Position numbers and translations under genes: made by a program. A stretch of 64,000 bases of DNA, taken from Arthrobacter hankyongi (lineage in GTDB: Bacteria > Actinomycetota > Actinomycetes > Actinomycetales > Micrococcaceae). The notes under the pieces were generated by a model. It was not told the origin of the DNA. It ran no database searches and saw only the letters and a program-made list of their open reading frames with translations. Location of the stretch: positions 186,001-250,000 of the forward strand of contig NZ_JAKLTQ010000002.1 in the NCBI RefSeq assembly GCF_022012395.1, in the 5' to 3' direction. The number at the start of each line of letters is the position of its first letter. The first letter of the stretch is position 1. Below are positions 1-64,000 of the stretch, piece after piece.

Positions 1-716
1 GTCAGCCGGTGGGCGGTGTCTTCATCGTCGGCGGCGACGATGTTCAGCGCCAGCATGGTGTTGCGCTGCGCCGTGCCGAAGGGCGTGGATTGGAAGCTTT
101 CGCGATGGGCATCCAGTGCAGCGACGGCGGTGCCGGGATTGATGAAGCCGGCGAAAGCGTAGCCGAGCCCCAGGCTGCCGGCCAGTGCTGCGCTGTTGCC
201 CGAGGAGCCCAGGACCCACACGTCGGGAACGGTTTCCATACCGGCGGTGAGGTTGATCGGGGAGAAGGGGTGGTCCGGTCCGAAGCCGTGGTGGTAGTAG
301 GCAAGGATTTCCTGCACCTGGTGGGAGAAGTCATCCTGAGGGCGGGAGTTCCGGTCACGGCGCAGGGCTGCGTCGATGAGCGGGCCTGCGGTGGCCCGTC
401 CCAGGCCCAGATCGATGCGGCCGGGTGTGAGGGCTTCCAGCTGCAGGAAGCGTTCGGCGATGCTGAACGGGCTGTAATGGTTCAGCAGCACAGCCCCGGA
501 GCCGACCCGGATCCGTTCGGTTTCACGGGCGGCCAGGGCGATCAAGCTGACCGGATCCTGGGCTGCGTATCCCACCGTGTGGTGGTGCTCTGCGTACCAG
601 ATGCGCTCATAACCGAGTTCGTCGGCTTCACGTGCCGCACGGACCGCGGCGTGGAGCGCCTCGCGTTTCGATCCGTTGTGGGCCACCGGGGCCAGTTCCA
701 CCAGTGAATACTTCAT
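1..716 (-). CDS. LLM-class flavin-dependent monooxygenase, 3' end cut by window edge
   Basis: The frame is open from an ATG at 716 leftward to the window edge (about 238 residues seen). It begins MKYSLVELAPVAHNGS and contains YAEHHHTVGYAAQDP, then RIRVGSGAVLLNHYSP and PGRIDLGLGRA. These are typical of the luciferase-like TIM-barrel family that uses reduced FMN to oxygenate small substrates. The start overlaps the stop of the upstream monooxygenase by four bases (ATGA), so the two are probably translationally coupled. The substrate cannot be read from the sequence. The partner gene is of the NtaA/DmoA subgroup, which suggests chelator, sulfur or xenobiotic substrates (inference). Confidence 0.88.
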   Translation of the reverse strand, partial: MKYSLVELAPVAHNGSKREALHAAVRAAREADELGYERIWYAEHHHTVGYAAQDPVSLIALAARETERIRVGSGAVLLNHYSPFSIAERFLQLEALTPGRIDLGLGRATAGPLIDAALRRDRNSRPQDDFSHQVQEILAYYHHGFGPDHPFSPINLTAGMETVPDVWVLGSSGNSAALAGSLGLGYAFAGFINPGTAVAALDAHRESFQSTPFGTAQRNTMLALNIVAADDEDTAHRL

Positions 717-2053
717 GATGCTGCGCCCACGTGCTGTCCGTACCCGGCGGGCAGCCCGTTCTGACGGGGGATGCCCAGATGATCCCGCAGTGTGGTGCCG
801 GCGTATTCGCGCCGGAACAGGCCGCGTTCCTGCAGGATCGGAATCACTTCATCGACGAAGTGCTCCAGCCCGTCGGTGGCATCCGGGTTGATGTTAAACC
901 CCTTGCCCACGCCTGCTTCATGCCACCGCTGCAGGATGTCAGCGACCTCGTCCGGAGTCCCCAGGGCCACGGGATGGTAGTTCATGGTGCCGTGGGCCAG
1001 GATGCGCCGCACCGTGAGCCCTTCCCCGGCCAGTTCCAGCGCCAGGGGAGAGCGCGGATCTGCCGGATTGGCCCGGGCGTTCTCCAGCAGGCTTTGGTGC
1101 ACCGGCTTGTCGATGTCCTCGATGGAGAGCGGAACGCCGATCTGCTGGCCGAGATAGGCCACCTTCGTCTCCAGGTCGCCCAGTGCGTCGAGCTGTTCGC
1201 GGCGTTCCAGAGCTTCCTTCCGGGTCGAGGCGACGGAGGTGATGATTCCGTTGAAGACGGTCATGTGATCCGGGGACCGCCCGTAGGTCGAGGCGGCCTG
1301 TGCCACTGCCGCGGCATGCTCGACTCCGGAAGGGATGTCGAAGGGATTGTTGTAGACCGCGTTGGCGAACCGCCCGGCCAGGCGCAGGCCGTTGAGTCCG
1401 CCACCGGCCTGGAAGACCACCGGCTGCCCCTGCTCCGAGGGCGGCAGTCCCAGCGGGCCGCGGCTGGCGACATGGCGGCCGGCCAGTCCCACCGGGGTGA
1501 CGCGACTGGCGTCAGCAAACCGGCCGGCCTCCTTGTCCATGATGAGCGCATCATCTTCCCATGAGCCCCACAACGCCATGACGGCAGCAATGAACTCATG
1601 GGCACGCTCATACCGCTCCCCCCGGCTGGGCACACCGGTGCCGTAGTTGAGCAATGCTCCCGGATGCGACGTCGTCACGGCGTTCCACCCCGCCCGGCCC
1701 TGGCTGACCAGATCCAGTGCCCTGAACTGCCGCGCGACGGTGAACGGGTGATTGAGCGTCGTTGACGAGGTGGCCACCAGGCCGATCCGCTCGGTTTCCC
1801 GCGCCACCGCCGTAAGGGTGACGATCGGCTCCAGGGCCTGCTGCGGCGGCGCCGTTGCCACATCGGTGCTCAACACCGGCGTATCGGCGAGGAACAGCGC
1901 GTCGAACCTGCCCCGCTCAGCGGTCTGCGCGGCCTTGACGAAGACATCCGCATTGATGAAAGAGGCGGGATCGATCCCCGGCCAGCGCCAGGCCGCCGGT
2001 TCGAGACCGTACCCGGAGATGAGCTGCACCGTCAGGTGCATCTGTCTGGTCAT
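713..2053 (-). CDS. LLM-class flavin monooxygenase, NtaA/SnaA/DszA-like
   Basis: 446 residues, the usual length of the NtaA/SnaA/DszA/DmoA subgroup of FMNH2-dependent monooxygenases. Visible family signatures are GRFDALFLADTP near residue 50, LVATSSTTLNHPF near 115 and LDLVSQGRAGWNAVTT near 135, with PVVFQAGG further on. A separate flavin reductase would supply FMNH2; the SsuE-like gene at 32324-32818 is distant. It is the first gene of a leftward pair and is divergent from a TetR gene. Its predicted promoter has two copies of a CGGAG-N5-CTCCG palindrome. The substrate is unknown. Confidence 0.9.
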   Translation of the reverse strand: MTRQMHLTVQLISGYGLEPAAWRWPGIDPASFINADVFVKAAQTAERGRFDALFLADTPVLSTDVATAPPQQALEPIVTLTAVARETERIGLVATSSTTLNHPFTVARQFRALDLVSQGRAGWNAVTTSHPGALLNYGTGVPSRGERYERAHEFIAAVMALWGSWEDDALIMDKEAGRFADASRVTPVGLAGRHVASRGPLGLPPSEQGQPVVFQAGGGLNGLRLAGRFANAVYNNPFDIPSGVEHAAAVAQAASTYGRSPDHMTVFNGIITSVASTRKEALERREQLDALGDLETKVAYLGQQIGVPLSIEDIDKPVHQSLLENARANPADPRSPLALELAGEGLTVRRILAHGTMNYHPVALGTPDEVADILQRWHEAGVGKGFNINPDATDGLEHFVDEVIPILQERGLFRREYAGTTLRDHLGIPRQNGLPAGYGQHVGAAS

Positions 2054-2095
2054 GGGCGTGCGTTCCTCTTCAGAAGTTTGGGATCAAAGACTAAG

Positions 2096-2144
2096 CGGAG
2101 GTAAGCTCCGTTATGAGCATACGGAGAGGGCCTCCGGTTGACAG
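2096..2144 (-). promoter_or_regulatory. Twin-operator promoter of the flavin monooxygenase pair
   Basis: Two copies of the palindrome CGGAG-N5-CTCCG lie at 2096-2110 and 2122-2136, centres 26 bp apart. Read leftward, CTGTCA (2139-2144) and TATGCT (2116-2121) form a -35/-10 pair with 17 bp spacing. The second palindrome fills the spacer and the first falls near the expected start point. This is the layout of repression by the adjacent TetR-type regulator (inference). Confidence 0.6.
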
Positions 2145-2171
2145 ACTCGCGGTATTGAAAGAGGTCGATCG

Positions 2172-2738
2172 ATGTCAACGTCCCGAACGATGCGGGCGGA
2201 TGCACGCAAAAACTACGAAGCGCTCATCAAAACCGCCCGCAAACACCTCAGCAGCCAGGGAGTCACCACATCGCTGGACGCCATTGCCCGTGAAGCCGGC
2301 GTCGGCGTAGGAACGCTCTACCGGCACTTTCCCGACCGGGACCATCTGATCTTCGCGGCCTTGAACGCTCAGGGCGAAGAACTGCGAACAGCCGCCGATC
2401 TCATCCGGTCAGCAGAAACGGGCCTTGAGCGGTTGGAGCGGTGGCTGGCCCAGGTACAGAACTACCTCAGCTCATACCAGGGGCTTCCCGACTCCATTGC
2501 CCAGGCACTCGAATCCGGGGACAAAACCCCCCTGGCCATCACCTGTCAGGAGATCATCGAGATCACCGACGGGATTCTCGCCGATGCGCAGCAAGAGGGC
2601 ACGGTGCGACCGGGCATAAAAGGGCAGGATCTCTTCGAAACCACGCTCATGACCGCCTGGCTGATATCCCAGGAGCCGGAGCGACAACGCGGGCTCGGCG
2701 GAGTAGGCGAAATCCTCCGGCACGGATACCGAAGCTAG
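2172..2738 (+). CDS. TetR/AcrR-family transcriptional regulator
   Basis: 188 residues. The N-terminal helix-turn-helix is clear around residues 30-56 (SLDAIAREAGVGVGTLYRHF), followed by an all-helical ligand domain with a tail of the SbtR type. The ATG is preceded by AAAGAGG seven bases upstream. It is divergent from the flavin monooxygenase pair, and the intergenic region holds two identical palindromes, so it probably represses that pair and perhaps itself. The inducing ligand is unknown. It is the only recognisable transcription factor gene in the whole window. Confidence 0.92.
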   Translation: MSTSRTMRADARKNYEALIKTARKHLSSQGVTTSLDAIAREAGVGVGTLYRHFPDRDHLIFAALNAQGEELRTAADLIRSAETGLERLERWLAQVQNYLSSYQGLPDSIAQALESGDKTPLAITCQEIIEITDGILADAQQEGTVRPGIKGQDLFETTLMTAWLISQEPERQRGLGGVGEILRHGYRS

Positions 2739-2816
2739 AAACACGACCTGCCCCGTCCCGCGTTCCGCCGAAGCTCAGCGAAGGCCGCTACCGGCGAACA
2801 GCATCCTCTACCCGTG

Positions 2817-3625
2817 TCATCGGCAATCACCTGTAAACGACAAACCGAGCTGTGAAAACCACCAATCGACGCCAAAAGTCAGAGTTGGAGAGTGGCCGCG
2901 GTTCTTGGTGATTTTCCGCAACTGGTAGTTCAACGTCTCGATGGCGTTGAGATGACCTTGCGCATGGCCGGTGGGAAGGCCAGGAACGGGATGAACCGAA
3001 CCTTCTTGCGGTCCCCGTAGGCGACGAACCGTATTCCAGGAGCGGATCAGCACGCACGTCTGGACGGTCGCTTCGCCCAGGAAGGTGGCCTTGGATGGCC
3101 TCCGGAAGCCGATGAACGGCTCACAGCAGGCGATCAGCGCATCCTTCACCCCGCGGTTTGCCAGTTCGGCGCAGACCCCGGCCCAGAATCGCTCGCGAGC
3201 GAGAGGTGCACCCATCGTTCCCTCGCTCTCCTGGACCCAGATGCCTTGTCACGTGCTTGATGCCGTCGAGGTCCACGGCCGCGGCGATGTGTGCGGCCTT
3301 GTTTTTGACATGGACGCGGTCGCGGATCTTCACCACGATGGCATCCAGATACAGGATCGGGTAGATCTCATCCAACGGCCTCGATTGCCAAGCCATGACC
3401 TCCTCGAGGACCTCGTCGGTGATCTTCGAAATGGTCTCCCGCGACAGTTCGGTGCCGCTCGGGGACTCCAGATGGTTGGCGATATCCCTCACCGTCATCC
3501 CCACCGGCGTAGAGGCTGATGATTGCCTCATCCAGGACGCCGGTGCGCCGCTCTTCCTTGGGCACCAGTCGGATCGCACACGTTCTGACCTCTACGACTA
3601 CCTCGCTGCCTAGTCAAATATGAAC
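2817..3625 (-). mobile_element. Decayed IS256-family transposase remnant
   Basis: Pieces of an IS256-type (Mutator-like DDE) transposase are readable leftward in changing frames: RTGVLDEAIISLYAGG near 3540, then MTVRDIANHLE through LDAIVVKIRDRVHVKNKAAH to about 3250, then FWAGVCAELANRGVKDALI to about 3080, and finally NAIETLNYQLRKITKNRGH near 2900. Frame changes occur near 3500 and 3245. The first third of the enzyme is missing and there is a deletion before the NAIETLNYQLRKITKNR block. It cannot make an active transposase. No convincing terminal repeats or target duplication were found. Confidence 0.85.
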
Positions 3626-3670
3626 AAGCCCCTGGCCGCCTAATCCCGGGCAAACTAACGGAGATTACCG

Positions 3671-4642
3671 CTAGACAGCGCGGTAAAATCGGCGCGTGCC
3701 GCTTCTCACCAGTGGCATTCCCTCCAAGACGAAACGATTCCAAGACGGATTGGTCACGGTCATTATTCTCAAGTCGCTGAAGGCTGCGACTGAATCCAGT
3801 TGCCAGGTCGATTGCACTTCGGCCTCAGTGTACGCATGATCAACGGTGCGCCAACGGTGAAGCAATTTCGCCCCGACGTCGGCCAGCGGCGGATCGTAGT
3901 CCCGTTCGAGCAAATCGATGTAGGTGTCAACATCTTCGAGGGCCGTGCGCGCGGTGATCGTGTAAAGGATGGGAAATGGCTCCGACGGGATGTTGGGGGG
4001 TGACTGCGCCGGCTTGAGTTTGAAGGGGTAAGTCAGGATCTTAAGAGACCGTGCGTCTATACCAAGGCGCTTAAAGCCCTCCAGACTCGAGCAAGCGATC
4101 CCTTCCGCCGTTTTCAGATAGTGGTTCAGGGCCGCCATGTCAGTGAACCCTTGTTCCCAGACATGAGTCCAGTTCAAGTCTTTAGTCGGAAAACGCCATG
4201 CCACATTGTCGGGAGAGAATACCGAGGCCGCCATGCCTTCGCCCTGTGCAGCCAGCGTTTCCAGCATCGAGGTGTCGGTCCCCTCGGGCAGCTTCATGAG
4301 CACCACTCGTCTAACGCCCTCTTCGAGCCGCGGAACGGAATCGGGCAACGTGTAGCGCGTGGTGTCGATGTCATGCGCCAGGCTCTCGGGACTGTCGGCA
4401 ATCAAGTAATTGTCGAGGGTGGCCATGTGGTACGGATGCACCATGTACGGTCCGGTATACGTTTCCTCATCGACGAATGTCATTTCCCAAACCACAGTTC
4501 TAGTGTCGAGGTCGACGCCCGCAGACGAGTCCAACAAGCCGGAAATAAACCTATCCGAGTCGCTTAAGGCTTTGAGAAATTCATCTATCCTTTCCTCGGT
4601 CGCACCAGGATTCAACGGCATGACGTAGAATCGTCGGATCAT
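3671..4642 (-). CDS. Orphan protein with three Dabb/ABM-like repeats
   Basis: 323 residues with no signal peptide or membrane span. Three weakly similar units of about 100 residues can be seen (roughly 1-100, 108-205 and 215-320). Units 1 and 2 carry a W-E-x-x-F-x-D core followed by a hydrophobic stretch (VVWEMTFVDEETY, HVWEQGFTDMAAL); unit 3 carries a looser version (TWQLDSVAAF). This resembles ferredoxin-like Dabb/EthD/monooxygenase folds, but the assignment is tentative. GGGAG stands ahead of the ATG. By eye the gene is less GC-rich than its neighbours and sits beside the IS256 remnant, which suggests acquisition by transfer. No function is proposed. Confidence 0.7.
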   Translation of the reverse strand: MIRRFYVMPLNPGATEERIDEFLKALSDSDRFISGLLDSSAGVDLDTRTVVWEMTFVDEETYTGPYMVHPYHMATLDNYLIADSPESLAHDIDTTRYTLPDSVPRLEEGVRRVVLMKLPEGTDTSMLETLAAQGEGMAASVFSPDNVAWRFPTKDLNWTHVWEQGFTDMAALNHYLKTAEGIACSSLEGFKRLGIDARSLKILTYPFKLKPAQSPPNIPSEPFPILYTITARTALEDVDTYIDLLERDYDPPLADVGAKLLHRWRTVDHAYTEAEVQSTWQLDSVAAFSDLRIMTVTNPSWNRFVLEGMPLVRSGTRRFYRAV

Positions 4643-4740
4643 TCTGTGGTCTCCCTTGTTCCAAACAACGTCGTTACTTGTTCACCGCTACCGATGCGAC
4701 TTTGTCGTCTCACCACCGGAGAGGCGCCCGGGTGCTGGAT

Positions 4741-5724
4741 CTAGAGGGTCGCCAGCCGCGGGACGGACCGGGCCGCGCGGATGGAGGATCCCAACTCGGC
4801 GCGGAGGGACCCCGTCGAACCGAGCAGGTTCTCCAGCACCAGTGCCCGCCGCAGGTAACGGTGGAAATCGTGTTCCTGGGTGAAGCCCATGCCGCCCAGG
4901 AGTTGCTGGCAGTTTTCCCGCGCCGTCCGCAGGAACCTCCCGGCCAGGGTTTTGGCCAGAAGGCATGAGAGCACATCGGTGGATTCCTCGGCAGCGTCAG
5001 CGGCCAAAGAAGCGGTCTCCTGCCAGACCCGCACGTCGGCCAGCTTGTGGCGGACGACCTGGAATCCAGACAGCCGCTGGCCGAATTGTTCGCGGGACGC
5101 GGTGTGCTCCACGGCGAGGCGCAGCATTGCCGCGCCGACTGCGTTCATCTTGAAGGCCAGCGCGAGATGCCCGGCGGCCCGGACCGCCGTCCATGCCGTG
5201 CCGGGTTCCCCGGAGGCAACCACGGCGCCGGCGGGCACGGACCAATTAGCGTCGAGCTGTGCCCAGCCCGACTCGGCGTCGATGCCTTGGCCGGCGGCGG
5301 GCCATGTGCCCTCCCACGGTCCGGCGACCAGCGCCGGCTCTCCGTCCAGCAGCACCGGTGCCACGACGGTTTCCGGGGCGGCGTCCCGCGCGGCGACGAT
5401 GCCGCGCAGCGTCATCTTCAGGATGCCGCCGTCGAGTGTGGCCGTGCTGGTCGGTACCGGCGATGACAGTGCCGGATAGACAAAAGCGGTGTCCGGTCCG
5501 GGTTCGAGGCCCGCGGCCTTGGTGCAGACGTCGTCCAGTAGCGGCAGGGCGACCAGATGCTCGCCCAGTAGTGGAAAAACGATGCCGGCGGCTTCGGCAG
5601 GCTCCTCGTCCAGCAGGTCCAGCCAGCCGAATTCCTCGAGTGCCTCGCGCAGCTGCGCGGCGGGGGTGGAGTCGATGGTCTTGGCCAGGCCCTCGCTGAA
5701 TGCCTGCTTCTCAAACTCGTCCAT
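4741..5724 (-). CDS. Acyl-CoA dehydrogenase, small/beta-type subunit
   Basis: 327 residues, shorter than classic acyl-CoA dehydrogenases. The C-terminal half is the recognisable part: SREQFGQRLSGFQVVRHKLADV and LLGGMGFTQEHDFHRYLRRA. It starts three bases after the stop of a full-length acyl-CoA dehydrogenase. Such pairs in actinobacteria (the FadE/ChsE type) form alpha2beta2 enzymes that share one FAD site across the interface, and they act on bulky CoA esters such as steroid side chains. Operation as a heteromer with the 5728-6891 product is inferred from this family pattern. It would reduce the electron transfer flavoprotein. Confidence 0.88.
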   Translation of the reverse strand: MDEFEKQAFSEGLAKTIDSTPAAQLREALEEFGWLDLLDEEPAEAAGIVFPLLGEHLVALPLLDDVCTKAAGLEPGPDTAFVYPALSSPVPTSTATLDGGILKMTLRGIVAARDAAPETVVAPVLLDGEPALVAGPWEGTWPAAGQGIDAESGWAQLDANWSVPAGAVVASGEPGTAWTAVRAAGHLALAFKMNAVGAAMLRLAVEHTASREQFGQRLSGFQVVRHKLADVRVWQETASLAADAAEESTDVLSCLLAKTLAGRFLRTARENCQQLLGGMGFTQEHDFHRYLRRALVLENLLGSTGSLRAELGSSIRAARSVPRLATL

Positions 5725-5727
5725 GGG

Positions 5728-6891
5728 TCAGTCCTTCGGAAGGCCGAGCACGCGGTCGGCGATAATGTTTCGCTGGATTTCGGCCGTCCCGCCGTAAATC
5801 GACGACGCCCGGGAGTATAGGTATTCCCCGCGCCAGGAAGCCGCGCCGGGGTCCTCGCCCAGCAGGATGCGGCCGGGCATGGCCTCCACGGCGGCGTCGA
5901 AGAGGTACTTCTCCGCCGTAGACATGAGGATCTTGTCGAACGAGGGCAGCACCCCCGGCGACTCGCCTCGGTCCAGGGTCCGCAGGGTGCGGCGGGAGAG
6001 CAACCGGAGCCCGTAGATGAGTTCGAAAGCCTCCCCGGCGACGGCGGCATCGAGGCCAGGTGCCTCGTCCACCAGTGTGCCCAGGCGCCAACCCATCCAC
6101 GCCTGGCGTTGCCAGGCTGCGGCTCCGCGCTCATTGGCCAGCACGAACATGGCCACGGCCCAGCCGCCGTTGACTTCGCCCAGGGTCCTGGTCTTCGGGA
6201 CGACGACGTCGTCGAAGTAGAGGCTGCAGAACTCGTCGTCGCCGGCAATGCTCGGCAGCGGCCGGACCTCGATTCCGGGAGTGTCCATGTCCAGGACCAT
6301 CGCGGTGATGCCCCGGTGCCCGGAGCCCGGCTCGCCGGTGCGGGCCAACAGCACGCACCGGTCAGCGAACTTGGCCCAGCTGGTCCAGATCTTCTCCCCG
6401 TTCAGGCGCCACGAGTCGCCTTCATCGGTGGCCCGCAGCCTCAGCGAGGCAAGATCGCTGCCGGCGCCGGGTTCGGAGAATCCTTGGCACCATTTCTCGT
6501 CACCGCGCAGCAGGCGGGGAATGAGTTCGGCGGCCAGCTCCTGCGGGGCAAAACGCGCGACGGCCGGGCCGAGGACCTCCTGGGTGGCGAAGGAGAAGGG
6601 CGGGGGATAACCGGCCGCGGCCAGCTCTTCGCTGATCATCCCCCGCAGGCCCAGGGTTCCGCCGAGACCACCGAGGTTGGCCGGCCAGCCCAAGCGGATC
6701 CATCCCGTGTCGTAGAGGAGTCGCTGCAGCTCGGAGAGCTTGGCGAAGACGGAGTCCATGTCGCCGTGGAGCCCGCGGAATTGGTTGAGCCGGTCGGCAT
6801 TGTCAGCGATCCAGGTGACGAAGGCCTCGCGAACTTCCGCCAGGCCCAGCGAGGCCAGGCTCTCGACGTGGGTTGGGGATGAGACGGTCAT
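5728..6891 (-). CDS. Acyl-CoA dehydrogenase, large/alpha-type subunit
   Basis: 387 residues with the standard N-terminal helical, middle beta and C-terminal helical domains. The flavin-binding middle domain shows WCQGFSEPGAGSDLASL and GEKIWTSWAKFADR; the C-terminus ends in IYGGTAEIQRNIIADRVLG. The usual EGT catalytic position reads GGT, as in actinobacterial FadE proteins whose base lies elsewhere or whose partner subunit completes the site. It is followed after three bases by the small subunit. It probably introduces the alpha,beta double bond into the acyl-CoA made by the racemase/ligase steps of this operon. Confidence 0.92.
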   Translation of the reverse strand: MTVSSPTHVESLASLGLAEVREAFVTWIADNADRLNQFRGLHGDMDSVFAKLSELQRLLYDTGWIRLGWPANLGGLGGTLGLRGMISEELAAAGYPPPFSFATQEVLGPAVARFAPQELAAELIPRLLRGDEKWCQGFSEPGAGSDLASLRLRATDEGDSWRLNGEKIWTSWAKFADRCVLLARTGEPGSGHRGITAMVLDMDTPGIEVRPLPSIAGDDEFCSLYFDDVVVPKTRTLGEVNGGWAVAMFVLANERGAAAWQRQAWMGWRLGTLVDEAPGLDAAVAGEAFELIYGLRLLSRRTLRTLDRGESPGVLPSFDKILMSTAEKYLFDAAVEAMPGRILLGEDPGAASWRGEYLYSRASSIYGGTAEIQRNIIADRVLGLPKD

Positions 6892-6937
6892 GCTCTATTG
6901 CTCCTTTGGGCGGGGTATTTCGACGAATGACCGGCGG

Positions 6938-8062
6938 TCACCGGAGGGCCTGCTCGTGGTCGACCTCCGGCACCCACACAGATAGTACGTCCACGACGGC
7001 GGAGTTCCGGACCGGGGTACCGTTCGGAACACCGGCCGGCGTGCGCGAAAACCGCGGGGCGGGAGCGGGCTGGGCAATTCCATCCACGTGGACGAAGGCG
7101 GCACGCTCACGGGCATGGGGGTGGTGCGGGGCGTCCGGGGGCGCCAGCACCGGCGCCACGCAGGCATCCAGGTCCGCAAACACCTCGACCCACTCGTCGC
7201 GGCTGCGTGCCTTAATGCACCGGGCGAATACGCTTCGCAGTTCGGGCCAGCCCTTCCGGTCATATTGTGCCGGCAGACCGGCAGGGTCGAGCCCCAGCCC
7301 GGCCAGGAACTCGGCGTAGAAGCGCTTCTCCAAGGCTCCCACGCTCAGGAAACCGCCGTCGGCGGTCTGGTACACGTCGTAGAACGGGGCGCCGCTGTCC
7401 AGCAGGTTCGTGCCGCGCTCGGACCGCCAGGTCCCGGACCCGATCATGCCGTGGATGGAGGCGGCCAGCAGTGAACTGCCGTCCACCATGGCCGCGTCCA
7501 CCACCTGTCCGGTTCCGGAGGATCGGCGCTCGTAGAGGGCCGCCAGGATGCCGAAGGCCAGCAGCATGCCTCCGCCCCCGTAGTCGCCGACCATGTTTAT
7601 CGGCGGGACCGGGGGCTCACCGGTCCGGCCGATCGGCTCGAGGGCGCCGGAAAGGGCGATGTAGTTGATGTCGTGGCCTGCCTTGCCCGCCATGGGGCCG
7701 GACTGGCCCCACCCGGTCATGCGGCCGTAGACCAGCCGGTGGTTGGCGGCCAGGCAATCGTCCGGTCCCAGCCCGAGCCGTTCGGCGACGCCCGGCCGGA
7801 ACCCTTCGACCAGCACGTCGGCCCCGCGGACGAGCTGCAGCACCTGGTCGCGTGCGGAGGGTTCCTTCAGGTCCAGCTCGATCGAGGTGCGTCCCCGGGT
7901 GAGGGGGTCGATGGGGCGGGGGCGTCCGTTCGACGGTTCGGCGGTTCCGGGCCGGTCGATGCGTACGACATCGGCTCCGAGGTCGGCCAGCATCATGCAC
8001 GCGAAGGGTGCCGGGGCGGCGCTGGCGATTTCGAGGACTTTCAGGCCCTGCAGAGGTCCCAT
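6938..8062 (-). CDS. Alpha-methylacyl-CoA racemase (CaiB/BaiF class III family)
   Basis: 374 residues, close to the M. tuberculosis Mcr length. All three racemase catalytic residues can be placed: His130 (GHDINYIALSG), Asp160 (NMVGDYGGGG) and Glu245 (VGALEKRFYAEF). This separates it from ordinary family III CoA transferases. It epimerises 2-methyl-branched acyl-CoAs so that the S form can be taken by the acyl-CoA dehydrogenase encoded next to it. It lies 46 bases upstream of the dehydrogenase pair on the same strand. The complete triad makes the racemase call strong; the chain length of the substrate is not known. Confidence 0.93.
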   Translation of the reverse strand: MGPLQGLKVLEIASAAPAPFACMMLADLGADVVRIDRPGTAEPSNGRPRPIDPLTRGRTSIELDLKEPSARDQVLQLVRGADVLVEGFRPGVAERLGLGPDDCLAANHRLVYGRMTGWGQSGPMAGKAGHDINYIALSGALEPIGRTGEPPVPPINMVGDYGGGGMLLAFGILAALYERRSSGTGQVVDAAMVDGSSLLAASIHGMIGSGTWRSERGTNLLDSGAPFYDVYQTADGGFLSVGALEKRFYAEFLAGLGLDPAGLPAQYDRKGWPELRSVFARCIKARSRDEWVEVFADLDACVAPVLAPPDAPHHPHARERAAFVHVDGIAQPAPAPRFSRTPAGVPNGTPVRNSAVVDVLSVWVPEVDHEQALR

Positions 8063-8103
8063 GGTGAACCTATCTTTCTCTTAGGTGTCCCGGCAGGACG
8101 GGG

Positions 8104-9303
8104 CTAGCTTGCTGCTTCGAGGATGTGGACGGCGCAGGCCGAGGCCAGGCCCACGACGTGGGTCAGGCCGACCTTCGCCCCCTCCACCTGGCGGTCGCCG
8201 GCCTCACCGCGCAGGTGGGTGGCGACTTCGTAGAGGTTCGCGATGCCGGTGGCGCCCAGCGGGTGTCCCTTGGAGAGTAGGCCGCCTGAGACATTGACGG
8301 GAGTGGTTCCGCCGCGCCAGGGCGCGCCTGAGTCGATGAAGTCGCCGGCTCCGCCCGGTTCGCACAGGCGCAGGTTGTCGTAGTGCAGCAGTTCGGCAGT
8401 CGCGAAGCAGTCATGGAGTTCGACCAGATCCAGATCCTCCGGGCCGATTCCGGCCTTTTCGTACGCCTGGTCGGCGGCCAGGCGGGTCAGGGTGTTGATG
8501 TCGGCCTGTACCTGGTCGGATTCCGTCCAGGGGTCGGAGGTCAACACCGAGGCGGAGATCTTGACGGCGCGGCGCCGCACGTCCGGGTCCAGCGTGCGCA
8601 GCCTGGCGTCGGACACCAGCACGACGGCGGAGGCGCCGTCCCCCGTCGGGCAGCACATTGGCAGGGTGTTTGGATAGGAAATCGTCTCCGCGTTGAGGAT
8701 CTCCGCCAGGGAGAATTCCTTCCGGTACTGCGCCAGCGGGTTCAGGACCGAATGCGCATGGTTCTTCTGGGCCACCTTGGCGAACTGTTCGGCACTTACC
8801 CCATGCCGAAGCGCATACTCGGTGCCGGCCTGGGCGAACACGCCGGGCATCAGCGAGGTGCCGAGGATCCCTTCGGTCTTCATGACGGCGCCGTAGCGTC
8901 CGTTCGGGGTGAATTCGGTCTTGGTGCGGCCCTTGCGGGCACCGCCAAGCAGCCCCATCTTGCCCATCTTTTCTACGCCCACGGCCAGGCCGAGATCGGT
9001 TTCCCCCGAGGCGATGGCCATCATGGCCACGCGTACCGCGGTCGCCCCGGTGGCGCAGGCATTGACCACGTTGAAGACCGGAATGCCGGTCTGCCCGATC
9101 TGCTTCTGCAGGCGCTGGCCGTTGTGCGAGTTCGCCTCGTAGACGTTGCCCATGGCCAGGACGCCGACCTGGTCCATGGTCGTTTGGGCGTCCTTCAAAG
9201 CGTCCATCGCTGCCGTGGACGCCAGATCGATCAAATCCTGATCCGCGAACCTGCCGAACGGCGTCATGGAAGCGCCGATAATCCAGATGTCCCCACTGCT
9301 CAT
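8104..9303 (-). CDS. SCP-x/Ltp-like thiolase (thiolase or retro-aldolase)
   Basis: 399 residues. Cys83 (NVVNACATGATAV), the HDCFA motif and GHPLGATG are all present, so thiolase chemistry is possible. The start is the ATG at 9303, overlapping by four bases the stop of the DUF35 gene; an in-frame upstream extension is rejected because it would run through that gene. Actinobacterial Ltp proteins of this group bind a DUF35 zinc-ribbon partner and cleave branched 3-oxo or 3-hydroxyacyl-CoAs, for example from steroid side chains. That pairing is repeated here. Whether this one does thiolysis or retro-aldol cleavage is not decided by sequence. Confidence 0.92.
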   Translation of the reverse strand: MSSGDIWIIGASMTPFGRFADQDLIDLASTAAMDALKDAQTTMDQVGVLAMGNVYEANSHNGQRLQKQIGQTGIPVFNVVNACATGATAVRVAMMAIASGETDLGLAVGVEKMGKMGLLGGARKGRTKTEFTPNGRYGAVMKTEGILGTSLMPGVFAQAGTEYALRHGVSAEQFAKVAQKNHAHSVLNPLAQYRKEFSLAEILNAETISYPNTLPMCCPTGDGASAVVLVSDARLRTLDPDVRRRAVKISASVLTSDPWTESDQVQADINTLTRLAADQAYEKAGIGPEDLDLVELHDCFATAELLHYDNLRLCEPGGAGDFIDSGAPWRGGTTPVNVSGGLLSKGHPLGATGIANLYEVATHLRGEAGDRQVEGAKVGLTHVVGLASACAVHILEAAS

Positions 9304-9758
9304 AGCTCGTCCCCATCCATCTTGTATCCGAAAGCGATGGCTTCGGTGCCATCGTCGTCGACGCCTGCCGTAAAGGTTTCCAGCTTGATCCGCTGCCCGG
9401 CCTTGATCTGCTGCGGGTCGGTGACACCGAGCAGGTTCGACTTGATGACGCCGCCCCCGTCCAGATCGACGACCACGGACATATAGGGGGCCGGTATGTT
9501 CGGGGCTGCCCGGTGCACCACCGTGAAGGCGCGTACCTTGCCGGTGCCGGCAAGGCGCCTCGGGGAGAACTCCGTGGCGAAGCACCGTGCGCAGGCGTTC
9601 CTGCGGTCGAAGTACAGTGCGCCGCACGCGTTGCAGCACTGGGCCTGGATGTATGGCTGTTCGTCGAGCACCAGGTAGTCGACCACCGGCACGCGCGTCG
9701 GTGTGCCGGACGGGTCGTTCACTGCCGGACTGGCGGCGGTCAAGGCGTTTGCTTCCAT
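9300..9758 (-). CDS. DUF35 OB-fold/zinc-ribbon partner of the thiolase
   Basis: 152 residues. An N-terminal rubredoxin-like zinc ribbon uses C42-x2-C45 and C56-x2-C59; an OB-fold follows (VRAFTVVHRA... VVVDLDGGG). The ATG at 9758 is chosen over an upstream one because GGGGAGG stands six bases before it. Proteins of this type stabilise and bring acyl-CoA to SCP-x-like thiolases and aldolases (the Ltp2-ChsH2 arrangement). The ATGA overlap with the thiolase gene supports a stoichiometric complex. It is the first gene of the leftward operon 9758 to 4741. Confidence 0.92.
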   Translation of the reverse strand: MEANALTAASPAVNDPSGTPTRVPVVDYLVLDEQPYIQAQCCNACGALYFDRRNACARCFATEFSPRRLAGTGKVRAFTVVHRAAPNIPAPYMSVVVDLDGGGVIKSNLLGVTDPQQIKAGQRIKLETFTAGVDDDGTEAIAFGYKMDGDEL

Positions 9759-9830
9759 GCGTACCTCCCCTGCCCGCAAGGGCGGAGGGCCCTGCGGCGC
9801 GGTTTGAAGTTGGCGGAAATCCCTCCAACA

Positions 9831-9886
9831 AACTCCGTTGATAAACAATCTATGAATAGACTAATTTGGGTATGGAAAGTTGACAA
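9831..9886. promoter_or_regulatory. Divergent promoter region with shared AT-rich element (site A)
   Basis: An AT-rich island between the DUF35 gene and the MaoC gene. Leftward, TTGTCA (9881-9886) and TAGTCT (9858-9863) are spaced 17 bp. Rightward, TTGATA (9838-9843) and TAATTT (9862-9867) are spaced 18 bp. GATAAACAATC at 9840-9850 and AATTTGGGTAT at 9863-9873 are repeated with identical 12-bp spacing at 17291-17324. A common regulator of the left-hand catabolic genes probably binds here. Confidence 0.55.
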
Positions 9887-9916
9887 CCCCGACCGGGGTG
9901 GACCAAGGAGGAGACC

Positions 9917-10783
9917 ATGAGTATCGACCCGAATGCGCTGGGGGCAAGCATCGGACCCCGCCGGCGGTCGTGGACAGACCGTGACACGCTGCTGTATGCC
10001 CTGGGCGTGGGTGCCGGGCTGGACGACCTGCCGTTCGTGACGGAAAACTCCAAGGGTGTGGAGCAGCGCGTCCTGCCGACCTTTGCCGTCATCGTGGCGG
10101 AGGGCAATTCCATCCTCGCCAAGGCGGGGAAGATCAATTGGGGGAAGATGGTCCACGGCGCGCAGGGGATCCGCCTCTACCGTCCCCTGCCGGCGGCCGG
10201 GGAGGTTGACGTGTGTGCCGAGATTACCGACCTTCAGGACAAGGGTGAGGGAAAGAATGCCGTCCTGACCATCACCGCCAGCGCAAGCGACCCTGTCGAT
10301 GGCGCGCTGGTGGCGGAGTCGACGACGACGCTGGTTTTCCGCGGCGCCGGCGGATTCGGCGGCGAACCGGGGACGAGTGCCCTGCGCGTCGAGATCCCCG
10401 AGCGGGAGCCGGACGTTGAAATCGAGTACGGCACCCGTGCGGACCAGGCGCTGCTGTACCGGCTCTCCGGGGACCGCAACCCGCTGCATAGCGATCCGGT
10501 ATTCGCCACCGAGCGTGCCGGTTTCCCCAAGCCGATCCTCCACGGACTGTGCACCTACGGTTATGCCGGGCGGGCGGTGCTCGCCGGCCTGTGCGGCGGT
10601 GATCCGGCACGCCTGGAGTCCATGCATGCGCGGTTTGCGGCGCCGGTCTTTCCAGGCGAGACGCTCCGGACCTCCATCTGGCGGACGGGGGAGGGGCGGG
10701 CGACGTTCACCACCACGGCCACTGGGGAGCCTGGCGCGGGGGAGCGGCTGGTCCTCGACGGCGGGCAGGTGGAGTACCGCTGA
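9917..10783 (+). CDS. MaoC-like enoyl-CoA hydratase (hydratase 2 type)
   Basis: 288 residues in a double hot-dog arrangement. The C-terminal hot-dog has the hydratase 2 motif YRLSGDRNPLHSDP with Asp186 and His191 as the expected catalytic pair, followed by GFPKPILHGLC. It adds water to trans-2-enoyl-CoA to give the R-3-hydroxyacyl-CoA. AAGGAGGAGACC precedes the ATG. It is divergent from the DUF35-thiolase-racemase-dehydrogenase operon and would supply the hydration step missing from that operon. A hairpin terminator follows it. Confidence 0.93.
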   Translation: MSIDPNALGASIGPRRRSWTDRDTLLYALGVGAGLDDLPFVTENSKGVEQRVLPTFAVIVAEGNSILAKAGKINWGKMVHGAQGIRLYRPLPAAGEVDVCAEITDLQDKGEGKNAVLTITASASDPVDGALVAESTTTLVFRGAGGFGGEPGTSALRVEIPEREPDVEIEYGTRADQALLYRLSGDRNPLHSDPVFATERAGFPKPILHGLCTYGYAGRAVLAGLCGGDPARLESMHARFAAPVFPGETLRTSIWRTGEGRATFTTTATGEPGAGERLVLDGGQVEYR

Positions 10784-10849
10784 TCAGTGGGGGCGCCCCG
10801 CGGTGCCGTAGAGCATCATCGACCAACGGGATTCCCGTTGGGCTCGGAT

Positions 10850-10885
10850 GGCCCCTGGCTGCAGCGCCAGGGGCCTTCCGTTTTC
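10850..10885 (+). terminator. Rho-independent terminator after the MaoC gene
   Basis: Stem GGCCCCTGGC (10850-10859) pairs with GCCAGGGGCC (10866-10875) around a six-base loop and is followed by TTCCGTTTTCC. Confidence 0.75.
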
Positions 10886-11187
10886 CGGCCGCCGGGGCGG
10901 ATGGAACCACTAATTTGTCTATTGTCAATCAATTGTCTGCAAGATAGTCTCACTATCAATAATCAGTGATGGGGATACATGCTCCGGATCCGGCAACGGC
11001 GCCGTACCCGGAAAGATCCCTCGGGCACGGCTACGGGGAATTCGGCCACTCGGCGGAGAACCACCTGTCCATGTTCCATCCCGGACGCCTCGTCTATCCG
11101 CAAGCGACGCTGCCTGCCGACAGGCGATTCCGGTGACGCGGCCCGACACGGGACTTCCAGGCAATGCCGGAGTAGAAGGAGCACTGT
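10886..11187. other. Intergenic stretch with an AT-rich palindrome, no gene
   Basis: No coding frame here has a recognisable product. It holds a perfect inverted repeat GATAGT-CTC-ACTATC at 10943-10957 inside an AT-rich island (about 10911-10965) that resembles, more weakly, the element upstream of neighbouring operons. AGAAGGAG at the right end is the ribosome site of the broken SDR gene that follows. Confidence 0.5.
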
Positions 11188-11489
11188 ATGGCCCTGAATA
11201 AATCAGTTTGCCCGCTCGCTCGCGCTCGAGGTCGCGTCGACCGGGGTGCGGGTGAACACGGTAGCCCCAGACTGGCTGGAGACTCCGAGGACCGAACAGT
11301 CCATCTGTGCAGAGGATGGAACGGTCGGCGGAGCCACTACTCGAGCGTTGGGCCGAGATGTTCCCCATGGGGTTCAAGCGCGAGCCTGTGGAGCGGGCGT
11401 ACGCGATCCTCTATCTCGCAGTGGATGCCGCCCGCTTTGTCACCGGCCAGGTGATGCGCCCTAACGGCGGCGCGGGCATGCTTTGGTGA
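11188..11489 (+). pseudogene. Short-chain dehydrogenase remnant
   Basis: A good ribosome site (AGAAGGAG) and ATG at 11188 lead into MALNK, after which the frame is wrong. A shifted frame then reads NQFARSLALEVASTGVRVNT and VAPDWLETPRTEQ, the region just after the SDR active site. A further shift near 11340 gives FKREPVERAYAILYLAVDAA and FVTGQVMRPNGGAG, the normal SDR C-terminus. The Rossmann GxxxGxG part and the Ser/Tyr/Lys site are missing. The simplest reading is an internal deletion of about 150 codons right after the start, plus one frameshift. Confidence 0.8.
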
Positions 11490-11629
11490 TCCGTCCGGGA
11501 ATGTCCCGCGCGCGGTCGGTGTGGCGAAGCTGGACTGGCAGGCGACGCAGACCCCCAAGTGTACAAAAGGCCGACGGTGGTACCCGGGAGCGGCTGATGC
11601 CGGGCACCACATAATCATGGAAGGTTGAA

Positions 11630-12493
11630 ATGTCTCTGTTCGATCTAAGCAATCGCGTATGTCTTGTGACAGGCAGCACAAAAGGCATTGGAATGGCGAC
11701 AACGTACCGCATGCTCGAGCACGGCGCACGTGTCGTCGTCACGGGGCGCGGCGAAGCGGAAGCCCAGGCCCGGGCCGCGGAACTCAATACGCAGTTTGGC
11801 TCCGGCCGGGCAATTGGCATCGGCTTCGACCTGGCGGACCGCGCCTCGGGCAGGGCGCTTATTGACCGGACCCTTGAGAAATGGGGGCGGATCGACACGC
11901 TGATGTGCAACGCGGCGCATATCCTTCTGGGCCGGCTGGAGTCGATGGACGAGGAGGTTGAGCTCATCGGAACTTCCTTTGAATCGAATGTGCGCAACTA
12001 TGCTGCACTCACTCGCTATGTGGTTCCCCATATGCGGTCCCAAGGCGGGGGTTCAATCATCTACACACTGTCCGCCGCCGGGTTCATCGCCGCGCCGCCC
12101 TATCTTCCCTATGGGATCGCTAAGTCGTCCCTGGACTACATGACGAAGTCGCTCGCGGTGGACTTCGGGCCGGACAACATCCGGGTCAACGCCATCATCC
12201 CGGGCGGGATCCGCACGTTTCGCAAGAGCGCCTTGGAGGAATCCGGCGCGGCGGACAAGTTTGTCGAGAAGATCCCGATGGGCAGGCGCGGCGACGCCGA
12301 CGATATCGCGGCCGTCGCGGTGCTCCTGGCCGCTCCTGGCGGTTCCTACATCACCGGCCAGAGCATCGGCGTGGAGGGCGGGATGCTCCTGAAGGGGTCG
12401 GAGGGGATAACTGAAGGCTATGATTTCGCCCTCTCGATGCAGGAGCAGCGGAAGGCCGAAGAGACTGAGATTCTCAGCGGCTACACAAACTGA
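11630..12493 (+). CDS. Short-chain dehydrogenase/reductase (SDR)
   Basis: 287 residues, classic SDR. The nucleotide loop is TGSTKGIG at 14-21, and the active site is Ser148, Tyr161 and Lys165 (YGIAK). The usual NNAG reads CNAAH. A C-terminal extension of about 30 residues (EGITEGYDFALS onward) follows the standard VEGG end. GAAGG stands ahead of the ATG. In this setting it probably oxidises a 3-hydroxyacyl-CoA or a ring hydroxyl with NAD(P)+ (inference). It lies downstream of the dead SDR copy and upstream of a flavin dehydrogenase. Confidence 0.9.
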   Translation: MSLFDLSNRVCLVTGSTKGIGMATTYRMLEHGARVVVTGRGEAEAQARAAELNTQFGSGRAIGIGFDLADRASGRALIDRTLEKWGRIDTLMCNAAHILLGRLESMDEEVELIGTSFESNVRNYAALTRYVVPHMRSQGGGSIIYTLSAAGFIAAPPYLPYGIAKSSLDYMTKSLAVDFGPDNIRVNAIIPGGIRTFRKSALEESGAADKFVEKIPMGRRGDADDIAAVAVLLAAPGGSYITGQSIGVEGGMLLKGSEGITEGYDFALSMQEQRKAEETEILSGYTN

Positions 12494-12779
12494 GCCCGCG
12501 GAGGCTACTCCACTCTCGTTGGATGCGGGTCAGGGCACCCCAGCATTCATCCCGGTGGCACAGGGGCATCGTTTGGTGTCCGTGCTGCCGCAGTGTTTGG
12601 CGCCTTCCGAGAGGGCTGTCCCGTGCCGGAGTATCCGGGAATTCTTTCCAGCTAGTCTATTGATCAGTAGTTTATTTACAGATAGTTTGAAGCTCGTTCA
12701 CCGAACGGCGTGCGGTCCCCGCCCCGTTCACTCGGCAAAGACGCTGTGAGTGCGGCGTCCTGCTCAAAGGAGGAACCAC
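12494..12779. other. Intergenic region with AT-rich CTAT...GATAG island
   Basis: No gene. An AT-rich island at 12657-12685 starts CTATTGATC and ends ACAGATAG; it lies about 95 bases before the next start. It shares GATAGTTT with the reverse complement of the element at 19423-19442, so it may be a weaker site for the same regulator. The start of the next gene has AAAGGAGG at 12765-12772. Confidence 0.4.
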
Positions 12780-13970
12780 GTGACAGAGTCGTCCGTAATT
12801 GTCAGTCCGGTAACGGAGGGCCAGTCCTCCGTTGACGACCGGGGTATTTTTTTGGAGCGGGCGCGGGAACTGGCCCCGCTGATCGAGAGCGAGGCTGCTG
12901 CCGCCGAAACCGCGGGCCGGCTCACCCCGAAGGTCGTCCAGGCGTTCCGCGATACAGGCCTGTTCTGGATGATCGTGCCCAAGGCCTTCGGCGGCGGCGG
13001 GCTCAGGACGGGTGAAGCCATCGAGGTCATCGAGGAGATCTCGCGGGCCGACGGCTCGACCGGCTGGGCCTTTATGGCCAATGCATTCGCCAACGGAATC
13101 CTGGCCGGCTTCCTGCCCCGGGACGGGGCCCAAGAGCTTTTCGGGGGGCCGGACAAGGCGATCCTTGCGGGCATGGGCGCTCCCGTGGGAACCGCGCGCA
13201 AGGTCGATGGCGGCTATCTGGTCAAGGGCAGCTACCGGTTCGGCAGCGGCAGCCACCACACTACCCATATGGCCTTCGGCCTCACCCTGGTTAACGACCA
13301 GGGCGAGGTGCTCGACTACCTGCAGTCCCTGGTTCCCCGCGAGCAGGTGGTCTTCAAGGGCGGCTGGGATGTGACCGGGCTCGTTGCCACCGGCAGCCAG
13401 GACTACGAGATTCCCGAACAGGTCATCGAGGAGCGCTTCGTCTTCTCGGTGACGGGAGGGCCGACCCAGCACATCGCCCCGTTTACCACCGGACCGGAGA
13501 TCGGCCTTGCCGCCCATGCCGGCATCGCCCTTGGCCTGGTGAAGCGCGCACTGCAGGAGGTCGCCGGCTCGAGCGCGAACCGGGCACGCGCAGGCTACCC
13601 GTCGCCGGTCGACCAGTACCCGGTCTTCCTCTCGGAATTCGCCAAGATCGAGGCGGACTACCAAGCCGCGCGCGCGTACGCGCTCGAAACCTACGCTAAG
13701 ACCGACGAGTATGCGGCGCGGAAAGGTAGGCCCTCGCCCGAACTGGCCGCCCGCAACCGCCAGGCGACCACCTGGACGCACGAAATGCTGGAGCGGGTGG
13801 TGTCCAAGGCCCGCCTGTGGTCGGGCAGCGACGCATTCCGCAACCCGACCGTGATGGGCCGGCTGGTCCGCGACGCCGGCGTGCTCACCCAGCATCTGTT
13901 CGTCGATCCGATTACCTTTGTCGATGCAGCCCCGGCGCTGCTCGACAGCTGGCGCAACCAGGAGGCATAG
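12780..13970 (+). CDS. Acyl-CoA dehydrogenase/HsaA-type flavin enzyme
   Basis: 396 residues from a GTG at 12780, chosen because AAAGGAGG lies seven bases upstream. It has an acyl-CoA dehydrogenase N-terminal domain (FRDTGLFWMIVPKAFGGGG, ISRADGSTGWAFMANAFANG) and a type-2 C-terminal domain (PVDQYPVFLSEFAKIEADYQ). Enzymes of this shape are either flavin monooxygenases working with a reductase (HsaA, HpaB-like) or true dehydrogenases. The classical catalytic EGT motif is absent, which leans toward a monooxygenase or an unusual dehydrogenase. The stop is followed after two bases by the esterase gene. Confidence 0.82.
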   Translation: MTESSVIVSPVTEGQSSVDDRGIFLERARELAPLIESEAAAAETAGRLTPKVVQAFRDTGLFWMIVPKAFGGGGLRTGEAIEVIEEISRADGSTGWAFMANAFANGILAGFLPRDGAQELFGGPDKAILAGMGAPVGTARKVDGGYLVKGSYRFGSGSHHTTHMAFGLTLVNDQGEVLDYLQSLVPREQVVFKGGWDVTGLVATGSQDYEIPEQVIEERFVFSVTGGPTQHIAPFTTGPEIGLAAHAGIALGLVKRALQEVAGSSANRARAGYPSPVDQYPVFLSEFAKIEADYQAARAYALETYAKTDEYAARKGRPSPELAARNRQATTWTHEMLERVVSKARLWSGSDAFRNPTVMGRLVRDAGVLTQHLFVDPITFVDAAPALLDSWRNQEA

Positions 13971-13972
13971 CC

Positions 13973-14902
13973 ATGACACTGAATCCCGCAACAACCCGAA
14001 CCCAGGTCCCGACCGCGCAGAAGCTCGGCGACCTTTACCGGTATTGGGCCCGGCGCCAGACGCCGGGGGATGATCCGGGGATGGATCTGTTGCGCGACCT
14101 GTATCTGGGCTGGGGGCAGTTTGCCACCGAGGCCGAGGACGTGAGCTTCAAGACGGTGGACGAGGACGGGATCCGGGGCCTGTGGGCCAAGCCCGGACCG
14201 CACCGGCCGGGGGCAGTCCTCTACCTGCACGGGGGCGGCTACATCGGCGGCAGCGCGGAGGGGCACCGCAAGCTGGCGGCGCATATCGCCCAGGCGGCGG
14301 GCCTGCCGGTGTTCGTGCTGGACTACCGGCTGGCCCCCGAGCATCCGTACCCGGCGGCGCTGGAGGATTCGCTGGCAGCCTACGAGTGGATCCTGGCCAA
14401 GGGCGCCCCGGCCGAACGGGTGGCGGTCGTGGGCGATTCGGCCGGCGGGGCGCTGGCCACCGCGGTGGCGCTGCACCGGCGGGACGCGGGGCTGCCGCGG
14501 CCCGGGGCGGTGGCCACCATGTCGCCGTTCTATGACGTGGAGGCCAAGGGGCGCACGTTCGAGACCAACGCCGGGCGCGATGCCCTGGCCGAGAAATCGG
14601 CCGTCGGCGGCCTGCACGCGCTGATCCTGGGCGAGGGCATCACGGCCGAGGACCCGTACCTGAACGCGCTGAAGTCCGATCCGGCGGGCCTGCCCCCGGT
14701 GCACATCGCCTTCGGCGGCGACGAGGCCCTGCTCTCGGGCGGGCAGGACTTCGCCGAGCTTGCCCGGGGCAAGGGGGTCGAGGTCGAGCTCGAGGTCTAC
14801 GAGGGCCAGCAGCACGTCTTCCAGTTCCTCGCCGGCTCCGACCCCGACGCCGACGACTCGATCGCCAAGATCGGCGCCTTCCTCAAACGCCACATCCAGT
14901 AA
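13973..14902 (+). CDS. HSL-family (family IV) alpha/beta-hydrolase esterase
   Basis: 309 residues. The hormone-sensitive-lipase signature HGGG at 86-89 builds the oxyanion hole; the triad is Ser156 (GDSAGG), Asp250 (GGDEALLSGG) and His281 (QQHVFQF). It hydrolyses a carboxylic ester or lactone in the cytoplasm; no signal peptide is seen. AGGAGG precedes the ATG and overlaps the end of the flavin enzyme gene, so the two are co-transcribed. An ester or lactone formed during ring oxidation is a plausible substrate (inference). Confidence 0.93.
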   Translation: MTLNPATTRTQVPTAQKLGDLYRYWARRQTPGDDPGMDLLRDLYLGWGQFATEAEDVSFKTVDEDGIRGLWAKPGPHRPGAVLYLHGGGYIGGSAEGHRKLAAHIAQAAGLPVFVLDYRLAPEHPYPAALEDSLAAYEWILAKGAPAERVAVVGDSAGGALATAVALHRRDAGLPRPGAVATMSPFYDVEAKGRTFETNAGRDALAEKSAVGGLHALILGEGITAEDPYLNALKSDPAGLPPVHIAFGGDEALLSGGQDFAELARGKGVEVELEVYEGQQHVFQFLAGSDPDADDSIAKIGAFLKRHIQ

Positions 14903-14917
14903 GTTCCTCCACGGGAG

Positions 14918-14951
14918 CGCCCCGGCACCTGGCAAGTCAGGTGCCGGGGCG
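14918..14951. terminator. Bidirectional terminator between convergent genes
   Basis: A 14-bp GC-rich stem (CGCCCCGGCACCTG and its complement) around a six-base loop lies between the convergent esterase and SnoaL-like genes. Confidence 0.75.
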
Positions 14952-14974
14952 GCTGTCGTATTGGACCGCGGCCG

Positions 14975-15415
14975 TCACAATCGTCGGTCGGCAGCGGCGT
15001 CCAGGCGGGCGCGGCGGGCGGCAAAGCGCCACCCATCCGAGGTGCGGATATATCGGTCCTGGTAGGATCCCCACTCCAGCAGCCCCTGGTGGCCGATTAC
15101 TGATACGTACGCATCCCCGGTGGCATGGTCCCCGTCAACGACGTCGATGACATGCGAAGTCACGCTGTGGTAGATCCGTGCCGGGCGCCCGCCGGGAGCG
15201 CGGGCGGCGAAATCGGCACGGAACTGCTCGAAGGCTGCGCGGATCGCGGGGCGTCCGGTGTGGACGACCGGCCTGCCCTTCCCGACGAATTCCAGCACCG
15301 CATCCTCGACGAACAGGTCAAGGAGCCCATCGAGCTGCCCCGAGTCGCCCAATCTGCTGTAGCGGGCCACCAAATCACGGATGCCCTCCCGGGCGGCCAG
15401 TTCCACGGTGTCCAT
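14975..15415 (-). CDS. SnoaL/NTF2-like fold protein
   Basis: 146 residues, an NTF2-like cone fold typical of SnoaL-type isomerases and small hydratases: LVARYSRLGDSGQLDGLLDL, TGRPAIRAAFEQF, YHSVTSHVIDVVDGDHATG, WGSYQDRYIRTSDGWRFAAR. The ATG at 15415 is preferred because AAGGAG stands seven bases upstream. It follows the acyl-CoA ligase gene after 22 bases and probably shares its promoter. The reaction is not predictable; relatives include ketosteroid-isomerase-like enzymes and ring-hydroxylase small-subunit look-alikes. Confidence 0.82.
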   Translation of the reverse strand: MDTVELAAREGIRDLVARYSRLGDSGQLDGLLDLFVEDAVLEFVGKGRPVVHTGRPAIRAAFEQFRADFAARAPGGRPARIYHSVTSHVIDVVDGDHATGDAYVSVIGHQGLLEWGSYQDRYIRTSDGWRFAARRARLDAAADRRL

Positions 15416-15437
15416 ATTGTTCTCCTTCTCCGGGTGG

Positions 15438-17219
15438 TTAGGCATGATCCGGTTGTCCCGCGGCGAGCGGTTCCCGGGCGTACATGGCATCGATCAGGCC
15501 GGCATAGCGTGCTGCCACTCCGGCGCGCTTCATCTTCCCGGTGGCCGTCAGCACGTCCGAATCCAGGTCCCAGCAGTCGGTGACGATCACCCGTGTGCGC
15601 AGGCGCTCGGCCCCCGGCAGGTCTGCGTTGATCTCGGCGATCCGGGCGTCAATCTCGCCGCGCACCTCGGGCACGTCTTCGAGGCGTCGGCCGGCAGGGA
15701 CCTGGACGCTTCGGGATGCGAGCCATTCAGTTGTCGCGTCGGGATCGAGAACGATGACTGCGCCCACGTGCGGCCGCCCGGTCCCGACCACGCAGATGTA
15801 GGAGACGAGGCGATGCCTGGCCAGCGCCGATTCGATGTGGGAAGGATTGACGTTGTGTCCGGAAGTGGGAACAACGACGTCGTTCCGCCGGCCTCCGTAG
15901 ACCAGGTTCCCGGCGGCGTCGAAACTGCCCGAATCGCCGGTGCGGAACCAGCCGTCGGAGGTGAACGAGCGGCCCGTTTTGTCCGCGTCGTTGAAATAGC
16001 CGGAGAAGACGGCGGGGCCCCGGACCTCGATTTCCCCGTCCGGGGAAATCCGCACGTTCATGCCGTCCAGCGGGCGCCCGACGGTGCCGGCGGTGATATC
16101 GTGTGGATCCCAGGACCCCATGCCCGTTGTTTCGGTCTGGCCATAGTAGTCGGCCAGCGGCAGCCCGCAGTCCAGCCAGAACTCGTGGATGTGCCGCGGC
16201 AGGGGAGCTGATCCGACGATGGCCACGAGGATCTCGTCCAGTCCGAACCGGGCCAGGACGGAGCGAATGGCGTCCTCGTCCCCGGCCTCCGGCACCCCGG
16301 CCCGGCGCCGGCGCAGGGCCGGTTCGAATGCCGCCGCCGCGTCCGGGTCTTCCTGCAGTCCGCCGGACACCCGCGCATGCAGCAGTTCCCACATCCGCGG
16401 TGCGCCGAAGAGCATGTGGGGATGGGTTTCGGCCAGGACGCGGTGCAGATGCGCCATGTCCGGACAGCAGGTCACTTCGCTGCCCGAGGCGATGTGCGCG
16501 TAGTGGGTTGCGAAGCGTTCGCCGATATGCGCCATGGGCAGGTAGGACAGCTGCCGCTTCCCTGCCAGCGGCACTCGGGAGCGCTGCGCAAAGGTCCGCA
16601 CCGCGAACACCACGTTGCTGTGGCTCAGCGGCACGCCCTTGGGGCGCCCCGAGGTCCCCGAGGTGTACAGCATGACGGCGGTGTCCGACGACGCCACGTG
16701 CTGCACACAGGCTCCCAAGTCCAAGGGCGGCGTGGCCAGCAGCTCCGCGTAGTCCGTAATGCGCTCCGAAGCCTCCGCCCCCGGATGAACGGCAATGACT
16801 CTCGGATCCAGGCCACGCAGCTCCGCCGCTGCCAGCACACGGTCGCGGAAGGCCGGCTCGTCCACGACGCAGGCCACCGCCGAGCAGTCCTCCATGATGT
16901 CGGCAAGCCGTTCGACCGACGGCGAGTTGTAGACGGAGACGGATACCGCGCCGATCAGCATCGCGCCCACGTCGGCGAAGTGGAACTCGGGCCGGTTGCG
17001 CATCAGCAACACCACGTGGTCGCCCTTCCTGACGCCGAGGTTGCGCAGGCCGGCGGCGAACGACGCGGCACGGTGCGCGTACCGCGCCCAGTCGAGGGTG
17101 GTCCAGGCACCGTCGACCTCATGTCGCAGGGCGGATGCGGAACCACGGGCGGACACCGTGTCGCGGAACAGCGAGACCACGGTTTCGTTGTGCTGGGACA
17201 CGATGGGCTTGGATGTCAC
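15438..17219 (-). CDS. AMP-forming acyl-CoA synthetase (FadD-like)
   Basis: 593 residues of the ANL superfamily. The phosphate loop reads YTSGTSGRPKG, the A5 motif YYGQTETTG, and GWFRTGDSGSFDAAGNLVYG is the A7/A8 hinge. It activates a carboxylic acid to the acyl-CoA through an acyl-adenylate, so it is the probable entry step for the left-hand pathway. The size and form match long-chain or steroid-type FadD enzymes. The AT-rich element B lies about 60 bases upstream. Confidence 0.93.
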   Translation of the reverse strand: MTSKPIVSQHNETVVSLFRDTVSARGSASALRHEVDGAWTTLDWARYAHRAASFAAGLRNLGVRKGDHVVLLMRNRPEFHFADVGAMLIGAVSVSVYNSPSVERLADIMEDCSAVACVVDEPAFRDRVLAAAELRGLDPRVIAVHPGAEASERITDYAELLATPPLDLGACVQHVASSDTAVMLYTSGTSGRPKGVPLSHSNVVFAVRTFAQRSRVPLAGKRQLSYLPMAHIGERFATHYAHIASGSEVTCCPDMAHLHRVLAETHPHMLFGAPRMWELLHARVSGGLQEDPDAAAAFEPALRRRRAGVPEAGDEDAIRSVLARFGLDEILVAIVGSAPLPRHIHEFWLDCGLPLADYYGQTETTGMGSWDPHDITAGTVGRPLDGMNVRISPDGEIEVRGPAVFSGYFNDADKTGRSFTSDGWFRTGDSGSFDAAGNLVYGGRRNDVVVPTSGHNVNPSHIESALARHRLVSYICVVGTGRPHVGAVIVLDPDATTEWLASRSVQVPAGRRLEDVPEVRGEIDARIAEINADLPGAERLRTRVIVTDCWDLDSDVLTATGKMKRAGVAARYAGLIDAMYAREPLAAGQPDHA

Positions 17220-17281
17220 AGTGCCTGCCTCTTCCTTGTGTTCCCTCGGTGCGGGAATCGGTTGCCTTTGACGTGGGTCGT

Positions 17282-17324
17282 TACTCTAGTGATAAACAAT
17301 CGATTTGTATACCAATTTGGGTAT
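17282..17324 (-). promoter_or_regulatory. AT-rich regulatory element upstream of the acyl-CoA ligase (site B)
   Basis: TACTCTAGTGATAAACAATC at 17282-17301 matches 17 of 20 positions of 19423-19442. The 34-bp block 17291-17324 shares both 11-bp ends with 9840-9873 at the same spacing. It is about 63 bases upstream of the ligase start and is likely an operator overlapping its promoter. Confidence 0.55.
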
Positions 17325-17355
17325 CAACGTGAACCAGGATGCGTTCCGCCGGTCG

Positions 17356-18540
17356 TCAGCCTGCCCTGCGGAACAGTGCGGCGAGCGCCTGCCCGCCGCC
17401 GATGCACATCGTCACGATGCCGAACTCCAGGTCCCGCCGCACCAGGTCCTTGGCAACCCGGAGGGACAGAATGGCGCCGGTGGCTCCGACCGGGTGTCCC
17501 AACGCAATGGCCCCGCCGTAGGGGTTGGTCTTGGCCGGATCCAGCTTGGCGTCGCGGATCACGGCGACGGCCTGGGACGCGAAGGCCTCGTTCAGTTCGA
17601 TGACATCGACGTCTGCCGGCGTCATCCCGGTCTGCGCAAAGAGCTTCTCCAGCGCCGGAACCGGAGCATAGCCCATGAGCTGCGGTTCCATGGCGGCTGT
17701 GGCAACGGATTCCAGCGTGGCCAGCCCCCTGATGCCACGTTCGGCCGCGACCGATTCGCGGGCGAGCACGACGGCGGCAGCCCCATCGTTGATGCCGGAG
17801 GCATTTCCGGCCGTAACTGTGCCGCCGTCCTCGAACGCAGGACGCAGCTTGGCGAGGCCGTCCAAGGTGGTCGATGGCTTGGGATGCTCGTCAGCTTCGA
17901 CAGTGTAGGGTTTCCGTCCGCCGGTGTTGACCGGGGTGATCTCCTCGGCGAATGCCTTCCGGGCAGCTGTGGTTGCCGCCCTGCGCTGGGACTCGAGTGC
18001 GAACTCGTCCTGTTCCTGGCGGGTGACTCCATACCGGCGGGCGACGTTTTCCGCCGTGACGCCCATGTGGGCGCCGCTGAACGGGTCGGTGAGGATGGCT
18101 ACGGTTCCGTCGACGAGCGCGCGGTCCCCGAGCCGGTAGCCGTTCCGGGCCCCGAAGTCGTAGAACGGCATCCGGGTCATCGATTCGTTCCCCCCAGCCA
18201 GGGCAAAGTCGACGCCACCCCAGTGCATTTGCATGGCAGCGGACCAAATCGCCTGCAGGCCGCTGCCACACAGCCGGTTCACGGTGTAGGCGGGGGTGCC
18301 TTTCGGCAGTCCCGCCGCCAGGGCGACACGACGGGCGTTGTAGGCGTCCGGGCCGACCTGTCCGATGCAGCCCATCACCACTTCGTCAATGTCCTCGGGC
18401 CGTACGCCGGAACGTTCCAGCGCGGCCTTCGCAGCCGCCGCGCCGAGTTCGAAGCCCGGGATGTCCTTAAAGGCTCCGCCGAAGCTGCCGATGGGGGTTC
18501 GTGCGCCGTCGATCAGGACGATCTTTTCCTTGCTGTTCAT
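17356..18540 (-). CDS. Acetyl-CoA acetyltransferase-type thiolase
   Basis: 394 residues. All catalytic residues are present: Cys91 (VNRLCGSGLQAI), His349 (GHPVGATG) and Cys379 (CIGGGQA). It cleaves 3-oxoacyl-CoA to release acetyl- or propionyl-CoA, or condenses acetyl-CoA. It lies between the acyl-CoA ligase and the crotonase on the same strand. Unlike the DUF35-linked enzyme it is a classical single-gene thiolase, so the pathway has two chain-shortening enzymes. Confidence 0.94.
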   Translation of the reverse strand: MNSKEKIVLIDGARTPIGSFGGAFKDIPGFELGAAAAKAALERSGVRPEDIDEVVMGCIGQVGPDAYNARRVALAAGLPKGTPAYTVNRLCGSGLQAIWSAAMQMHWGGVDFALAGGNESMTRMPFYDFGARNGYRLGDRALVDGTVAILTDPFSGAHMGVTAENVARRYGVTRQEQDEFALESQRRAATTAARKAFAEEITPVNTGGRKPYTVEADEHPKPSTTLDGLAKLRPAFEDGGTVTAGNASGINDGAAAVVLARESVAAERGIRGLATLESVATAAMEPQLMGYAPVPALEKLFAQTGMTPADVDVIELNEAFASQAVAVIRDAKLDPAKTNPYGGAIALGHPVGATGAILSLRVAKDLVRRDLEFGIVTMCIGGGQALAALFRRAG

Positions 18541-18609
18541 GGCTTCAACCTCGTTTGTACCGGATAGTGGTTCATTGGATGGTGGCAGTTCGTACTCGGG
18601 GAGGCGGGT

Positions 18610-19383
18610 TCAGGCGAAGCGCGGGAGGCGTTTCTCCACAAAGGCGGAAAGCCCCTCGGCGGCCTCTCCGTTGGTTAACAGTCCGGTCGCTTCGCGCTCC
18701 TCGTCCGCCAGGCCGCTGGACAGGTCGACGTTGAAGGAATTGTCGACAAGTCGAAGGATCACGGCGATGGCGGGCTGTGACAGGCGGGCTATTTCCTCTG
18801 CAAGCTCCAAGGCGGCCTCCCGGGCCCTGCCGGCGCCGGCCAGCCGGGTGAGGAGGCCCATGTGATAGGCCTCGGCCGCTTCCACCGTGCGTGCCGTGAG
18901 GAGAAGGTCCAAGGCCCGGGCGCGCCCCACGATCTGGGGCAGGCGCTGCGTTCCGCCGGCCCCCGGGATAAGGCCGAGCCTGGGTTCGGGCAGGCCCATT
19001 TTCGCGTCCGTGGAGCCGACGCGCAGGCTGCAGGCCAAGGCCAGTTCCAGTCCTCCGCCGAGGGCCAGTCCCTCGATCACCGCGATGGAAGGCCGATCGA
19101 GGCCTGCGAGCCTGGTGAGCAGCCGGCGCAGGGCGGTGCCGTACTCGGCGAGGGCTGATGCGCCGGCCCCGTTCATTTCCTTGATGTCCGCCCCGGCAAT
19201 GAAAACGCCCGGTAGGGCCGAGACGATGAGCAGGACCTTGGCGCCGGACTCCTCGAACCGCGTCAGTGCCGTGTCGATGGCCGCGATCATGGGCGTGCCT
19301 AGCGAGTTGGCGCCGGGGCCGGCGAGTTCGATGATTCCTGCGGTTCCCGTGGTCTTGAAGGCCGTTTCGGACCGTGCCGACAT
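18610..19383 (-). CDS. Enoyl-CoA hydratase/isomerase (crotonase family)
   Basis: 257 residues. The oxyanion-hole motifs are visible ([30 protein letters not shown]) and both candidate catalytic Glu positions are kept (GGLEL and LPEPRLGLIPGAGG). It hydrates or isomerises 2-enoyl-CoA. It is the first gene of a leftward group with the thiolase and is divergent from the etfBA operon; both share the regulatory island at 19397-19442. Confidence 0.92.
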   Translation of the reverse strand: MSARSETAFKTTGTAGIIELAGPGANSLGTPMIAAIDTALTRFEESGAKVLLIVSALPGVFIAGADIKEMNGAGASALAEYGTALRRLLTRLAGLDRPSIAVIEGLALGGGLELALACSLRVGSTDAKMGLPEPRLGLIPGAGGTQRLPQIVGRARALDLLLTARTVEAAEAYHMGLLTRLAGAGRAREAALELAEEIARLSQPAIAVILRLVDNSFNVDLSSGLADEEREATGLLTNGEAAEGLSAFVEKRLPRFA

Positions 19384-19396
19384 TTTGCCTCTCCCA

Positions 19397-19442
19397 TTGA
19401 CGAGTGCTTGGCTTCCGAGTAATACTCTAGTGCAAAACTATC
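19397..19442 (+). promoter_or_regulatory. Promoter of the etfBA-valine operon with shared element (site E)
   Basis: Rightward TTGACG (19397-19402) and TAATAC (19420-19425) are spaced 17 bp. TACTCTAGTGCAAAACTATC at 19423-19442 overlaps the -10 box and expected start point and matches site B at 17 of 20 positions. The same island is upstream of the leftward crotonase gene. Confidence 0.55.
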
Positions 19443-19528
19443 TGCTTCTATAGTAAATAGCGATAGGCAAGTTAGCGGGGGGCGGGCAGCGCCGTCGGCA
19501 CGGCCTGGACAACGCAGGAGGGAAGACC

Positions 19529-20296
19529 ATGAAGATCGTCGTACTGGTCAAAGAGGTGCCGGACACCTATGAGGCGCGCAAGCTGGACAGCAGTGGCATG
19601 CTCGCCCGAACTGCCAGCGAGCTGGTGCCCGATGAGATCAACGAGCGCGCCCTCGAGTCCGCGCTGCGCTACCAGGACGCGCACAAGGGCACGGAGGTCG
19701 TTGTCCTGTCGATGGGGCCGGAATCGACGGTGAAGACCCTGCGTAAGATGCTCTCGATGGGCGCGGACTCTGCCGTCCTGGTGGAGGACTCCTCGCTGGC
19801 AGGCGCGGACCTGGTGCGCACCTCGGCCGTGCTGGCCGCGGCCGTCCAGCGCGAGGGCTTCGACCTGATTGTCGCCGGCAACGAGTCGACCGACGGCCGC
19901 GGCGGCCTGGTGCCGGCGATGGTGGCCGAGCACCTCGGGCTGCCGCTGCTGCCGTCCCTCGACACGCTGGAGATCACCGCGGAGTCGGTCTCCGGCAGCT
20001 GTGCCATCGACGGCGGCACGCTCGTCGTCAATGCCGCCCTGCCGGCGGTCGTGTCCGTCACGGAGCGTTCGGCCGAGGCCCGGTTCCCCAACTTCAAGGG
20101 GATCATGAAGGCCAAGAAGAAGCCGCTGGCGAAAATCTCCCTCGCCGATTTGGGCCTGTCCCCGGAACCGGGCGCACGGTCCACCGTGACCGCAGCCGTC
20201 GAACGTCCGGTGCGCGCCGCCGGCACCAAGATCGTCGATGAGGGACAAGCCGCGCAGGAACTGGCGGACTTCCTGGCCGCCAACCGACTCATCTGA
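19529..20296 (+). CDS. etfB: Electron transfer flavoprotein beta subunit (copy 1)
   Basis: 255 residues, typical of Etf[20 protein letters not shown] at the start, [37 protein letters not shown] and [20 protein letters not shown], the motif seen by dehydrogenases. It forms a heterodimer with EtfA, binds AMP, and takes electrons from acyl-CoA dehydrogenases. GGAGGGAAGACC precedes the ATG. It heads the operon that includes the membrane cytochrome and isobutyryl-CoA dehydrogenase, which probably uses this ETF. Confidence 0.95.
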
Positions 20297-20327
20297 CCAG
20301 CCTGACATTCCACCGGAGGAAAGCGAC

Positions 20328-21308
20328 ATGGCAAACATCCTTGCTCTTATTGAAACCACGTCCACGGGCGGCCTGAAGAGCTCCGCAGCGGGCCTGATCG
20401 GTGCGGCCGCGCAACTAGGCACCCCCGTGGCGGTGCTGGCCGCCACCCCGGGGGCCGGGGCGGCGAGCGTCGCGGAACTGGGCCGGCTCGGCGCGGCCAA
20501 GGTGTACATCGCCGAGGGTGACGGCGTGGGCCGGGTGCTCACCCGGCCGCAGCTCGAGGCGCTGGCCGGCGCGGTCGAGGCCCACGGGCCCGCCGCGGTC
20601 CTGGTATCCAACAGCAATGAATCCCGCGGCGTGGCCGGCCGGCTGGCGGTGCGCGTCGGCGGCGCTGTGGCGGCGGAAGCGGTTGGCGTGAGGGCCGACG
20701 GCGGCCGGATCATCGCCGTCCATTCGGTCTTCGGCGGCGACTACACGACCGAGTCGACCATCGAGGGCGGCCTGCCCATCATCACCCTGCGCCCCGGGTC
20801 TATCGAGGAGCGGGCCGAAGCGGCCATTCCGGAGGTCTCCACTGTGACGCTGGTCCTCGCGGCCGGACCGGCCGCGAACATCGTGGAACTGCGCGAGGCA
20901 CCGGCCGAGACCGGACGCCCGGCCCTGCGCGGCGCGGCCAAGGTGGTCTCCGGCGGACGCGGGCTGGGGGCCAAGGACAACTTCGCGCTCGTCGAGCAGT
21001 TGGCCGACGCGCTGGGGGCCGCGGTGGGCGCATCGCGTGCGGCGGTCGACGCCGGATTTGTCCCGCAGTCGCATCAGGTCGGGCAGACCGGCGTGGCGGT
21101 GTCCCCGCAGCTGTATGTCGCTCTGGGGATCTCCGGGGCGATCCAGCACCGGGCGGGCATGCAGACGTCCAAGACCATCGTGGCAATCAACAAGGACGAG
21201 GATGCCCCGATTTTCGAGGTGGCTGACTTCGGCATCGTGGGTGATGTGTTCACCGTCGTGCCGCAGCTGGTCGAGGCGATCAAGGCCAGGCAGTTGGCGG
21301 CCGTCTAG
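20328..21308 (+). CDS. etfA: Electron transfer flavoprotein alpha subunit (copy 1)
   Basis: 326 residues. The C-terminal FAD domain is clear: [54 protein letters not shown] and [17 protein letters not shown]. The ATG at 20328 follows GGAGGAAAGCGAC. It carries the FAD that shuttles electrons from dehydrogenases to the respiratory chain. No ETF:quinone oxidoreductase gene is present nearby; instead the next gene is a membrane cytochrome-b-like protein. Confidence 0.95.
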
Positions 21309-21338
21309 GCGCCAGTCGAAGGGAAAGGAGCCAGGACC

Positions 21339-22292
21339 ATGGCGATCTCCACCAAACCAACCACTTCCGGGACAAAGTCCCCGCGGAAGCCGCTGCCGGG
21401 CTGGGCCAAGGGCGCCGCGGCGGCCGCGGCCGCCGTCGTCGTTCTGCTGCTGGTCGTGCTGCTGGCCCGGTGGCTGCGGACGATGCCTGCGGCCGAGTCG
21501 TTCCTGATCCAGTATCCCGGGCACAGCGAACTGCCGGACGGCGCGCCGACGGGCCTGCCGGCCTGGCTGGGCTGGCAGCACTTCCTGAACGCGTTCTTCA
21601 TGCTGCTGATCATCCGCACCGGCTGGCTGGTGCGCACCACCGCCCGGCCCAAGGCGTATTGGACCCGCAACAACAAGGGCCTGCTCAAAACCAAGAACCC
21701 GCCCAAGAAGATCAGCCTGGACCTGTGGCTGCACCTGACCCTTGATGCCCTCTGGGTACTCAACGGCATCGTTTTTATGGTGCTGCTGTTCGCCACCGGG
21801 CAGTGGATGCGGATCGTCCCGACAAGCTGGGATGTGGTGCCGAACGCGCTGTCCGCGGTACTGCAGTATGCGTCCTTCGACTGGCCGACGGAGAACGGCT
21901 GGGTCAACTACAACTCCCTGCAGGTGCTGGCCTACTTCGCCACGGTCTTCATCGCGGCCCCGCTGGCCCTGGCCACCGGGCTGCGGATGTCCGGGGCCTG
22001 GCCGCAGAACGCGGAGAAGCTCAACAGGATTTATCCGGTCGAGGCCGCGCGCGCCGTCCACCTGCCGGTCATGGCCTATTTCGTTGTCTTCATCGTTACG
22101 CACGTGGCCCTGGTCTTTGCCACCGGGGCGCTGCGCAACCTCAACCACATGTACGCGTCGCGGGACGATGCCGGCTGGGTGGGCTTCTGGATCTTCGCGG
22201 CCTCGGTGGCCGTGATGGCCGCCGGCTGGTTCCTGGCCCGCCCGCTCTTCCTGCGGCCCATCGCATCCCTGATGGGCAAGGTTTCCCGGTAG
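21339..22292 (+). CDS. Cytochrome b561/b6-like membrane protein next to etfA (copy 1)
   Basis: 317 residues with about five hydrophobic spans (near 26-44, 78-96, 132-153, 195-214, 241-262, 281-301). Histidines conserved with the second copy (41911-42846) are H81 (GWQHFLN), H132 (LHLTLDALWVLNG), H241 (HLPVM), H255 and H270 (NLNHMYA). Several membrane His residues suggest one or two b haems, as in formate dehydrogenase gamma and cytochrome b561 families. It begins 30 bases after etfA. The recurring pairing suggests it passes electrons from ETF to quinone, but this is inference; no iron-sulfur or flavin motif is seen in it. Confidence 0.8.
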   Translation: MAISTKPTTSGTKSPRKPLPGWAKGAAAAAAAVVVLLLVVLLARWLRTMPAAESFLIQYPGHSELPDGAPTGLPAWLGWQHFLNAFFMLLIIRTGWLVRTTARPKAYWTRNNKGLLKTKNPPKKISLDLWLHLTLDALWVLNGIVFMVLLFATGQWMRIVPTSWDVVPNALSAVLQYASFDWPTENGWVNYNSLQVLAYFATVFIAAPLALATGLRMSGAWPQNAEKLNRIYPVEAARAVHLPVMAYFVVFIVTHVALVFATGALRNLNHMYASRDDAGWVGFWIFAASVAVMAAGWFLARPLFLRPIASLMGKVSR

Positions 22293-22308
22293 GGACGGAA
22301 GGACCACC

Positions 22309-23445
22309 ATGTTCGAACTCAACGAGGACCAGCTCGCCCTGGTCGAGACGGTGCGGGACTTCGCGACCGCCGCCCTGGCGCCGAATGCGGCCAAATGGGA
22401 CGAGACCAAGCATTTCCCGGTGGACGTGCTGCGCGACGCCGGTGACCTCGGCCTCGGCGGCGTCTACGCCGCCGAGGAGTACGGCGGCTCGGGCCTGACC
22501 CGGTCCGACGCCGTGCTGATCTTCGAGGAGCTGGCCAAGGCCGACCCCGCGATCGCCGCCTACATCTCGATCCACAACATGGTGGTGTGGATGGTCGACG
22601 CGTTCGGCAACGACGATCAGCGCGCCGAGTGGGTACCGCAGCTGGCGTCGATGGAATCGCTGGGCAGCTACTGCCTGACCGAGCCCGGGGCCGGTTCCGA
22701 CGCCGCGGCGCTGACGACCCGGGCGGTGCGGGACGGGGACGGGTACATCCTGAACGGGGTCAAGCAGTTTATCTCCGGGGCTGGATCATCCGCGCTCTAC
22801 ATCGTCATGGCCCGGACCGCGGACACCGGGTCCCGCGGCATCACCGCCTTCCTGGTGCCGACCGGGGAGCCGGGGCTGTCCTTCGGACCCAACGAGAAGA
22901 AGATGGGCTGGAATGCCCAGCCCACCCGGCAGGTCATCCTGGAGGACGTGCGCATCCCGGCCGCGAACCGGCTCGGTGCGGAGGGCACCGGTTTCGGCAT
23001 TGCGATGAAGGGTCTGAACGGTGGCCGGATCAATATGGGCGCCTGCTCGCTCGGCGGCGGCCAGGCGGCGCTGGAGAAAACGGTCGCCTACCTCAAGCAG
23101 CGCGAGGCCTTCGGCGGCCCGTTGATCAACCAGCAGGCCCTGCTGTTCGAGCTGGCAGACATGGACATGGAACTCGAATCCGCCCGCACCCTGCTGCGCC
23201 GGGCGGCCGATGCCCTGGACCGGGGCGCCGGGGACACCGTCCGGCTGTGCGCGATGGCCAAGCGCGTGGCCACCGACGCCGGCTTCAACGCCGCCAACAC
23301 TGCGATCCAGCTGCATGGCGGCTACGGCTACCTGGCCGAGTACGGCCTGGAGAAGATCGCCCGCGACCTGAGGGTCCACCAGATCCTGGAGGGAAGCAAC
23401 GAGATCATGCGCCTGATTGTCGGACGAACCCTGGCGGAGGACTAG
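22309..23445 (+). CDS. Isobutyryl-CoA-type acyl-CoA dehydrogenase
   Basis: 378 residues, a full-length single-subunit enzyme. Flavin and substrate motifs: YCLTEPGAGSDAAALTT, NGVKQFISGAG and LHGGYGYLAEYGLEKIARDL. The catalytic Glu is in HQILEGSNEIMR near residue 364, the ACAD8-like form. With the downstream hydratase, hydrolase and dehydrogenases it makes up valine degradation, so isobutyryl-CoA to methacrylyl-CoA is the likely reaction. FAD electrons would go to the ETF encoded just upstream. Confidence 0.9.
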   Translation: MFELNEDQLALVETVRDFATAALAPNAAKWDETKHFPVDVLRDAGDLGLGGVYAAEEYGGSGLTRSDAVLIFEELAKADPAIAAYISIHNMVVWMVDAFGNDDQRAEWVPQLASMESLGSYCLTEPGAGSDAAALTTRAVRDGDGYILNGVKQFISGAGSSALYIVMARTADTGSRGITAFLVPTGEPGLSFGPNEKKMGWNAQPTRQVILEDVRIPAANRLGAEGTGFGIAMKGLNGGRINMGACSLGGGQAALEKTVAYLKQREAFGGPLINQQALLFELADMDMELESARTLLRRAADALDRGAGDTVRLCAMAKRVATDAGFNAANTAIQLHGGYGYLAEYGLEKIARDLRVHQILEGSNEIMRLIVGRTLAED

Positions 23446-23447
23446 AC

Positions 23448-24506
23448 ATGGACAGCGAAACCATCCTGCGCCGCGAGGGCCGCCTGGGGCACATCATCCT
23501 GAACAGGCCCCAGGCGATGAACGCGCTGACCCACCGCATGGTCGCGGAGATCACCGCCGCGCTCGAGGCCTGGCGCGAGGACGACGGCGTGGCCGCAGTC
23601 CTGCTCACCGGCGCCGGTGAACGCGGCCTTTGTGCCGGCGGTGACATCGTGGCGATCTACCGGGACGCCCTTCAGGGGGGCAAAGCGACGGCCGCTTTCT
23701 GGGCCGACGAATACCGGCTCAACGCCCGGATCGCCCGGTACCCGAAGCCGTACGTGGCCGTGATGGACGGGGTGGTCCTGGGCGGCGGCGTCGGAGTCTC
23801 CGCCCACGCGGGCATCCGGGTGGTGACCGAACGCTCGAAGATCGGCATGCCGGAAACCGGCATCGGCTTCGTCCCCGACGTCGGCGGCACCTGGCTGCTC
23901 TCGCATGCCCCGGGCGAACTGGGCACCCACGTGGCGCTGACCGCCGGCAGCATCGGCGGCAGTGACGCGATCGCACTGGGCCTGGCCGACCACTTCATCA
24001 GCAGCAGCGACCTGCCGGTGCTGGCGCAGGCCCTGGCCCACGGGGACGCCGTGGAAACCGTGCAGTCCCTGTCCAGCAACTACTTCCCACCCTCCGGCCT
24101 GGCCGCCGAACGGTCCTGGATCAACGAGTGCTACGCGTTCGACACCGTCGAGCAGATCCTCGGTGCGCTGCAGGCATCCCCGGTGCCGGCCGCGCACGAG
24201 GCGGCCGCGGCCATCCTGGCCAAATCCCCGATGGCGCTGAAAGTGGCGCTGGCATCGCTGCGCCGGGCCCGGGACCTGGCCAGCCTGGAAGAAGCGCTGG
24301 ACCAGGAGTTCCGGGTCTCCCTGCGCTTCCTGGCCGGGTCCGAATTCACCGAGGGGATCCGTGCGCAGGTGATCGACAAGGACCGCAACCCGCGCTGGGC
24401 TCCGCCCCTGCTGCACGAGGTGACCGCCGACGACGTCGAGGAGTACTTCGCGGACCTGGGCCCGCGCGAACTCGGGCTGGCCGCACAACTACACGCTAGG
24501 AGCTGA
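23448..24506 (+). CDS. 3-hydroxyisobutyryl-CoA hydrolase
   Basis: 352 residues, about 95 longer than a plain crotonase, which is the mark of this hydrolase. It has the crotonase core (LCAGGDIVAIYRDA, VVLGGGVGVSAHAGIRV, KIGMPETGIGFVPDVGGTW) and the extra C-terminal region (SLRFLAGSEFTEGIRAQVID, RNPRWAPP). It frees 3-hydroxyisobutyrate from CoA in valine catabolism. The ATG at 23448 lies two bases after the dehydrogenase stop. Confidence 0.92.
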   Translation: MDSETILRREGRLGHIILNRPQAMNALTHRMVAEITAALEAWREDDGVAAVLLTGAGERGLCAGGDIVAIYRDALQGGKATAAFWADEYRLNARIARYPKPYVAVMDGVVLGGGVGVSAHAGIRVVTERSKIGMPETGIGFVPDVGGTWLLSHAPGELGTHVALTAGSIGGSDAIALGLADHFISSSDLPVLAQALAHGDAVETVQSLSSNYFPPSGLAAERSWINECYAFDTVEQILGALQASPVPAAHEAAAAILAKSPMALKVALASLRRARDLASLEEALDQEFRVSLRFLAGSEFTEGIRAQVIDKDRNPRWAPPLLHEVTADDVEEYFADLGPRELGLAAQLHARS

Positions 24507-24510
24507 CACG

Positions 24511-25434
24511 ATGAGCAGGACCATCGCCTTCATCGGGCTGGGCAACATGGGCGGGCCGATGGCCGCCAACCTCGTCAAGGCCGGCTGGAAGGTGTCCGGC
24601 TTCGACCTGGCACCGGAGGCCCTGGACAAGGCCCGGTCTGCCGGCGTCACCATCACGGCCTCAGCGACCGAGGCCGCCGGCGGCGCCGACACCGTCATCA
24701 CCATGCTGCCGGCGGGGAAGCACGTGCTGGCCGCCTATGCGGGGCCGGACGGGCTGCTGGCCGCCGCCGCACCGGGCACCCTGTTCATCGACTGTTCCAC
24801 CATCGCCGTCGACGACGCCCGCGCCGCCCACGGCCTCGTGGCTGCGGCCGGGCACCGGGGCCTGGACGCCCCGGTCTCCGGCGGGACCGGCGGCGCCGGG
24901 GCCGGGACGCTGACCTTTATGGCCGGCGGTGCGGAGGAGGACTTCGACCAGGCGCTGCCCCTGCTGGAAGCGATGGGCAAGCGTGTGGTGCACTGCGGCG
25001 GCCCGGGGGCAGGCCAGGCGGCGAAGGTGTGCAACAACATGATCCTGGGCATCTCGATGATCGCGGTGTCCGAGGCCTTCGTCCTGGGCGAAAAGCTCGG
25101 CCTGTCCCACGAGGCGCTCTATGACGTGGCCTCGGCCGCCTCGGGGCAGTGCTGGGCGCTGACCACCAACTGCCCGGTGCCCGGCCCGGTGCCGGCCAGC
25201 CCCGCCAACCGGGACTACCAGCCCGGCTTTGCCGGGGCGCTGATGGCCAAGGACCTGGGCCTGGCCGCCCAGGCGCTCCGGACCGCCGGCGTCGAGGGCC
25301 GGATGGGGGCCCTGGCCGAGGAGATCTACCGCGGCTTCGCCGACGGGGACGGGGCGGACCGGGACTTCTCCGGCATCATCAATGCGATCCGGGCCAACTC
25401 AACGACACAGGAAACGGTGAAGGAAACGGTATGA
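24511..25434 (+). CDS. mmsB: 3-hydroxyisobutyrate dehydrogenase
   Basis: 307 residues. NAD-binding [13 protein letters not shown] at the start, the substrate motif [16 protein letters not shown], and the catalytic Lys in [11 protein letters not shown]. It oxidises 3-hydroxyisobutyrate to methylmalonate semialdehyde with NAD+. It starts four bases after the hydrolase stop and overlaps the next gene by four bases (ATGA). Confidence 0.94.
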
Positions 25435-26207
25435 GCGAGTTCGAGACCATCCTCGTCAAGCAGGAAGGCCGCGTCGGGATCATTACCCTGAACCGGCCCG
25501 AGGCGCTGAACGCGCTCAACGTGCGGCTCGGCACCGAAGTGCTGGCCGCCGCCCGGGCCTTCGACACGGACCCGGGGATCGGGGCGATCATCCTCACCGG
25601 CTCGGAGCGGGCGTTCGCCGCGGGCGCGGACATCAAGGAGATGGCCCCACGCGGCTTTGCGGACATGTATGTGGAGGACTTCTTCTCCGGCTGGGACGAA
25701 CTGGCCCGGGTGCGCACCCCGCTGATCGCCGCCGTCGCCGGACATGCATTGGGCGGCGGCTGCGAACTGGCAATGATCTGCGACCTCATCATCGCCGCGG
25801 AGAACGCCAGGTTCGGCCAGCCCGAAATCAAGCTGGGCGTCATCCCGGGCATGGGCGGCTCCCAGCGCCTCACCAGGGCCATCGGCAAGGCCAAGGCGAT
25901 GGAGATGGTCCTGACAGGCCGGACCATGGGGGCCGAGGAAGCCGAGCGCTCGGGCCTGGTGGCCAGGGTGGTGCCGGCGGCCGAACTGATGGACCAGGCG
26001 CTGGCCACCGCCGAGGCCATCGCCTCCATGTCCAAGCCGATCGCGATGCTGGCCAAGGAAGCGGTGAACATCGCCTTCGAAACCTCCCTGGCCGAGGGCG
26101 TGCACGCCGAGCGCCGGCTGAACCATTCCTGCTTCGCCACCGAGGACCAGAAGGAAGGGATGGTTGCCTTCATCGACAAACGGCCCCCGAACTTCAGCCA
26201 CAAGTAA
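25431..26207 (+). CDS. Enoyl-CoA hydratase (methacrylyl-CoA hydration)
   Basis: 258 residues, classical crotonase: [34 protein letters not shown] and [20 protein letters not shown] with both catalytic Glu residues. It ends [17 protein letters not shown], the normal terminus of short-chain enoyl-CoA hydratases. Position between mmsB and mmsA assigns it to hydration of methacrylyl-CoA to 3-hydroxyisobutyryl-CoA, though such enzymes are broad. Confidence 0.92.
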
Positions 26208-26248
26208 CCGACACGCCCATCCCTTTGCAGCAGAGAGCAGGTATTTCC

Positions 26249-27748
<1,500 letters not shown>

Positions 27749-27760
27749 CGCCACTCCCAC

Positions 27761-27795
27761 AGCGGCCGCCCCGCCACCACGACGGGGCGGCCGCT
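27761..27795 (+). terminator. Terminator of the etfBA-valine operon
   Basis: Perfect 13-bp stem AGCGGCCGCCCCG (27761-27773) with its complement at 27783-27795 around a nine-base loop, 12 bases after the mmsA stop. Confidence 0.8.
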
Positions 27796-27945
27796 GTCTG
27801 TCCGGGACTCCGGTTGTCGAGAGTCGTGGGCGCTGGCGGGAGAGCGCGCCAGCAGCGAATCCTCGATTGATATTGGAGGCTCCGTGCGGCTCGACTGCTT
27901 TATCGTCCAGATCGGCCGGACGGCTTGCTGATGCAATGGTTTCGA

Positions 27946-27985
27946 ATGCCGCCGTTCCGGCCAAGGGTGCCCGGAACGGCGGCAT
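27946..27985 (-). terminator. Terminator of the leftward epimerase-like gene
   Basis: Perfect 15-bp inverted repeat ATGCCGCCGTTCCGG (27946-27960) and its complement (27971-27985) with a ten-base loop, 14 bases past the stop of the 28000-28941 gene. The rest of 27796-27999 holds no gene. Confidence 0.7.
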
Positions 27986-27999
27986 CCAGATTAGCCGGA

Positions 28000-28941
28000 T
28001 TAGGCGGTCGCCGGTTTGACGTGTGCGGGCACTGTCCTTGGCTGCTGGCTGAGGTACGCCGGGTTCGTGCATTCTTCAAGGATGTCGGCCCGGGCCGGGT
28101 CCGGCTGCCACCCCAGTTCGGCGCGGGCCCGTTTCGAGCGCGTGCGGCTGCAGGACGAGAAGACGATCGGACCGGTGAACTTGTCCCAGACATCGATCGC
28201 CTCGGCTACCTCGATGCTCCGCGTGGGTATGCCGAGATGGCGTGCGATCGTCTCTGCCATGGTGCGGTAGTTCACTTCGCCTGAGACGCAGTGATAGAGG
28301 GCTCCGGGAACGCCTCGTTTGAGCGCGCGGCTGAAAAGGTCGGCGAGGTCTTCGACGTGGACGTTCGAGTAGACGTTGAGTCCGCGGCCGACATAACAGA
28401 CGGCGCCGGTTCGCCGGGCCGAATGGTAGAAGTCGGAAATGACCTTGCTGCCGCCGTTGCCCCAAATCAGCGGGGGCCGGACGCACATCGCCCGCACGCC
28501 GCGGGTCGCTGATTCCCGCACCATGTTCTCGATGGCCAGGCGCGGCGCGATTTGGCGCCGAGGGATGAACGAATCGTCCTCCGCGTAGCTGTTTTCGATC
28601 CATTCACCGTTCGTCCGTTCGGACAGCAAACTCGTCCCGCTCGTAAAGATGAATGTCTTGCCTGTCCCGTGCAGTGCTTCCAACAAGGCGCGGACCACGC
28701 GATGCTCATCGTCGAGCATGAGTTGGGCGATCCACACGACTGCGTCCTGGTCCTTGACCAGGCGGACCAGTTCGTCGGTCTTGGCGAGGTCGCCCAGTAC
28801 GGTGCATGCTCCAGTCTGTCCGGCCGTAGCCGCGCCCTGCGTACTGCGTACGAGGGCCGTCACGTCGTGTCCGTCAGCGACAAACCGGGCGGAAACATGG
28901 CGGCCGATGTATCCACTCGCACCCAAGACCAATATGCGCAC
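28000..28941 (-). CDS. NAD(P)-binding epimerase/NmrA-like atypical SDR
   Basis: 313 residues. The Rossmann start is MRILVLGASGYIGRHV, followed by NmrA/epimerase features: ALVRST, FIFTSGTSLLSERTNGEW, VRPPLIWGNGGS and YSNVHVEDLADLFSRALK. The SDR active-site Tyr-x3-Lys is not clear, so it may be a redox-sensing or binding protein rather than an oxidoreductase. AAAGGGG stands upstream of the ATG. A palindrome in its promoter region suggests control by a small dimeric repressor not encoded here. Confidence 0.85.
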   Translation of the reverse strand: MRILVLGASGYIGRHVSARFVADGHDVTALVRSTQGAATAGQTGACTVLGDLAKTDELVRLVKDQDAVVWIAQLMLDDEHRVVRALLEALHGTGKTFIFTSGTSLLSERTNGEWIENSYAEDDSFIPRRQIAPRLAIENMVRESATRGVRAMCVRPPLIWGNGGSKVISDFYHSARRTGAVCYVGRGLNVYSNVHVEDLADLFSRALKRGVPGALYHCVSGEVNYRTMAETIARHLGIPTRSIEVAEAIDVWDKFTGPIVFSSCSRTRSKRARAELGWQPDPARADILEECTNPAYLSQQPRTVPAHVKPATA

Positions 28942-28965
28942 AACATCCCCTTTATTCTTGATCCA

Positions 28966-28979
28966 AATAATTCATTATT
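28966..28979. promoter_or_regulatory. AT-rich palindrome upstream of the epimerase-like gene
   Basis: AATAAT-TC-ATTATT is a perfect 14-bp palindrome 25 bases upstream of the start codon, in an AT-rich island of otherwise GC-rich DNA. The form suits a MarR- or TetR-type operator (inference). The rest of 28942-29068 shows nothing else. Confidence 0.45.
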
Positions 28980-29068
28980 AGACCAAATGGCTCGGTGCGG
29001 CAAGGTTTCCGCGCCCGGAGCGGCTGCCCGGAAGACGGCTGGACCACCGGGCGCCGGCAGCGCGCCCC

Positions 29069-30499
29069 CTAGAAGCTTGAGGAACTGCCCGAACCGGAGA
29101 AACTGCCGCCGCTGCTGCCGTAGCCGGTCGTGCTGGCATCGCTGCGCGAGGAATCGACGCTGCCTTGTGCGCTGCTGAAGCCGCTGTTGAAGGCCACGAT
29201 GGAGTAGAAGGCGTAGGACGGATACGCCGTGTCGAGAATGGTCGAGCGCGGGCCGCGGCTGCCCTGGAGGGAATCGTCCATGTCCTTGCGCATCAGCTCC
29301 GCCTCCTTCTGGGTTTTTGCGTAGCCCTCGATGACTGTTTGCGAATGGTTCCTCAGCAGGTCGTTGAAGTCCCGGCGGGCCTGCTCCAGCTGGTCCAGCG
29401 CGGCATCCGGTGCCAGGCTGCCCGCGCCGAGGCCGGCCGCCCACTCGTCCAGCTGCCGGCGGGTGGTGTCCCGGAAGGAGAGCAGCGCCGCCGCGGTGGC
29501 CGAGTTCCCGCGGGCCTCGGGCTTATCCAGCAGTTCCCCGATCCCGTCCAGGTCGGCCCGCAGCGGTGCCACCTGCCGGTCCCAGGCTTTCGCCCAGCCG
29601 GCGGCGCGGTTAAGCAGGGCGTTGGTATCGGCGATCACGTCGTCGAGCGCATCCAGTTCGGCGGCGGCGTCGGCGTACTGCCGGACCACCTTGACGTTTC
29701 GGCCTGCGGCCAGGGCCCGGTTGGACATTGCATGGACCTGGCCGTTGAGCTTGCTGGCGGCAGAATACGCCGTCATGAATGTCCGGTATCGCTCCAGCAC
29801 CAGCGCACCGTACTTGGATGTCGTCGGAATGACCCTCGCGTTCACCTCGGTGGCGTCCAGGTCCATAGTGACATTGGCGTAGCTGCGGTCCCCGCGTTCC
29901 CGTTCGCGCAGCCCGCGGACCTGGTTGCGGCGGCGCACGGCCAGCCAGCTGCCCAGGCCCGCTACCGCGGCGACGCCGGCGACCCACAGGCTGCCGATGA
30001 AGAAGCCGGAGCGGTACCAGGGCCGGTTGATCAGCTCCGCGCCCCGCTGGATGCCGGCGATGGTCCCGTCGGTCCACTGGGCGTCGCGGAACAGGTCCTT
30101 GGCTGCATCCTGGATGTCTTGCTGCGCCTCGGTGGAAACCTTCCGGTCCTCGCCCAGGTAGGTGCCGACGTGGCGTCCGACCGGATCCAGCGCGAAGATG
30201 AACAGCCCGTCGGCCCACTTCTGTCCGTCGGCGCTGATCCATTCCGGATGCTCGGCCCGGGCGAAGCGCAGCACTTGTTCGTTCAGGTTGTCCGACCGGC
30301 TGCCGCGGTAGGTGTAGACCGCCACCTTGGTCGGCTCGTAGAAATCAATGCTTTCGACGGCGGGCAGCAGCGTCTTCCGGTCCAGCACGCCCGCGTTGTC
30401 TTCCACGACGATGTCCGTGGGAGTTTCCGCCAGCGCGGCCGGAGCCGGCCCCAGCAGCGCCGCCAGCGCCAGTAGCAGCGAACCTAGAACCCTGCGCAT
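29069..30499 (-). CDS. TPM-domain membrane protein with Ser/Gly-rich tail
   Basis: 476 residues from the ATG at 30499 (AGGGG upstream). A signal peptide (MRRVLGSLLLALAALLGPAP, cleavage after ALA) is followed by a TPM/Psb32-like domain (about residues 26-150) facing outside, a membrane span near 165-188, a long helical cytoplasmic region rich in Ala and Arg, and a low-complexity tail of Ser, Gly and Phe from about 445. TPM domains in other proteins act as phosphatases or assembly factors; no function can be given for this architecture. Confidence 0.85.
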   Translation of the reverse strand: MRRVLGSLLLALAALLGPAPAALAETPTDIVVEDNAGVLDRKTLLPAVESIDFYEPTKVAVYTYRGSRSDNLNEQVLRFARAEHPEWISADGQKWADGLFIFALDPVGRHVGTYLGEDRKVSTEAQQDIQDAAKDLFRDAQWTDGTIAGIQRGAELINRPWYRSGFFIGSLWVAGVAAVAGLGSWLAVRRRNQVRGLRERERGDRSYANVTMDLDATEVNARVIPTTSKYGALVLERYRTFMTAYSAASKLNGQVHAMSNRALAAGRNVKVVRQYADAAAELDALDDVIADTNALLNRAAGWAKAWDRQVAPLRADLDGIGELLDKPEARGNSATAAALLSFRDTTRRQLDEWAAGLGAGSLAPDAALDQLEQARRDFNDLLRNHSQTVIEGYAKTQKEAELMRKDMDDSLQGSRGPRSTILDTAYPSYAFYSIVAFNSGFSSAQGSVDSSRSDASTTGYGSSGGSFSGSGSSSSF

Positions 30500-30626
30500 A
30501 TTTCCCCTGTCTTTGTGGCCGAGGCTTCTGCTGTGCACGATACCGCCACCGCGGCAGCCGGACCCGCCAGCCTATCGGCCGAGGGCCCCGCTGTGAGCGA
30601 AGCGAACGGTGGGAAGCCGGTAGGCG

Positions 30627-32099
30627 CTAATGCAGGCTTTCGGCGGGAATCTCGGCGGGTTTGCGGATGAAGAAGGCACCGACGATGGCCGCCAGCGAAA
30701 TGACGGCACCGGTCAGGAAGGCCGCCTGTACGCCGCCGGCAACCGCCACGGTCTGGGTCTGGCCGGCGGCGGACAGGGCCGCCGACTGTACCGACAGGAC
30801 GGTGACGAACAGCGCGGTGCCGGCAGCCCCGGCCACCTGCTGCACGGTGCCGACAATCGCGCTGCCGTGCGAATACAGCTCCGGACGCACCGCGCCCAGG
30901 CCCGCGGTGAACAACGGGGTGAACAGCAGGGCCAGGCCCAGGCTCAGCACCAGGTGGGCGGCCAGCACCAGCATCGGCGGCGTATCCGCGTGCAGGGTGG
31001 AGAGGAACCAGAGCACGGCACTGACGATGGCGGTGCCCGGCACCAGCAGCACCCTGGGCCCGGACCTGTCGTAGAGCCGTCCGACGGCGGGTGCGAGCAG
31101 CCCCATCAGCAGGCCGCCGGGCAGCAGCATCAGGCCGATCTGGACCGGTTCCAGGCCGAGGACCTGCTGGAGGTAGATCGGCAGCAGGATGATGGTACCG
31201 AACAGGGCCGCCATGCTCACCGTCATCATTCCGACGGCGAGGGAGAAGATCGGGGCCCGGAAGGTGCGCAGGTCCAGCAGCGCCCGGTCCCGTTTCTGCA
31301 GCCGCAACTGGCGCAGGATGAACACGGCCAGCGCCACGGCACCCCCGCCAATGGACGCCCACAGCGGCACCACCGGTCCGCCGTCGCCTCCGTCACCCGC
31401 ACCCACGGTGCTCAGCCCATAAATCAGGCCGCCGAAGCCTGCGGCGGACAGCAGCACCGACGGCACATCCAGCGGCACCGGCCGCGGCTCGGTGACGTTC
31501 TCCACCCGGCGCGCGCCGATCAGCAGCATGGCCACGGCAATGGGCAACACCAGCAGGAACATCCACCGCCAGGACAGGGCATTCAGGATGATGCCGGAGA
31601 TGGTGGGGCCGATGGCCGGTGCCACCGAGATGACGATCGACACGTTGCCCATGGTCTTGCCGCGCTCGGCCGGCGGCACCAGGGTCATCAGGGTGGTCAT
31701 CAGCAGCGGCATCATGATGGCCGTGCCGCAGGCCTGCACGATCCTGCCCAGCAGCAGTACCTCGAAGCCCGGCGCCAGCGCGGCGATGAGCGTGCCGGCC
31801 GAGAACAGCGTCATGGCGGCGGTGTAGACCGGGCGGGTGTTGAACCGCTGCAGCAGGAAGCCGGTCACGGGAATGACCACGGCCATGGTCAGCATGAAGG
31901 CGGTGCTCAGCCACTGCGCGGCCCGGGCGGTGATATCCAGATCCGTCATCAGCTCGCTCAGCGCCACACTCATGATGGTCTCGTTCAGGATGACCACGAA
32001 GGTGGCGGCCAGCAGCAGCCGGATGACCTTGCGGTTCCGCCGCGTGACGGCCGTCAGGTCCGGCTGCAACAGGGCAGGGGAGGGCGGAGATTTGCTCAC
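30627..32099 (-). CDS. MFS multidrug exporter, DHA2 (EmrB/QacA) family
   Basis: 490 residues from a GTG at 32099 with AAGGA eight bases upstream. About 14 membrane spans can be drawn, the DHA2 number. Family motifs are visible: ETIMSVALSELMTDL in span 1, LTMAVVIPVTGFLLQRFNTR (motif A region) and IGPTISGIILNALSWRWMF (motif C and the following loop). It would export drugs or metabolites by proton antiport. The neighbouring leftward reductase gene is separated from it by a long hairpin. Confidence 0.93.
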   Translation of the reverse strand: MSKSPPSPALLQPDLTAVTRRNRKVIRLLLAATFVVILNETIMSVALSELMTDLDITARAAQWLSTAFMLTMAVVIPVTGFLLQRFNTRPVYTAAMTLFSAGTLIAALAPGFEVLLLGRIVQACGTAIMMPLLMTTLMTLVPPAERGKTMGNVSIVISVAPAIGPTISGIILNALSWRWMFLLVLPIAVAMLLIGARRVENVTEPRPVPLDVPSVLLSAAGFGGLIYGLSTVGAGDGGDGGPVVPLWASIGGGAVALAVFILRQLRLQKRDRALLDLRTFRAPIFSLAVGMMTVSMAALFGTIILLPIYLQQVLGLEPVQIGLMLLPGGLLMGLLAPAVGRLYDRSGPRVLLVPGTAIVSAVLWFLSTLHADTPPMLVLAAHLVLSLGLALLFTPLFTAGLGAVRPELYSHGSAIVGTVQQVAGAAGTALFVTVLSVQSAALSAAGQTQTVAVAGGVQAAFLTGAVISLAAIVGAFFIRKPAEIPAESLH

Positions 32100-32220
32100 G
32101 TCGGGTTCCTTGGGGAAGTGATGGAGCCGGAGGCCTGCATCGACACAGGCCGATACAGGGCCAACAGGCCGGACCGGCAAGGTATTCCCGCCCAGTCTAT
32201 TCGCCCCCATCCTCTATCCG

Positions 32221-32290
32221 CCCCCATCGACCCGACACTTAACGACCTTCTCAGCCGTGAAAAGGTCGTTAGGTGTCGGGTCGATGGGGG
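32221..32290 (-). terminator. Very long near-perfect hairpin after the flavin reductase gene
   Basis: Arms of 29 bases (32221-32249 and 32262-32290) pair with one mismatch around a 12-base loop. It lies 33 bases past the stop of the leftward reductase gene, so it can serve as its terminator, but the stem is far longer than the others in this window. Confidence 0.65.
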
Positions 32291-32323
32291 GGTAGGGCGG
32301 GGGTGACGTGGGACGGGGCTGGG

Positions 32324-32818
32324 TCAGCGGCTGCCGATGCTGGCTGTCAGCGCCGGGCCCCATCGGCGGACGTAGTCCGCTGCGCTCGAATCGGTGTCAT
32401 AGCTTGAGTCCAGCTGGTACAGCCCGGGGGCCGGGCAGGTCGCACCGAGCTCGACCAGGACGGGCTTGAGCAGCAGCTCCGGCGCCAGCGCGTGGGCGGG
32501 CCCCGCGCCGAGCATCAGCGGCACGGCGACGACACCGCGCAGCCCCTCGCCGGTGGCGAACTGGTCCAGGAACAGCTTCAGCAGCCCGGTGTAGGTGGCC
32601 TTGAACGTGGGCGAGGCGAACACGGCCAGATCGGCGCCGGCAACCAGTTCGACGGCGTGCTTCACCTCCGGGTCGCCCCAGCCGAGCAGGCCGGGCCCGA
32701 GCGCGATGACATCCAGGACCTCCGGTGGTTCGGCACCGAGCAGTCCGGCCAGCCGGACGCCGGCGTCCAAGGTGCGGGAGCTGGGTTTGGGGTTTCCTGC
32801 GACGACGACGGTTTTCAC
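32324..32818 (-). CDS. NAD(P)H:FMN reductase, SsuE/MsuE-like
   Basis: 164 residues from a GTG at 32818; GGAGG is six bases upstream, which decides the start. It has the flavodoxin-like fold with the phosphate loop AGNPKPSSRTLDAG and the FMN-contact motif SPTFKATYTGLLKLFLDQF. It reduces FMN with NAD(P)H and hands it to LLM-type monooxygenases. The two such monooxygenases at the left end of the window are possible clients, but they are 30 kb away and not co-regulated as far as can be seen. Confidence 0.88.
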   Translation of the reverse strand: MKTVVVAGNPKPSSRTLDAGVRLAGLLGAEPPEVLDVIALGPGLLGWGDPEVKHAVELVAGADLAVFASPTFKATYTGLLKLFLDQFATGEGLRGVVAVPLMLGAGPAHALAPELLLKPVLVELGATCPAPGLYQLDSSYDTDSSAADYVRRWGPALTASIGSR

Positions 32819-32956
32819 TGCAGTCCTCCATGGCTTCGGGCCGCAGGCGGTCGCCCGGGCCGGGATGGGCAAGTCTGACCGGGATGTGCCTCTATTGTGC
32901 ATGGTTCATGCTGGGCGGCGGCGTCCGTGCCGCCAGCCGGCGGAAGGGATGACATC

Positions 32957-33715
32957 GTGGGTAGCATGAGGACACTCGGCGTCGACCTGTCGGCCAACCC
33001 CAGGAAGACCGCCGTCGCGGTGCTGGATTGGCAGCCGGACCGGGCGGAACTGGTCGAGCTGCGGCTGGGAGTCCTCGACGAGGACATCATCTCCCTGATC
33101 GCCGGCTGCGATTACACGGGCATCGACTGCCCGCTGGGCTGGCCCGCCGGGCTCCTGCCTTTCCTGCAGGGGCATATCGACAACGACACCGGCGCCGTTC
33201 TGGCCCACGACGGACCCGAGGGCCGGCGCACGCTCGCCTACCGGCAGACGGACCGTTTCGTCGCCGGGCTGCTGCGGCTGGTGCCGATGAGCGTATCGGC
33301 CGACAGGCTGGGCCACGTGGCCATGCGGTGCGCCGTCATCCAGGCAAAAGCCGCCCGCGCGGCAGGGCCGGCGCGGCGCGATGGCTCCGATGGCATCGCC
33401 GAGGTCTATCCGGCTGCTTCACTCCGGTCCTGGGGGATCAAGGCCCGCAAGTACAAGGGGACTTCGGCGGATGCGCGGCTGGTGCGCGAGTCGTCGCTGC
33501 GGTCCCTGCGGGATCAGGCCGGCTGGTTGCGGCTCAAGGGGCGGGATGAACAACTGCTTGCCTCGGATGATCTGCACGATGCGTTGGTGGCATCCCTGAC
33601 GGCACGGGCGGCCGCGGTAGGGAAAACGTATCCGGTTCCGGCACACCTTGCCGGTGTAGCCGCCGAGGAGGGCTGGATCCACGTGCCGAACACCCCACTG
33701 GCCGAATTGCTGTGA
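32957..33715 (+). CDS. DUF429 protein, RNase H-like fold
   Basis: 252 residues. MRTLGVDLSANPRKTAVAVL at the start carries the acidic residue of the RNase H-like first strand; DYTGIDCPLGWP and AEVYPAASLRSWGI are further DUF429 motifs, and DDLHDALVASLTARA near the end supplies more acidic residues. The GTG at 32957 is used because AAGGG precedes it; the ATG at 32966 is an alternative. The function of the family is not established; a nuclease is often suggested. Confidence 0.82.
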   Translation: MGSMRTLGVDLSANPRKTAVAVLDWQPDRAELVELRLGVLDEDIISLIAGCDYTGIDCPLGWPAGLLPFLQGHIDNDTGAVLAHDGPEGRRTLAYRQTDRFVAGLLRLVPMSVSADRLGHVAMRCAVIQAKAARAAGPARRDGSDGIAEVYPAASLRSWGIKARKYKGTSADARLVRESSLRSLRDQAGWLRLKGRDEQLLASDDLHDALVASLTARAAAVGKTYPVPAHLAGVAAEEGWIHVPNTPLAELL

Positions 33716-33720
33716 TGTGC

Positions 33721-34090
33721 CTAGGCCAGCGCGAGCGCGATGGCTAGGATCACCGGGAACGACAGCAGCGAGGTGATGAAGACGACGTCCCGGGCCACTA
33801 CCGAGTCCATCGGGAACTGGCCGGAAGACAAGAACACATTCTGCGCGCTGGGCAGGGCGCTCATCACCACCACGCCGAGCAGGTCCACGCCCTGGAGCCC
33901 GAAGACCCAGCGGCCGGTGCCCAACCAAGCTCATGCCGAAAACCATCAGCAGCGGCACCGAGGCATGGCCCACCAGTTCCACCGGATTCCAGATGAGTTC
34001 GGGCACGTGCAGGCCGGCGGCCGCCACGGCCAGGCCCGCCGCCGTCGCCAGCGTGACGGGGTTGGTGAACGGCGAGATGCGGCCCGGGCC
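33721..34090 (-). pseudogene. AEC-family (auxin efflux carrier-like) transporter remnant
   Basis: Only the last 120 codons or so of an AEC permease remain: ISPFTNPVTLATAAGLAVAA, then ELVGHASVPLLMVFGMSLVG, a frameshift near 33925, then VVVMSALPSAQNVFLSSGQF, RDVVFITSLLSFPVILAIAL and the stop. The first two thirds of the protein are absent. It lies immediately downstream of the convergent DUF429 gene. Confidence 0.82.
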
Positions 34091-34202
34091 CGCAGTAGGA
34101 TGCCATCGCCGAGATCCTTGCCGGCCTGTTGACCGCCCATCCGCGCCTGCGTACGGTTTTAGATATCCGCAATTAAACCCGCCAAGCAGTTTAGGGGTCA
34201 TC

Positions 34203-34451
34203 ATGCCGGAATTCATGGATGTCCACCACAACATGGTCGGAATAACAGCCGAACAGTTGAAGGAAGCACACGACGCCGATCTCGCCATCCAGGGCGAGGA
34301 ACAGGTCAACTTCAAGCAGGCTTGGGCGGACCCGGACTCCGGCGTCGTCTACTGCCTGTCCGAGGCTCCCTCCGCGGACGCCATCAAGCGTATCCACGAG
34401 CGGGCCGGGCATCCGGCGGACGAGGTCCATCCCGTGCCGCTGGTCGTCTGA
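34203..34451 (+). CDS. DUF4242/SCO4226-like small nickel-binding-type protein
   Basis: 82 residues starting MPEFMDVHHNMVGITAEQL. The whole chain follows the SCO4226/DUF4242 pattern: an early FMDVHHN, a central VNFKQAWADPDSGVVYCLSE, then RIHERAGHPADEVHPV. Family members form dimers and one binds nickel; His8, His9 and the later Cys and His could be ligands. AGGGG lies upstream of the ATG. A GC-rich hairpin lies 58 bases after the stop. Confidence 0.85.
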   Translation: MPEFMDVHHNMVGITAEQLKEAHDADLAIQGEEQVNFKQAWADPDSGVVYCLSEAPSADAIKRIHERAGHPADEVHPVPLVV

Positions 34452-34467
34452 TCCGGCCCGGATTTAG

Positions 34468-35487
34468 TTGACCCGGATCCGCCCCGGAACAGAACCGGAA
34501 AGGAACGACGGCGGGGACCCACCGCGGCGGGTCCCCGCCGTCGCCGGTTCCCGCCTGATCTTCGGCTGCATGGGGCTGGGCGGGGGCTGGTCCTCCGGTC
34601 CGCTGGAAGCAGCCCAGGTGGCCGCCGCCCACGAGGCCGTCCAAACCGCGCTGGACTCCGGCATCAGCGACTTCGACCATGCGGACATCTATGCGCATGG
34701 CAAGGCGGAGGAAGCCTTCGGCAAGGTGCTGGCCGGGCGGTCCGGGCTCCGGGACCAGATCCGGCTGCAGACCAAGTGCGGCATCAGGCTTCCGGGGGCC
34801 GGCCAGACGGGCTGGTACGACTCGTCCCGCGAGGCCATCATCGCCCGGGTGGAGGACAGCCTGCGGCGGCTGGGCACGGACCGCGTGGACACGCTGCTGA
34901 TCCACCGCCCGGATCCGTTGGCGCATCCGGAGGATATCGCGGCCGCCTTCGAACAGCTCAAGGACGCGGGGAAGGTGCTGCGGCTGGGTGTCTCCAACAT
35001 GTCCGCGGACCAGATGCGCTGGCTGCAGTCGGCCTTGCCGGACCCGCTGGCGGCCAACCAGTTGGAGATGAGCCTGTACCGCAGCGGGTGGCTGGAATCC
35101 GGTGTACTGGTCAACCACCCGGAGTCCGCGGCGGTGGGCTTTCCCCACGGGGCGCTGGAATACTGCCAGGCGAACGGCTTGGAGCTGCAGGCCTGGGGCC
35201 CGCTGGCGCAGGGACGCTATAGCGGGGCACCGGGAGCGGCCGAGACCGGGCCGGATGCGGCGACGGCGGAACTGGTCTCAACCCTGGCCGGGGAGAAGGA
35301 GTGCGCACCGGAAGCGGTGGTGCTCGGCTGGCTGATGCGCCATCCGGCGGGCATCCGCCCGGTGGTGGGCACCAGCAAACCGGACCGGATCAGGGCCTGC
35401 TCCGATGCGGAACGGGTGGCGCGCTCCATGACCCGGGCCGAGTGGTACTCGCTGTGGGTCTCCGCCCGGGGTCGGGCCTTGCCTTAG
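34468..35487 (+). CDS. Aldo/keto reductase with uncertain N-terminus
   Basis: Up to 339 residues. The AKR tetrad is present: Asp and Tyr in DFDHADIYAHG, Lys in RLQTKCG, His in TLLIHRPDPLAHP; SRLIFGCMGLGGGW is the normal first strand. It reduces a carbonyl with NADPH, in the YdhF/oxidoreductase subgroup. The start is doubtful: the only upstream start is a TTG at 34468 without a clear ribosome site, and a 12-bp hairpin at 34509-34540 lies between it and the first conserved strand. The first in-frame ATG (34570) would cut that strand. The 5' end may have been altered. Confidence 0.8.
   Translation: MTRIRPGTEPERNDGGDPPRRVPAVAGSRLIFGCMGLGGGWSSGPLEAAQVAAAHEAVQTALDSGISDFDHADIYAHGKAEEAFGKVLAGRSGLRDQIRLQTKCGIRLPGAGQTGWYDSSREAIIARVEDSLRRLGTDRVDTLLIHRPDPLAHPEDIAAAFEQLKDAGKVLRLGVSNMSADQMRWLQSALPDPLAANQLEMSLYRSGWLESGVLVNHPESAAVGFPHGALEYCQANGLELQAWGPLAQGRYSGAPGAAETGPDAATAELVSTLAGEKECAPEAVVLGWLMRHPAGIRPVVGTSKPDRIRACSDAERVARSMTRAEWYSLWVSARGRALP
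34509..34540. terminator. GC-rich hairpin inside the 5' end of the aldo/keto reductase
   Basis: CGGCGGGGACCC (34509-34520) and its complement (34529-34540) form a 12-bp stem with an eight-base loop. It is placed as a terminator for the small DUF4242 gene but overlaps the assumed start region of the next gene. Confidence 0.5.
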
Positions 35488-35498
35488 CCGCCCGGCAG

Positions 35499-35813
35499 CT
35501 ACCGGACCTGCCGCCCCGGCACCAGACGGACGTCCTGCAGCCTTACGATCCGCCACCGGCCCACGACCTGGCTTTCGCCTTCCGCGCAGGACAGCGTGGT
35601 GTCCCCCGCCAGGCTGGCGACGATGTCTTCCGTGCTGGCCGCGGCCGCTGGAATGGTGTGCACCAGCTGCCAGTTGCCTTCGAGCAGTTCCGGATTGTCC
35701 AGTGCTTCACCCAACTGCACCGCGTCCAGACCTTGGGCCCCGTGGTAGACGCGTACCTGCGCATCGGCATCACCGGGGGCCGCCGCAGCGAAATAGTCAC
35801 CTGTGAATTCCAT
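35499..35813 (-). CDS. Small hypothetical protein
   Basis: 104 residues: MEFTGDYFAAAAPGDADAQV at the start and WQLVHTIPAAAASTEDIVAS in the middle, ending CAEGESQVVGRWRIVRLQDV plus a short tail. No signal peptide, membrane span or known motif was recognised. It is convergent with the aldo/keto reductase (12 bases between stops) and 37 bases downstream of the lipid kinase gene on the same strand, so it may be transcribed with that gene. Codon use agrees with a real gene. Confidence 0.6.
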   Translation of the reverse strand: MEFTGDYFAAAAPGDADAQVRVYHGAQGLDAVQLGEALDNPELLEGNWQLVHTIPAAAASTEDIVASLAGDTTLSCAEGESQVVGRWRIVRLQDVRLVPGRQVR

Positions 35814-35850
35814 GCCACGAGTCTACGGACGGATCGTGGAAACCACACGG

Positions 35851-36804
35851 CTACGGTTCGGTCTGGCTGAGGACCGCAGGGTCTTTCTTGCCGTACGGCA
35901 TCCGGATGCGCAATGACCGGGGCTGGACCCGCAGCAACAGGTGCGTGCCCTGGCCGAGCGTATCCCCGTCGATTTCGATTTCCTGCGGCAGCAGGGTCTG
36001 GATTTCGGCGGATTCGCACCGGAAATACTCGAGCGAAGGGTCCCTGCCCTTGCCCCGCCGGAGCAGGCCGGCGGCGACGCCGAGCCAGCCCAGTTTGCCG
36101 CGGGGCGCCACGGTCATGATGTCCAGCAGGCCGTCGTCCAGGCGTGCGCCGGGGAAGATTTCCAGCCCGCCCATGATCTTCCCGCAGTTTCCGCCCATCA
36201 CGCTGCGCACCCGGCGGTAGAACGGCTTCTTGCCGTCGATGCGGAGCTTGGTCCGCGCCGGCTTTCCGGGCAGGTTGCGGATCCCGGCGTCCACATAGGC
36301 CAGCCAGCCGACCTTGTCCTTGAGATCGTCCCGGGTGTCGCCCATGATCGCGGCGTCGAAGCCGAGGCCGGCCATCACCAGGAACACATGGGAATCCTGG
36401 GCATGGTCGACATGGATATGCACGACGTCGATGCGGCGTTCGGTGCCGTTGAGGGCGTCCAGGACGGCCGCCTGCGGATCGTTGATGTCGATGTCCAGAT
36501 TGCGGGCCAGCAGGTTCCCGGTGCCCAGCGGCAACAGGCCCAGCGGGGTGTCTGTCCCGGCCAGGACCTCCGAGACGCAGCGCACCGTGCCGTCCCCGCC
36601 GGCGGCGATCACCAGGTCCACCCCGGCCTCGAGCGCCTCCCGGGTCATGCCCTGGCCCGGATCCTCCACCTTGGTTTCCAGCCAGAGTGGCTCGTCCCAA
36701 CCCTCATCGAGACACACCTTGGTGACCAGCGAGCGTAAATCGACTTCAGTCCGTTTGATCGGATTGACGACGACGGCGGCACGGTTGCGGTGGGGATCGG
36801 CCAT
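35851..36804 (-). CDS. Diacylglycerol/sphingosine-type lipid kinase
   Basis: 317 residues. The catalytic nucleotide motif is AAGGDGTVR near residue 70, followed by LGLLPLGTGNLLARNL, as in bacterial DgkB/YegS-type kinases. The C-terminal domain has MGGLEIFPGARLDDGLLDIM. It phosphorylates a lipid hydroxyl with ATP, probably diacylglycerol. The ATG at 36804 follows GGAAGGA. It is divergent from the gene at 36922. Confidence 0.9.
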   Translation of the reverse strand: MADPHRNRAAVVVNPIKRTEVDLRSLVTKVCLDEGWDEPLWLETKVEDPGQGMTREALEAGVDLVIAAGGDGTVRCVSEVLAGTDTPLGLLPLGTGNLLARNLDIDINDPQAAVLDALNGTERRIDVVHIHVDHAQDSHVFLVMAGLGFDAAIMGDTRDDLKDKVGWLAYVDAGIRNLPGKPARTKLRIDGKKPFYRRVRSVMGGNCGKIMGGLEIFPGARLDDGLLDIMTVAPRGKLGWLGVAAGLLRRGKGRDPSLEYFRCESAEIQTLLPQEIEIDGDTLGQGTHLLLRVQPRSLRIRMPYGKKDPAVLSQTEP

Positions 36805-36921
36805 GGCGTCCTTCCTGTTCAGGGGTGTTGCAAGGCTATCGAGCCGGAGAGCGTTTTGGACAGCTCGGCGGGCGGCCGCGCTGCTGTCGATCTCGTGCGG
36901 ACACCGTGAGAAGGTGTCTGC

Positions 36922-38193
36922 ATGGATAACGAATCGACGGAGCTGGGCATCTACGTTGATGGCGACGTCATGATGATTGTCGGGCACGAGGACGACATTG
37001 ACCACCTTATTGCGCAACTTTCGGCTGGTTCAGGCTTGAAAAGCCGGGCCCTGACCAGGGACGCGCTCGCAGCCGTGGCCGGACTGGCCGGAATGGCGCC
37101 GGGGACGCCGGCAGGCGGCCGGTGGGTCAGGCTGACGCCGGACGCTGCCGCCCGATTCGGGGGAGTCGCTGGGACGGATAAGCCGCACCACGGCGTCGTG
37201 GCCGGAATCCTCCGCGGGCCGAAGGGAAGGACCGGGCAGGAGCTGAAGTTCATCATGCCCGGCGGCGGCACGCCCAGCCCGTTGAGGATGTCCAACGCGG
37301 CGGCCATGGCGATGTCCATGGCCATCCAGGTGACCGTCGAGGACCTGGCGAACTACCTCGAAACCATGGACGTCACGCCGGACCAGCTGCTGCAGGACGG
37401 CAGGGCCGAAGCGATGGGGGATGCTTCCGGCACCACGCGGAATCTCTCCGAGGCCTTCGACAGGTACCAGCAGACCGGCCGCGTTTCGCCGGAGAGCTGG
37501 GAGACGGTGCAGCAGTCCCCGGCGCAGCTGGCCTCCCTCGCGGCCCGGAGCCTGGCGCAATTGGACTCGCTGGCGGATAAGGTCTCGCAGGGATCGGTAG
37601 CGGAGAAGGCAAAGGCGGTCCAGCAGGTGGCGGGGGACGAACTGCCCTACTGGCTGTCCATGACCGCGGTCAGCCTCATCGACCAGAAGCGGTTCCACAT
37701 CCTCGAAATCGCGCGCGGGGAGCAGGAACACCCGGAGGACGCCGACGCCCGCCGGGACGCCGTCGCCAGGCACCATCAGGCCATGGGGCAGAGCATCGCC
37801 CGGACCCTGCAACGCCTCACCCGGGCGCTGGAGCAGGCGGGCCGCGTCTCGGACCTGGACCGGGTCTTCCAGCCGATCTCTGCTGCTGATCTGGTGCAGG
37901 CGGTGAACCAGGCGCACGAACAGATTGGCAGATTCGTCAGCATCGCCCAGATCGGTCCGCTCGCCTGGCTGGATGCCTCCCAGAAGGACTGGAGCAAATC
38001 CGTTGCCGACGTTGCGCAGAAGGGCTCGGACGCAGTCGGCGGCGCTGTCAAAGGCCTTTTTGCCGGTGTCCGGGGCGTCGCGGAGCGGGCGATCCTGGAG
38101 CAGGCCAAACGCATCCAGGCCGAACAAGCCGCGCGGAAAGCGCACCGCGAACCCGGGAAGGACGTTGACCTGAGGGGGCCCGACCGCGGCTGA
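36922..38193 (+). CDS. Hypothetical Ala-rich helical protein
   Basis: 423 residues without signal peptide. A hydrophilic N-terminal part (MDNESTELGIYVDGDVMMIV...) is followed by a short apolar stretch near 125-140 (MSNAAAMAMSMAIQVTVEDL) and long amphipathic helices rich in Ala, Gln and Arg (180-310). The tail (GSDAVGGAVKGLFAGVRGVA) has a small glycine-rich hydrophobic patch before a charged helix. AGAAGG stands seven bases before the ATG. The helix-plus-apolar-patch layout recalls membrane-associating or effector-like proteins, but no family was recognised and no function is claimed. Confidence 0.7.
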   Translation: MDNESTELGIYVDGDVMMIVGHEDDIDHLIAQLSAGSGLKSRALTRDALAAVAGLAGMAPGTPAGGRWVRLTPDAAARFGGVAGTDKPHHGVVAGILRGPKGRTGQELKFIMPGGGTPSPLRMSNAAAMAMSMAIQVTVEDLANYLETMDVTPDQLLQDGRAEAMGDASGTTRNLSEAFDRYQQTGRVSPESWETVQQSPAQLASLAARSLAQLDSLADKVSQGSVAEKAKAVQQVAGDELPYWLSMTAVSLIDQKRFHILEIARGEQEHPEDADARRDAVARHHQAMGQSIARTLQRLTRALEQAGRVSDLDRVFQPISAADLVQAVNQAHEQIGRFVSIAQIGPLAWLDASQKDWSKSVADVAQKGSDAVGGAVKGLFAGVRGVAERAILEQAKRIQAEQAARKAHREPGKDVDLRGPDRG

Positions 38194-38216
38194 CCTGGGC
38201 GCCGCCGAGCCGGCGG

Positions 38217-38697
38217 ATGAGCAGAGGCATCATGAGGCACATCGCAAGTACCGTTGCAGGACGCGGACTCCAGCAGATGTTCCGGGCGGTCAAGGCCGTC
38301 CGCCCCGTGCGTCTGATACATCCGGGGGGAGTACGCCTGGCCGGGGTGCTCGAACGGCGGCCCACGCGGGCACCGGACAGCGGCATCTCCTGGCTCGGCA
38401 TTCCGGGTCTCCACCGGCACCGGCTACTTTGACGTCCTGCTCGCCTCGGCACCGGACGATTTCCGCCGGGCCTTGGCAGGACGGACCTGGGCCGTGGCAC
38501 TGTACTACGGCGCTCTCTGGGGAAATGGCGGCGGTTCGGCACGCTGTCCTTGAACCTGGACCATTTGCGGCCGGACACGGATACTAGGTTCGATCCGGTG
38601 CTGCATCCTGCTGCCCGGGGCACGGACCTGCGAATGGACCCGCCGGCTGCGCGAACCGGCCTACGCGGAGGCACGGCGGCCCCGGCGCCGGGGCTAG
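38217..38697 (+). pseudogene. Broken phosphodiesterase-like/hypothetical actinobacterial protein
   Basis: Fragments of a protein widespread in Arthrobacter relatives can be read in at least three frames: FRAVKAVRPVRLIHPGGVRL to about 38400, GYFDVLLASAPDDFRRALAG near 38450, LNLDHLRPDTDTRFDPVLHP near 38570 and RRLREPAYAEARRPRR near 38670. The order is right but frames change and parts of the middle are missing. The family identity is remembered by pattern, not verified. Confidence 0.6.
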
Positions 38698-38728
38698 GGC
38701 AGGCCGTAATGCGGCTTCGTCGCAATTA

Positions 38729-38756
38729 TTGCCTGACCGATCGGTCGGTGTAGTGT
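38729..38756 (+). promoter_or_regulatory. Promoter of the amino-acid permease with operator in the spacer
   Basis: TTGCCT (38729-38734) and TAGTGT (38751-38756) are 16 bp apart. The spacer holds the perfect palindrome GACCGATCGGTC (38735-38746), a form common for TetR-type operators, so repression by blocking RNA polymerase is likely. No TetR gene lies nearby. Confidence 0.6.
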
Positions 38757-38836
38757 ATTCGACCGTTCATTGGGGCGCGCTTCACGGCCATCCCACCGTG
38801 GCGTTTCCTACCTCTACCAATACTGGAGAACTGCAC

Positions 38837-40279
38837 ATGCGCTCTGTCGCGCCCGGCGACACGGTGCAGGGCGGACAACCCGCCCTGTCCAAGTCGCTTA
38901 AACCCCGCCATCTGTCCATGATCGCCATTGCCGGCGTCATCGGGGCCGGTCTGTTCGTCGGCTCCGGCGCCGCCATCCAGCAGGCCGGCCCCGGTATCCT
39001 CGTCGCCTACGCGGCGGCGGGCCTGGTGGTCATCCTGGTGATGCGGATGCTCGGCGAAATGGCTGCCGCGCACCCGGAAACCGGTTCCTTCTCCACCTAT
39101 GCTGACAAGGCGCTGGGCCGCTGGGCCGGATTCAGCATCGGCTGGCTCTACGCCTGGTTCTGGATCATCGTGCTCGGTATCGAGGCCACCGCCGGTGCCG
39201 CCATCATCCACCGCTGGGTTCCCGGCGTCGACCAGTGGATCTGGGCGCTGGTCCTGATGGTCCTGCTGACGCTGACCAAAGTGGTGTCGGTGAAGTCCTA
39301 CGGCGAATTCGAGTTCTGGTTCGCTTCGGTCAAGGTGGCCGCCATCGTCGGCTTCCTGCTGTTCGGCATTGCCGCCATTCTCGGCCTGGTTCCTGGCGTT
39401 GACGCCCCGGGCCTGAGCAACCTGACCGGCCAGGGCGGATTCTTCCCCAACGGTGGTGCCGCTGTCCTGGCCGGCATCCTTGTGGTGGTCTTTGCCTTCT
39501 TCGGTGCCGAAATCGCCACCATCGCCGCCGGTGAGTCCGCCGATCCGGTGAACGCGGTCAAGAAGGCCGTGCGCTCCACCGTGTGGCGCATCCTGGTCTT
39601 CTACATCGGTTCCATCGCCATCGTGGTGACGCTGCTGCCCTGGAACAGCACCTCGGTGGCCAAGAGCCCGTACGTGGCCGTCATGGAGCTCTATGGCATC
39701 CCGGGTGCCGGCGTCATCATGGACGTGATCGTGCTGACCTCGGTGCTCTCCTGCCTGAACTCTGGCCTCTACACCGCCAGCCGCATGCTCTTCTCGCTGT
39801 CCACCCGCGGCGACGCCCCGCGGGCCTGGACCCGCATCTCGAAGCGCGGCGTGCCGGTGTCGGCGGTGCTGGCTTCGACCGTCGTCGGGTTCATCACCGT
39901 GGGCCTGAACTACATTGCGCCGGACACGGTCTTCCTGTTCCTGGTCAACACCTCCGGTGCCATTGCGCTGTTCGTCTGGCTCGTCATCGCGGCCTCGCAG
40001 CTGATCTTGCGCCGGCGCATGGGAGCGGAGGCGAAGAACCTCACCTTGAAGATGTGGTTCTTCCCGTACCTGACCTGGCTGTCCATTGCCAGCATCGTGG
40101 CCCTGGTGGTCGGCATGGTGGTCCTGCCGGAGACCCGTGAGTCGCTGCTGCTTTCGGTGCTGCTGGCCGCCGTCGTTGTCGCCATCGGCGTGTGGCGGTA
40201 CCGCGGCCGGCGGCAGGCCGCAGCCGAAGCGCAGCCGGCAGGCGGGGAGGAACTGTCTGTCGGCGCTGGCCGCCAGTAA
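38837..40279 (+). CDS. Amino-acid permease, GABA/APC type
   Basis: 480 residues, 12 predicted spans of the APC superfamily. The consensus first span region is present (LKPRHLSMIAIAGVIGAGLF, then FVGSGAAIQQAGPG), as are GEMAAAHPETGSFSTYADKA and FFGAEIATIAAGESADP, all typical of the GabP/AnsP/ProY group. The ATG at 38837 is used with GGAG upstream. It imports GABA, proline, asparagine or a related amino acid with protons. The substrate is not resolved by sequence. A hairpin follows. Confidence 0.93.
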   Translation: MRSVAPGDTVQGGQPALSKSLKPRHLSMIAIAGVIGAGLFVGSGAAIQQAGPGILVAYAAAGLVVILVMRMLGEMAAAHPETGSFSTYADKALGRWAGFSIGWLYAWFWIIVLGIEATAGAAIIHRWVPGVDQWIWALVLMVLLTLTKVVSVKSYGEFEFWFASVKVAAIVGFLLFGIAAILGLVPGVDAPGLSNLTGQGGFFPNGGAAVLAGILVVVFAFFGAEIATIAAGESADPVNAVKKAVRSTVWRILVFYIGSIAIVVTLLPWNSTSVAKSPYVAVMELYGIPGAGVIMDVIVLTSVLSCLNSGLYTASRMLFSLSTRGDAPRAWTRISKRGVPVSAVLASTVVGFITVGLNYIAPDTVFLFLVNTSGAIALFVWLVIAASQLILRRRMGAEAKNLTLKMWFFPYLTWLSIASIVALVVGMVVLPETRESLLLSVLLAAVVVAIGVWRYRGRRQAAAEAQPAGGEELSVGAGRQ

Positions 40280-40298
40280 CAATGCCGCGCAGTGTCAG

Positions 40299-40326
40299 CC
40301 GGGTAGTCCGGAGGCGGACTGCCCGG
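40299..40326 (+). terminator. Hairpin after the permease gene
   Basis: CCGGG-TA-GTCCG (40299-40310) pairs with CGGAC-TG-CCCGG (40315-40326) around a four-base loop, with a small internal mismatch, followed by TTTGG. Confidence 0.55.
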
Positions 40327-40399
40327 TTTGGCGGAATATTTGCGAAAGTGGTCATTTCTGCCACTGTTGGCCGTGCCGGTATCGGCCGATGATCGACGT

Positions 40400-40561
40400 A
40401 TGGAATTCATCGGACTCTTGACCTTCCTGGTCCTGATCGCCCTGACCGCCTATACCGTCCACATCGCCCGTGCCGGGGACGGGGAGCCTTTCATCGGGCC
40501 CCGGCCGCCCCGGCACCGGGGTGACAGCCGCTTCCTGCGCACGCCCTTGCACCACCGCTGA
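40400..40561 (+). CDS. Small single-span membrane protein
   Basis: 53 residues: MEFIGLLTFLVLIALTAYTV is one membrane segment, followed by a polar, Arg- and Pro-rich tail (RPPRHRGDSRFL). No strong ribosome site is seen. The regular membrane segment and end just before a convergent gene support it, but it could be a chance frame. Confidence 0.45.
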   Translation: MEFIGLLTFLVLIALTAYTVHIARAGDGEPFIGPRPPRHRGDSRFLRTPLHHR

Positions 40562-40577
40562 CCGAGAGCCTCCTGCC

Positions 40578-41117
40578 CTAGCCGCGAGCCGGGTCTGGAT
40601 AGCGGATGAAGAGCGGATCCATCGGCTGGCCGGCAGGGTACTGATCGTCGAAGATACTGGTGCCTTCGGGTGCCAGTGCGATGGGGAGCCCGTCCCAGAC
40701 ATAGGATCCTCCGGCCGGCGTCGGAGCGGCAACATCAAGCATCGCCAGCGGCAGGCGAGGGTTTTCCGACCCGAGACCCTGGGTTTTCGCTATCGAGAAG
40801 GTGGCGTGGTCTGCGGCAAACTCGATCCACGGGTCCGCAATGTGGACGAACATCATGCCGTAGTGGCCGCTGAGGCGCACATCTCCGCGGAACCGCATAG
40901 TACCCAGACCCGTTTGTGGATCGAAGGTGCCGCCGTCAGGACTGAAATTGAATAAGCTCGACTCGATGACGGAGGCGCCCCGGGTTGCCGATACAGCGCG
41001 GTCGGGCAGCCGGGACAGATAGCTGATAAAGCTGCGCTTGAGCCCCCAAGTCAGCCCGAGTGGAGGCAGGGCGGCCGGTCCTGCGGTCGATGCGAAGTCC
41101 TCAAGATAGTCAGTCAC
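40578..41117 (-). CDS. HtaA-domain protein without signal peptide
   Basis: 179 residues from a GTG at 41117 that overlaps the stop of the phosphatase gene by four bases (GTGA). It shows the HtaA haem-binding domain layout: LTWGLKRSFISYL at the start, FNFSPDGGTFDPQTGLGTMR, then FRGDVRLSGHYGMMFVHIAD and a C-terminal DGLPIALAPEGTS. HtaA domains normally sit in secreted or membrane haem-uptake proteins. Here no signal peptide or membrane span is present, so it would act in the cytoplasm. It is the last gene of the second etfBA-cytochrome operon; a haem-handling role for the b-cytochrome is an inference. Confidence 0.78.
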   Translation of the reverse strand: MTDYLEDFASTAGPAALPPLGLTWGLKRSFISYLSRLPDRAVSATRGASVIESSLFNFSPDGGTFDPQTGLGTMRFRGDVRLSGHYGMMFVHIADPWIEFAADHATFSIAKTQGLGSENPRLPLAMLDVAAPTPAGGSYVWDGLPIALAPEGTSIFDDQYPAGQPMDPLFIRYPDPARG

Positions 41118-41911
41118 TGGATTGTTCCCATCGTGTCGTGGCGGACGGTAGCGGCCGGTTCCAGCAGGCGCTCCTGCAGCCGGTTCACTGTGTCGTCGCC
41201 GAGCCCGGCGGCGTACAGGATCCCTAGAATGGTGCTGCCGTGGCTGTCGTTGAGCACCCTGAACATGGATTCCAAGTTTTCCGGCACGGCCGTCAACAGG
41301 GCGTTCATTGGACGGGCGGGATCCTTCAGGCTTACCTGCCGGCCCAGTCGCTGAAGAATGGACGGCATGGCAGGATCGGTCAGAGCATACTCGGCGACGA
41401 TCTGTGCCTGGTCGGCGCCCAATGCGCTCAGCAAGCATGCCGTGAACACGCCGGTGCGGTCCTTCCCCGCTGCGCAATGGACCAGCACCGCCCCCTTGGC
41501 AGCAGCGATGGTTGCCAGCCCATATGCTATCTGCGCACTGCGGTCCAGGAGCATCTCGGCGTACCAGTGTCCGACCTCATCGGGCGTCAGGGACTCACGT
41601 GCCGCCATGTCCGCGGGATTGGCAGAAGTGGCGCTCAGGGGTAGCAGATGGTAGGCAATGTCGAAGTCGCCGGCGGGTCCGCGTCCGGTGCGCTGGGCTT
41701 CCTCGGCGGAGCGCAGATCAATTATCGTTCCTAGTCCCTGGCTCACCATCTGGGACACCTGGGTCCGGGTCGTGCGGGCAAAGTCGTCGCTGCGCTGCAG
41801 CAGCCCTGCCCGGATCCGGCGGCCGGCCGCGGGAATTCCGCCCAGGTCCCGCAAATTGACCAGCGTGCTGAGGGACATGTCTGTGCTGGCCGTGTTGGAG
41901 TGGGCGCTCAT
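41114..41911 (-). CDS. Tyrosine-specific protein/lipid phosphatase (PtpB-like)
   Basis: 265 residues. The phosphatase loop HCAAGKDRTG contains the nucleophile Cys146 and Arg152. NLRDLGGIPAAGRRIRAGLL and GTIIDLRSAEE are the other conserved blocks of the Y_phosphatase3 family (M. tuberculosis PtpB, LipA). Members hydrolyse phosphotyrosine or phosphoinositides. It starts one base into the stop of the cytochrome gene (TAATG) and overlaps the HtaA gene, so it belongs to that operon. Its target there is unknown; two kinases of another type are found in the same regulon. Confidence 0.88.
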   Translation of the reverse strand: MSAHSNTASTDMSLSTLVNLRDLGGIPAAGRRIRAGLLQRSDDFARTTRTQVSQMVSQGLGTIIDLRSAEEAQRTGRGPAGDFDIAYHLLPLSATSANPADMAARESLTPDEVGHWYAEMLLDRSAQIAYGLATIAAAKGAVLVHCAAGKDRTGVFTACLLSALGADQAQIVAEYALTDPAMPSILQRLGRQVSLKDPARPMNALLTAVPENLESMFRVLNDSHGSTILGILYAAGLGDDTVNRLQERLLEPAATVRHDTMGTIQ

Positions 41912-42846
41912 TAGCGGGTGACCTTTCCCGTGAGGGAGGCGATGGGGCGCAGGAAGATCGGTTTGGCGAGGATCCAGGCGGCGGTCATGACGGCCAGGGA
42001 GGCGGCGAAGATGGCGAAGCCGGCCCAGCCGGTGTCGTCGCGTGCGGCATACATGTGGTTGAGGTTGCGCAGGGCGCCGGTGGCCAGGACCAGGGTGATG
42101 TGCACGATGATGAAGGCGGTGAAGTAGAACATGACGGGCAGGTGTATGGCCCGGGCCAGTTCGATCGGGTAGGCCCGGTTGAGTCTTCCGGCGTCCTTGG
42201 GCCAGGCCCCGGACATGCGCAGTCCGGTAATGATGGCCAGCGGGGCGGCGATGAACACGGTGGTGAAGTAGGCCAGCACCTGCAGGCTGTTGTAGTTGGC
42301 CCAGCCGTTCTCGACCGGCCAGTTGAGCGAGGCGTACTGCAGGGCGGCCGAGGCGGCGTGGGGGAAGACGTCCCAGTTGGTGGGCACGATGCGCATCCAC
42401 TGGCCGGTGGCGAAGAGCAGGACGTAGAACACCGCCCCGTTCAGGACCCAGAGGGCATCCAGGCTGAGGTGGAACCACAGATGCAGGCTGATCTTGGCCG
42501 GCTTGCCGCGGGTTTTGATCGGACCGGTGTTGTTACGGGTGAAGTACGCGGGCGGGCGTGTGGTGGTGCGCACCTGCCAGCCGGAGCGGATGATCAGCAG
42601 GATCAGCAGCGAGTTCAGGAAGTGCTGCCAGCCCAGCCAGGCGGGGAAGCCCACGGGGGCGCCGTGCGGTAGCTCCGACTCGCCGGGGTAGGCGGTCAGG
42701 AAGGACTGCACGGCGGGCAGTTCGCGCAGGCCCTTGGCGGCGAGGACGACGGCGGCCAGCACCAGGATGGCGGCGGGCACGAGCCAGACGAGCCTAGACC
42801 ACCTGTTTCTGGCGGGCGCGGGTTTTGTCGATGTCGGTGCGGTCAT
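41911..42846 (-). CDS. Cytochrome b561/b6-like membrane protein next to etfA (copy 2)
   Basis: 311 residues, colinear with the 21339-22292 product over the whole length. Shared blocks include PAWLGWQHFLN, LDALWVLNG, FATGQWMRIVPT, NYNSLQVLAYF, GLRMSGAWP, HLPVM and ATGALRNLNHMYA. The same five His residues are kept, as expected for haem ligands. It lies 132 bases downstream of etfA copy 2 on the same strand. The stretch between the two genes has no other gene. Role as an ETF-dependent quinone reductase component is inferred from the repeated gene pairing. Confidence 0.8.
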   Translation of the reverse strand: MTAPTSTKPAPARNRWSRLVWLVPAAILVLAAVVLAAKGLRELPAVQSFLTAYPGESELPHGAPVGFPAWLGWQHFLNSLLILLIIRSGWQVRTTTRPPAYFTRNNTGPIKTRGKPAKISLHLWFHLSLDALWVLNGAVFYVLLFATGQWMRIVPTNWDVFPHAASAALQYASLNWPVENGWANYNSLQVLAYFTTVFIAAPLAIITGLRMSGAWPKDAGRLNRAYPIELARAIHLPVMFYFTAFIIVHITLVLATGALRNLNHMYAARDDTGWAGFAIFAASLAVMTAAWILAKPIFLRPIASLTGKVTR

Positions 42847-42978
42847 GGGCGCTATGTCTCTCTGGAGCGGACGGGCGGAGCCGGTGGCGTGGCCGAACTG
42901 GAAAGGTTTTGCCCCGGACCGGCCGCGGGGTTTCTGCCTGCGGCCGGCCCGGGTGGTCCGGGGTGCTGGTGCGAGGCC

Positions 42979-43950
42979 TTAGCCGGCGCGGGCCTCGAGG
43001 GCCTTGATCAGCTGGGGGACGACGGCGAACACGTCGCCGACGACGCCGAAGTCCGCCACGTCGAAGATCGGGGCGTCGGTGTCCTTGTTGATCGCCACGA
43101 TCGTTTTGGCGGTCTGCATGCCGGCGCGGTGCTGGATGGCTCCGGAGATGCCCAGTGCGATGTAGAGGTCCGGTGAGACCGTGGTGCCGGTCTGGCCGAC
43201 CTGGTGGCTCTGGGGCACGTAGCCGGAGTCGACGGCGGCGCGGGAGGCGCCCACGGCGGCGCCGAGGGCGTCGGCGAGCTGTTCGACCAGCACGAAGTTT
43301 TCCTGCGAGCCCAGGCCGCGGCCGCCGGAGACGACCTTGGCCGCGGTGCGCAGTTCGGGGCGGCTGGAGGCTGCCGGTGCGTCATCGATCCGGTTGATGG
43401 CGGCCGAGGCGGCGGCCGCCGAGACGGCCGAGAGTATGGTCACGGCGGCATCGGTCGGTGTGGCCTGGCCCTCGACGGCTCCCTGGCGTACGGTGATTAC
43501 CGCCGGGCTGCCCTCGACGGCGGATTCGACGGTGTAGGCGCCGCCGAAGACCGAATGCGTGGCCACAATCTTTCCGCCGTCGCTGCGCACGCTCACCGCG
43601 TCGGTCAGCAAGCCGGCGCGCAGCCGGACGGCCGACCGGGCGGCGGCCTCGCGGGACTCGACTGAGTTGACGGCCAGAATGGCGGAGGGCACGAACCGTT
43701 CGGCGGCGGCGGCCAGGGCGTCCACCTGCGGGGTGGCGAGCAGGCTGCCGGCCTGCCCGTTCTCCACAATGCAGACCTGCCTGGCGCCCAGGGATCCCAG
43801 TTCGGCGGCCAGCCCGGCACCGGCGCCGGGGGCAGTGGCCACGACGGCGATCGGGGTGCCCAGTTTCGCCGCAGCGGCCAGTACGGAAGCGGCCGTGTTT
43901 CTGATGCGCCCGTCGGCGGTGGTTTCGATGAGTGCAAGGACGTTCGACAT
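42979..43950 (-). CDS. etfA: Electron transfer flavoprotein alpha subunit (copy 2)
   Basis: 323 residues. FAD-domain motifs [34 protein letters not shown] and [20 protein letters not shown] are complete. GGAGGAAACCTGTC precedes the ATG. It follows etfB copy 2 after 30 bases and differs from copy 1 mostly in the N-terminal domain. Being in the oxygenase regulon, it probably serves a dehydrogenase of that pathway encoded beyond the window (inference). Confidence 0.95.
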
Positions 43951-43980
43951 GACAGGTTTCCTCCGTGGGACGGGGCGGGG

Positions 43981-44757
43981 TCAGATCAGGCGGGCGGATG
44001 CGAGGAAGTCCGCGAGCTGCTCGCCCGCGGTACCCTCGTCGGTGATCCTGGTGCCGCCGGTGCGCGCGGGACGCTCGGCGGCGGTGACCACGGCCGACCG
44101 GCCGGCGCCGGCAAAGGCCGGATCCAGGCCGATCTCGGCCAGGGACAGGACCTGAAGCGGCTTCTTCTTGGCCTTCAGGATGCCCTTGAAGTTCGGGAAG
44201 CGGGCCTCGGCCGAGCGCTCGGTGACCGAGATGACGGCCGGCAGCAGGGCATGCACGCCGAGGCTGCCGTGTTCGGTGGCCCGCACCCCGGCCACCGTGC
44301 CGGCCGAGATTTCCACCGCATCCAGGAAGGTCAGGTGCGGCAGGCCCAGGTGCTCGGCCACCATCGCCGGCACCACGCCGCCGCCTCCGTCCGTGGAGGC
44401 GTTGCCGGCAATGACCAGATCGAACCCGGTGGCGCGCAGGGCCGCTGCCAGCACCGCCGCGGTCCGGCCCAGATCGGCCCCGGACAGGGCGGAGTCCAGC
44501 ACATGCACGGCCACGTCCGCACCCATGGACAGCCCCTTGCGCAGCGCGGACGCGGTTCCCTCCGGGCCCATGGACAGTAGCACCACCTCGGTGCCCTTGT
44601 TCCCGTCCCGGTACCGCAGGGCCACCTCGAGGGCGCGCTCGTTGATTTCATCCAGGACCGGCTCGCAGGCCCCCCGGTCCACCAGGCCGGCGGCCGTGTC
44701 CAGCTTCCGGTCCTCATACGTATCCGGTACCTGCTTGACGAGGACTACGATCTTCAT
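43981..44757 (-). CDS. etfB: Electron transfer flavoprotein beta subunit (copy 2)
   Basis: 258 residues from the ATG at 44757 (AAGGAG seven bases upstream); an in-frame upstream extension is rejected because it runs into the promoter. [60 protein letters not shown] and [20 protein letters not shown] are standard EtfB motifs. It heads the leftward operon etfB-etfA-cytochrome-phosphatase-HtaA protein. Confidence 0.95.
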   Translation of the reverse strand: MKIVVLVKQVPDTYEDRKLDTAAGLVDRGACEPVLDEINERALEVALRYRDGNKGTEVVLLSMGPEGTASALRKGLSMGADVAVHVLDSALSGADLGRTAAVLAAALRATGFDLVIAGNASTDGGGGVVPAMVAEHLGLPHLTFLDAVEISAGTVAGVRATEHGSLGVHALLPAVISVTERSAEARFPNFKGILKAKKKPLQVLSLAEIGLDPAFAGAGRSAVVTAAERPARTGGTRITDEGTAGEQLADFLASARLI

Positions 44758-44851
44758 TAATTCACTCCTTCTGCTGCGTCTGTGCCGACTGTCGGGCCGA
44801 AGGTTGTCCAGCCGGGACGCCCAGCCTTCATCATCGCTGGTATTTCGTGTA

Positions 44852-44880
44852 ATCCTACGAGATGTCGTAATCGCCTGCAA
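44852..44880 (-). promoter_or_regulatory. Promoter and palindromic operator of the second etf operon
   Basis: Leftward TTGCAG (44875-44880) and TAGGAT (44852-44857) are 17 bp apart. The perfect palindrome TACGA-GATG-TCGTA (44856-44869) occupies the downstream half of the spacer and its end is the first TA of the -10 box. Four other promoters to the right have the same layout. Confidence 0.7.
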
Positions 44881-44918
44881 TAGGTTTACGCACTTGCCTG
44901 GTGGACTGGGGCCGTCGC

Positions 44919-46229
44919 TCAGGCGGACGGCCGCTGAGGGGCCAGGACGTCGGAAACGAGCCTGTCGACCAACGGCTTGAGGTCGAGGTCATTCTCGGCC
45001 AGCCACTTATCGACATCTGCCCACGCGGTGGTGTCGCTGTAGTCGAGCTCCTCGGTGATGATCCGGCCCCACTCGTCGTTGGCCTCGAGTGCCGCAGCAA
45101 CGAAGCCGGAGCCGTCGATGCCGGCCGGTGCCTGTGTCCGTGCCTGCTGCAGCACCTGCTCGAAGTGGCGGTGCAGCGCCTCGCGGGTCTGCGGGTCCCA
45201 TTCCTTGAATTCGATCCCCTGCTTGTGCGACGCGGCGATTCCCTCCTGCAGGTTGCCGAACATCATGTCGGCGAACTGGTGCTCGATGTACACGTCCAAC
45301 CGGTCCCACATCAGCTGGCGGGCCGCCAGCGGAAGGCCGTCCCAGACCGCCTTGTTGATGCCGAAGGCTCCGCCGGAGCCGGTGAGCTGGATTTCGGGGT
45401 CCATGGTCCAGGAATTGCCGACTTCCAGCAGGCCGACGGTATTGGCCAGCACCACCGGGGCGGCGACGCAGTCGATGACGCCGCGCTGCAGGCCTTGGTA
45501 GACCTCGGTGGTGGGCAGGCTGACGCTGGTGGCTCCGAGCATTTCGATCGCGGGGCCGTGGGCCGGGGAGCCGGCGCGGATCTGCTTGCCATTGGCCTCG
45601 GCTGCCGAGCTGACCGGCTCTCCCGAGCACAGCAGCGGCGAGCCGCTGATCGGCAGCAGCGGGAGCAGGGGCTGGATGCCGTTGTCGGTCAACTCGCTCT
45701 TGATATCCTCCTGTCCAGCGCCGACAGCCATCCAGGATGAGGCGATCTGCAGCGACCCTGCCACGGGGGTGGGCGTGTGGATGAACATCAGGTCGGTGGC
45801 CAGGGCGTTGGCAGGGAACTTTTCGGGTTCCGCATAGGGCAGGTGGTAGCCGATGTCCACCATCCCATCGGCCAGGGCGGAGTTCATCTCGTTAACTGGC
45901 ACCCGGGAGCCGGCATACAGGATGTCGAACGTGATCTTTCCGCCGGACCATTCCGCTACGGCCTCGGCATAGGCTTCGTTGGGCGATGATGTTGCCGTAT
46001 CCGGTGCGGAGGCCAGCTGCATGGTCAGCGTCACCGGCTCCATGCCTGCCAGGGCCTCCTTGAAGTCCTCCTGCGATGCCCCGGCCGGGACCGACTGCTG
46101 GCTGGAAGTACCTTGGGCTCCGCCACCGCAGGCGGTCAGGAGCAGTGCTGCTCCGGCTAAGGCTGCCAAGCCCTTGGTCTGGCTTGATTCGAACCGGCTG
46201 CGGTTGCTTGTTTCCCAGAATTGTCCCAC
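44919..46229 (-). CDS. DctP-type substrate-binding lipoprotein (copy 1)
   Basis: 436 residues from a GTG at 46229; GGAGG six bases upstream rules out the ATG 15 bases earlier. A lipoprotein signal ends in the lipobox LLTAC. The mature part is a TRAP-transporter DctP fold: EAYAEAVAEWSGGKITFDIL, EANGKQIRAGSPAHGPAIEM, LGATSVSLPTTEVYQGLQRG and PLAARQLMWDRLDVYIEHQF. It binds an organic acid-type ligand outside the membrane. It is a paralogue of the divergent 46641-47921 gene. No DctQ or DctM membrane subunit is encoded in this window. Confidence 0.9.
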   Translation of the reverse strand: MGQFWETSNRSRFESSQTKGLAALAGAALLLTACGGGAQGTSSQQSVPAGASQEDFKEALAGMEPVTLTMQLASAPDTATSSPNEAYAEAVAEWSGGKITFDILYAGSRVPVNEMNSALADGMVDIGYHLPYAEPEKFPANALATDLMFIHTPTPVAGSLQIASSWMAVGAGQEDIKSELTDNGIQPLLPLLPISGSPLLCSGEPVSSAAEANGKQIRAGSPAHGPAIEMLGATSVSLPTTEVYQGLQRGVIDCVAAPVVLANTVGLLEVGNSWTMDPEIQLTGSGGAFGINKAVWDGLPLAARQLMWDRLDVYIEHQFADMMFGNLQEGIAASHKQGIEFKEWDPQTREALHRHFEQVLQQARTQAPAGIDGSGFVAAALEANDEWGRIITEELDYSDTTAWADVDKWLAENDLDLKPLVDRLVSDVLAPQRPSA

Positions 46230-46304
46230 GCGATTCCTCCACATGTTGTCGCATTCGCGGCAGCTGGCCAGCGGGGCCAGGCACCCTTGCCTGAAGCAGA
46301 TTGG

Positions 46305-46333
46305 AATTTACGGTATGTCGCAGACAACGTCAA
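46305..46333 (-). promoter_or_regulatory. Promoter and operator of DctP copy 1
   Basis: Leftward TTGACG (46328-46333) and TAAATT (46305-46310) are 17 bp apart. TACGG-TATG-TCGCA (46309-46322), a degenerate copy of TACGA-N4-TCGTA, overlaps the -10 box in the same way as at 44852-44880. Confidence 0.6.
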
Positions 46334-46640
46334 TAGACTGAATTCCTTGCGAAGCTGCTTGCGCATCAGGTGGCGGTTCTGCCTTGTAAAATCAGGCCTA
46401 TGTTCCTTCATGGCCGACCATTGTAGTCAAATTTATCCTTGACCACCATGACGAAGTCTCGTAGTCTCAACCGAAATAAGGGGAATTTGGGAAGGCGAAG
46501 CGACGGCACTTCGCGGTCATGCACTGTTGTTCGACTTCTACTGTGACGTGGTGGCCCGGTTGCCGGCCTGCCGGCTGATTCCGGCAAGTGCACGGATGCC
46601 TTCAGCGGGCCATCACGGCACCACTACGAGAGGCACCAGA
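46334..46640. other. Divergent intergenic region between the two DctP genes
   Basis: No convincing gene. It holds the rightward promoter/operator at 46439-46467. From there to the chosen start of DctP copy 2 is a leader of about 165 bases without a clear RNA fold; in-frame alternative starts at 46527 (TTG) and 46596 (ATG) lack ribosome sites. Confidence 0.5.
46439..46467 (+). promoter_or_regulatory. Promoter and operator of DctP copy 2
   Basis: TTGACC (46439-46444) and TAGTCT (46462-46467) are 17 bp apart. The palindrome GACGA-AGTC-TCGTA (46450-46463) ends in the first TA of the -10 box, as in the other copies. Confidence 0.65.
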
Positions 46641-47921
46641 TTGAACCGTAAACGTTCGTTCCGCCCGGCTGCTGCCGGACTGACGCTGCTGGCACTGTTT
46701 CTGGGAGGCTGCAGCGCCTCCTCCGGTACTGCAGCAAGCCAGGAATCCGTCGAGCCGGGTTCATCCAAGGAGGAGTATGCGGCCGCGCTGGCCGGGATGG
46801 AGCCGGTGACGCTGACCATGCAGCTGCCCTCCGCACCCAAGTCCACGACGTCGGCTCCCAACGAAGCGTATGCCGCCGCCGTGGAGGAGTGGTCCGGGGG
46901 CAAGATTAAATTCGATATCCTTTATGCCAATTCCCGGGTAACCATCAATGAGATGAATGCCGCGTTGGCGGATGGGCTGGTCGACTCCGGGATGCACATG
47001 CCGGTCACCGAACCCGAGTCCTTCCCTGCCAACACCCTGGCGGGTGATCTTATGTTCCTGCAGGAGTCGACCCCGCTGGCCGGGTCGATGCAGCTGGTCT
47101 CTTCCTGGATTGAGTTCGGTGCGCAGCAGGAAGCCATCAGCAACGAGTTGGAGGAGTACGGCATCCAGCCGCTGCTGCCGCTGCTGCCGACCAGCGGAAC
47201 CTCGCTGCTATGCAATGGCCAAGCCGTGACATCCCTTGGGGAGGCCAAAGGCAAGCAGATCCGGGCTGGCGCGCCGTCGAACGTGCCGGCCATCGAGGTG
47301 CTCGGTGCAACCGCCGTCAGCCTGCCCGTCGCGGAGGTCTACCAGGGCCTGCAACGCGGGGTCGTGGACTGCGCCGCCGGGAATGCCGTGCTAGCCAACA
47401 CCGTGGGCCTGTTTGAGGTCACCACGGACTGGACCCTCGATCCCGAAGTCCAGTTGGCCGGTACCTCGATGTCCTTCGGGTTCAACAAGGACCGGTGGGA
47501 CAGCCTGCCGCTGGCTGCCCGACAGCTGCTGTGGGACCGGCTGGACGGCTACATCGAGCAGCACCTCGCCACCACAGTGATCAAGCAGACCGGTGAGGCC
47601 ATCGGGGTGGCGAACAAGGCCGGGGTCAAGTTCCACGAGTGGGCCCCGGACGCCCGGGACGCGATCAAGGCCCACCTGAACAGTTTCCTCGAGGAAGCAC
47701 CAGGACAGGCCCCGAAGGACGTGGACGGCGCTGCCTTCGTGGAAGCGGCCAAGACGGCCAACGACCGGTGGAAGACCATCATCACCGAGGACCTCGGCTT
47801 CAAGGACGACACCGCCTGGTCCGAGCTGGATAGCTGGATTTCGGAGAACGAACTGGACGTCAGTCCGCTCTCAGACAGGCTGATGGAGGAAGCGCTCCTC
47901 CCGCACCGGCCTGCGGCCTAA
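46641..47921 (+). CDS. DctP-type substrate-binding lipoprotein (copy 2)
   Basis: 426 residues from a TTG at 46641, chosen because GAGAGG stands upstream and a normal lipoprotein signal then begins (LNRKRSFRPAAAGLTLLALF, lipobox LGGC). The mature chain is colinear with copy 1: ALAGMEPVTLTMQLPSAP, NEAYAAAVEEWSGGKIKFDI, GEAKGKQIRAGAPSNVPAIE and LGATAVSLPVAEVYQGLQRG. It is followed after 48 bases by a ferredoxin gene. Two binding proteins under the same operator suggest two related ligands, or a sensing role for one of them (inference). Confidence 0.88.
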   Translation: MNRKRSFRPAAAGLTLLALFLGGCSASSGTAASQESVEPGSSKEEYAAALAGMEPVTLTMQLPSAPKSTTSAPNEAYAAAVEEWSGGKIKFDILYANSRVTINEMNAALADGLVDSGMHMPVTEPESFPANTLAGDLMFLQESTPLAGSMQLVSSWIEFGAQQEAISNELEEYGIQPLLPLLPTSGTSLLCNGQAVTSLGEAKGKQIRAGAPSNVPAIEVLGATAVSLPVAEVYQGLQRGVVDCAAGNAVLANTVGLFEVTTDWTLDPEVQLAGTSMSFGFNKDRWDSLPLAARQLLWDRLDGYIEQHLATTVIKQTGEAIGVANKAGVKFHEWAPDARDAIKAHLNSFLEEAPGQAPKDVDGAAFVEAAKTANDRWKTIITEDLGFKDDTAWSELDSWISENELDVSPLSDRLMEEALLPHRPAA

Positions 47922-47969
47922 GCGGCTGCCGGAACTGGCAGGCAGTATCTATACGGAGGAAGAGGAATC

Positions 47970-48296
47970 GTGACCTACGTCATTGCACAACCCTGTGTCG
48001 ACGTCATGGACAAGGCTTGCATCGAGGAATGCCCCGTCGACTGCATCTACGAGGGCGAGCGGGCCATGTACATCCATCCGGATGAGTGCGTGGACTGCGG
48101 CGCCTGCGCGCCGGTCTGCCCGGTTGAAGCCATCTACTACGAGTCGGAGACTCCTGAGGAATGGGAGGACTATGCCCGGATCAACGTGGAGTTCTTCGAG
48201 GAGTTGGGGACGCCCGGCGGTTCCCGCAATGTAGGCCCCATCGGCAAGGATCACCCGGCGGTGGCCGTGCTGGAGCCCCAGGGCCAGCCCGGCTAG
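47970..48296 (+). CDS. fdxA: 7Fe ferredoxin (FdI/FdxA type)
   Basis: 108 residues from a GTG at 47970 (GGAGG upstream). Cys9, 17 and 50 fit the [3Fe-4S] cluster and Cys21, 40, 43 and 46 the [4Fe-4S] cluster; Cys25 matches the extra Cys of Azotobacter FdI, all displaced by one residue. It carries electrons at low potential. It lies between the binding protein gene and korB, so it is the natural acceptor for KorAB and donor for the nearby Rieske oxygenase or P450 (inference). Confidence 0.94.
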   Translation: MTYVIAQPCVDVMDKACIEECPVDCIYEGERAMYIHPDECVDCGACAPVCPVEAIYYESETPEEWEDYARINVEFFEELGTPGGSRNVGPIGKDHPAVAVLEPQGQPG

Positions 48297-48313
48297 GAAA
48301 CGCCGCACCGGCA

Positions 48314-48354
48314 GCCGCAGGCCCTCCCCGGGAATCCCGGGGAGGGCCTGCGGC
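48314..48354 (+). terminator. Terminator after the ferredoxin gene
   Basis: A 19-bp GC-rich stem (48314-48332 with 48336-48354) with a three-base loop, 17 bases after the ferredoxin stop. Confidence 0.75.
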
Positions 48355-48422
48355 ATGGCCGATCAGGTTTGCCGGCAGCGCCGGCGGCGTGCGCCCGGTG
48401 AAGTTAGGCCCTGGCAGGGCAA

Positions 48423-48474
48423 GACAAAGGGACCTCCGGACAGGGCGTAACACCCTGCCGAAGGTCCCTTTGTC
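48423..48474 (-). terminator. Terminator of the Rieske-korAB unit
   Basis: GACAAAGGGACCT (48423-48435) pairs with AGGTCCCTTTGTC (48462-48474); an inner CAGGG/CCCTG stem extends it. It lies 22 bases past the korB stop. Confidence 0.7.
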
Positions 48475-48496
48475 GCCGCTGGCGCGGCCCCTCAGC

Positions 48497-49582
48497 TCAG
48501 ACGACGGTCCAGGTGTCGCCGCTGTGCAGCAAGTTGTCCAGGGCTGTCGAGCGGTCGGTGATGCCTTCGCTGGCGCTGCGTACCTGTTCCCGGGCGACGT
48601 CGTCGTACGTCTGGCGCTCTACCGAGCGGAAGATGCCGATGGGGGCCTGGGTGAGGTGTCCGGAGCCGGTCAGCCGCGAGAGCGCGAAGGCGGTAGTGGG
48701 ATCGGCTGCATGGGCGTCATGGACGAGGATCCGGTCCGCGCCCACATCTGCGACGTCGACCACCCGCAGCGAGCCGGACAGCGGGTCCCTGACGATGCCC
48801 CGGATGCCCAGCCCGTCCTCGCCCTTCGGGCCGAACCGGATGGGCTCGCCATGGACGAGCGGAATGACGGCATCCGCCTTGGTCTCCGGGTTCTTGACCG
48901 CGTCGAACGCGCCGTCGTTGAAGATCGGGCAGTTCTGGTAGATCTCCACCAGGGACGTGCCGCGGTGGGCCGTCGCCGCGGAGAGCACCGAGGTCAGGTG
49001 CTGGCGGTCGGAGTCGATGGTGCGCGCCACGAAGCTCGCTTCGGCGCCCAGAGCCAGGGACACCGGGTTGAGCGGGCTGTCGGGGGAGCCCTTCGGAGAG
49101 GACTTGGTGATCTTGCCGGATTCCGAGGTGGGGGAGTACTGACCCTTGGTCAGGCCGTAGATCCGGTTGTTGAACAGCAGGATGGTCATGTTCACGTTCC
49201 GGCGCAGGGCATGGATCAGATGGTTTCCGCCGATGGAGAGGGCGTCGCCGTCTCCGGTGACCACCCATACGGACAGGTCGGGACGGCTGGTGGCCAGGCC
49301 GGTGGCAATGGCCGGCGCCCGTCCGTGGATCGAGTGCATCCCGAAGGTGTCCAGGTAGTACGGGAAGCGGGAGCTGCAGCCGATGCCGGAGATGAAGACA
49401 ATGTTTTCCCGCTTCAGTCCCAGCTCCGGCAGGAACCCTTGGACGGCAGCGAGCACGGCGTAGTCGCCGCAACCCGGACACCAGCGCACTTCCTGGTCGC
49501 TGGTGTAATCCTTCCGGCTCTGTGGTGCCTCGCTGGCGGGAACATCGCGCAGGCCCGGGAAGGGAAGCCTGGTGGAGGTCAT
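48497..49582 (-). CDS. korB: 2-oxoacid (2-oxoglutarate):ferredoxin oxidoreductase beta subunit
   Basis: 361 residues. It binds thiamine diphosphate and one [4Fe-4S] cluster: the TPP motif is GDGDALSIGGNHLIH; cluster ligands are Cys35 and Cys38 (WCPGCGDY), Cys69 (GIGCSSRFPYYL) and a later Cys (YQNCPIFN). With KorA it decarboxylates a 2-oxoacid with CoA and reduces ferredoxin. The start overlaps the korA stop by four bases. It is the last gene of the leftward unit that begins with the Rieske oxygenase. Confidence 0.94.
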   Translation of the reverse strand: MTSTRLPFPGLRDVPASEAPQSRKDYTSDQEVRWCPGCGDYAVLAAVQGFLPELGLKRENIVFISGIGCSSRFPYYLDTFGMHSIHGRAPAIATGLATSRPDLSVWVVTGDGDALSIGGNHLIHALRRNVNMTILLFNNRIYGLTKGQYSPTSESGKITKSSPKGSPDSPLNPVSLALGAEASFVARTIDSDRQHLTSVLSAATAHRGTSLVEIYQNCPIFNDGAFDAVKNPETKADAVIPLVHGEPIRFGPKGEDGLGIRGIVRDPLSGSLRVVDVADVGADRILVHDAHAADPTTAFALSRLTGSGHLTQAPIGIFRSVERQTYDDVAREQVRSASEGITDRSTALDNLLHSGDTWTVV

Positions 49583-51525
49583 CCGATTGACTCCTTCGTC
49601 AAGTTTTGGCCGCTACCGGCAGGTTCAACCAGCTGCAGGATGGCGTCGGCCAGTTCGGAGGCCCGCAGCGGCAGGCCGCGCACCTGGTTGTAGCCGGCAA
49701 CGTCCACCAGGTACTTGGCGCGCAGCAGCAGGGACAGCTGCCCGAGGTTCATCTCCGGCACCAGGACCTTTTCATAGCGCTTCAGCAGCGTCCCGAGGTC
49801 CTTGGGGAACGGGTTCAAATGGCGCAGGTGTGCCTGGGCGACGGCATAGCCCTGGTCGCGCACCTCGCGGACAGCGGCTCCGATCGGGCCGTAGGTGGAC
49901 CCCCAGCCCAGGACCAGCAACTTCGCGTCGCCATGTGGATCGTCGACCTGCAGCGGCGGGAGCGACTCGGCGACCCGCTCGACCTTGGCCTGCCGGATGC
50001 GCACCATATGGTCGTGGTTGGCAGGGTCGTAGGAGATGTTGCCGTGTCCGTCCGCCTTCTCGAGGCCACCGATCCGGTGTTCCAGGCCTGCGGTTCCTGG
50101 CAGGGCCCACGGCCGTGCCAGGGTCTGTTCGTCGCGCAGGTAGGGCCAGAACTCCGGCCCGCCGTCGGCGTTGACGTGGTTCGGACTGGTGGCGAAATCC
50201 GGGTCGATCCGGGGCAGGTCCGCCAGTTCGGGGATCCGCCAGGGCTCGGACCCGTTCGCCAGCATGCCGTCCGAGAGCAGCATGACGGGCGTGCGGTAGG
50301 TGACGGCGATCCGGGCCGCCTCCACAGCGGCGTCGAAGCAGTCGGCAGGCGATTGCGGGGCAATGATCGGCAGGGGGGATTCCCCATTTCGGCCGAACAT
50401 GGCCTGCAGCAGGTCTGCCTGCTCGGTCTTGGTCGGCAGCCCTGTCGACGGGCCGCCGCGCTGGACATTGACGACGACCATGGGCAGTTCCAGCATGACG
50501 GCAAGCCCGATGGTCTCCGCCTTGAGCGCAATGCCCGGCCCCGACGTCGTCGTCACGCCCAGGGCGCCGCCGAAGGAGGCGCCGAGGGCGGCGCCGACGC
50601 CGGCAATCTCGTCCTCGGCCTGGAAGGTGGTGACGCCGAACTGCTTGTGCTTGCTCAGCTCGTGCAGGATGTCGGAGGCCGGCGTAATGGGGTAGGAACC
50701 CAGGAACAGCGGCAGGCCGGACTGTGTGGAGCCGGCGATCAGGCCGTACGCCAACGCCGTGTTGCCGGTGATATTGCGATAGGTGCCCGGTGCCATCGGT
50801 GCGGGCTTGACCTCGAACTTCACGGCAAAGGCCTCGGTGGTCTCGCCGAAGTTCCACCCGGTTTTCAGCGCGGCAATATTGGCGTCGCGGATCTGCGGGG
50901 AGGAAGCAAACCGGCGTTCCAGGAAGGTGAGGGTCGATTCGACGGGACGGCTGTACATCCAGGAAAGCAGGCCGAGGGCGAACATGTTCTTGGCGCGGGC
51001 CGCGTCCTTGCGGGTCAGGCCGAAGTCCTTGACCGCCTCGACGGTCAGGCCGGTGAGGTCGAAGGCATGGACGGAGTAAGCGTCCAGCGTGCCGTCCTCC
51101 AGCGGATTCTCCTCGTAGCCGATCCGTTTGAGGGCCCGGCTGGTGAAGTCGTGGGTGTCGACGATGATCGTCGCGCCCGCAGCCAGATCCGCGAGGTTGG
51201 CCTTCAGGGCTGCCGGGTTCATGGCGACCAGAACGCCCGGGGCATCGCCGGGGGTGAGCACATTGTGGTCGGCGAAGTGGACCTGGAAGGAGGAGACGCC
51301 GGGCAGGGTGCCCTGGGGTGCCCGGATTTCAGCCGGGAAGTTCGGCAGCGTCGACAGGTCGTTGCCGAAGGCCGCGCTTTCCTGGGTGAACCGGGACCCG
51401 GTGAGCTGCATCCCGTCCCCGGAGTCACCGGCGAAGCGGATGACGACGCGGTCGAGTTGGTGGATGGTGTCACGGTGCGGTTCCGTGCTGTTTGGAGTGG
51501 CCAGTGTGGCCTGCGCTTCCGGCAT
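49579..51525 (-). CDS. korA: 2-oxoacid (2-oxoglutarate):ferredoxin oxidoreductase alpha/gamma fusion subunit
   Basis: 648 residues, the actinobacterial KorA form with the gamma domain first (VIRFAGDSGDGMQLTGSRFT, TLPNFPAEIRAPQGTLPGVS) and the alpha domain after about residue 210 (PITPASDILHELSKHKQFG, FQAEDEIAGVGAALGASFGG, TSGPGIALKAETIGLAVMLE). The ATG at 51525 follows AGGA. A 7-bp hairpin (GGCCGCA/TGCGGCC near 51547-51567) lies between it and the Rieske gene, which may lower but not stop read-through. Confidence 0.94.
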   Translation of the reverse strand: MPEAQATLATPNSTEPHRDTIHQLDRVVIRFAGDSGDGMQLTGSRFTQESAAFGNDLSTLPNFPAEIRAPQGTLPGVSSFQVHFADHNVLTPGDAPGVLVAMNPAALKANLADLAAGATIIVDTHDFTSRALKRIGYEENPLEDGTLDAYSVHAFDLTGLTVEAVKDFGLTRKDAARAKNMFALGLLSWMYSRPVESTLTFLERRFASSPQIRDANIAALKTGWNFGETTEAFAVKFEVKPAPMAPGTYRNITGNTALAYGLIAGSTQSGLPLFLGSYPITPASDILHELSKHKQFGVTTFQAEDEIAGVGAALGASFGGALGVTTTSGPGIALKAETIGLAVMLELPMVVVNVQRGGPSTGLPTKTEQADLLQAMFGRNGESPLPIIAPQSPADCFDAAVEAARIAVTYRTPVMLLSDGMLANGSEPWRIPELADLPRIDPDFATSPNHVNADGGPEFWPYLRDEQTLARPWALPGTAGLEHRIGGLEKADGHGNISYDPANHDHMVRIRQAKVERVAESLPPLQVDDPHGDAKLLVLGWGSTYGPIGAAVREVRDQGYAVAQAHLRHLNPFPKDLGTLLKRYEKVLVPEMNLGQLSLLLRAKYLVDVAGYNQVRGLPLRASELADAILQLVEPAGSGQNLTKESIG

Positions 51526-51628
51526 GGCTGGTTCCTGACTCGGCAAGGCCGCAGACCAAGTGCGGCCGTTTCGTTTGGATGGATCTGCTGCAGTTCGATG
51601 GCTTGGGTGGCGGCCTGCCACCCGTGCG

Positions 51629-52936
51629 TCAGCCCATTTGCTGGCTGGCGGCGAAGTGGCTGCGCCAGTCCTGGCCTTCGTCGAGCATGATGTTCGCCGG
51701 CTTGGGCGAATCCTTGGGGCTGAGGCCGAGCGGGTCCTCGCCCTGGGCCACCCGCTTGGTGTTGTCCACCAGTTGGCGGCGGTACCGGGCGATGGCCAGG
51801 TCCGCCGGCACCAGATGCTCGATCGGATACAGGTCGACGGGGCCCATGGACTGATTCACGCCCCAATCCTCAGGGATGAACCGCTGCATGCCGGTGAAGC
51901 TCTCTCCACGGCGCATCGCCTCGCGGTCCTGCAGCCAGTTGTTGGAGCGGTTCGGCCTGTCCGGGAGATCGTGGTACTCGCGGCCCAGGCCCCACTTGTT
52001 CATGCCGGTTTCGTCAATGCCGTAGTACTCCAGTACCTCCTGGCGGGCCGTTCCGACGCCGATTTGGCGGGCTTCGGACCAGAACACCATAAAGAACAGC
52101 GAACGGTTGTCGTCCACCGGCAGAGTGATCTGGACGATGTTGTCCGGCTGGATGTAGACCGTGGTGGGGTGGACGAGGCTGGTGATGCGTGCCTGCCGCT
52201 TCAGCTGGCCGTTCTCTTCGAAGCTGCTGATGGCCGCGTAGCGGAAGCCAAAGTCCGTTTCCTGGACCTCGATGGTCGGTGCCAGGTCCTTGGCGATCAC
52301 GCCCGTGGTGACCTTGCGCTGGGTGGTGCCGAAGACCGGGGCCGGTCCTTTGCCCTCCCTGAGCTGTTTCAGGGCGTCCTGGTGGAGCACGCCGGTGTGC
52401 GTGGTATCGATCAGCCCCTCCACGAGGCGGGTGTAGTTGGCGGAGGAAGCCACGATCTCCACCACCCGGTTTTCCTCCGGCACGTCGAAGAAGGTGTGGT
52501 TGGGCATGGGCGGTTCCAACTCAGGCGGGCCGAAGTAGCCCCAGACAATGCTGCCGGCCTCGCGTATGGAGTAGGACGGCTGGCGGACCCGCTCCTTGAA
52601 GCGGGGGTCCTTCACGTTCGGGGCATCCACAATGGCCCCGTCGACGGCGAACTTCCAGCCATGGTAAAGGCAGCGCAGGCCGCCCTGCTCGTTCCGGCCC
52701 AGGCACAGCGACGCACTGCGGTGCGTGCACAGTTCATCCAGCAGTCCCAGCCGGCCTTCCGTATCCCGGAAGACGACGTAGTCCTGCCCCAGCACTGTCA
52801 CCCGGTGCGGATCACCGTCCGGCTCGGCCACATCGCTGACCAGGCAGATGGGCAACCAGTACCGTCGCATGGTGTCGTGCATCGGGTTGCCGGGGCCGAC
52901 TTTCATCAGCACTTTTTTCTGCTCGATCGGATCCAC
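51629..52936 (-). CDS. Rieske non-haem iron oxygenase, alpha subunit
   Basis: 435 residues from a GTG at 52936 with AAAGGA upstream; the ATG at 52963 would begin 13 bases from an operator and lacks such a site. The Rieske [2Fe-2S] ligands are Cys70/His72 (CTHRSASLC) and Cys89/His92 (CLYHGWKF). The mononuclear iron site shows E-G-L-I-D177-T-T-H180-x4-H185. The size and single-subunit form fit phthalate/vanillate-type (group I) oxygenases, which hydroxylate or demethylate aromatic or alicyclic substrates. No reductase gene accompanies it. Confidence 0.93.
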   Translation of the reverse strand: MDPIEQKKVLMKVGPGNPMHDTMRRYWLPICLVSDVAEPDGDPHRVTVLGQDYVVFRDTEGRLGLLDELCTHRSASLCLGRNEQGGLRCLYHGWKFAVDGAIVDAPNVKDPRFKERVRQPSYSIREAGSIVWGYFGPPELEPPMPNHTFFDVPEENRVVEIVASSANYTRLVEGLIDTTHTGVLHQDALKQLREGKGPAPVFGTTQRKVTTGVIAKDLAPTIEVQETDFGFRYAAISSFEENGQLKRQARITSLVHPTTVYIQPDNIVQITLPVDDNRSLFFMVFWSEARQIGVGTARQEVLEYYGIDETGMNKWGLGREYHDLPDRPNRSNNWLQDREAMRRGESFTGMQRFIPEDWGVNQSMGPVDLYPIEHLVPADLAIARYRRQLVDNTKRVAQGEDPLGLSPKDSPKPANIMLDEGQDWRSHFAASQQMG

Positions 52937-52976
52937 GTGATTGCTTCCTTTCGCGTCATCCACGCATGCTCATTTG

Positions 52977-53021
52977 TACGAGATATCGCATAAGCCTACG
53001 GTTCTTCGTAATTGAGAGCAA
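52977..53021 (-). promoter_or_regulatory. Promoter of the Rieske-korAB unit with two operators
   Basis: Leftward TTGCTC (53016-53021) and TAGGCT (52993-52998) are 17 bp apart. TACGG-TTCT-TCGTA (52997-53010) overlaps the -10 box in the usual position, and a second copy TACGA-GATA-TCGCA (52977-52990) covers the expected start point. Confidence 0.65.
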
Positions 53022-53155
53022 GGGTTTTTGATCCTATGGGGTGGCGGGGGCCATTTGGGGCCGGCAGGCGAACGATGGGCGACCCAAAGCAAGCGTGCGG
53101 ACAGCAGTGGCGGCGCCGGAATGGCTCCACCGTGGAGATTCTTGGCGAAAAACTG

Positions 53156-53185
53156 TTGTGCCCACTCATCGAAATATCGTAGGCT
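53156..53185 (+). promoter_or_regulatory. Promoter and operator of the aldehyde dehydrogenase-P450-kinase operon
   Basis: TTGTGC (53156-53161) and TAGGCT (53180-53185) are 18 bp apart. ATCGA-AATA-TCGTA (53168-53181) ends in the first TA of the -10 box. It would drive nine genes from 53401 past the window end. Confidence 0.62.
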
Positions 53186-53400
53186 GTGGCGAAATAAGAT
53201 CGTCACGACAACGAGGTTCTGATGACTGCCACGAAAAAACCCTGCCTGACAGGACCTTTCGTCTCCAAGCATTAAAGCCCTGCCTCAGACTCAGGACCTT
53301 TACCGCGCCCAGCGGTAATTGCACAGCCAGGGCGGTTCGCACCTGGCAACGACCCGCACTTCCCTATGTCAACCTCCGCGATCGGAAAGCAGGATCACCC
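53186..53400 (+). other. Leader of about 210 bases with a possible 17-codon leader peptide
   Basis: A long untranslated leader precedes the aldehyde dehydrogenase start. It contains a small frame 53222-53275 (ATG to TAA, MTATKKPCLTGPFVSKH) with GAGG five bases upstream. No known riboswitch fold was recognised. Bases 53022-53155 upstream of the promoter hold no gene. Confidence 0.35.
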
Positions 53401-54855
53401 TTGAATTCAGCAGATTTCCAGTTGGTCAGCGGCGCTGATTTGTCCTTCTCCGGCGTCGTCAACGTGTATAATCCGGCCCGGATCGACGAAGCCGTCGGAA
53501 CCATTCCCCGCATGGCCGGCGGGGACGTCGATAAAGTCGTGCAGGCCGCCCACCGCGCCCAGCCGGGCTGGGCGGCGCTGTCTCCAGTGGAACGGTACGA
53601 GCGGATCGCCCAGGCCCTGGCTGCCATCGACATGGCCGGTGCCGATGAACTGCTCACCCGCGAACACGGCAAGGTCCGGGCCGATGCGGCCCGGGAACTG
53701 AAATATCTGGACTATCCCGTCAAGTTCCTCCAGACCCACCTGCAGTGGCTCGCCGAAGGGGAGGACCTCGGCGACAACGGAATGCACCACACGAAGGTCT
53801 ACCGTGCCCCGTACGGCGTCGTGGGCCTGCTCACCCCGTGGAATGTGCCGATCGGCATGGGCATCATCACTATCGCCCCGGCACTGCTGGCCGGCAACTC
53901 CGTCATTGCACACGTGCCGGTCACGGCTCCGCTGACGGTTCTGAGGATCTTCGGGCAGCTGGCCGCCGCCCTGCCAAAGGGCGTGCTGTCGCTGATCTCC
54001 TCGCCGGACACCGCCGTGGCACAGGCTCTGGTGGAGCATCCCCTGGTACGGAACGTGCACTTCACCGGAAGTACCCCCATCGGGGCACTGGTGGCCAAGG
54101 AAGCCGCCGACACAATGACCACCGTCACCCTCGAACTGGGCGGCAACGACCCCGCCGTGGTGCTGGACGACGCCTTGGACGATGCCGCCATCTATGGCCG
54201 GTTCATTGCCGCCGCGTTCCCGTTCGGCGGACAGGCCTGCATCGCGCTGAAGCGCCTGTACGTTCCGAAGGCGCGGGTGGGCGAGGTCGTCGAAGGCCTG
54301 GGCGCAGCTCTAACCAACACCGTCGTGGGCGACGGACTGGACCCGGCCACGACCATGGGGCCGCTCCACACGGCCGTCATCCGGGACAACGTCAAGCGTC
54401 TACTCGAGGAGGCCCGCGCTGCCGGCGGCACCGTCCAGGAATACGGCATGCTCGCCTCGGACCCGGACAAGGGCTATTTCATGCTGCCGGCCGTAGTCAG
54501 CGGCCTGGAGAACTCTGCCTCTGTGGTGGCCGAGGAGCAGTTCGGCCCCGTGCTGCCGGTGATCGGCTACGACTCGGTGGACGAGGCCATCGCCATGGCC
54601 AACGACTCCGAGTACGGACTGGGCAGCTCGGTCTGGTCCGCAGACGTCGAGTACGCGGCACGCGTCGCCGGCCGGATCGACGCTGGCATGACTTGGATCA
54701 ACGCCCACGGCGGGGCCGGCGTTGACGGCCGGGCACCCTGGGGCGGCGTGAAACTCAGCGGTACCGGCCGCGGCGGCGCCAACCGGGCCGGGCTGGAGGG
54801 CTTCACCGAAGCCCATGCGGTCATCATGCCCGGCTCGGGCGTCCGCGGGGCGTGA
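53401..54855 (+). CDS. NAD(P)+-dependent aldehyde dehydrogenase
   Basis: 484 residues from a TTG at 53401 with AGGA upstream; this start gives the usual family length. PYGVVGLLTPWNVPIGMGII, VHFTGSTPIGALVAKEAADT, LELGGNDPAVVLDD (catalytic Glu) and FGGQACIALKRLYV (catalytic Cys) are present. It oxidises an aldehyde to the acid. The likely substrate is an aldehyde produced by the alcohol dehydrogenase at the other end of this operon (inference). It is the first gene of the long rightward operon. Confidence 0.9.
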   Translation: MNSADFQLVSGADLSFSGVVNVYNPARIDEAVGTIPRMAGGDVDKVVQAAHRAQPGWAALSPVERYERIAQALAAIDMAGADELLTREHGKVRADAARELKYLDYPVKFLQTHLQWLAEGEDLGDNGMHHTKVYRAPYGVVGLLTPWNVPIGMGIITIAPALLAGNSVIAHVPVTAPLTVLRIFGQLAAALPKGVLSLISSPDTAVAQALVEHPLVRNVHFTGSTPIGALVAKEAADTMTTVTLELGGNDPAVVLDDALDDAAIYGRFIAAAFPFGGQACIALKRLYVPKARVGEVVEGLGAALTNTVVGDGLDPATTMGPLHTAVIRDNVKRLLEEARAAGGTVQEYGMLASDPDKGYFMLPAVVSGLENSASVVAEEQFGPVLPVIGYDSVDEAIAMANDSEYGLGSSVWSADVEYAARVAGRIDAGMTWINAHGGAGVDGRAPWGGVKLSGTGRGGANRAGLEGFTEAHAVIMPGSGVRGA

Positions 54856-54963
54856 TGCTATCCATCCTGCCCCCGGCGCCGGGCCGGGGGTACACAACCC
54901 ACACGGTGCGCCGCCCGGTCCCGGGGCCGGGCAGTGCACCCTGCCGACAGCGAAGGACTCTGC

Positions 54964-55797
54964 ATGTCTGAGGTTTCGAACAACGCCAGTACTGCCTACG
55001 ATTCCGTTGACTACGTCAAGAAACTGGATCTGGGCGGCAGGGGCGTCGTGGTGCTCGGTGCCGGCCAAGGCATCGGCGGTGCGGTCGCCGATGCAGTGTC
55101 GCAGGCCGGCGGCCGGGTGCTGTGCGTAGACATTGACGCCGAGCAGGCCCGCCGGACCGCGGAACGCAGCGGCGGGGAAGGCTTGGCGGCGGACGTGACC
55201 GACCGCGCCGCCATGGAAGCGGTCTTCCAGCGCGCCGAAGAGTGGTTCGGTGATGATTTTTACGGCATCGTCGACGTCGTCGGCGTTACCGTCCCGCAAC
55301 TGCTGGCCGATACCGATGAAGACTCCATCCAGCGCCAGTTCGATCTGGTTCTGCGGCATGCCCTGTTGATGACCCAGATCGGGATTCCCAAGCTGGCCCG
55401 TCGCGGCCGCGGCAGCGTGGTTTACATCGGTTCGTTGGCTGGGGTGGCGAGCACGAAGCGCCTGGGCCTCTACGGTGCGGCCAAAGCCGCCGTCCACCAA
55501 CTCTCCGCTGCCGCGGCCCACGAGTTCGGCCCGGCCGGCGTGCGCGTGAACACCGTAGTTCCCGGCCGCATCCTTGCCTCCGGCGGCGACCCCAACCCGA
55601 ATCCCGATGCCCTGCGCCCGGTCGAACTGGCCGTCCCGCTAGGCCGTGGCGGACACCCGGACGACATCGCCTCCGCCACACTCTTCCTGCTCTCCGACCT
55701 GGCCGGCTACATCTCCGGCGTCCAGATTCCGGTCGACGGTGGGATCAGCGTCGTCACCCCGCTGCCGAGCACCCAGCCGGCCAACCGCCAGGGCTAG
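54964..55797 (+). CDS. Short-chain dehydrogenase/reductase
   Basis: 277 residues. The nucleotide loop is GAGQGIGG at 33-40, Asp56 (CVDID) points to NAD+ preference, and the active site is Ser157, Tyr170 and Lys174. GAAGGA lies before the ATG at 54964. It would oxidise a secondary alcohol, possibly the hydroxyl placed by the P450 or Rieske enzyme (inference). It lies 108 bases after the aldehyde dehydrogenase and 59 before the P450. Confidence 0.92.
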   Translation: MSEVSNNASTAYDSVDYVKKLDLGGRGVVVLGAGQGIGGAVADAVSQAGGRVLCVDIDAEQARRTAERSGGEGLAADVTDRAAMEAVFQRAEEWFGDDFYGIVDVVGVTVPQLLADTDEDSIQRQFDLVLRHALLMTQIGIPKLARRGRGSVVYIGSLAGVASTKRLGLYGAAKAAVHQLSAAAAHEFGPAGVRVNTVVPGRILASGGDPNPNPDALRPVELAVPLGRGGHPDDIASATLFLLSDLAGYISGVQIPVDGGISVVTPLPSTQPANRQG

Positions 55798-55856
55798 CCC
55801 CGAGCGCACTTCCAGCACGTGCACGTTCCAACCTCGTCCGATACAAAGGAGTTCCA

Positions 55857-57053
55857 ATGACGGAAGCCACGAAGAGCCCGGTACTGGATATTGTCAAGGT
55901 CAATTCGGACCATGGCCACGCCCAGGCCTACGCCGAGCTGCGCGAACACGGACCGGTGGTTCGCGGTGAGGCCTTCGGCGGCTACTGGGCGGTGGTCAGC
56001 TACGACGCCATCCGGCGGGCAGCCAACGACGTGGGCAACTTGTGCTCGGGCCAGGGCTCGACCATCCCGGCTCTGGGCACCGCCTTCCGGCCCATCCCGG
56101 TTGAGGTCGATCCGCCGGACCACCGCAAGTACCGGCAGCTGCTGGTTCCCGTCTTGCGTCCGGAGAAGGTCGCGGAATGGGAAGACCTGATCCGCAGGGA
56201 AACTGACATCGCCATCGACCGCTTCATCGAGGCCGGATCGGCCGACCTGATGGAGATCGCACGCTACGTCCCGCCGGCGGTCATTGCCTTCATTCTTGGC
56301 GTGTCCGACGAAGGCCCGACCATGGTCAAGCTCACCGCGGACCTGAACAACGCTGCCACGGCCGGCGATCCCGAGGCCAAGAAGGCGGCCAATATGGCGT
56401 TGTTCCAGTTCGTGGACCAGATCGTGACGGACGCCGAGGGCACCGACCGCGATGACATGCTGGGCATGATCGCCAACGCACAGATCGACGGCGCGCCGAT
56501 CGGGCACATGAAGGCGGTCGCCATGGCCGTCACGGTGGTGATCGCGGGCCAGGAAACCACCGTCAACGGCATCTCCAGCGCGCTGTGGCTGGTGGCAGCG
56601 CACCAGGAAGTCAAGCAGCGCCTGATCGAGAACCCGGAGTTGATCCCCAATGCGGTGGAGGAATCCCTGCGGCTGGAGACCCCGGTGCAGATGATGGGCC
56701 GGACCGCGACCACCGACATTGAACTCGAAGGCGTCCGGATCACGGAGGGCGAGCGTGTCGGCCTGGCCTGGGGTGCGGCGAACGTTGACCCGGCGAAGTT
56801 CGAGGACCCGGAAAAGTTCAACATCGACCGTCCAAACAACCCGCATGTGGCCTTCGGTCACGGCATCCACCGGTGCGCCGGCGAGCACTTGGCCCGTGCC
56901 GAAATGCGCATCGCCCTTGAGCAGGTCTTGGCCCGGATGCCTGACTACCGATTGGCCGGCGAGGTCGAGCTGGGCACCAGCGGCGCGATGAACCGCGGCG
57001 CCCACTCCGTTCCCGTCACCTTTACCCCGGGCGCCCGGGCATACCAGAACTGA
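55857..57053 (+). CDS. Cytochrome P450
   Basis: 398 residues, soluble bacterial class I type. I-helix A230-G-Q-E-T-T, K-helix E269-S-L-R272, and the haem loop FGHGIHRCAGEHLARAE with Cys340 as ligand. AAAGGAG precedes the ATG. It hydroxylates an organic substrate with O2 and two electrons from a ferredoxin; no dedicated ferredoxin or reductase is next to it. The nearest ferredoxin is the 7Fe protein at 47970. P450s of this form act on terpenes, fatty acids and steroids. Confidence 0.95.
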   Translation: MTEATKSPVLDIVKVNSDHGHAQAYAELREHGPVVRGEAFGGYWAVVSYDAIRRAANDVGNLCSGQGSTIPALGTAFRPIPVEVDPPDHRKYRQLLVPVLRPEKVAEWEDLIRRETDIAIDRFIEAGSADLMEIARYVPPAVIAFILGVSDEGPTMVKLTADLNNAATAGDPEAKKAANMALFQFVDQIVTDAEGTDRDDMLGMIANAQIDGAPIGHMKAVAMAVTVVIAGQETTVNGISSALWLVAAHQEVKQRLIENPELIPNAVEESLRLETPVQMMGRTATTDIELEGVRITEGERVGLAWGAANVDPAKFEDPEKFNIDRPNNPHVAFGHGIHRCAGEHLARAEMRIALEQVLARMPDYRLAGEVELGTSGAMNRGAHSVPVTFTPGARAYQN

Positions 57054-57079
57054 ACGCCGATCCGATCTGGAGAAAATCC

Positions 57080-58216
57080 ATGCTGACCAGCCTTGATGAG
57101 TCCCTGTACCACCAGTCCCCGCTGCTGTTCCAGCAGGCAGCCGTCACCGACCACCGCTTCTACGATCGCTACGCGTACACCACCATGGCTCCGGACGGTT
57201 CGGCTGCCCTGCTCACCGGCATGGGGGTCTACAAGAACCTCAATGTGATGGACGGCTTCGTCACTACCCAGGCAGGCCAGTCCGTGCAGCGGAATATCCG
57301 CATCTCCCGTCCGCTGCGTCCCATCGTGGAACCTCTGACGCTGGGCCCGATGCGCACCGAGTTCCCGGTAGCGTTCCAGGAAACCCGGATGATCTGCGAG
57401 CCGAACGAGTACGGTGACGCGTTTGACCTGACCTTCCGCCCGGTCTTCACCAGGCTGGAGAACCCGCATTACGGCGAAACTGACGGCCGTGTGACCCAGG
57501 ACTACCGCCGCTTCAGCCAGGTCGGCTGGACCAGCGGCACCCTGGTGGTGGACGGCCAGGAGCACACCCTCGACAAGTGGTTCGGCTGGCGCGACCACTC
57601 CTGGGGCGTGCGTCCGGGCGTCGGCGGCTTCGAACCGTTTACCGGCACGCGCAACCGCGGCGGTATTCCGTCGGCCAGCCGGGGCGGCGGCCTGGGCATC
57701 CTGCTGGTGTACGTGGCGTTCGCGACCGACAGCTACTCCGGATTCTTCTTCACCATCGAGGACGAGAACGGCAAGCGCATCTACCTCGACGGCGCCATGC
57801 AGGTCAATGGCGAGGAACCCTCGGAGATTGTCGATGGCTCCCATGAGATCAAGTTCATCCCCGGCACCCGTCTGTACAGCACCATGAGCATCCAGGCCAA
57901 GACCGCCGACGGGCAGGTCTGGGACCTGGACGTGGAGGCCATCGGCAGGGCCTGGGTCTACCGCGGCACCGGCTACGACCACGGCTGGAACGACACCAAG
58001 GGTCTGGGAGCCTGGCGCGGCGACGAGCTGACGGTGGAGACGGATGTCTACGGTGTGGGCGACGTCGAGGAGACCGTCATGCCCGACGGCGGCCGGATCC
58101 GGCCCATCCACCGCGAGCAGCCGGTGCGCGTGCGGGTACGCGGCGAGGAAGGCAACGGGCACTCGCCGCTGTTCGTCGTCGGCCCGAACCGCGTCTACGG
58201 GCTGGAGGAGCGGTGA
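57080..58216 (+). CDS. Lipocalin-like (AttH/CrtC-type) protein with RDHS motif, copy 1
   Basis: 378 residues without signal peptide. The pattern is beta-rich in two halves. The centre reads Q-V-x4-G-T-L-x3-G-x5-D-K-x2-G-W-R171-D-H-S-W-G-V-R, which matches the 62076 protein at the same spacing. This motif is seen in CrtC/AttH-like and tocopherol-cyclase-like proteins of unknown reaction, some of which hydrate double bonds or bind hydrophobic terpenoids. It is 26 bases after the P450 and overlaps the kinase gene by four bases (GTGA). It may bind or hydrate the pathway intermediate; this is speculative. Confidence 0.72.
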   Translation: MLTSLDESLYHQSPLLFQQAAVTDHRFYDRYAYTTMAPDGSAALLTGMGVYKNLNVMDGFVTTQAGQSVQRNIRISRPLRPIVEPLTLGPMRTEFPVAFQETRMICEPNEYGDAFDLTFRPVFTRLENPHYGETDGRVTQDYRRFSQVGWTSGTLVVDGQEHTLDKWFGWRDHSWGVRPGVGGFEPFTGTRNRGGIPSASRGGGLGILLVYVAFATDSYSGFFFTIEDENGKRIYLDGAMQVNGEEPSEIVDGSHEIKFIPGTRLYSTMSIQAKTADGQVWDLDVEAIGRAWVYRGTGYDHGWNDTKGLGAWRGDELTVETDVYGVGDVEETVMPDGGRIRPIHREQPVRVRVRGEEGNGHSPLFVVGPNRVYGLEER

Positions 58217-59679
58217 GCCTGGCGGCGGACCGCTCCGCCTGGGCCAAGACCCGTGCCCTGCCCAAGGGGCGCGCACTCCAGCTGGTGCGGCAGGCGGCCA
58301 CCGGAGTGTACGACCCGGATACCGCCAACGCCGAGCGCAGGCGGATGGCGATGCGGCTGGACCAGGCCTTGGTGCGGCTGATTACCACCGAGAGCCGGCT
58401 GCCGCAGATCGAAGCCGAGTTCTCGGCCCGGCATGAGGCCAACCTTGGCCGTGCCCGCAACCTGCTTGGCGGGGTGGACGGGCCGGACGCTCCCACGGCA
58501 GGCGAAGCGGTCAGCAACGCCGTGCGGTCCCTCGGCGAAAGTCTTCGGGACTGTCCGGAGACCGAGTCCGCAGGAATTTGGAACCTGCTGCGCGATATCG
58601 CCGCCACGGACAAGGCCGGACGCCAGGCCCTCGAGCAGGCCATCGCCGAGACCCGGGATGCCCCGCACCCTGGTGCCGCCAACACTCCGGCTGGAACTCC
58701 GCTGGATGCGGCTGCCCTCGACGCCTATCTCGGCACATGGGTCTGGGACGGACCCCGGCCAAAGGTTGCCGGAGTCGAAGCTCTTGTGGGCGGACAATCC
58801 AAATCAACGTTCCTTGTCGACATTGAACCCGGGAGCGGGCCGGCGGGATGGCGCGATGGGGTCGTTGTCCGTATGGACACGGGTAATTTCGACTTTTCCG
58901 TGACGGAGGAGTACCCGCTGCTGGAGCGGTTGTTTGAGGCAGGCATCAGTGTGCCCGAACCACTGCTCCTCGAACCTCGGGGAGATGTTTTCGGGCAGCC
59001 ATTCCTGATCACCCGCCGACTCGCCGGCGCGGCCCCGGGCATGCTCATCGACACCGCCGGTGCGACGCCGGAGGCCGCGCTGGCCCTGGCCGAGGCACTC
59101 GGACGGCTGCATTCGGTGCCCGTGGCGGACCTGGTCGATTCGCCGCCTGCCGACCTGCCGGAGATCGTCGAAGCCGCCCGCGCCAACTATGAGCAGTCCT
59201 GGCGCAGCTCCTCGCTGCCGCCCTCGGTCGCCGTCGAGTTGGGACATGTGTGGATCCGCGAGAACGTGCACAAGCTCACCGCGAAGCCCTGTCTGGTGCA
59301 TGGGGACGCGGGCCTGCACAACATCCTGCTCGATGAAGGGCAGCTGACCGGAATGCTGGATTGGGAGTTCGCGCATGTGGGCGACCCGGCCGAGGACCTG
59401 GCGTACTGCCGGCCCGCTGTGGAGCGGTTAGTGCCCTGGGAGCAGTTCATGGAGCGCTACCGCGACAGCGGCGGACCGGAAATCTCCGCGGACCGCCTGG
59501 CCTTCTTCGGTGTCTGGTGCCAGTTGAAGAACTCGGCACTGGCCGCCGGAGTCCTGCGCGATGTCGCGGCGGGCAAGATCAACAACATCGACATGCTCGT
59601 GACCGCGATCGACACCCATGCCCGCTTCGAAGCGATGCTGTCCCAGCACCTCGATGCCCTGATTTCCGCAGGACACTAG
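58213..59679 (+). CDS. APH-fold small-molecule kinase with N-terminal helical domain, copy 1
   Basis: 488 residues. Residues 1-155 are an all-helical extension (DUF6285-like by appearance); the kinase follows with GGQSKSTF (193-200) as the ATP loop, H363-G-D365-x4-N370 as the catalytic loop and D383-W-E as the metal site. It belongs with the phosphotransferases that include the kinase domain of ACAD10/11 and LvaA, which phosphorylate hydroxyacyl-CoAs so that the hydroxyl can leave. A similar use here is inference. The GTG start overlaps the previous stop. Confidence 0.88.
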   Translation: MSLAADRSAWAKTRALPKGRALQLVRQAATGVYDPDTANAERRRMAMRLDQALVRLITTESRLPQIEAEFSARHEANLGRARNLLGGVDGPDAPTAGEAVSNAVRSLGESLRDCPETESAGIWNLLRDIAATDKAGRQALEQAIAETRDAPHPGAANTPAGTPLDAAALDAYLGTWVWDGPRPKVAGVEALVGGQSKSTFLVDIEPGSGPAGWRDGVVVRMDTGNFDFSVTEEYPLLERLFEAGISVPEPLLLEPRGDVFGQPFLITRRLAGAAPGMLIDTAGATPEAALALAEALGRLHSVPVADLVDSPPADLPEIVEAARANYEQSWRSSSLPPSVAVELGHVWIRENVHKLTAKPCLVHGDAGLHNILLDEGQLTGMLDWEFAHVGDPAEDLAYCRPAVERLVPWEQFMERYRDSGGPEISADRLAFFGVWCQLKNSALAAGVLRDVAAGKINNIDMLVTAIDTHARFEAMLSQHLDALISAGH

Positions 59680-59708
59680 CCGGACACCACGGCTGACCAG
59701 AAGGGACG

Positions 59709-60905
59709 ATGTCAATGACGACAACGCCATTCCGTTTTGTTTTCGCCCCCGGAGAGGTTCAACGGCTCCGGCAGCGCATCGACCTGACGCGCTGGCCCGA
59801 GCCCTTTGAGGCGCCGGACTGGTCCTACGGCACCGACCCGGACTACCTGAGGGAACTGGTCGCGTACTGGCGGGACGGCTTCGACTTCGCCGCCGCCGAA
59901 GAGCGGTTGAACGCGTTGCCGAACTTCCGCACCGAAATTGACAGGTTGCCGGTCCACCACATCCACCTGCGGGCGGAGGATGCGGACGCCGTGCCCGTCC
60001 TGCTGCTGCACGGCTGGCCCGGTTCGGTAGTCGAGTTCCTGGACGTCATTCCGCGTCTGGCCCGGCCCCGGGAAGCAGGCGAAGAAGCCGCGGCGTTCCA
60101 CGTCGTCGCCCCCTCACTGCAGGGCTATGCCGGTTCGCCGGGCGCTTCCAGGCCCGGGATGTCTCCCAGAACTATCGCCGGGCGGCTGGCGCGGCTGATG
60201 GAGGAACTGGGGTACGACCGCTACGTGGTGCAGGGCGGGGACTGGGGGAGCCTGGTCGGCTCGCACCTGGCGGCCCTGCATCCGGACCGGGTCATCGGCC
60301 TGCACCTGAGCATCGCCCAGCCGGTCCCGCCGGCGGACCTGGCGGACCCGCTCGCGGTGGTCGCCGAGCACGAGAAGCCATGGCTGGCGGCCAACGCAGT
60401 GCACGCGGCCGAGGGGCTGGGCTACTACGCCATCCAGAAGACACGCCCGCAGACCCTGGCCTACGCGCTGACCGACTCGCCGGTGGGCTGGTGCGCCTGG
60501 GTGCTGGACAAATTCCATACCTGGACCGACTGCGAGCGCGGCGGCGTCCGGGACCTGCGCAACGCCGTCTCCTGGGATGCCTTCCTGACCAACCTCTCGC
60601 TGTACTGGTTCACCGGCACCATCGGGTCCTCGATCCGGCTCTACCGTGAGCAGTTCCTGGCCGAGCAGCGCGGCGAAGGCACGCCGGGGCCGATCACCGT
60701 GCCGGCCGGCGTCGGGATCTACCCGGCGGAAATTGTGAGGTCGCCGCGGGCCTGGATGGAACGCCGACTGCCGGTGCGGCACTGGCACGAAGCGCCAGCC
60801 GGCGGGCACTTTGCGGCGCTGGAACAGCCTCGGCTCTTCATCGACGACCTCCGGGCCTTCCGGAACTCGCTGGCAGCCGTTGAAGCCGGCCCGCAGCCTG
60901 CCTAA
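59709..60905 (+). CDS. Epoxide hydrolase (microsomal/juvenile-hormone type)
   Basis: 398 residues. N-terminal EH_N domain, then the oxyanion motif HGWPGS (101-106), nucleophile Asp178 (GGDWGS) and the His in PAGGHFAALEQP near 362. It opens an epoxide to a diol through an ester intermediate. AGAAGGGACG precedes the ATG. In this operon the epoxide could come from the P450 acting on an alkene (inference). Confidence 0.93.
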   Translation: MSMTTTPFRFVFAPGEVQRLRQRIDLTRWPEPFEAPDWSYGTDPDYLRELVAYWRDGFDFAAAEERLNALPNFRTEIDRLPVHHIHLRAEDADAVPVLLLHGWPGSVVEFLDVIPRLARPREAGEEAAAFHVVAPSLQGYAGSPGASRPGMSPRTIAGRLARLMEELGYDRYVVQGGDWGSLVGSHLAALHPDRVIGLHLSIAQPVPPADLADPLAVVAEHEKPWLAANAVHAAEGLGYYAIQKTRPQTLAYALTDSPVGWCAWVLDKFHTWTDCERGGVRDLRNAVSWDAFLTNLSLYWFTGTIGSSIRLYREQFLAEQRGEGTPGPITVPAGVGIYPAEIVRSPRAWMERRLPVRHWHEAPAGGHFAALEQPRLFIDDLRAFRNSLAAVEAGPQPA

Positions 60906-60965
60906 TCCCTCCACCGTCCCGTCCATCCAAGGTTTACCGACGCCTACCTTTAAGAAGGGGAAGCC

Positions 60966-62066
60966 ATGCTTACCACCGCCGCGGTGTGCCACGCGCCGCA
61001 CCAGTCCTTCAAGTTCGAGGACATCGAGCTTGCCGAGCCGCAGGGCACCGAGGTGCTGGTGCGGATCACAGCCTCGGGCATCTGCCATACGGACATCTCC
61101 GTGCAGCAAGGCAAGATCCCGTTCTCCCTGCCCGGCGTCGTCGGCCACGAAGGCGCCGGCATCGTCGAGGCCGTGGGCAGAGGGGTGACCAGTGTCCGCC
61201 CCGGCGACAAAGTCCTGTTGATCTCCCCCTCCTGCGGCGGCTGCGGTCCGTGCACCACCGGCCACCCGGCACTGTGCGAGAAACCGGCGCTGCGCTGGTC
61301 CGGGGTCCGCAACGACGGCTCGCCCGTGGCCACCCTGCAGGGACAGGCCCTGGGCATGCGCTTCCTGGGCCAGTCCTCGTTCAGCACCCATGCCCTGGTC
61401 GAGGAGCGCACCGTGCTGGCCGCGCCGGAGGACATCCCGGCCGAGACCTTGGCCCCGTTCGGCTGCGGCGTGGTCACCGGGGCCGGTGCGGTACTGAACG
61501 TGCTGCAGCCCAGATCCAACCAGTCCGTGGTGGTCCTCGGGGCGGGCGCCGTCGGCCTCTCGGCGGTCATAGCGGCGGCACTAACCCCGGCAACCAAGGT
61601 CATCGCCGTGGACATGGTGCCTGAGCGGCTGGCCCTGGCCCGCGAACTGGGAGCCACGGACACCATCAACGGGGCCGAAACCGGGGATCTGACGGCTGCC
61701 ATCAAGGAAGCCGCCGGCGGCGGAGCCGACCACATCGTGGAGACCACAGCGAACATCAAGGTCCTCGAGGCAGCGCTCGCGGCCCTGTCCCGCGGCGGGT
61801 CCATGGGCCTGGTGGGGGCACCCGGCGGCGGCGAGGCCGCCACCCTGCCGGTGGTCCCCTTCATCTCCGGGGCCAAGAACCTGCGCGGCGTGGTCATGGG
61901 TGACGGCACCCCGGCGTTCCTGCAGGCGCTGATGGAACTGTACCGGCAGGGCCGGTTCCCGGTGGACAAGCTGATCCGTACCTATCCGTTCGAGCAGATC
62001 GAACAGGCCATGGCTGATGCCTCCAGCGGCAAAGTCATCAAGCCCGTGCTGACCTTCAACCCGTAA
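60966..62066 (+). CDS. Zinc-dependent alcohol dehydrogenase (NAD+, MDR family)
   Basis: 366 residues. Catalytic zinc ligands Cys40, His61/Glu62 and Cys167; structural zinc Cys90, 93, 96 and 104 (CGGCGPCTTGHPALC). The NAD fold has VVVLGAGAVGLSAV and Asp at VIAVDMV. It is closest in form to aryl- or perillyl-alcohol dehydrogenases. It oxidises a primary alcohol, and the aldehyde could go to the dehydrogenase at the start of the operon. GGGGAAGCC precedes the ATG. Confidence 0.94.
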   Translation: MLTTAAVCHAPHQSFKFEDIELAEPQGTEVLVRITASGICHTDISVQQGKIPFSLPGVVGHEGAGIVEAVGRGVTSVRPGDKVLLISPSCGGCGPCTTGHPALCEKPALRWSGVRNDGSPVATLQGQALGMRFLGQSSFSTHALVEERTVLAAPEDIPAETLAPFGCGVVTGAGAVLNVLQPRSNQSVVVLGAGAVGLSAVIAAALTPATKVIAVDMVPERLALARELGATDTINGAETGDLTAAIKEAAGGGADHIVETTANIKVLEAALAALSRGGSMGLVGAPGGGEAATLPVVPFISGAKNLRGVVMGDGTPAFLQALMELYRQGRFPVDKLIRTYPFEQIEQAMADASSGKVIKPVLTFNP

Positions 62067-62075
62067 GGAGCCCCC

Positions 62076-63086
62076 GTGCTGACCAAGGAAACCAATTTCA
62101 ACCCCACCGGAATCGACCCCATCGACGAACTCCCGCTGGCGCAGCCGCCGGAAGAGGACCTGTGGGCGGAGAACTTCTGCTATCAGGCCTGGGACCGGGA
62201 ACAGGACCTCGGCGTCTGGGTCCACATCGCCCGCATGCCCTACGACAAGTCGATCTGGCGGGAAACGGTCATCGTCTTCCTGCCGGACAACCGCTACTTC
62301 CTGTCCCGGGCCTTCGCCCGCGGGGCCCACGAGGCCGGTCCCGGCTCCGCCGGCATCAAGCTCAGCTGCATCGAGCCTTTCCGCCGCTTCCGGCTGCAGT
62401 TCGACGGCGTCGGCCGGTACGTGACCCAGGCCGACGTCGAGGACGGCGCCCTGCGCGACGGACTGGCCCAGCCGTTCCAGCTGGACCTGCAGTTCGACGC
62501 CGCCGCGCCGCTGTGGGACATGAGCGCGCATTTGAAGAACCAGCACTTCGCCACCATGCACCATGAGCAGACCTGCCTGGCCACGGGCACCATCCATGCC
62601 CGGGGGGAGACCTTCATCATGGAGAAGGCCGGTGCCATGCGGGACCACTCGCGCGGTCCCCGCGACTTCTCCAAGCTCAACAGCCACATCTGGTTCAACG
62701 CCGTCTTCCCCAGCGGCAAGTCCTTTAACGTACTGGCGAACTATGAACGCAAGACCGGCAACTCGATCGCCCGCGGCTTCGTCAGCGACGGCACGACTTT
62801 CCATGATTTCGCCATGGAGCCGTCCTTCCTGAAGGATCCCGACAAGCCGTTCGAGATCGAGAACCTGAAGCTATCCAACGCGGAATCGACATTTGAGATC
62901 GGCATCGAGGTCCTGCGCGTGCTGCCCATGGCCATGCGCATTCCCAATGACCTGGTGCTGGGCAAGGAAGCCGCCGGGGACGGGCGGGGCAACCGGCTAT
63001 ACGAAGGCCGGGCCCGCTACACCTGGGACGGCGAGGAAGCCTACGGGCATATCGAGCGCAGCTGTCCGCTGGTGCCGGAAGCCTGA
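62076..63086 (+). CDS. Lipocalin-like (AttH/CrtC-type) protein with RDHS motif, copy 2
   Basis: 336 residues from a GTG at 62076 with AAGGAG upstream, nine bases after the alcohol dehydrogenase. The central block Q-T-x4-G-T-I-x3-G-x5-E-K-x2-A-M-R189-D-H-S-R-G-P-R lines up with copy 1. Outside this block the two copies differ strongly, so they are old paralogues, not a recent duplication. It is again followed directly by an APH-fold kinase, which repeats the order of copy 1. Confidence 0.72.
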   Translation: MLTKETNFNPTGIDPIDELPLAQPPEEDLWAENFCYQAWDREQDLGVWVHIARMPYDKSIWRETVIVFLPDNRYFLSRAFARGAHEAGPGSAGIKLSCIEPFRRFRLQFDGVGRYVTQADVEDGALRDGLAQPFQLDLQFDAAAPLWDMSAHLKNQHFATMHHEQTCLATGTIHARGETFIMEKAGAMRDHSRGPRDFSKLNSHIWFNAVFPSGKSFNVLANYERKTGNSIARGFVSDGTTFHDFAMEPSFLKDPDKPFEIENLKLSNAESTFEIGIEVLRVLPMAMRIPNDLVLGKEAAGDGRGNRLYEGRARYTWDGEEAYGHIERSCPLVPEA

Positions 63087-63106
63087 GGGGAAGCCGAGGA
63101 GGAACC

Positions 63107-64000
63107 ATGACCGTCGACAACGACCACCGCGTCGCCCCGGCGTCCCTGTCCGATGAACTCAAGGTCGCCAACTGGCTTCTGACCAACGCGGTGGAGACCC
63201 TGCAGTGCTCCGTGGTGCCCGCCCTAGAGAGCGCGGGGCAGCGGCTGCCCGCGGCCCATGCCTCACGCAGCGCCCACATCCTGGCCTGGCTGTCCGAACG
63301 GCTTGGAAACCTGTCCGCGGACCCCGAGGCCTATGCGGGCGTGCACGACCTGGCCGGGGAAATCGCCCAGATGGGGGCCAGCGCCGACCGGGTCTTGGAA
63401 CTGCTCAACCCGCCAAGCCCGGACACCGTGTCCCGGGCCGCGATCGACGTCGCCGGCCTCGAAGCCTACCTGCGCTCCGACCCCTTGGCCGGCCCCGATG
63501 TATGCCTCGGCGACGTGGTGCAGCTGCCCGGCGGCCGGTCCAAAACCACCCTGGCCCTGACCCTTCACGACGCTGCCGGCTACCCGCGCGAGGTCATTAT
63601 GCGCAAGGACCAGGAAACCAAGATGAACGGCACCTCCGTGGTGGCCGAAGCAGGGCTGCTGGAACGGCTCCACCGGGCCGGACTGAAGGTTCCCAAGCCG
63701 CTGCGCTTGGAGACCGATCCGGGCCGCCTTGGCTCGGCGTTCCTGATCATGGAGCGGCTGCGCGGCACTACGGCCGGGGACGTTTTCGAACCCCCCGCCA
63801 ATGAAGGCCTGGCCCTGCAGCTGGCCGAGCAGGTGGGCCTGCTGCACGCGATCGGGGTGGAGGACGTCGCCGACGATCCGTTCCTGGCCGGTAAGGACCT
63901 GACCTCGGAACAGCTGAAGGCCCAGCTGGCGGAATTCCGGCAAACCGTGGAACAGTACAGCGCACCGTATGCCAGCGTGCTGGGCGCGCTGGACTGGCTC
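63107..64000 (+). CDS. APH-fold small-molecule kinase, copy 2 (3' end beyond the window)
   Basis: 298 residues seen; open at the window edge. AGGAGG precedes the ATG. As in copy 1 a helical N-terminal domain (residues 1-115) comes before the kinase, whose ATP loop region reads GGRSKTTLALTL and whose Lys is in EVIMRKDQETKM. EAGLLERLHRAGLKVPKPLR is the helix and strand that follow. The catalytic HGD loop lies beyond the window. It pairs with the lipocalin-like gene before it. Confidence 0.85.
   Translation, partial: MTVDNDHRVAPASLSDELKVANWLLTNAVETLQCSVVPALESAGQRLPAAHASRSAHILAWLSERLGNLSADPEAYAGVHDLAGEIAQMGASADRVLELLNPPSPDTVSRAAIDVAGLEAYLRSDPLAGPDVCLGDVVQLPGGRSKTTLALTLHDAAGYPREVIMRKDQETKMNGTSVVAEAGLLERLHRAGLKVPKPLRLETDPGRLGSAFLIMERLRGTTAGDVFEPPANEGLALQLAEQVGLLHAIGVEDVADDPFLAGKDLTSEQLKAQLAEFRQTVEQYSAPYASVLGALDWL

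Follow-up and report, generated by a model that had tools for sequence, protein, structure and literature searches.

The palindrome TACGA-N4-TCGTA, repeated at five promoters of the window (the whole 64,000-nucleotide stretch of Arthrobacter hankyongi DNA that was analysed), is very probably the operator of an IclR-family regulator, arranged as a tandem unit, acting in repression by promoter blocking and served across a catabolic gene cluster by two proteins, RegA and RegB. The repetition itself is real and not a product of chance, and the evidence from the five window promoters supports a single operator, a single regulon and a placement like that of a repressor. A first-pass annotation had noticed the palindrome by eye; it missed the 20-bp period of the tandem, the 67-kb extent of the regulon and the two regulators with identical DNA-binding regions. 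What began as a motif seen by eye is now a delimited regulon for which a candidate regulator can be named.

Operators and promoters in the window

All six palindrome copies reported by the first-pass annotation are present at their coordinates (Table 1), with the correction that those at 52977 and 52997 form one tandem pair at a single promoter. The window holds eight matches with up to two mismatches against a chance mean of 7.31 (sd 2.71; 100 shuffles), so copy number in the window proves nothing, and position and conservation carry the case. This agreement with shuffled expectation is what one would predict if AT-rich promoter spacers merely resembled a loose palindrome, an explanation that can practically be dismissed, as it is contradicted by where the copies lie, how they are spaced, their register with the promoters and the presence of the same unit in other bacteria. 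Intergenic DNA, as delimited by our own codon-model gene calls, makes up 11.5% of the window, yet it contains six of the eight matches (binomial P ~5e-5); the other two, at 48135 and 62241, lie inside genes. The perfect sequence occurs only twice in the genome, one copy being that at 44856..44869.

Table 1. Operators, predicted promoters, transcription units and regulator genes (window coordinates unless prefixed with contig C12)
Feature	Position	Strand	Remarks
O1, etfBA-cytochrome-phosphatase-HtaA operon	44856..44869	-	perfect TACGA-N4-TCGTA, 0 mismatches
O2, etfB promoter	44836..44849	-	CACGAAATACCAGC read on -; half-decayed, 20 bp downstream
Predicted etfB promoter	-10 44852..44857; -35 44875-44880	-	-10 TAGGAT, -35 TTGCAG, spacer 17; single best of 91 offsets
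O1, dctP1	46309..46322	-	2 mismatches; predicted -10 TAAATT 46305-46310, -35 TTGACG 46328-46333, spacer 17
O1, dctP2-fdxA	46450..46463	+	1 mismatch; predicted -35 TTGACC 46439-46444, -10 TAGTCT 46462-46467, spacer 17
O2, dctP2	46470..46483	+	ACCGAAATAAGGGG, left half-site retained
O1, Rieske-korAB operon	52997..53010	-	1 mismatch; predicted -35 TTGCTC 53016-53021, -10 TAGGCT 52993-52998, spacer 17
O2, Rieske-korAB operon	52977..52990	-	1 mismatch; 20 bp from O1; best-preserved tandem pair of the window
O1, aldehyde dehydrogenase-P450-kinase operon	53168..53181	+	2 mismatches; predicted -35 TTGTGC 53156-53161, -10 TAGGCT 53180-53185, spacer 18
O2, aldehyde dehydrogenase-P450-kinase operon	53188..53201	+	GGCGAAATAAGATC, left half-site retained
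ETF beta and alpha, cytochrome b561-like (below cut-off), tyrosine phosphatase, HtaA unit	40578..44757	-	Pfam, gene calls
DctP-type solute-binding lipoprotein 1	44919..46229	-	PF03480
DctP-type solute-binding lipoprotein 2 and fdxA-like ORF	46641..48296	+	PF03480; fdxA named in the first pass
Rieske/LigXa-type oxygenase, korA, korB	48497..52936	-	PF00355, PF19301, PF02775; korA named in the first pass
Nine-gene operon	53440..64000	+	Pfam, gene calls; aldehyde dehydrogenase, SDR, P450, unknown, APH kinase, epoxide hydrolase, Zn-alcohol dehydrogenase, DUF7065-like, APH kinase (continues beyond window end)
RegA, IclR gene	C12:286845-287696		37 kb past window end; three operator-like copies upstream
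RegB, IclR gene	C12:309354-310172		59 kb past window end

The gene names of the first pass largely stand: ETF alpha and beta, the tyrosine phosphatase, HtaA, both DctP proteins, KorB, Rieske/LigXa and most genes of the nine-gene operon exceed their Pfam cut-offs, while cytochrome b561 (29.0 vs 30.1) and DUF7065 (21.9 vs 27) fall just short.

The full operator usually consists of two palindromes 20 bp apart (O1 and O2), the second often half-decayed. When contig C12 is scored with a matrix from other organisms, the Rieske-korAB tandem ranks first among tandem sites; a partly decayed second copy follows 20 bp downstream at the promoters of etfB, dctP2 and the aldehyde dehydrogenase, and a scan of the dctP1 promoter found no recognisable O2. 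In nine of 12 promoters scanned, the half-site CGAAAT (at least five of six letters) stands exactly at +20; at offsets besides +20 and O1's own it is found at most once.

It had been claimed that at all five promoters the right end of the operator supplies the first TA of a -10-like hexamer with a -35-like hexamer 17-18 bp upstream, and this holds at each of them. The end of the operator marks the start of the best sigma70-like site (first among 91 offsets, no ties), and the -35, which has no base in common with the operator, peaks at the same offset when scored alone (3.40 vs mean 1.53, sd 0.48). Nine sites in the genome were scored first, chosen since their promoters were visible; eight, including all five in the window, have this offset as the single best of 91, and the P450-2 site fails, 17 offsets scoring above it. 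Four left-out regions scored later (second Rieske operon, regA, acyl-CoA dehydrogenase, MBL/SDR) show no such geometry in any of eight placements. The position rule therefore stands for the five predicted promoters of the window, where the shared repressor-like placement is supported, but it is not general, being absent in five of the 13 operator-bearing regions of the genome. In another actinomycete (G525), the geometry is best at three of four sites; among the proteobacterial loci scored, it is not general.

The palindrome overlaps the predicted -35, -10 or start at all five window promoters and in eight of the 13 genome regions. O1 would fill the spacer and reach two bases into the -10, while any O2 would lie over the start region, so that a bound regulator would block RNA polymerase. 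With 20 bp between their centres, the two 14-bp palindromes would fit two dimers, possibly a tetramer, on one helix face. An inducer derived from the pathway substrate would release the regulator.

Extent of the regulon and its candidate regulators

About 13 promoter regions, spread over 67 kb (C12:230856-298130) and mostly outside the window, carry the operator; they belong to an aromatic/side-chain catabolic cluster. Contig C12 was scanned with a matrix built from the tandem sites of six loci in other bacteria that contain related IclR genes, which is not wholly independent because its sites were chosen for resemblance to the window palindrome. The first-pass annotation held that equally frequent matches in coding DNA would speak against the regulon. 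Over C12:1-400000, however, 14 of the 15 matches of at least 13 bits are intergenic within the cluster, in DNA comprising 1.8% of the sequence, and the ten best matches of the entire contig all lie there. The final 59 kb of C12, for which there are no gene calls, adds one match (13.2 bits, at 455486).

The remaining genome was scanned by pattern. With one mismatch allowed, there are 29 places genome-wide, of which the seven in the cluster are all intergenic. Among the 22 outside it, C12:129318 is in a gene, 17 of 19 classified places are coding and two intergenic, one more is probably coding and the last is ambiguous. The reversed pattern run as a control, ATGCT-N4-AGCAT, is a different sequence; it is commoner (141 vs 29) and was set aside. 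A genome-wide pattern of TTG-N-C plus an 18-bp spacer with two mismatches was rejected as too loose (137 forward, 165 reverse; reversed control 242 and 263).

The window was said to contain no regulator of the region, and none of 61 IclR HTH matches lies in it (150 of 267 candidates scored, for IclR only). The suggested search for a GntR, IclR, TetR or LacI gene flanked by the site, run on C12 with the matrix, yielded the IclR gene regA, whose three upstream copies have two mismatches each and step by 19-20 bp; upstream of RegB there is a weak site only (score 3.5). By their domains, RegA and RegB are IclR-family transcription factors, with an N-terminal HTH_IclR (33.3 and 35.1 bits, respectively, cut-off 22) and a C-terminal IclR_C (69.7 and 79.4 bits, cut-off 24). 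The tree joins the two as sisters, moderately supported (93/83). Their DNA-binding regions are identical in 68 of 68 residues, with 34 silent codon changes and no replacements, whereas the sensor regions are 58% identical, with 48 silent changes and 73 replacements (Fisher P 9e-12). Judged by these codon changes, the DNA-binding residues have been kept identical under purifying selection.

We infer that RegA and RegB use the same operators and that these sister duplicates, with their diverged sensors, would both serve the cluster of about 13 regions. It is rather unlikely that only RegA controls the regulon, with the DNA-binding region of RegB retained by ancestry and RegB serving other sites or inactive. 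The contrast between three copies upstream of RegA and one weak site at RegB fits such an arrangement, as does the equivalent cluster in G525, which is served by one regulator of the RegA/RegB clade. However, silent-only change in 68 DNA-binding codons, set against 73 sensor replacements, implies that the recognition surface of RegB was kept the same as that of RegA, and RegB follows an operon series whose first gene is preceded by a perfect operator (C12:298130).

Joint control by RegA and RegB could amount to a natural two-input regulon, in which identical DNA-binding regions under purifying selection and diverged sensors let one tandem operator read two metabolites; we put this forward as a tentative possibility. 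RegA would then perhaps sense the adjoining side-chain (acyl-CoA) branch and RegB the adjoining ring-cleavage branch, and mixed tetramers, if they form, would give AND-like logic at each promoter. The catabolic genes of the regulon encode P450s, LigXa-type Rieske oxygenases, a LigB-type ring-cleavage enzyme, LigK/RraA-type aldolases and CoA transferases. Since the regulon groups genes of a catabolic pathway, its inducer would point to the pathway substrate, for which a literature search gave nothing relevant.

Recurrence in other bacteria and mode of action

Related IclR genes of Proteobacteria and of another actinomycete family have the same 20-bp tandem nearby. Scored with the window matrix, it outranks every one of 40 simulated sequences at 12 of 15 loci that bear such genes (L120, L146 and L147 do not exceed all simulations) and in seven of the nine that were not used to notice the tandem. 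Averaged over the 15 loci, a spacing of 20 bp scores highest among the 27 compared (26.7 vs 11.9, sd 1.0). At each of two held-out loci fetched later, the window matrix scores higher than in any of 100 simulations; one of them does not exceed all simulations with the relatives' matrix. Ten loci of the A. hankyongi genome that hold unrelated IclR genes (3.5-3.7 kb each) contain no tandem (best 7.9). Eleven plasmid records carry a related IclR gene, of which eight were scanned.

The G525 regulator is 63% identical; compared with RegA, its DNA-binding region is 85% and its sensor 54% identical. Paralog pairs elsewhere display a milder form of the contrast between conserved DNA-binding and diverged sensor regions: 85/57% in Cupriavidus KK10, 76/62% in Achromobacter, 57/32% in Diaphorobacter and 60/55% in Variovorax. 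Taken alone, such pairs are weak support, because the DNA-binding region is also better conserved between species. Of 395 sampled genomes of the family, the other 394 lack RegA-like proteins (E up to 1e-50); the clade occurs in two of 394 genomes of the class (E up to 1e-45, this genome counted) and in three of 399 genomes of the order of G785 (E up to 1e-80, G785 counted). This rarity in close relatives rules out footprinting in close species. The motif of two TACGA-N4-TCGTA palindromes 20 bp apart may be used to find targets of this IclR clade in Actinomycetota and Proteobacteria.

It is very improbable that the palindrome belongs to another regulator family (GntR, TetR, LacI) or to an alternative sigma promoter class. 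Palindromes of 14 bp are common to many families and the window sites are locked to the -10, but in two phyla IclR genes of this clade have the same tandem close by, and the hexamers are ordinary sigma70-like ones; moreover, the palindrome stays constant while promoter geometry varies at the proteobacterial loci and hence is no sigma element.

PcaU/PobR-type IclR regulators of aromatic catabolism are activators, and an activator, or a combined activator and repressor of that kind, is an improbable alternative to plain repression. The best NCBIfam model of RegA, the one protein run, is that of the PcaR/PcaU/PobR subfamily (TIGR02431), far under its cut-off (101.3 vs 284.75 bits), so RegA falls outside that subfamily; the blocking geometry is also absent in five of 13 operator regions and in most proteobacterial ones scored. 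The four left-out regions slightly lower our confidence in the main reading as a whole and slightly raise that in an activator. Activators, however, usually bind upstream of the -35, and in eight promoters, all five of the window among them, the -35/-10 spacer holds O1 and any O2 covers the start region.

Comparison with known systems

Tandem IclR operators are already known: Suvorova and Gelfand 2021 predict them for 94 orthologous groups with centres 18-22 nt apart and ascribe tandem group-1 sites to tetramer binding (PMC8222616). The operator described here resembles those of group 1 in its TNCG-N6-CGNA palindrome, tandem arrangement and catabolic regulon; its half-site spacing agrees with the GTNCG-N5-6-CGNAC class and 12-bp subgroup iv, and its 20 bp between centres lies within the published range. 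It differs from the nearest published motif, subgroup iv NGTYCRAW4TYGRACN, in that TACGA has A for Y and no fixed outer G, and the main text of PMC8222616 contains no word starting with TACGA. The exact 14-mer TACGAAATATCGTA was not found in the papers searched, which is weak evidence.

The likeness to PcaR/PcaU/PobR consists in the best NCBIfam model of RegA, its best PDB sequence match (the solved Pca regulator 8eju) and a related role in aromatic catabolism. PcaU and PobR sites add a direct half-site, whereas here a full second palindrome follows at 20 bp.

Among titles and abstract openings, we recognised no precedent for paralogous IclR regulators with a common operator; a literature match for TtgT was probably 'TTGT' coinciding by chance with letters of a DNA motif. 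TtgV and TtgT are a possible IclR precedent. In E. coli, the isorepressors GalR and GalS are two paralogous repressors with one operator set and different sensing; they belong to the LacI family, whereas RegA and RegB are IclR proteins that share all 68 residues of the DNA-binding region. Synthetic LacI/GalR chimeras, as outlined in PMC13056197, join one DNA-binding domain to different ligand domains and give multi-input logic at a single operator. Those chimeras were engineered, whereas RegA and RegB are a candidate natural counterpart in another family and offer a natural test of the two-sensor, one-operator control built there on purpose.

Operator copies and promoter geometry

The six copies of the palindrome TACGA-N4-TCGTA reported by the first-pass annotation are all present where it had placed them. 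Their number in the window is not above chance (8 matches with at most two mismatches against 7.3 expected). However, six of these eight loose matches are intergenic, although intergenic DNA makes up 11.5% of the window (P ~5e-5); the placement of the copies, unlike their count, is not due to chance. The genome of this strain (G000; 5.19 Mb in 67 contigs, the window being C12:186001-250000, and bare positions being those of the window) holds only two perfect copies, at 44856 and C12:298130, both inside the cluster. With at most one mismatch the palindrome occurs at 29 places genome-wide. Seven lie in the cluster, all of them intergenic; among the other 22, the 19 classified together comprise 17 coding and 2 intergenic places, and of the remaining three one (C12:129318) is coding, one probably coding and one unclear. 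The regulon extends past the window and, with the five window promoters, comprises 13 operator-bearing regions.

Operator copies and regulator genes
Feature	Coordinates	Remarks
Rieske-korAB operon (window)	52977/52997	full tandem pair
Second Rieske/CoA-transferase operon	C12:250471/250491	upstream of operon
DctP-DctQ-DctM operon	C12:257699/257719	upstream of operon; full tandem pair
Second P450	C12:281740	upstream of gene
SDR gene	C12:286684/286704	upstream of gene
IclR gene (regA)	C12:287727, 287746, 287766	upstream of gene; 287746/287766 a full tandem pair
Acyl-CoA dehydrogenase	C12:289340	upstream of gene
MBL-fold/SDR	C12:296994	between the two genes
Acyl-CoA ligase operon	C12:298130	upstream of operon; perfect match
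RegA, IclR protein	C12:286845-287573	frame extending to 287696; PF09339 + PF01614
RegB, second IclR protein	C12:309354-310172	

A register shared by operator and -10 element had also been proposed for the five window promoters, and the best sigma70-like hexamer pair fits it at all five: at the single best of 91 offsets the -10 starts with the operator's last two bases. The -35 score alone, to which no operator base contributes, also has its maximum at that offset for these promoters (3.40; mean 1.53, sd 0.48). When nine sites of this genome were scored, this geometry was the single best of 91 offsets at eight (etfB, dctP1, dctP2, Rieske-kor, aldehyde dehydrogenase, dctP3, SDR and ligase). At the P450-2 site 17 of 91 offsets outscore the expected one, and the geometry was not found at the four regions scored later (second Rieske operon, regA, acyl-CoA dehydrogenase and MBL/SDR; eight placements tried), so the total is 8 of 13 regions.

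Read along transcription, the half-site CGAAAT (at least 5 of 6 letters) recurs exactly 20 bp after that of the first copy, O1, in 9 of 12 promoters, nine from this genome and three from G525, an actinomycete of another family; at any other offset it occurs at most once. Of the 13 regions in this genome, 8 have the +20 half-site. The operator consists of two palindromes in tandem, so that at the window promoters O1 fills the spacer between -35 and -10, and the second copy, O2, covers the start region where it is present. To judge from the predicted promoter geometry, a regulator on O1/O2 would block polymerase there and cause repression. A tetramer would bind the tandem operator across two helical turns. 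In 94 IclR groups, Suvorova and Gelfand describe tandem sites spaced 18-22 nt apart, which they explain by tetramer binding (PMC8222616). We infer such binding, the transcription starts and the action of an inducer.

Related loci in other bacteria

G525 is the best natural comparison for the cluster. It has one IclR gene of the clade (63% identical) in a compact 26-kb cluster, where 21 other genes match ours, 19 of them at 58-85% identity. They encode aldehyde dehydrogenase, P450, CoA transferases, acyl-CoA dehydrogenase, ligase, citryl-CoA lyase-like protein, Rieske/LigXa, GFO/IDH, reductase, LigB, amidohydrolase, three RraA-type proteins and others. Its operators keep the geometry at the ligase (TTGGCA-17-TAGACT), CoA transferase (TTGCCC-18-TAATGT) and aldehyde dehydrogenase (TTGACG-17-TATCGT) genes; at a fourth site (36454) neither direction gave a convincing promoter (scores 4.0 and 5.0; ranks 4 and 1 of 91).

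In Proteobacteria, six loci that carry related IclR genes (37-50% identical) each have a palindrome pair exactly 20 bp apart. A matrix was built from 14 of their sites, chosen by resemblance to the window palindrome and thus not wholly independent, and scanned over contig C12. In C12:1-400000 it gave 15 matches of at least 13 bits, 14 of them in cluster intergenic DNA (1.8% of the sequence), and 35 of at least 10 bits (20 cluster-intergenic, 3 cluster-coding and 12 outside); the last 59 kb, without gene calls, held one further match of 13.2 bits.

In the reverse test, the matrix of window sites was applied to 15 loci that have a related IclR gene: the six from Proteobacteria, 8 of 11 plasmid records and G525, with L116 and L140 being close relatives of each other and not independent. 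In 12 of the 15, and in 7 of the 9 not used for noticing the tandem, none of 40 simulated sequences scored as high as the best 20-bp pair. The score was reached by 4/40 simulated sequences at L120, by 8/40 at L146, where two copies stand 21 bp apart, and by 1/40 at L147, whose regulator is only 35% identical. Averaged over the 15 loci, spacing 20 scored 26.7 against 11.9 (sd 1.0) for 26 other spacings. The window matrix scored two loci fetched later, from G995 and G1055, above every one of 100 simulations (23.4 and 23.5 vs maxima of 21.4 and 19.7); under the relatives' matrix this was true of one (22.7 vs 16.6) and not of the other (19.0 vs 23.4). On C12 away from the cluster, eighteen 20-kb pieces scored 14.3 at most, and the maximum for ten loci (3.5-3.7 kb) with unrelated IclR genes of the same genome was 7.9.

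Operators at the proteobacterial loci stand at no single fixed position relative to the -10, so the mode there may differ from polymerase blocking; the same may hold for those five regions of this genome that lack the geometry. In Proteobacteria an ADP-forming acyl-CoA ligase is encoded close to the related IclR genes (L116, L117, L118, L120, L121, L140, L142, L162 and L163), often together with citryl-CoA lyase-like protein, MaoC, acyl-CoA dehydrogenase, SDR or CoA transferase. This is a recurring catabolic module.

The regulators RegA and RegB

RegA and RegB, both encoded beyond the window end, are 65-66% identical overall, the genome's next match by score being 26% identical. Their DNA-binding regions agree at 68/68 residues with 34/68 codons differing silently, whereas the sensor regions (174 codons) carry 48 silent and 73 replacing differences (Fisher P 9e-12 between regions). 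Silent divergence per conserved codon is similar in both parts (34/68 vs 48/101), so the identity is explained by purifying selection for the same DNA target and not by recent gene conversion of the DNA-binding part. A search of open-licence literature by topic (titles and abstract openings) found no precedent for IclR proteins with identical DNA-binding region. In the tree RegA and RegB pair as sisters with moderate support (93/83), leaving the protein of G525 outside, so their duplication appears to postdate the separation from G525.

Given the identical recognition surfaces, RegA and RegB should have sites in common. RegA stands beside acyl-CoA/carboxylase genes and RegB after ring-cleavage genes; the same surface combined with different neighbourhoods makes a regulon reading two signals plausible. 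More simply, most of the regulation may fall to RegA, consistent with the presence of only a weak site upstream of regB; upstream of regA there are three operator-like copies, 19-20 bp apart. Between the last RraA gene and regB lies a strong inverted repeat (CCGAGGCTGCCGG ... CCGGCAGCCTCGG, C12:309205-309255), without a T run, and regB is probably transcribed from a promoter of its own.

Predicted pathway and comparison with known systems

In the cluster, P450s, LigXa-type Rieske oxygenases, LigB-type dioxygenase, amidohydrolase and LigK/RraA-type aldolases stand alongside CoA transferases, acyl-CoA dehydrogenases, carboxylase and citryl-CoA lyase-like protein, suggesting degradation, as CoA thioesters, of an aromatic compound with a side chain. 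One RraA protein scores 188.8 against the 4-carboxy-4-hydroxy-2-oxoadipate aldolase model, above its cut-off of 179, and the citryl-CoA lyase-like protein scores 320.3 against a cut-off of 193.

Three CoA-transferase family III genes are of double length (736-759 aa; C12:251855-267494), with more than one stretch matching the family. Four DctP solute-binding lipoproteins accompany one DctQ/DctM pair among the scanned genes (44919-47921, C12:257811-260494), and several receptors may feed one transporter. The electron-transfer flavoprotein operon of this catabolic regulon includes an HtaA-domain protein and a tyrosine phosphatase (40578-41911). APH-type kinases near DUF7064/DUF7065-like proteins occur twice in the cluster (57080-63086 and C12:276554-279052) as a recurring pair, and a transposase fragment (DUF4096, below cut-off; C12:276062-276343) lies between cluster parts.

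The kinds of component are already known: an IclR protein, a group-1-like palindrome and tandem spacing. The new elements are the regulon, TACGA as half-site of this IclR clade with its persistence across two phyla, and two regulators with an identical DNA-binding region.
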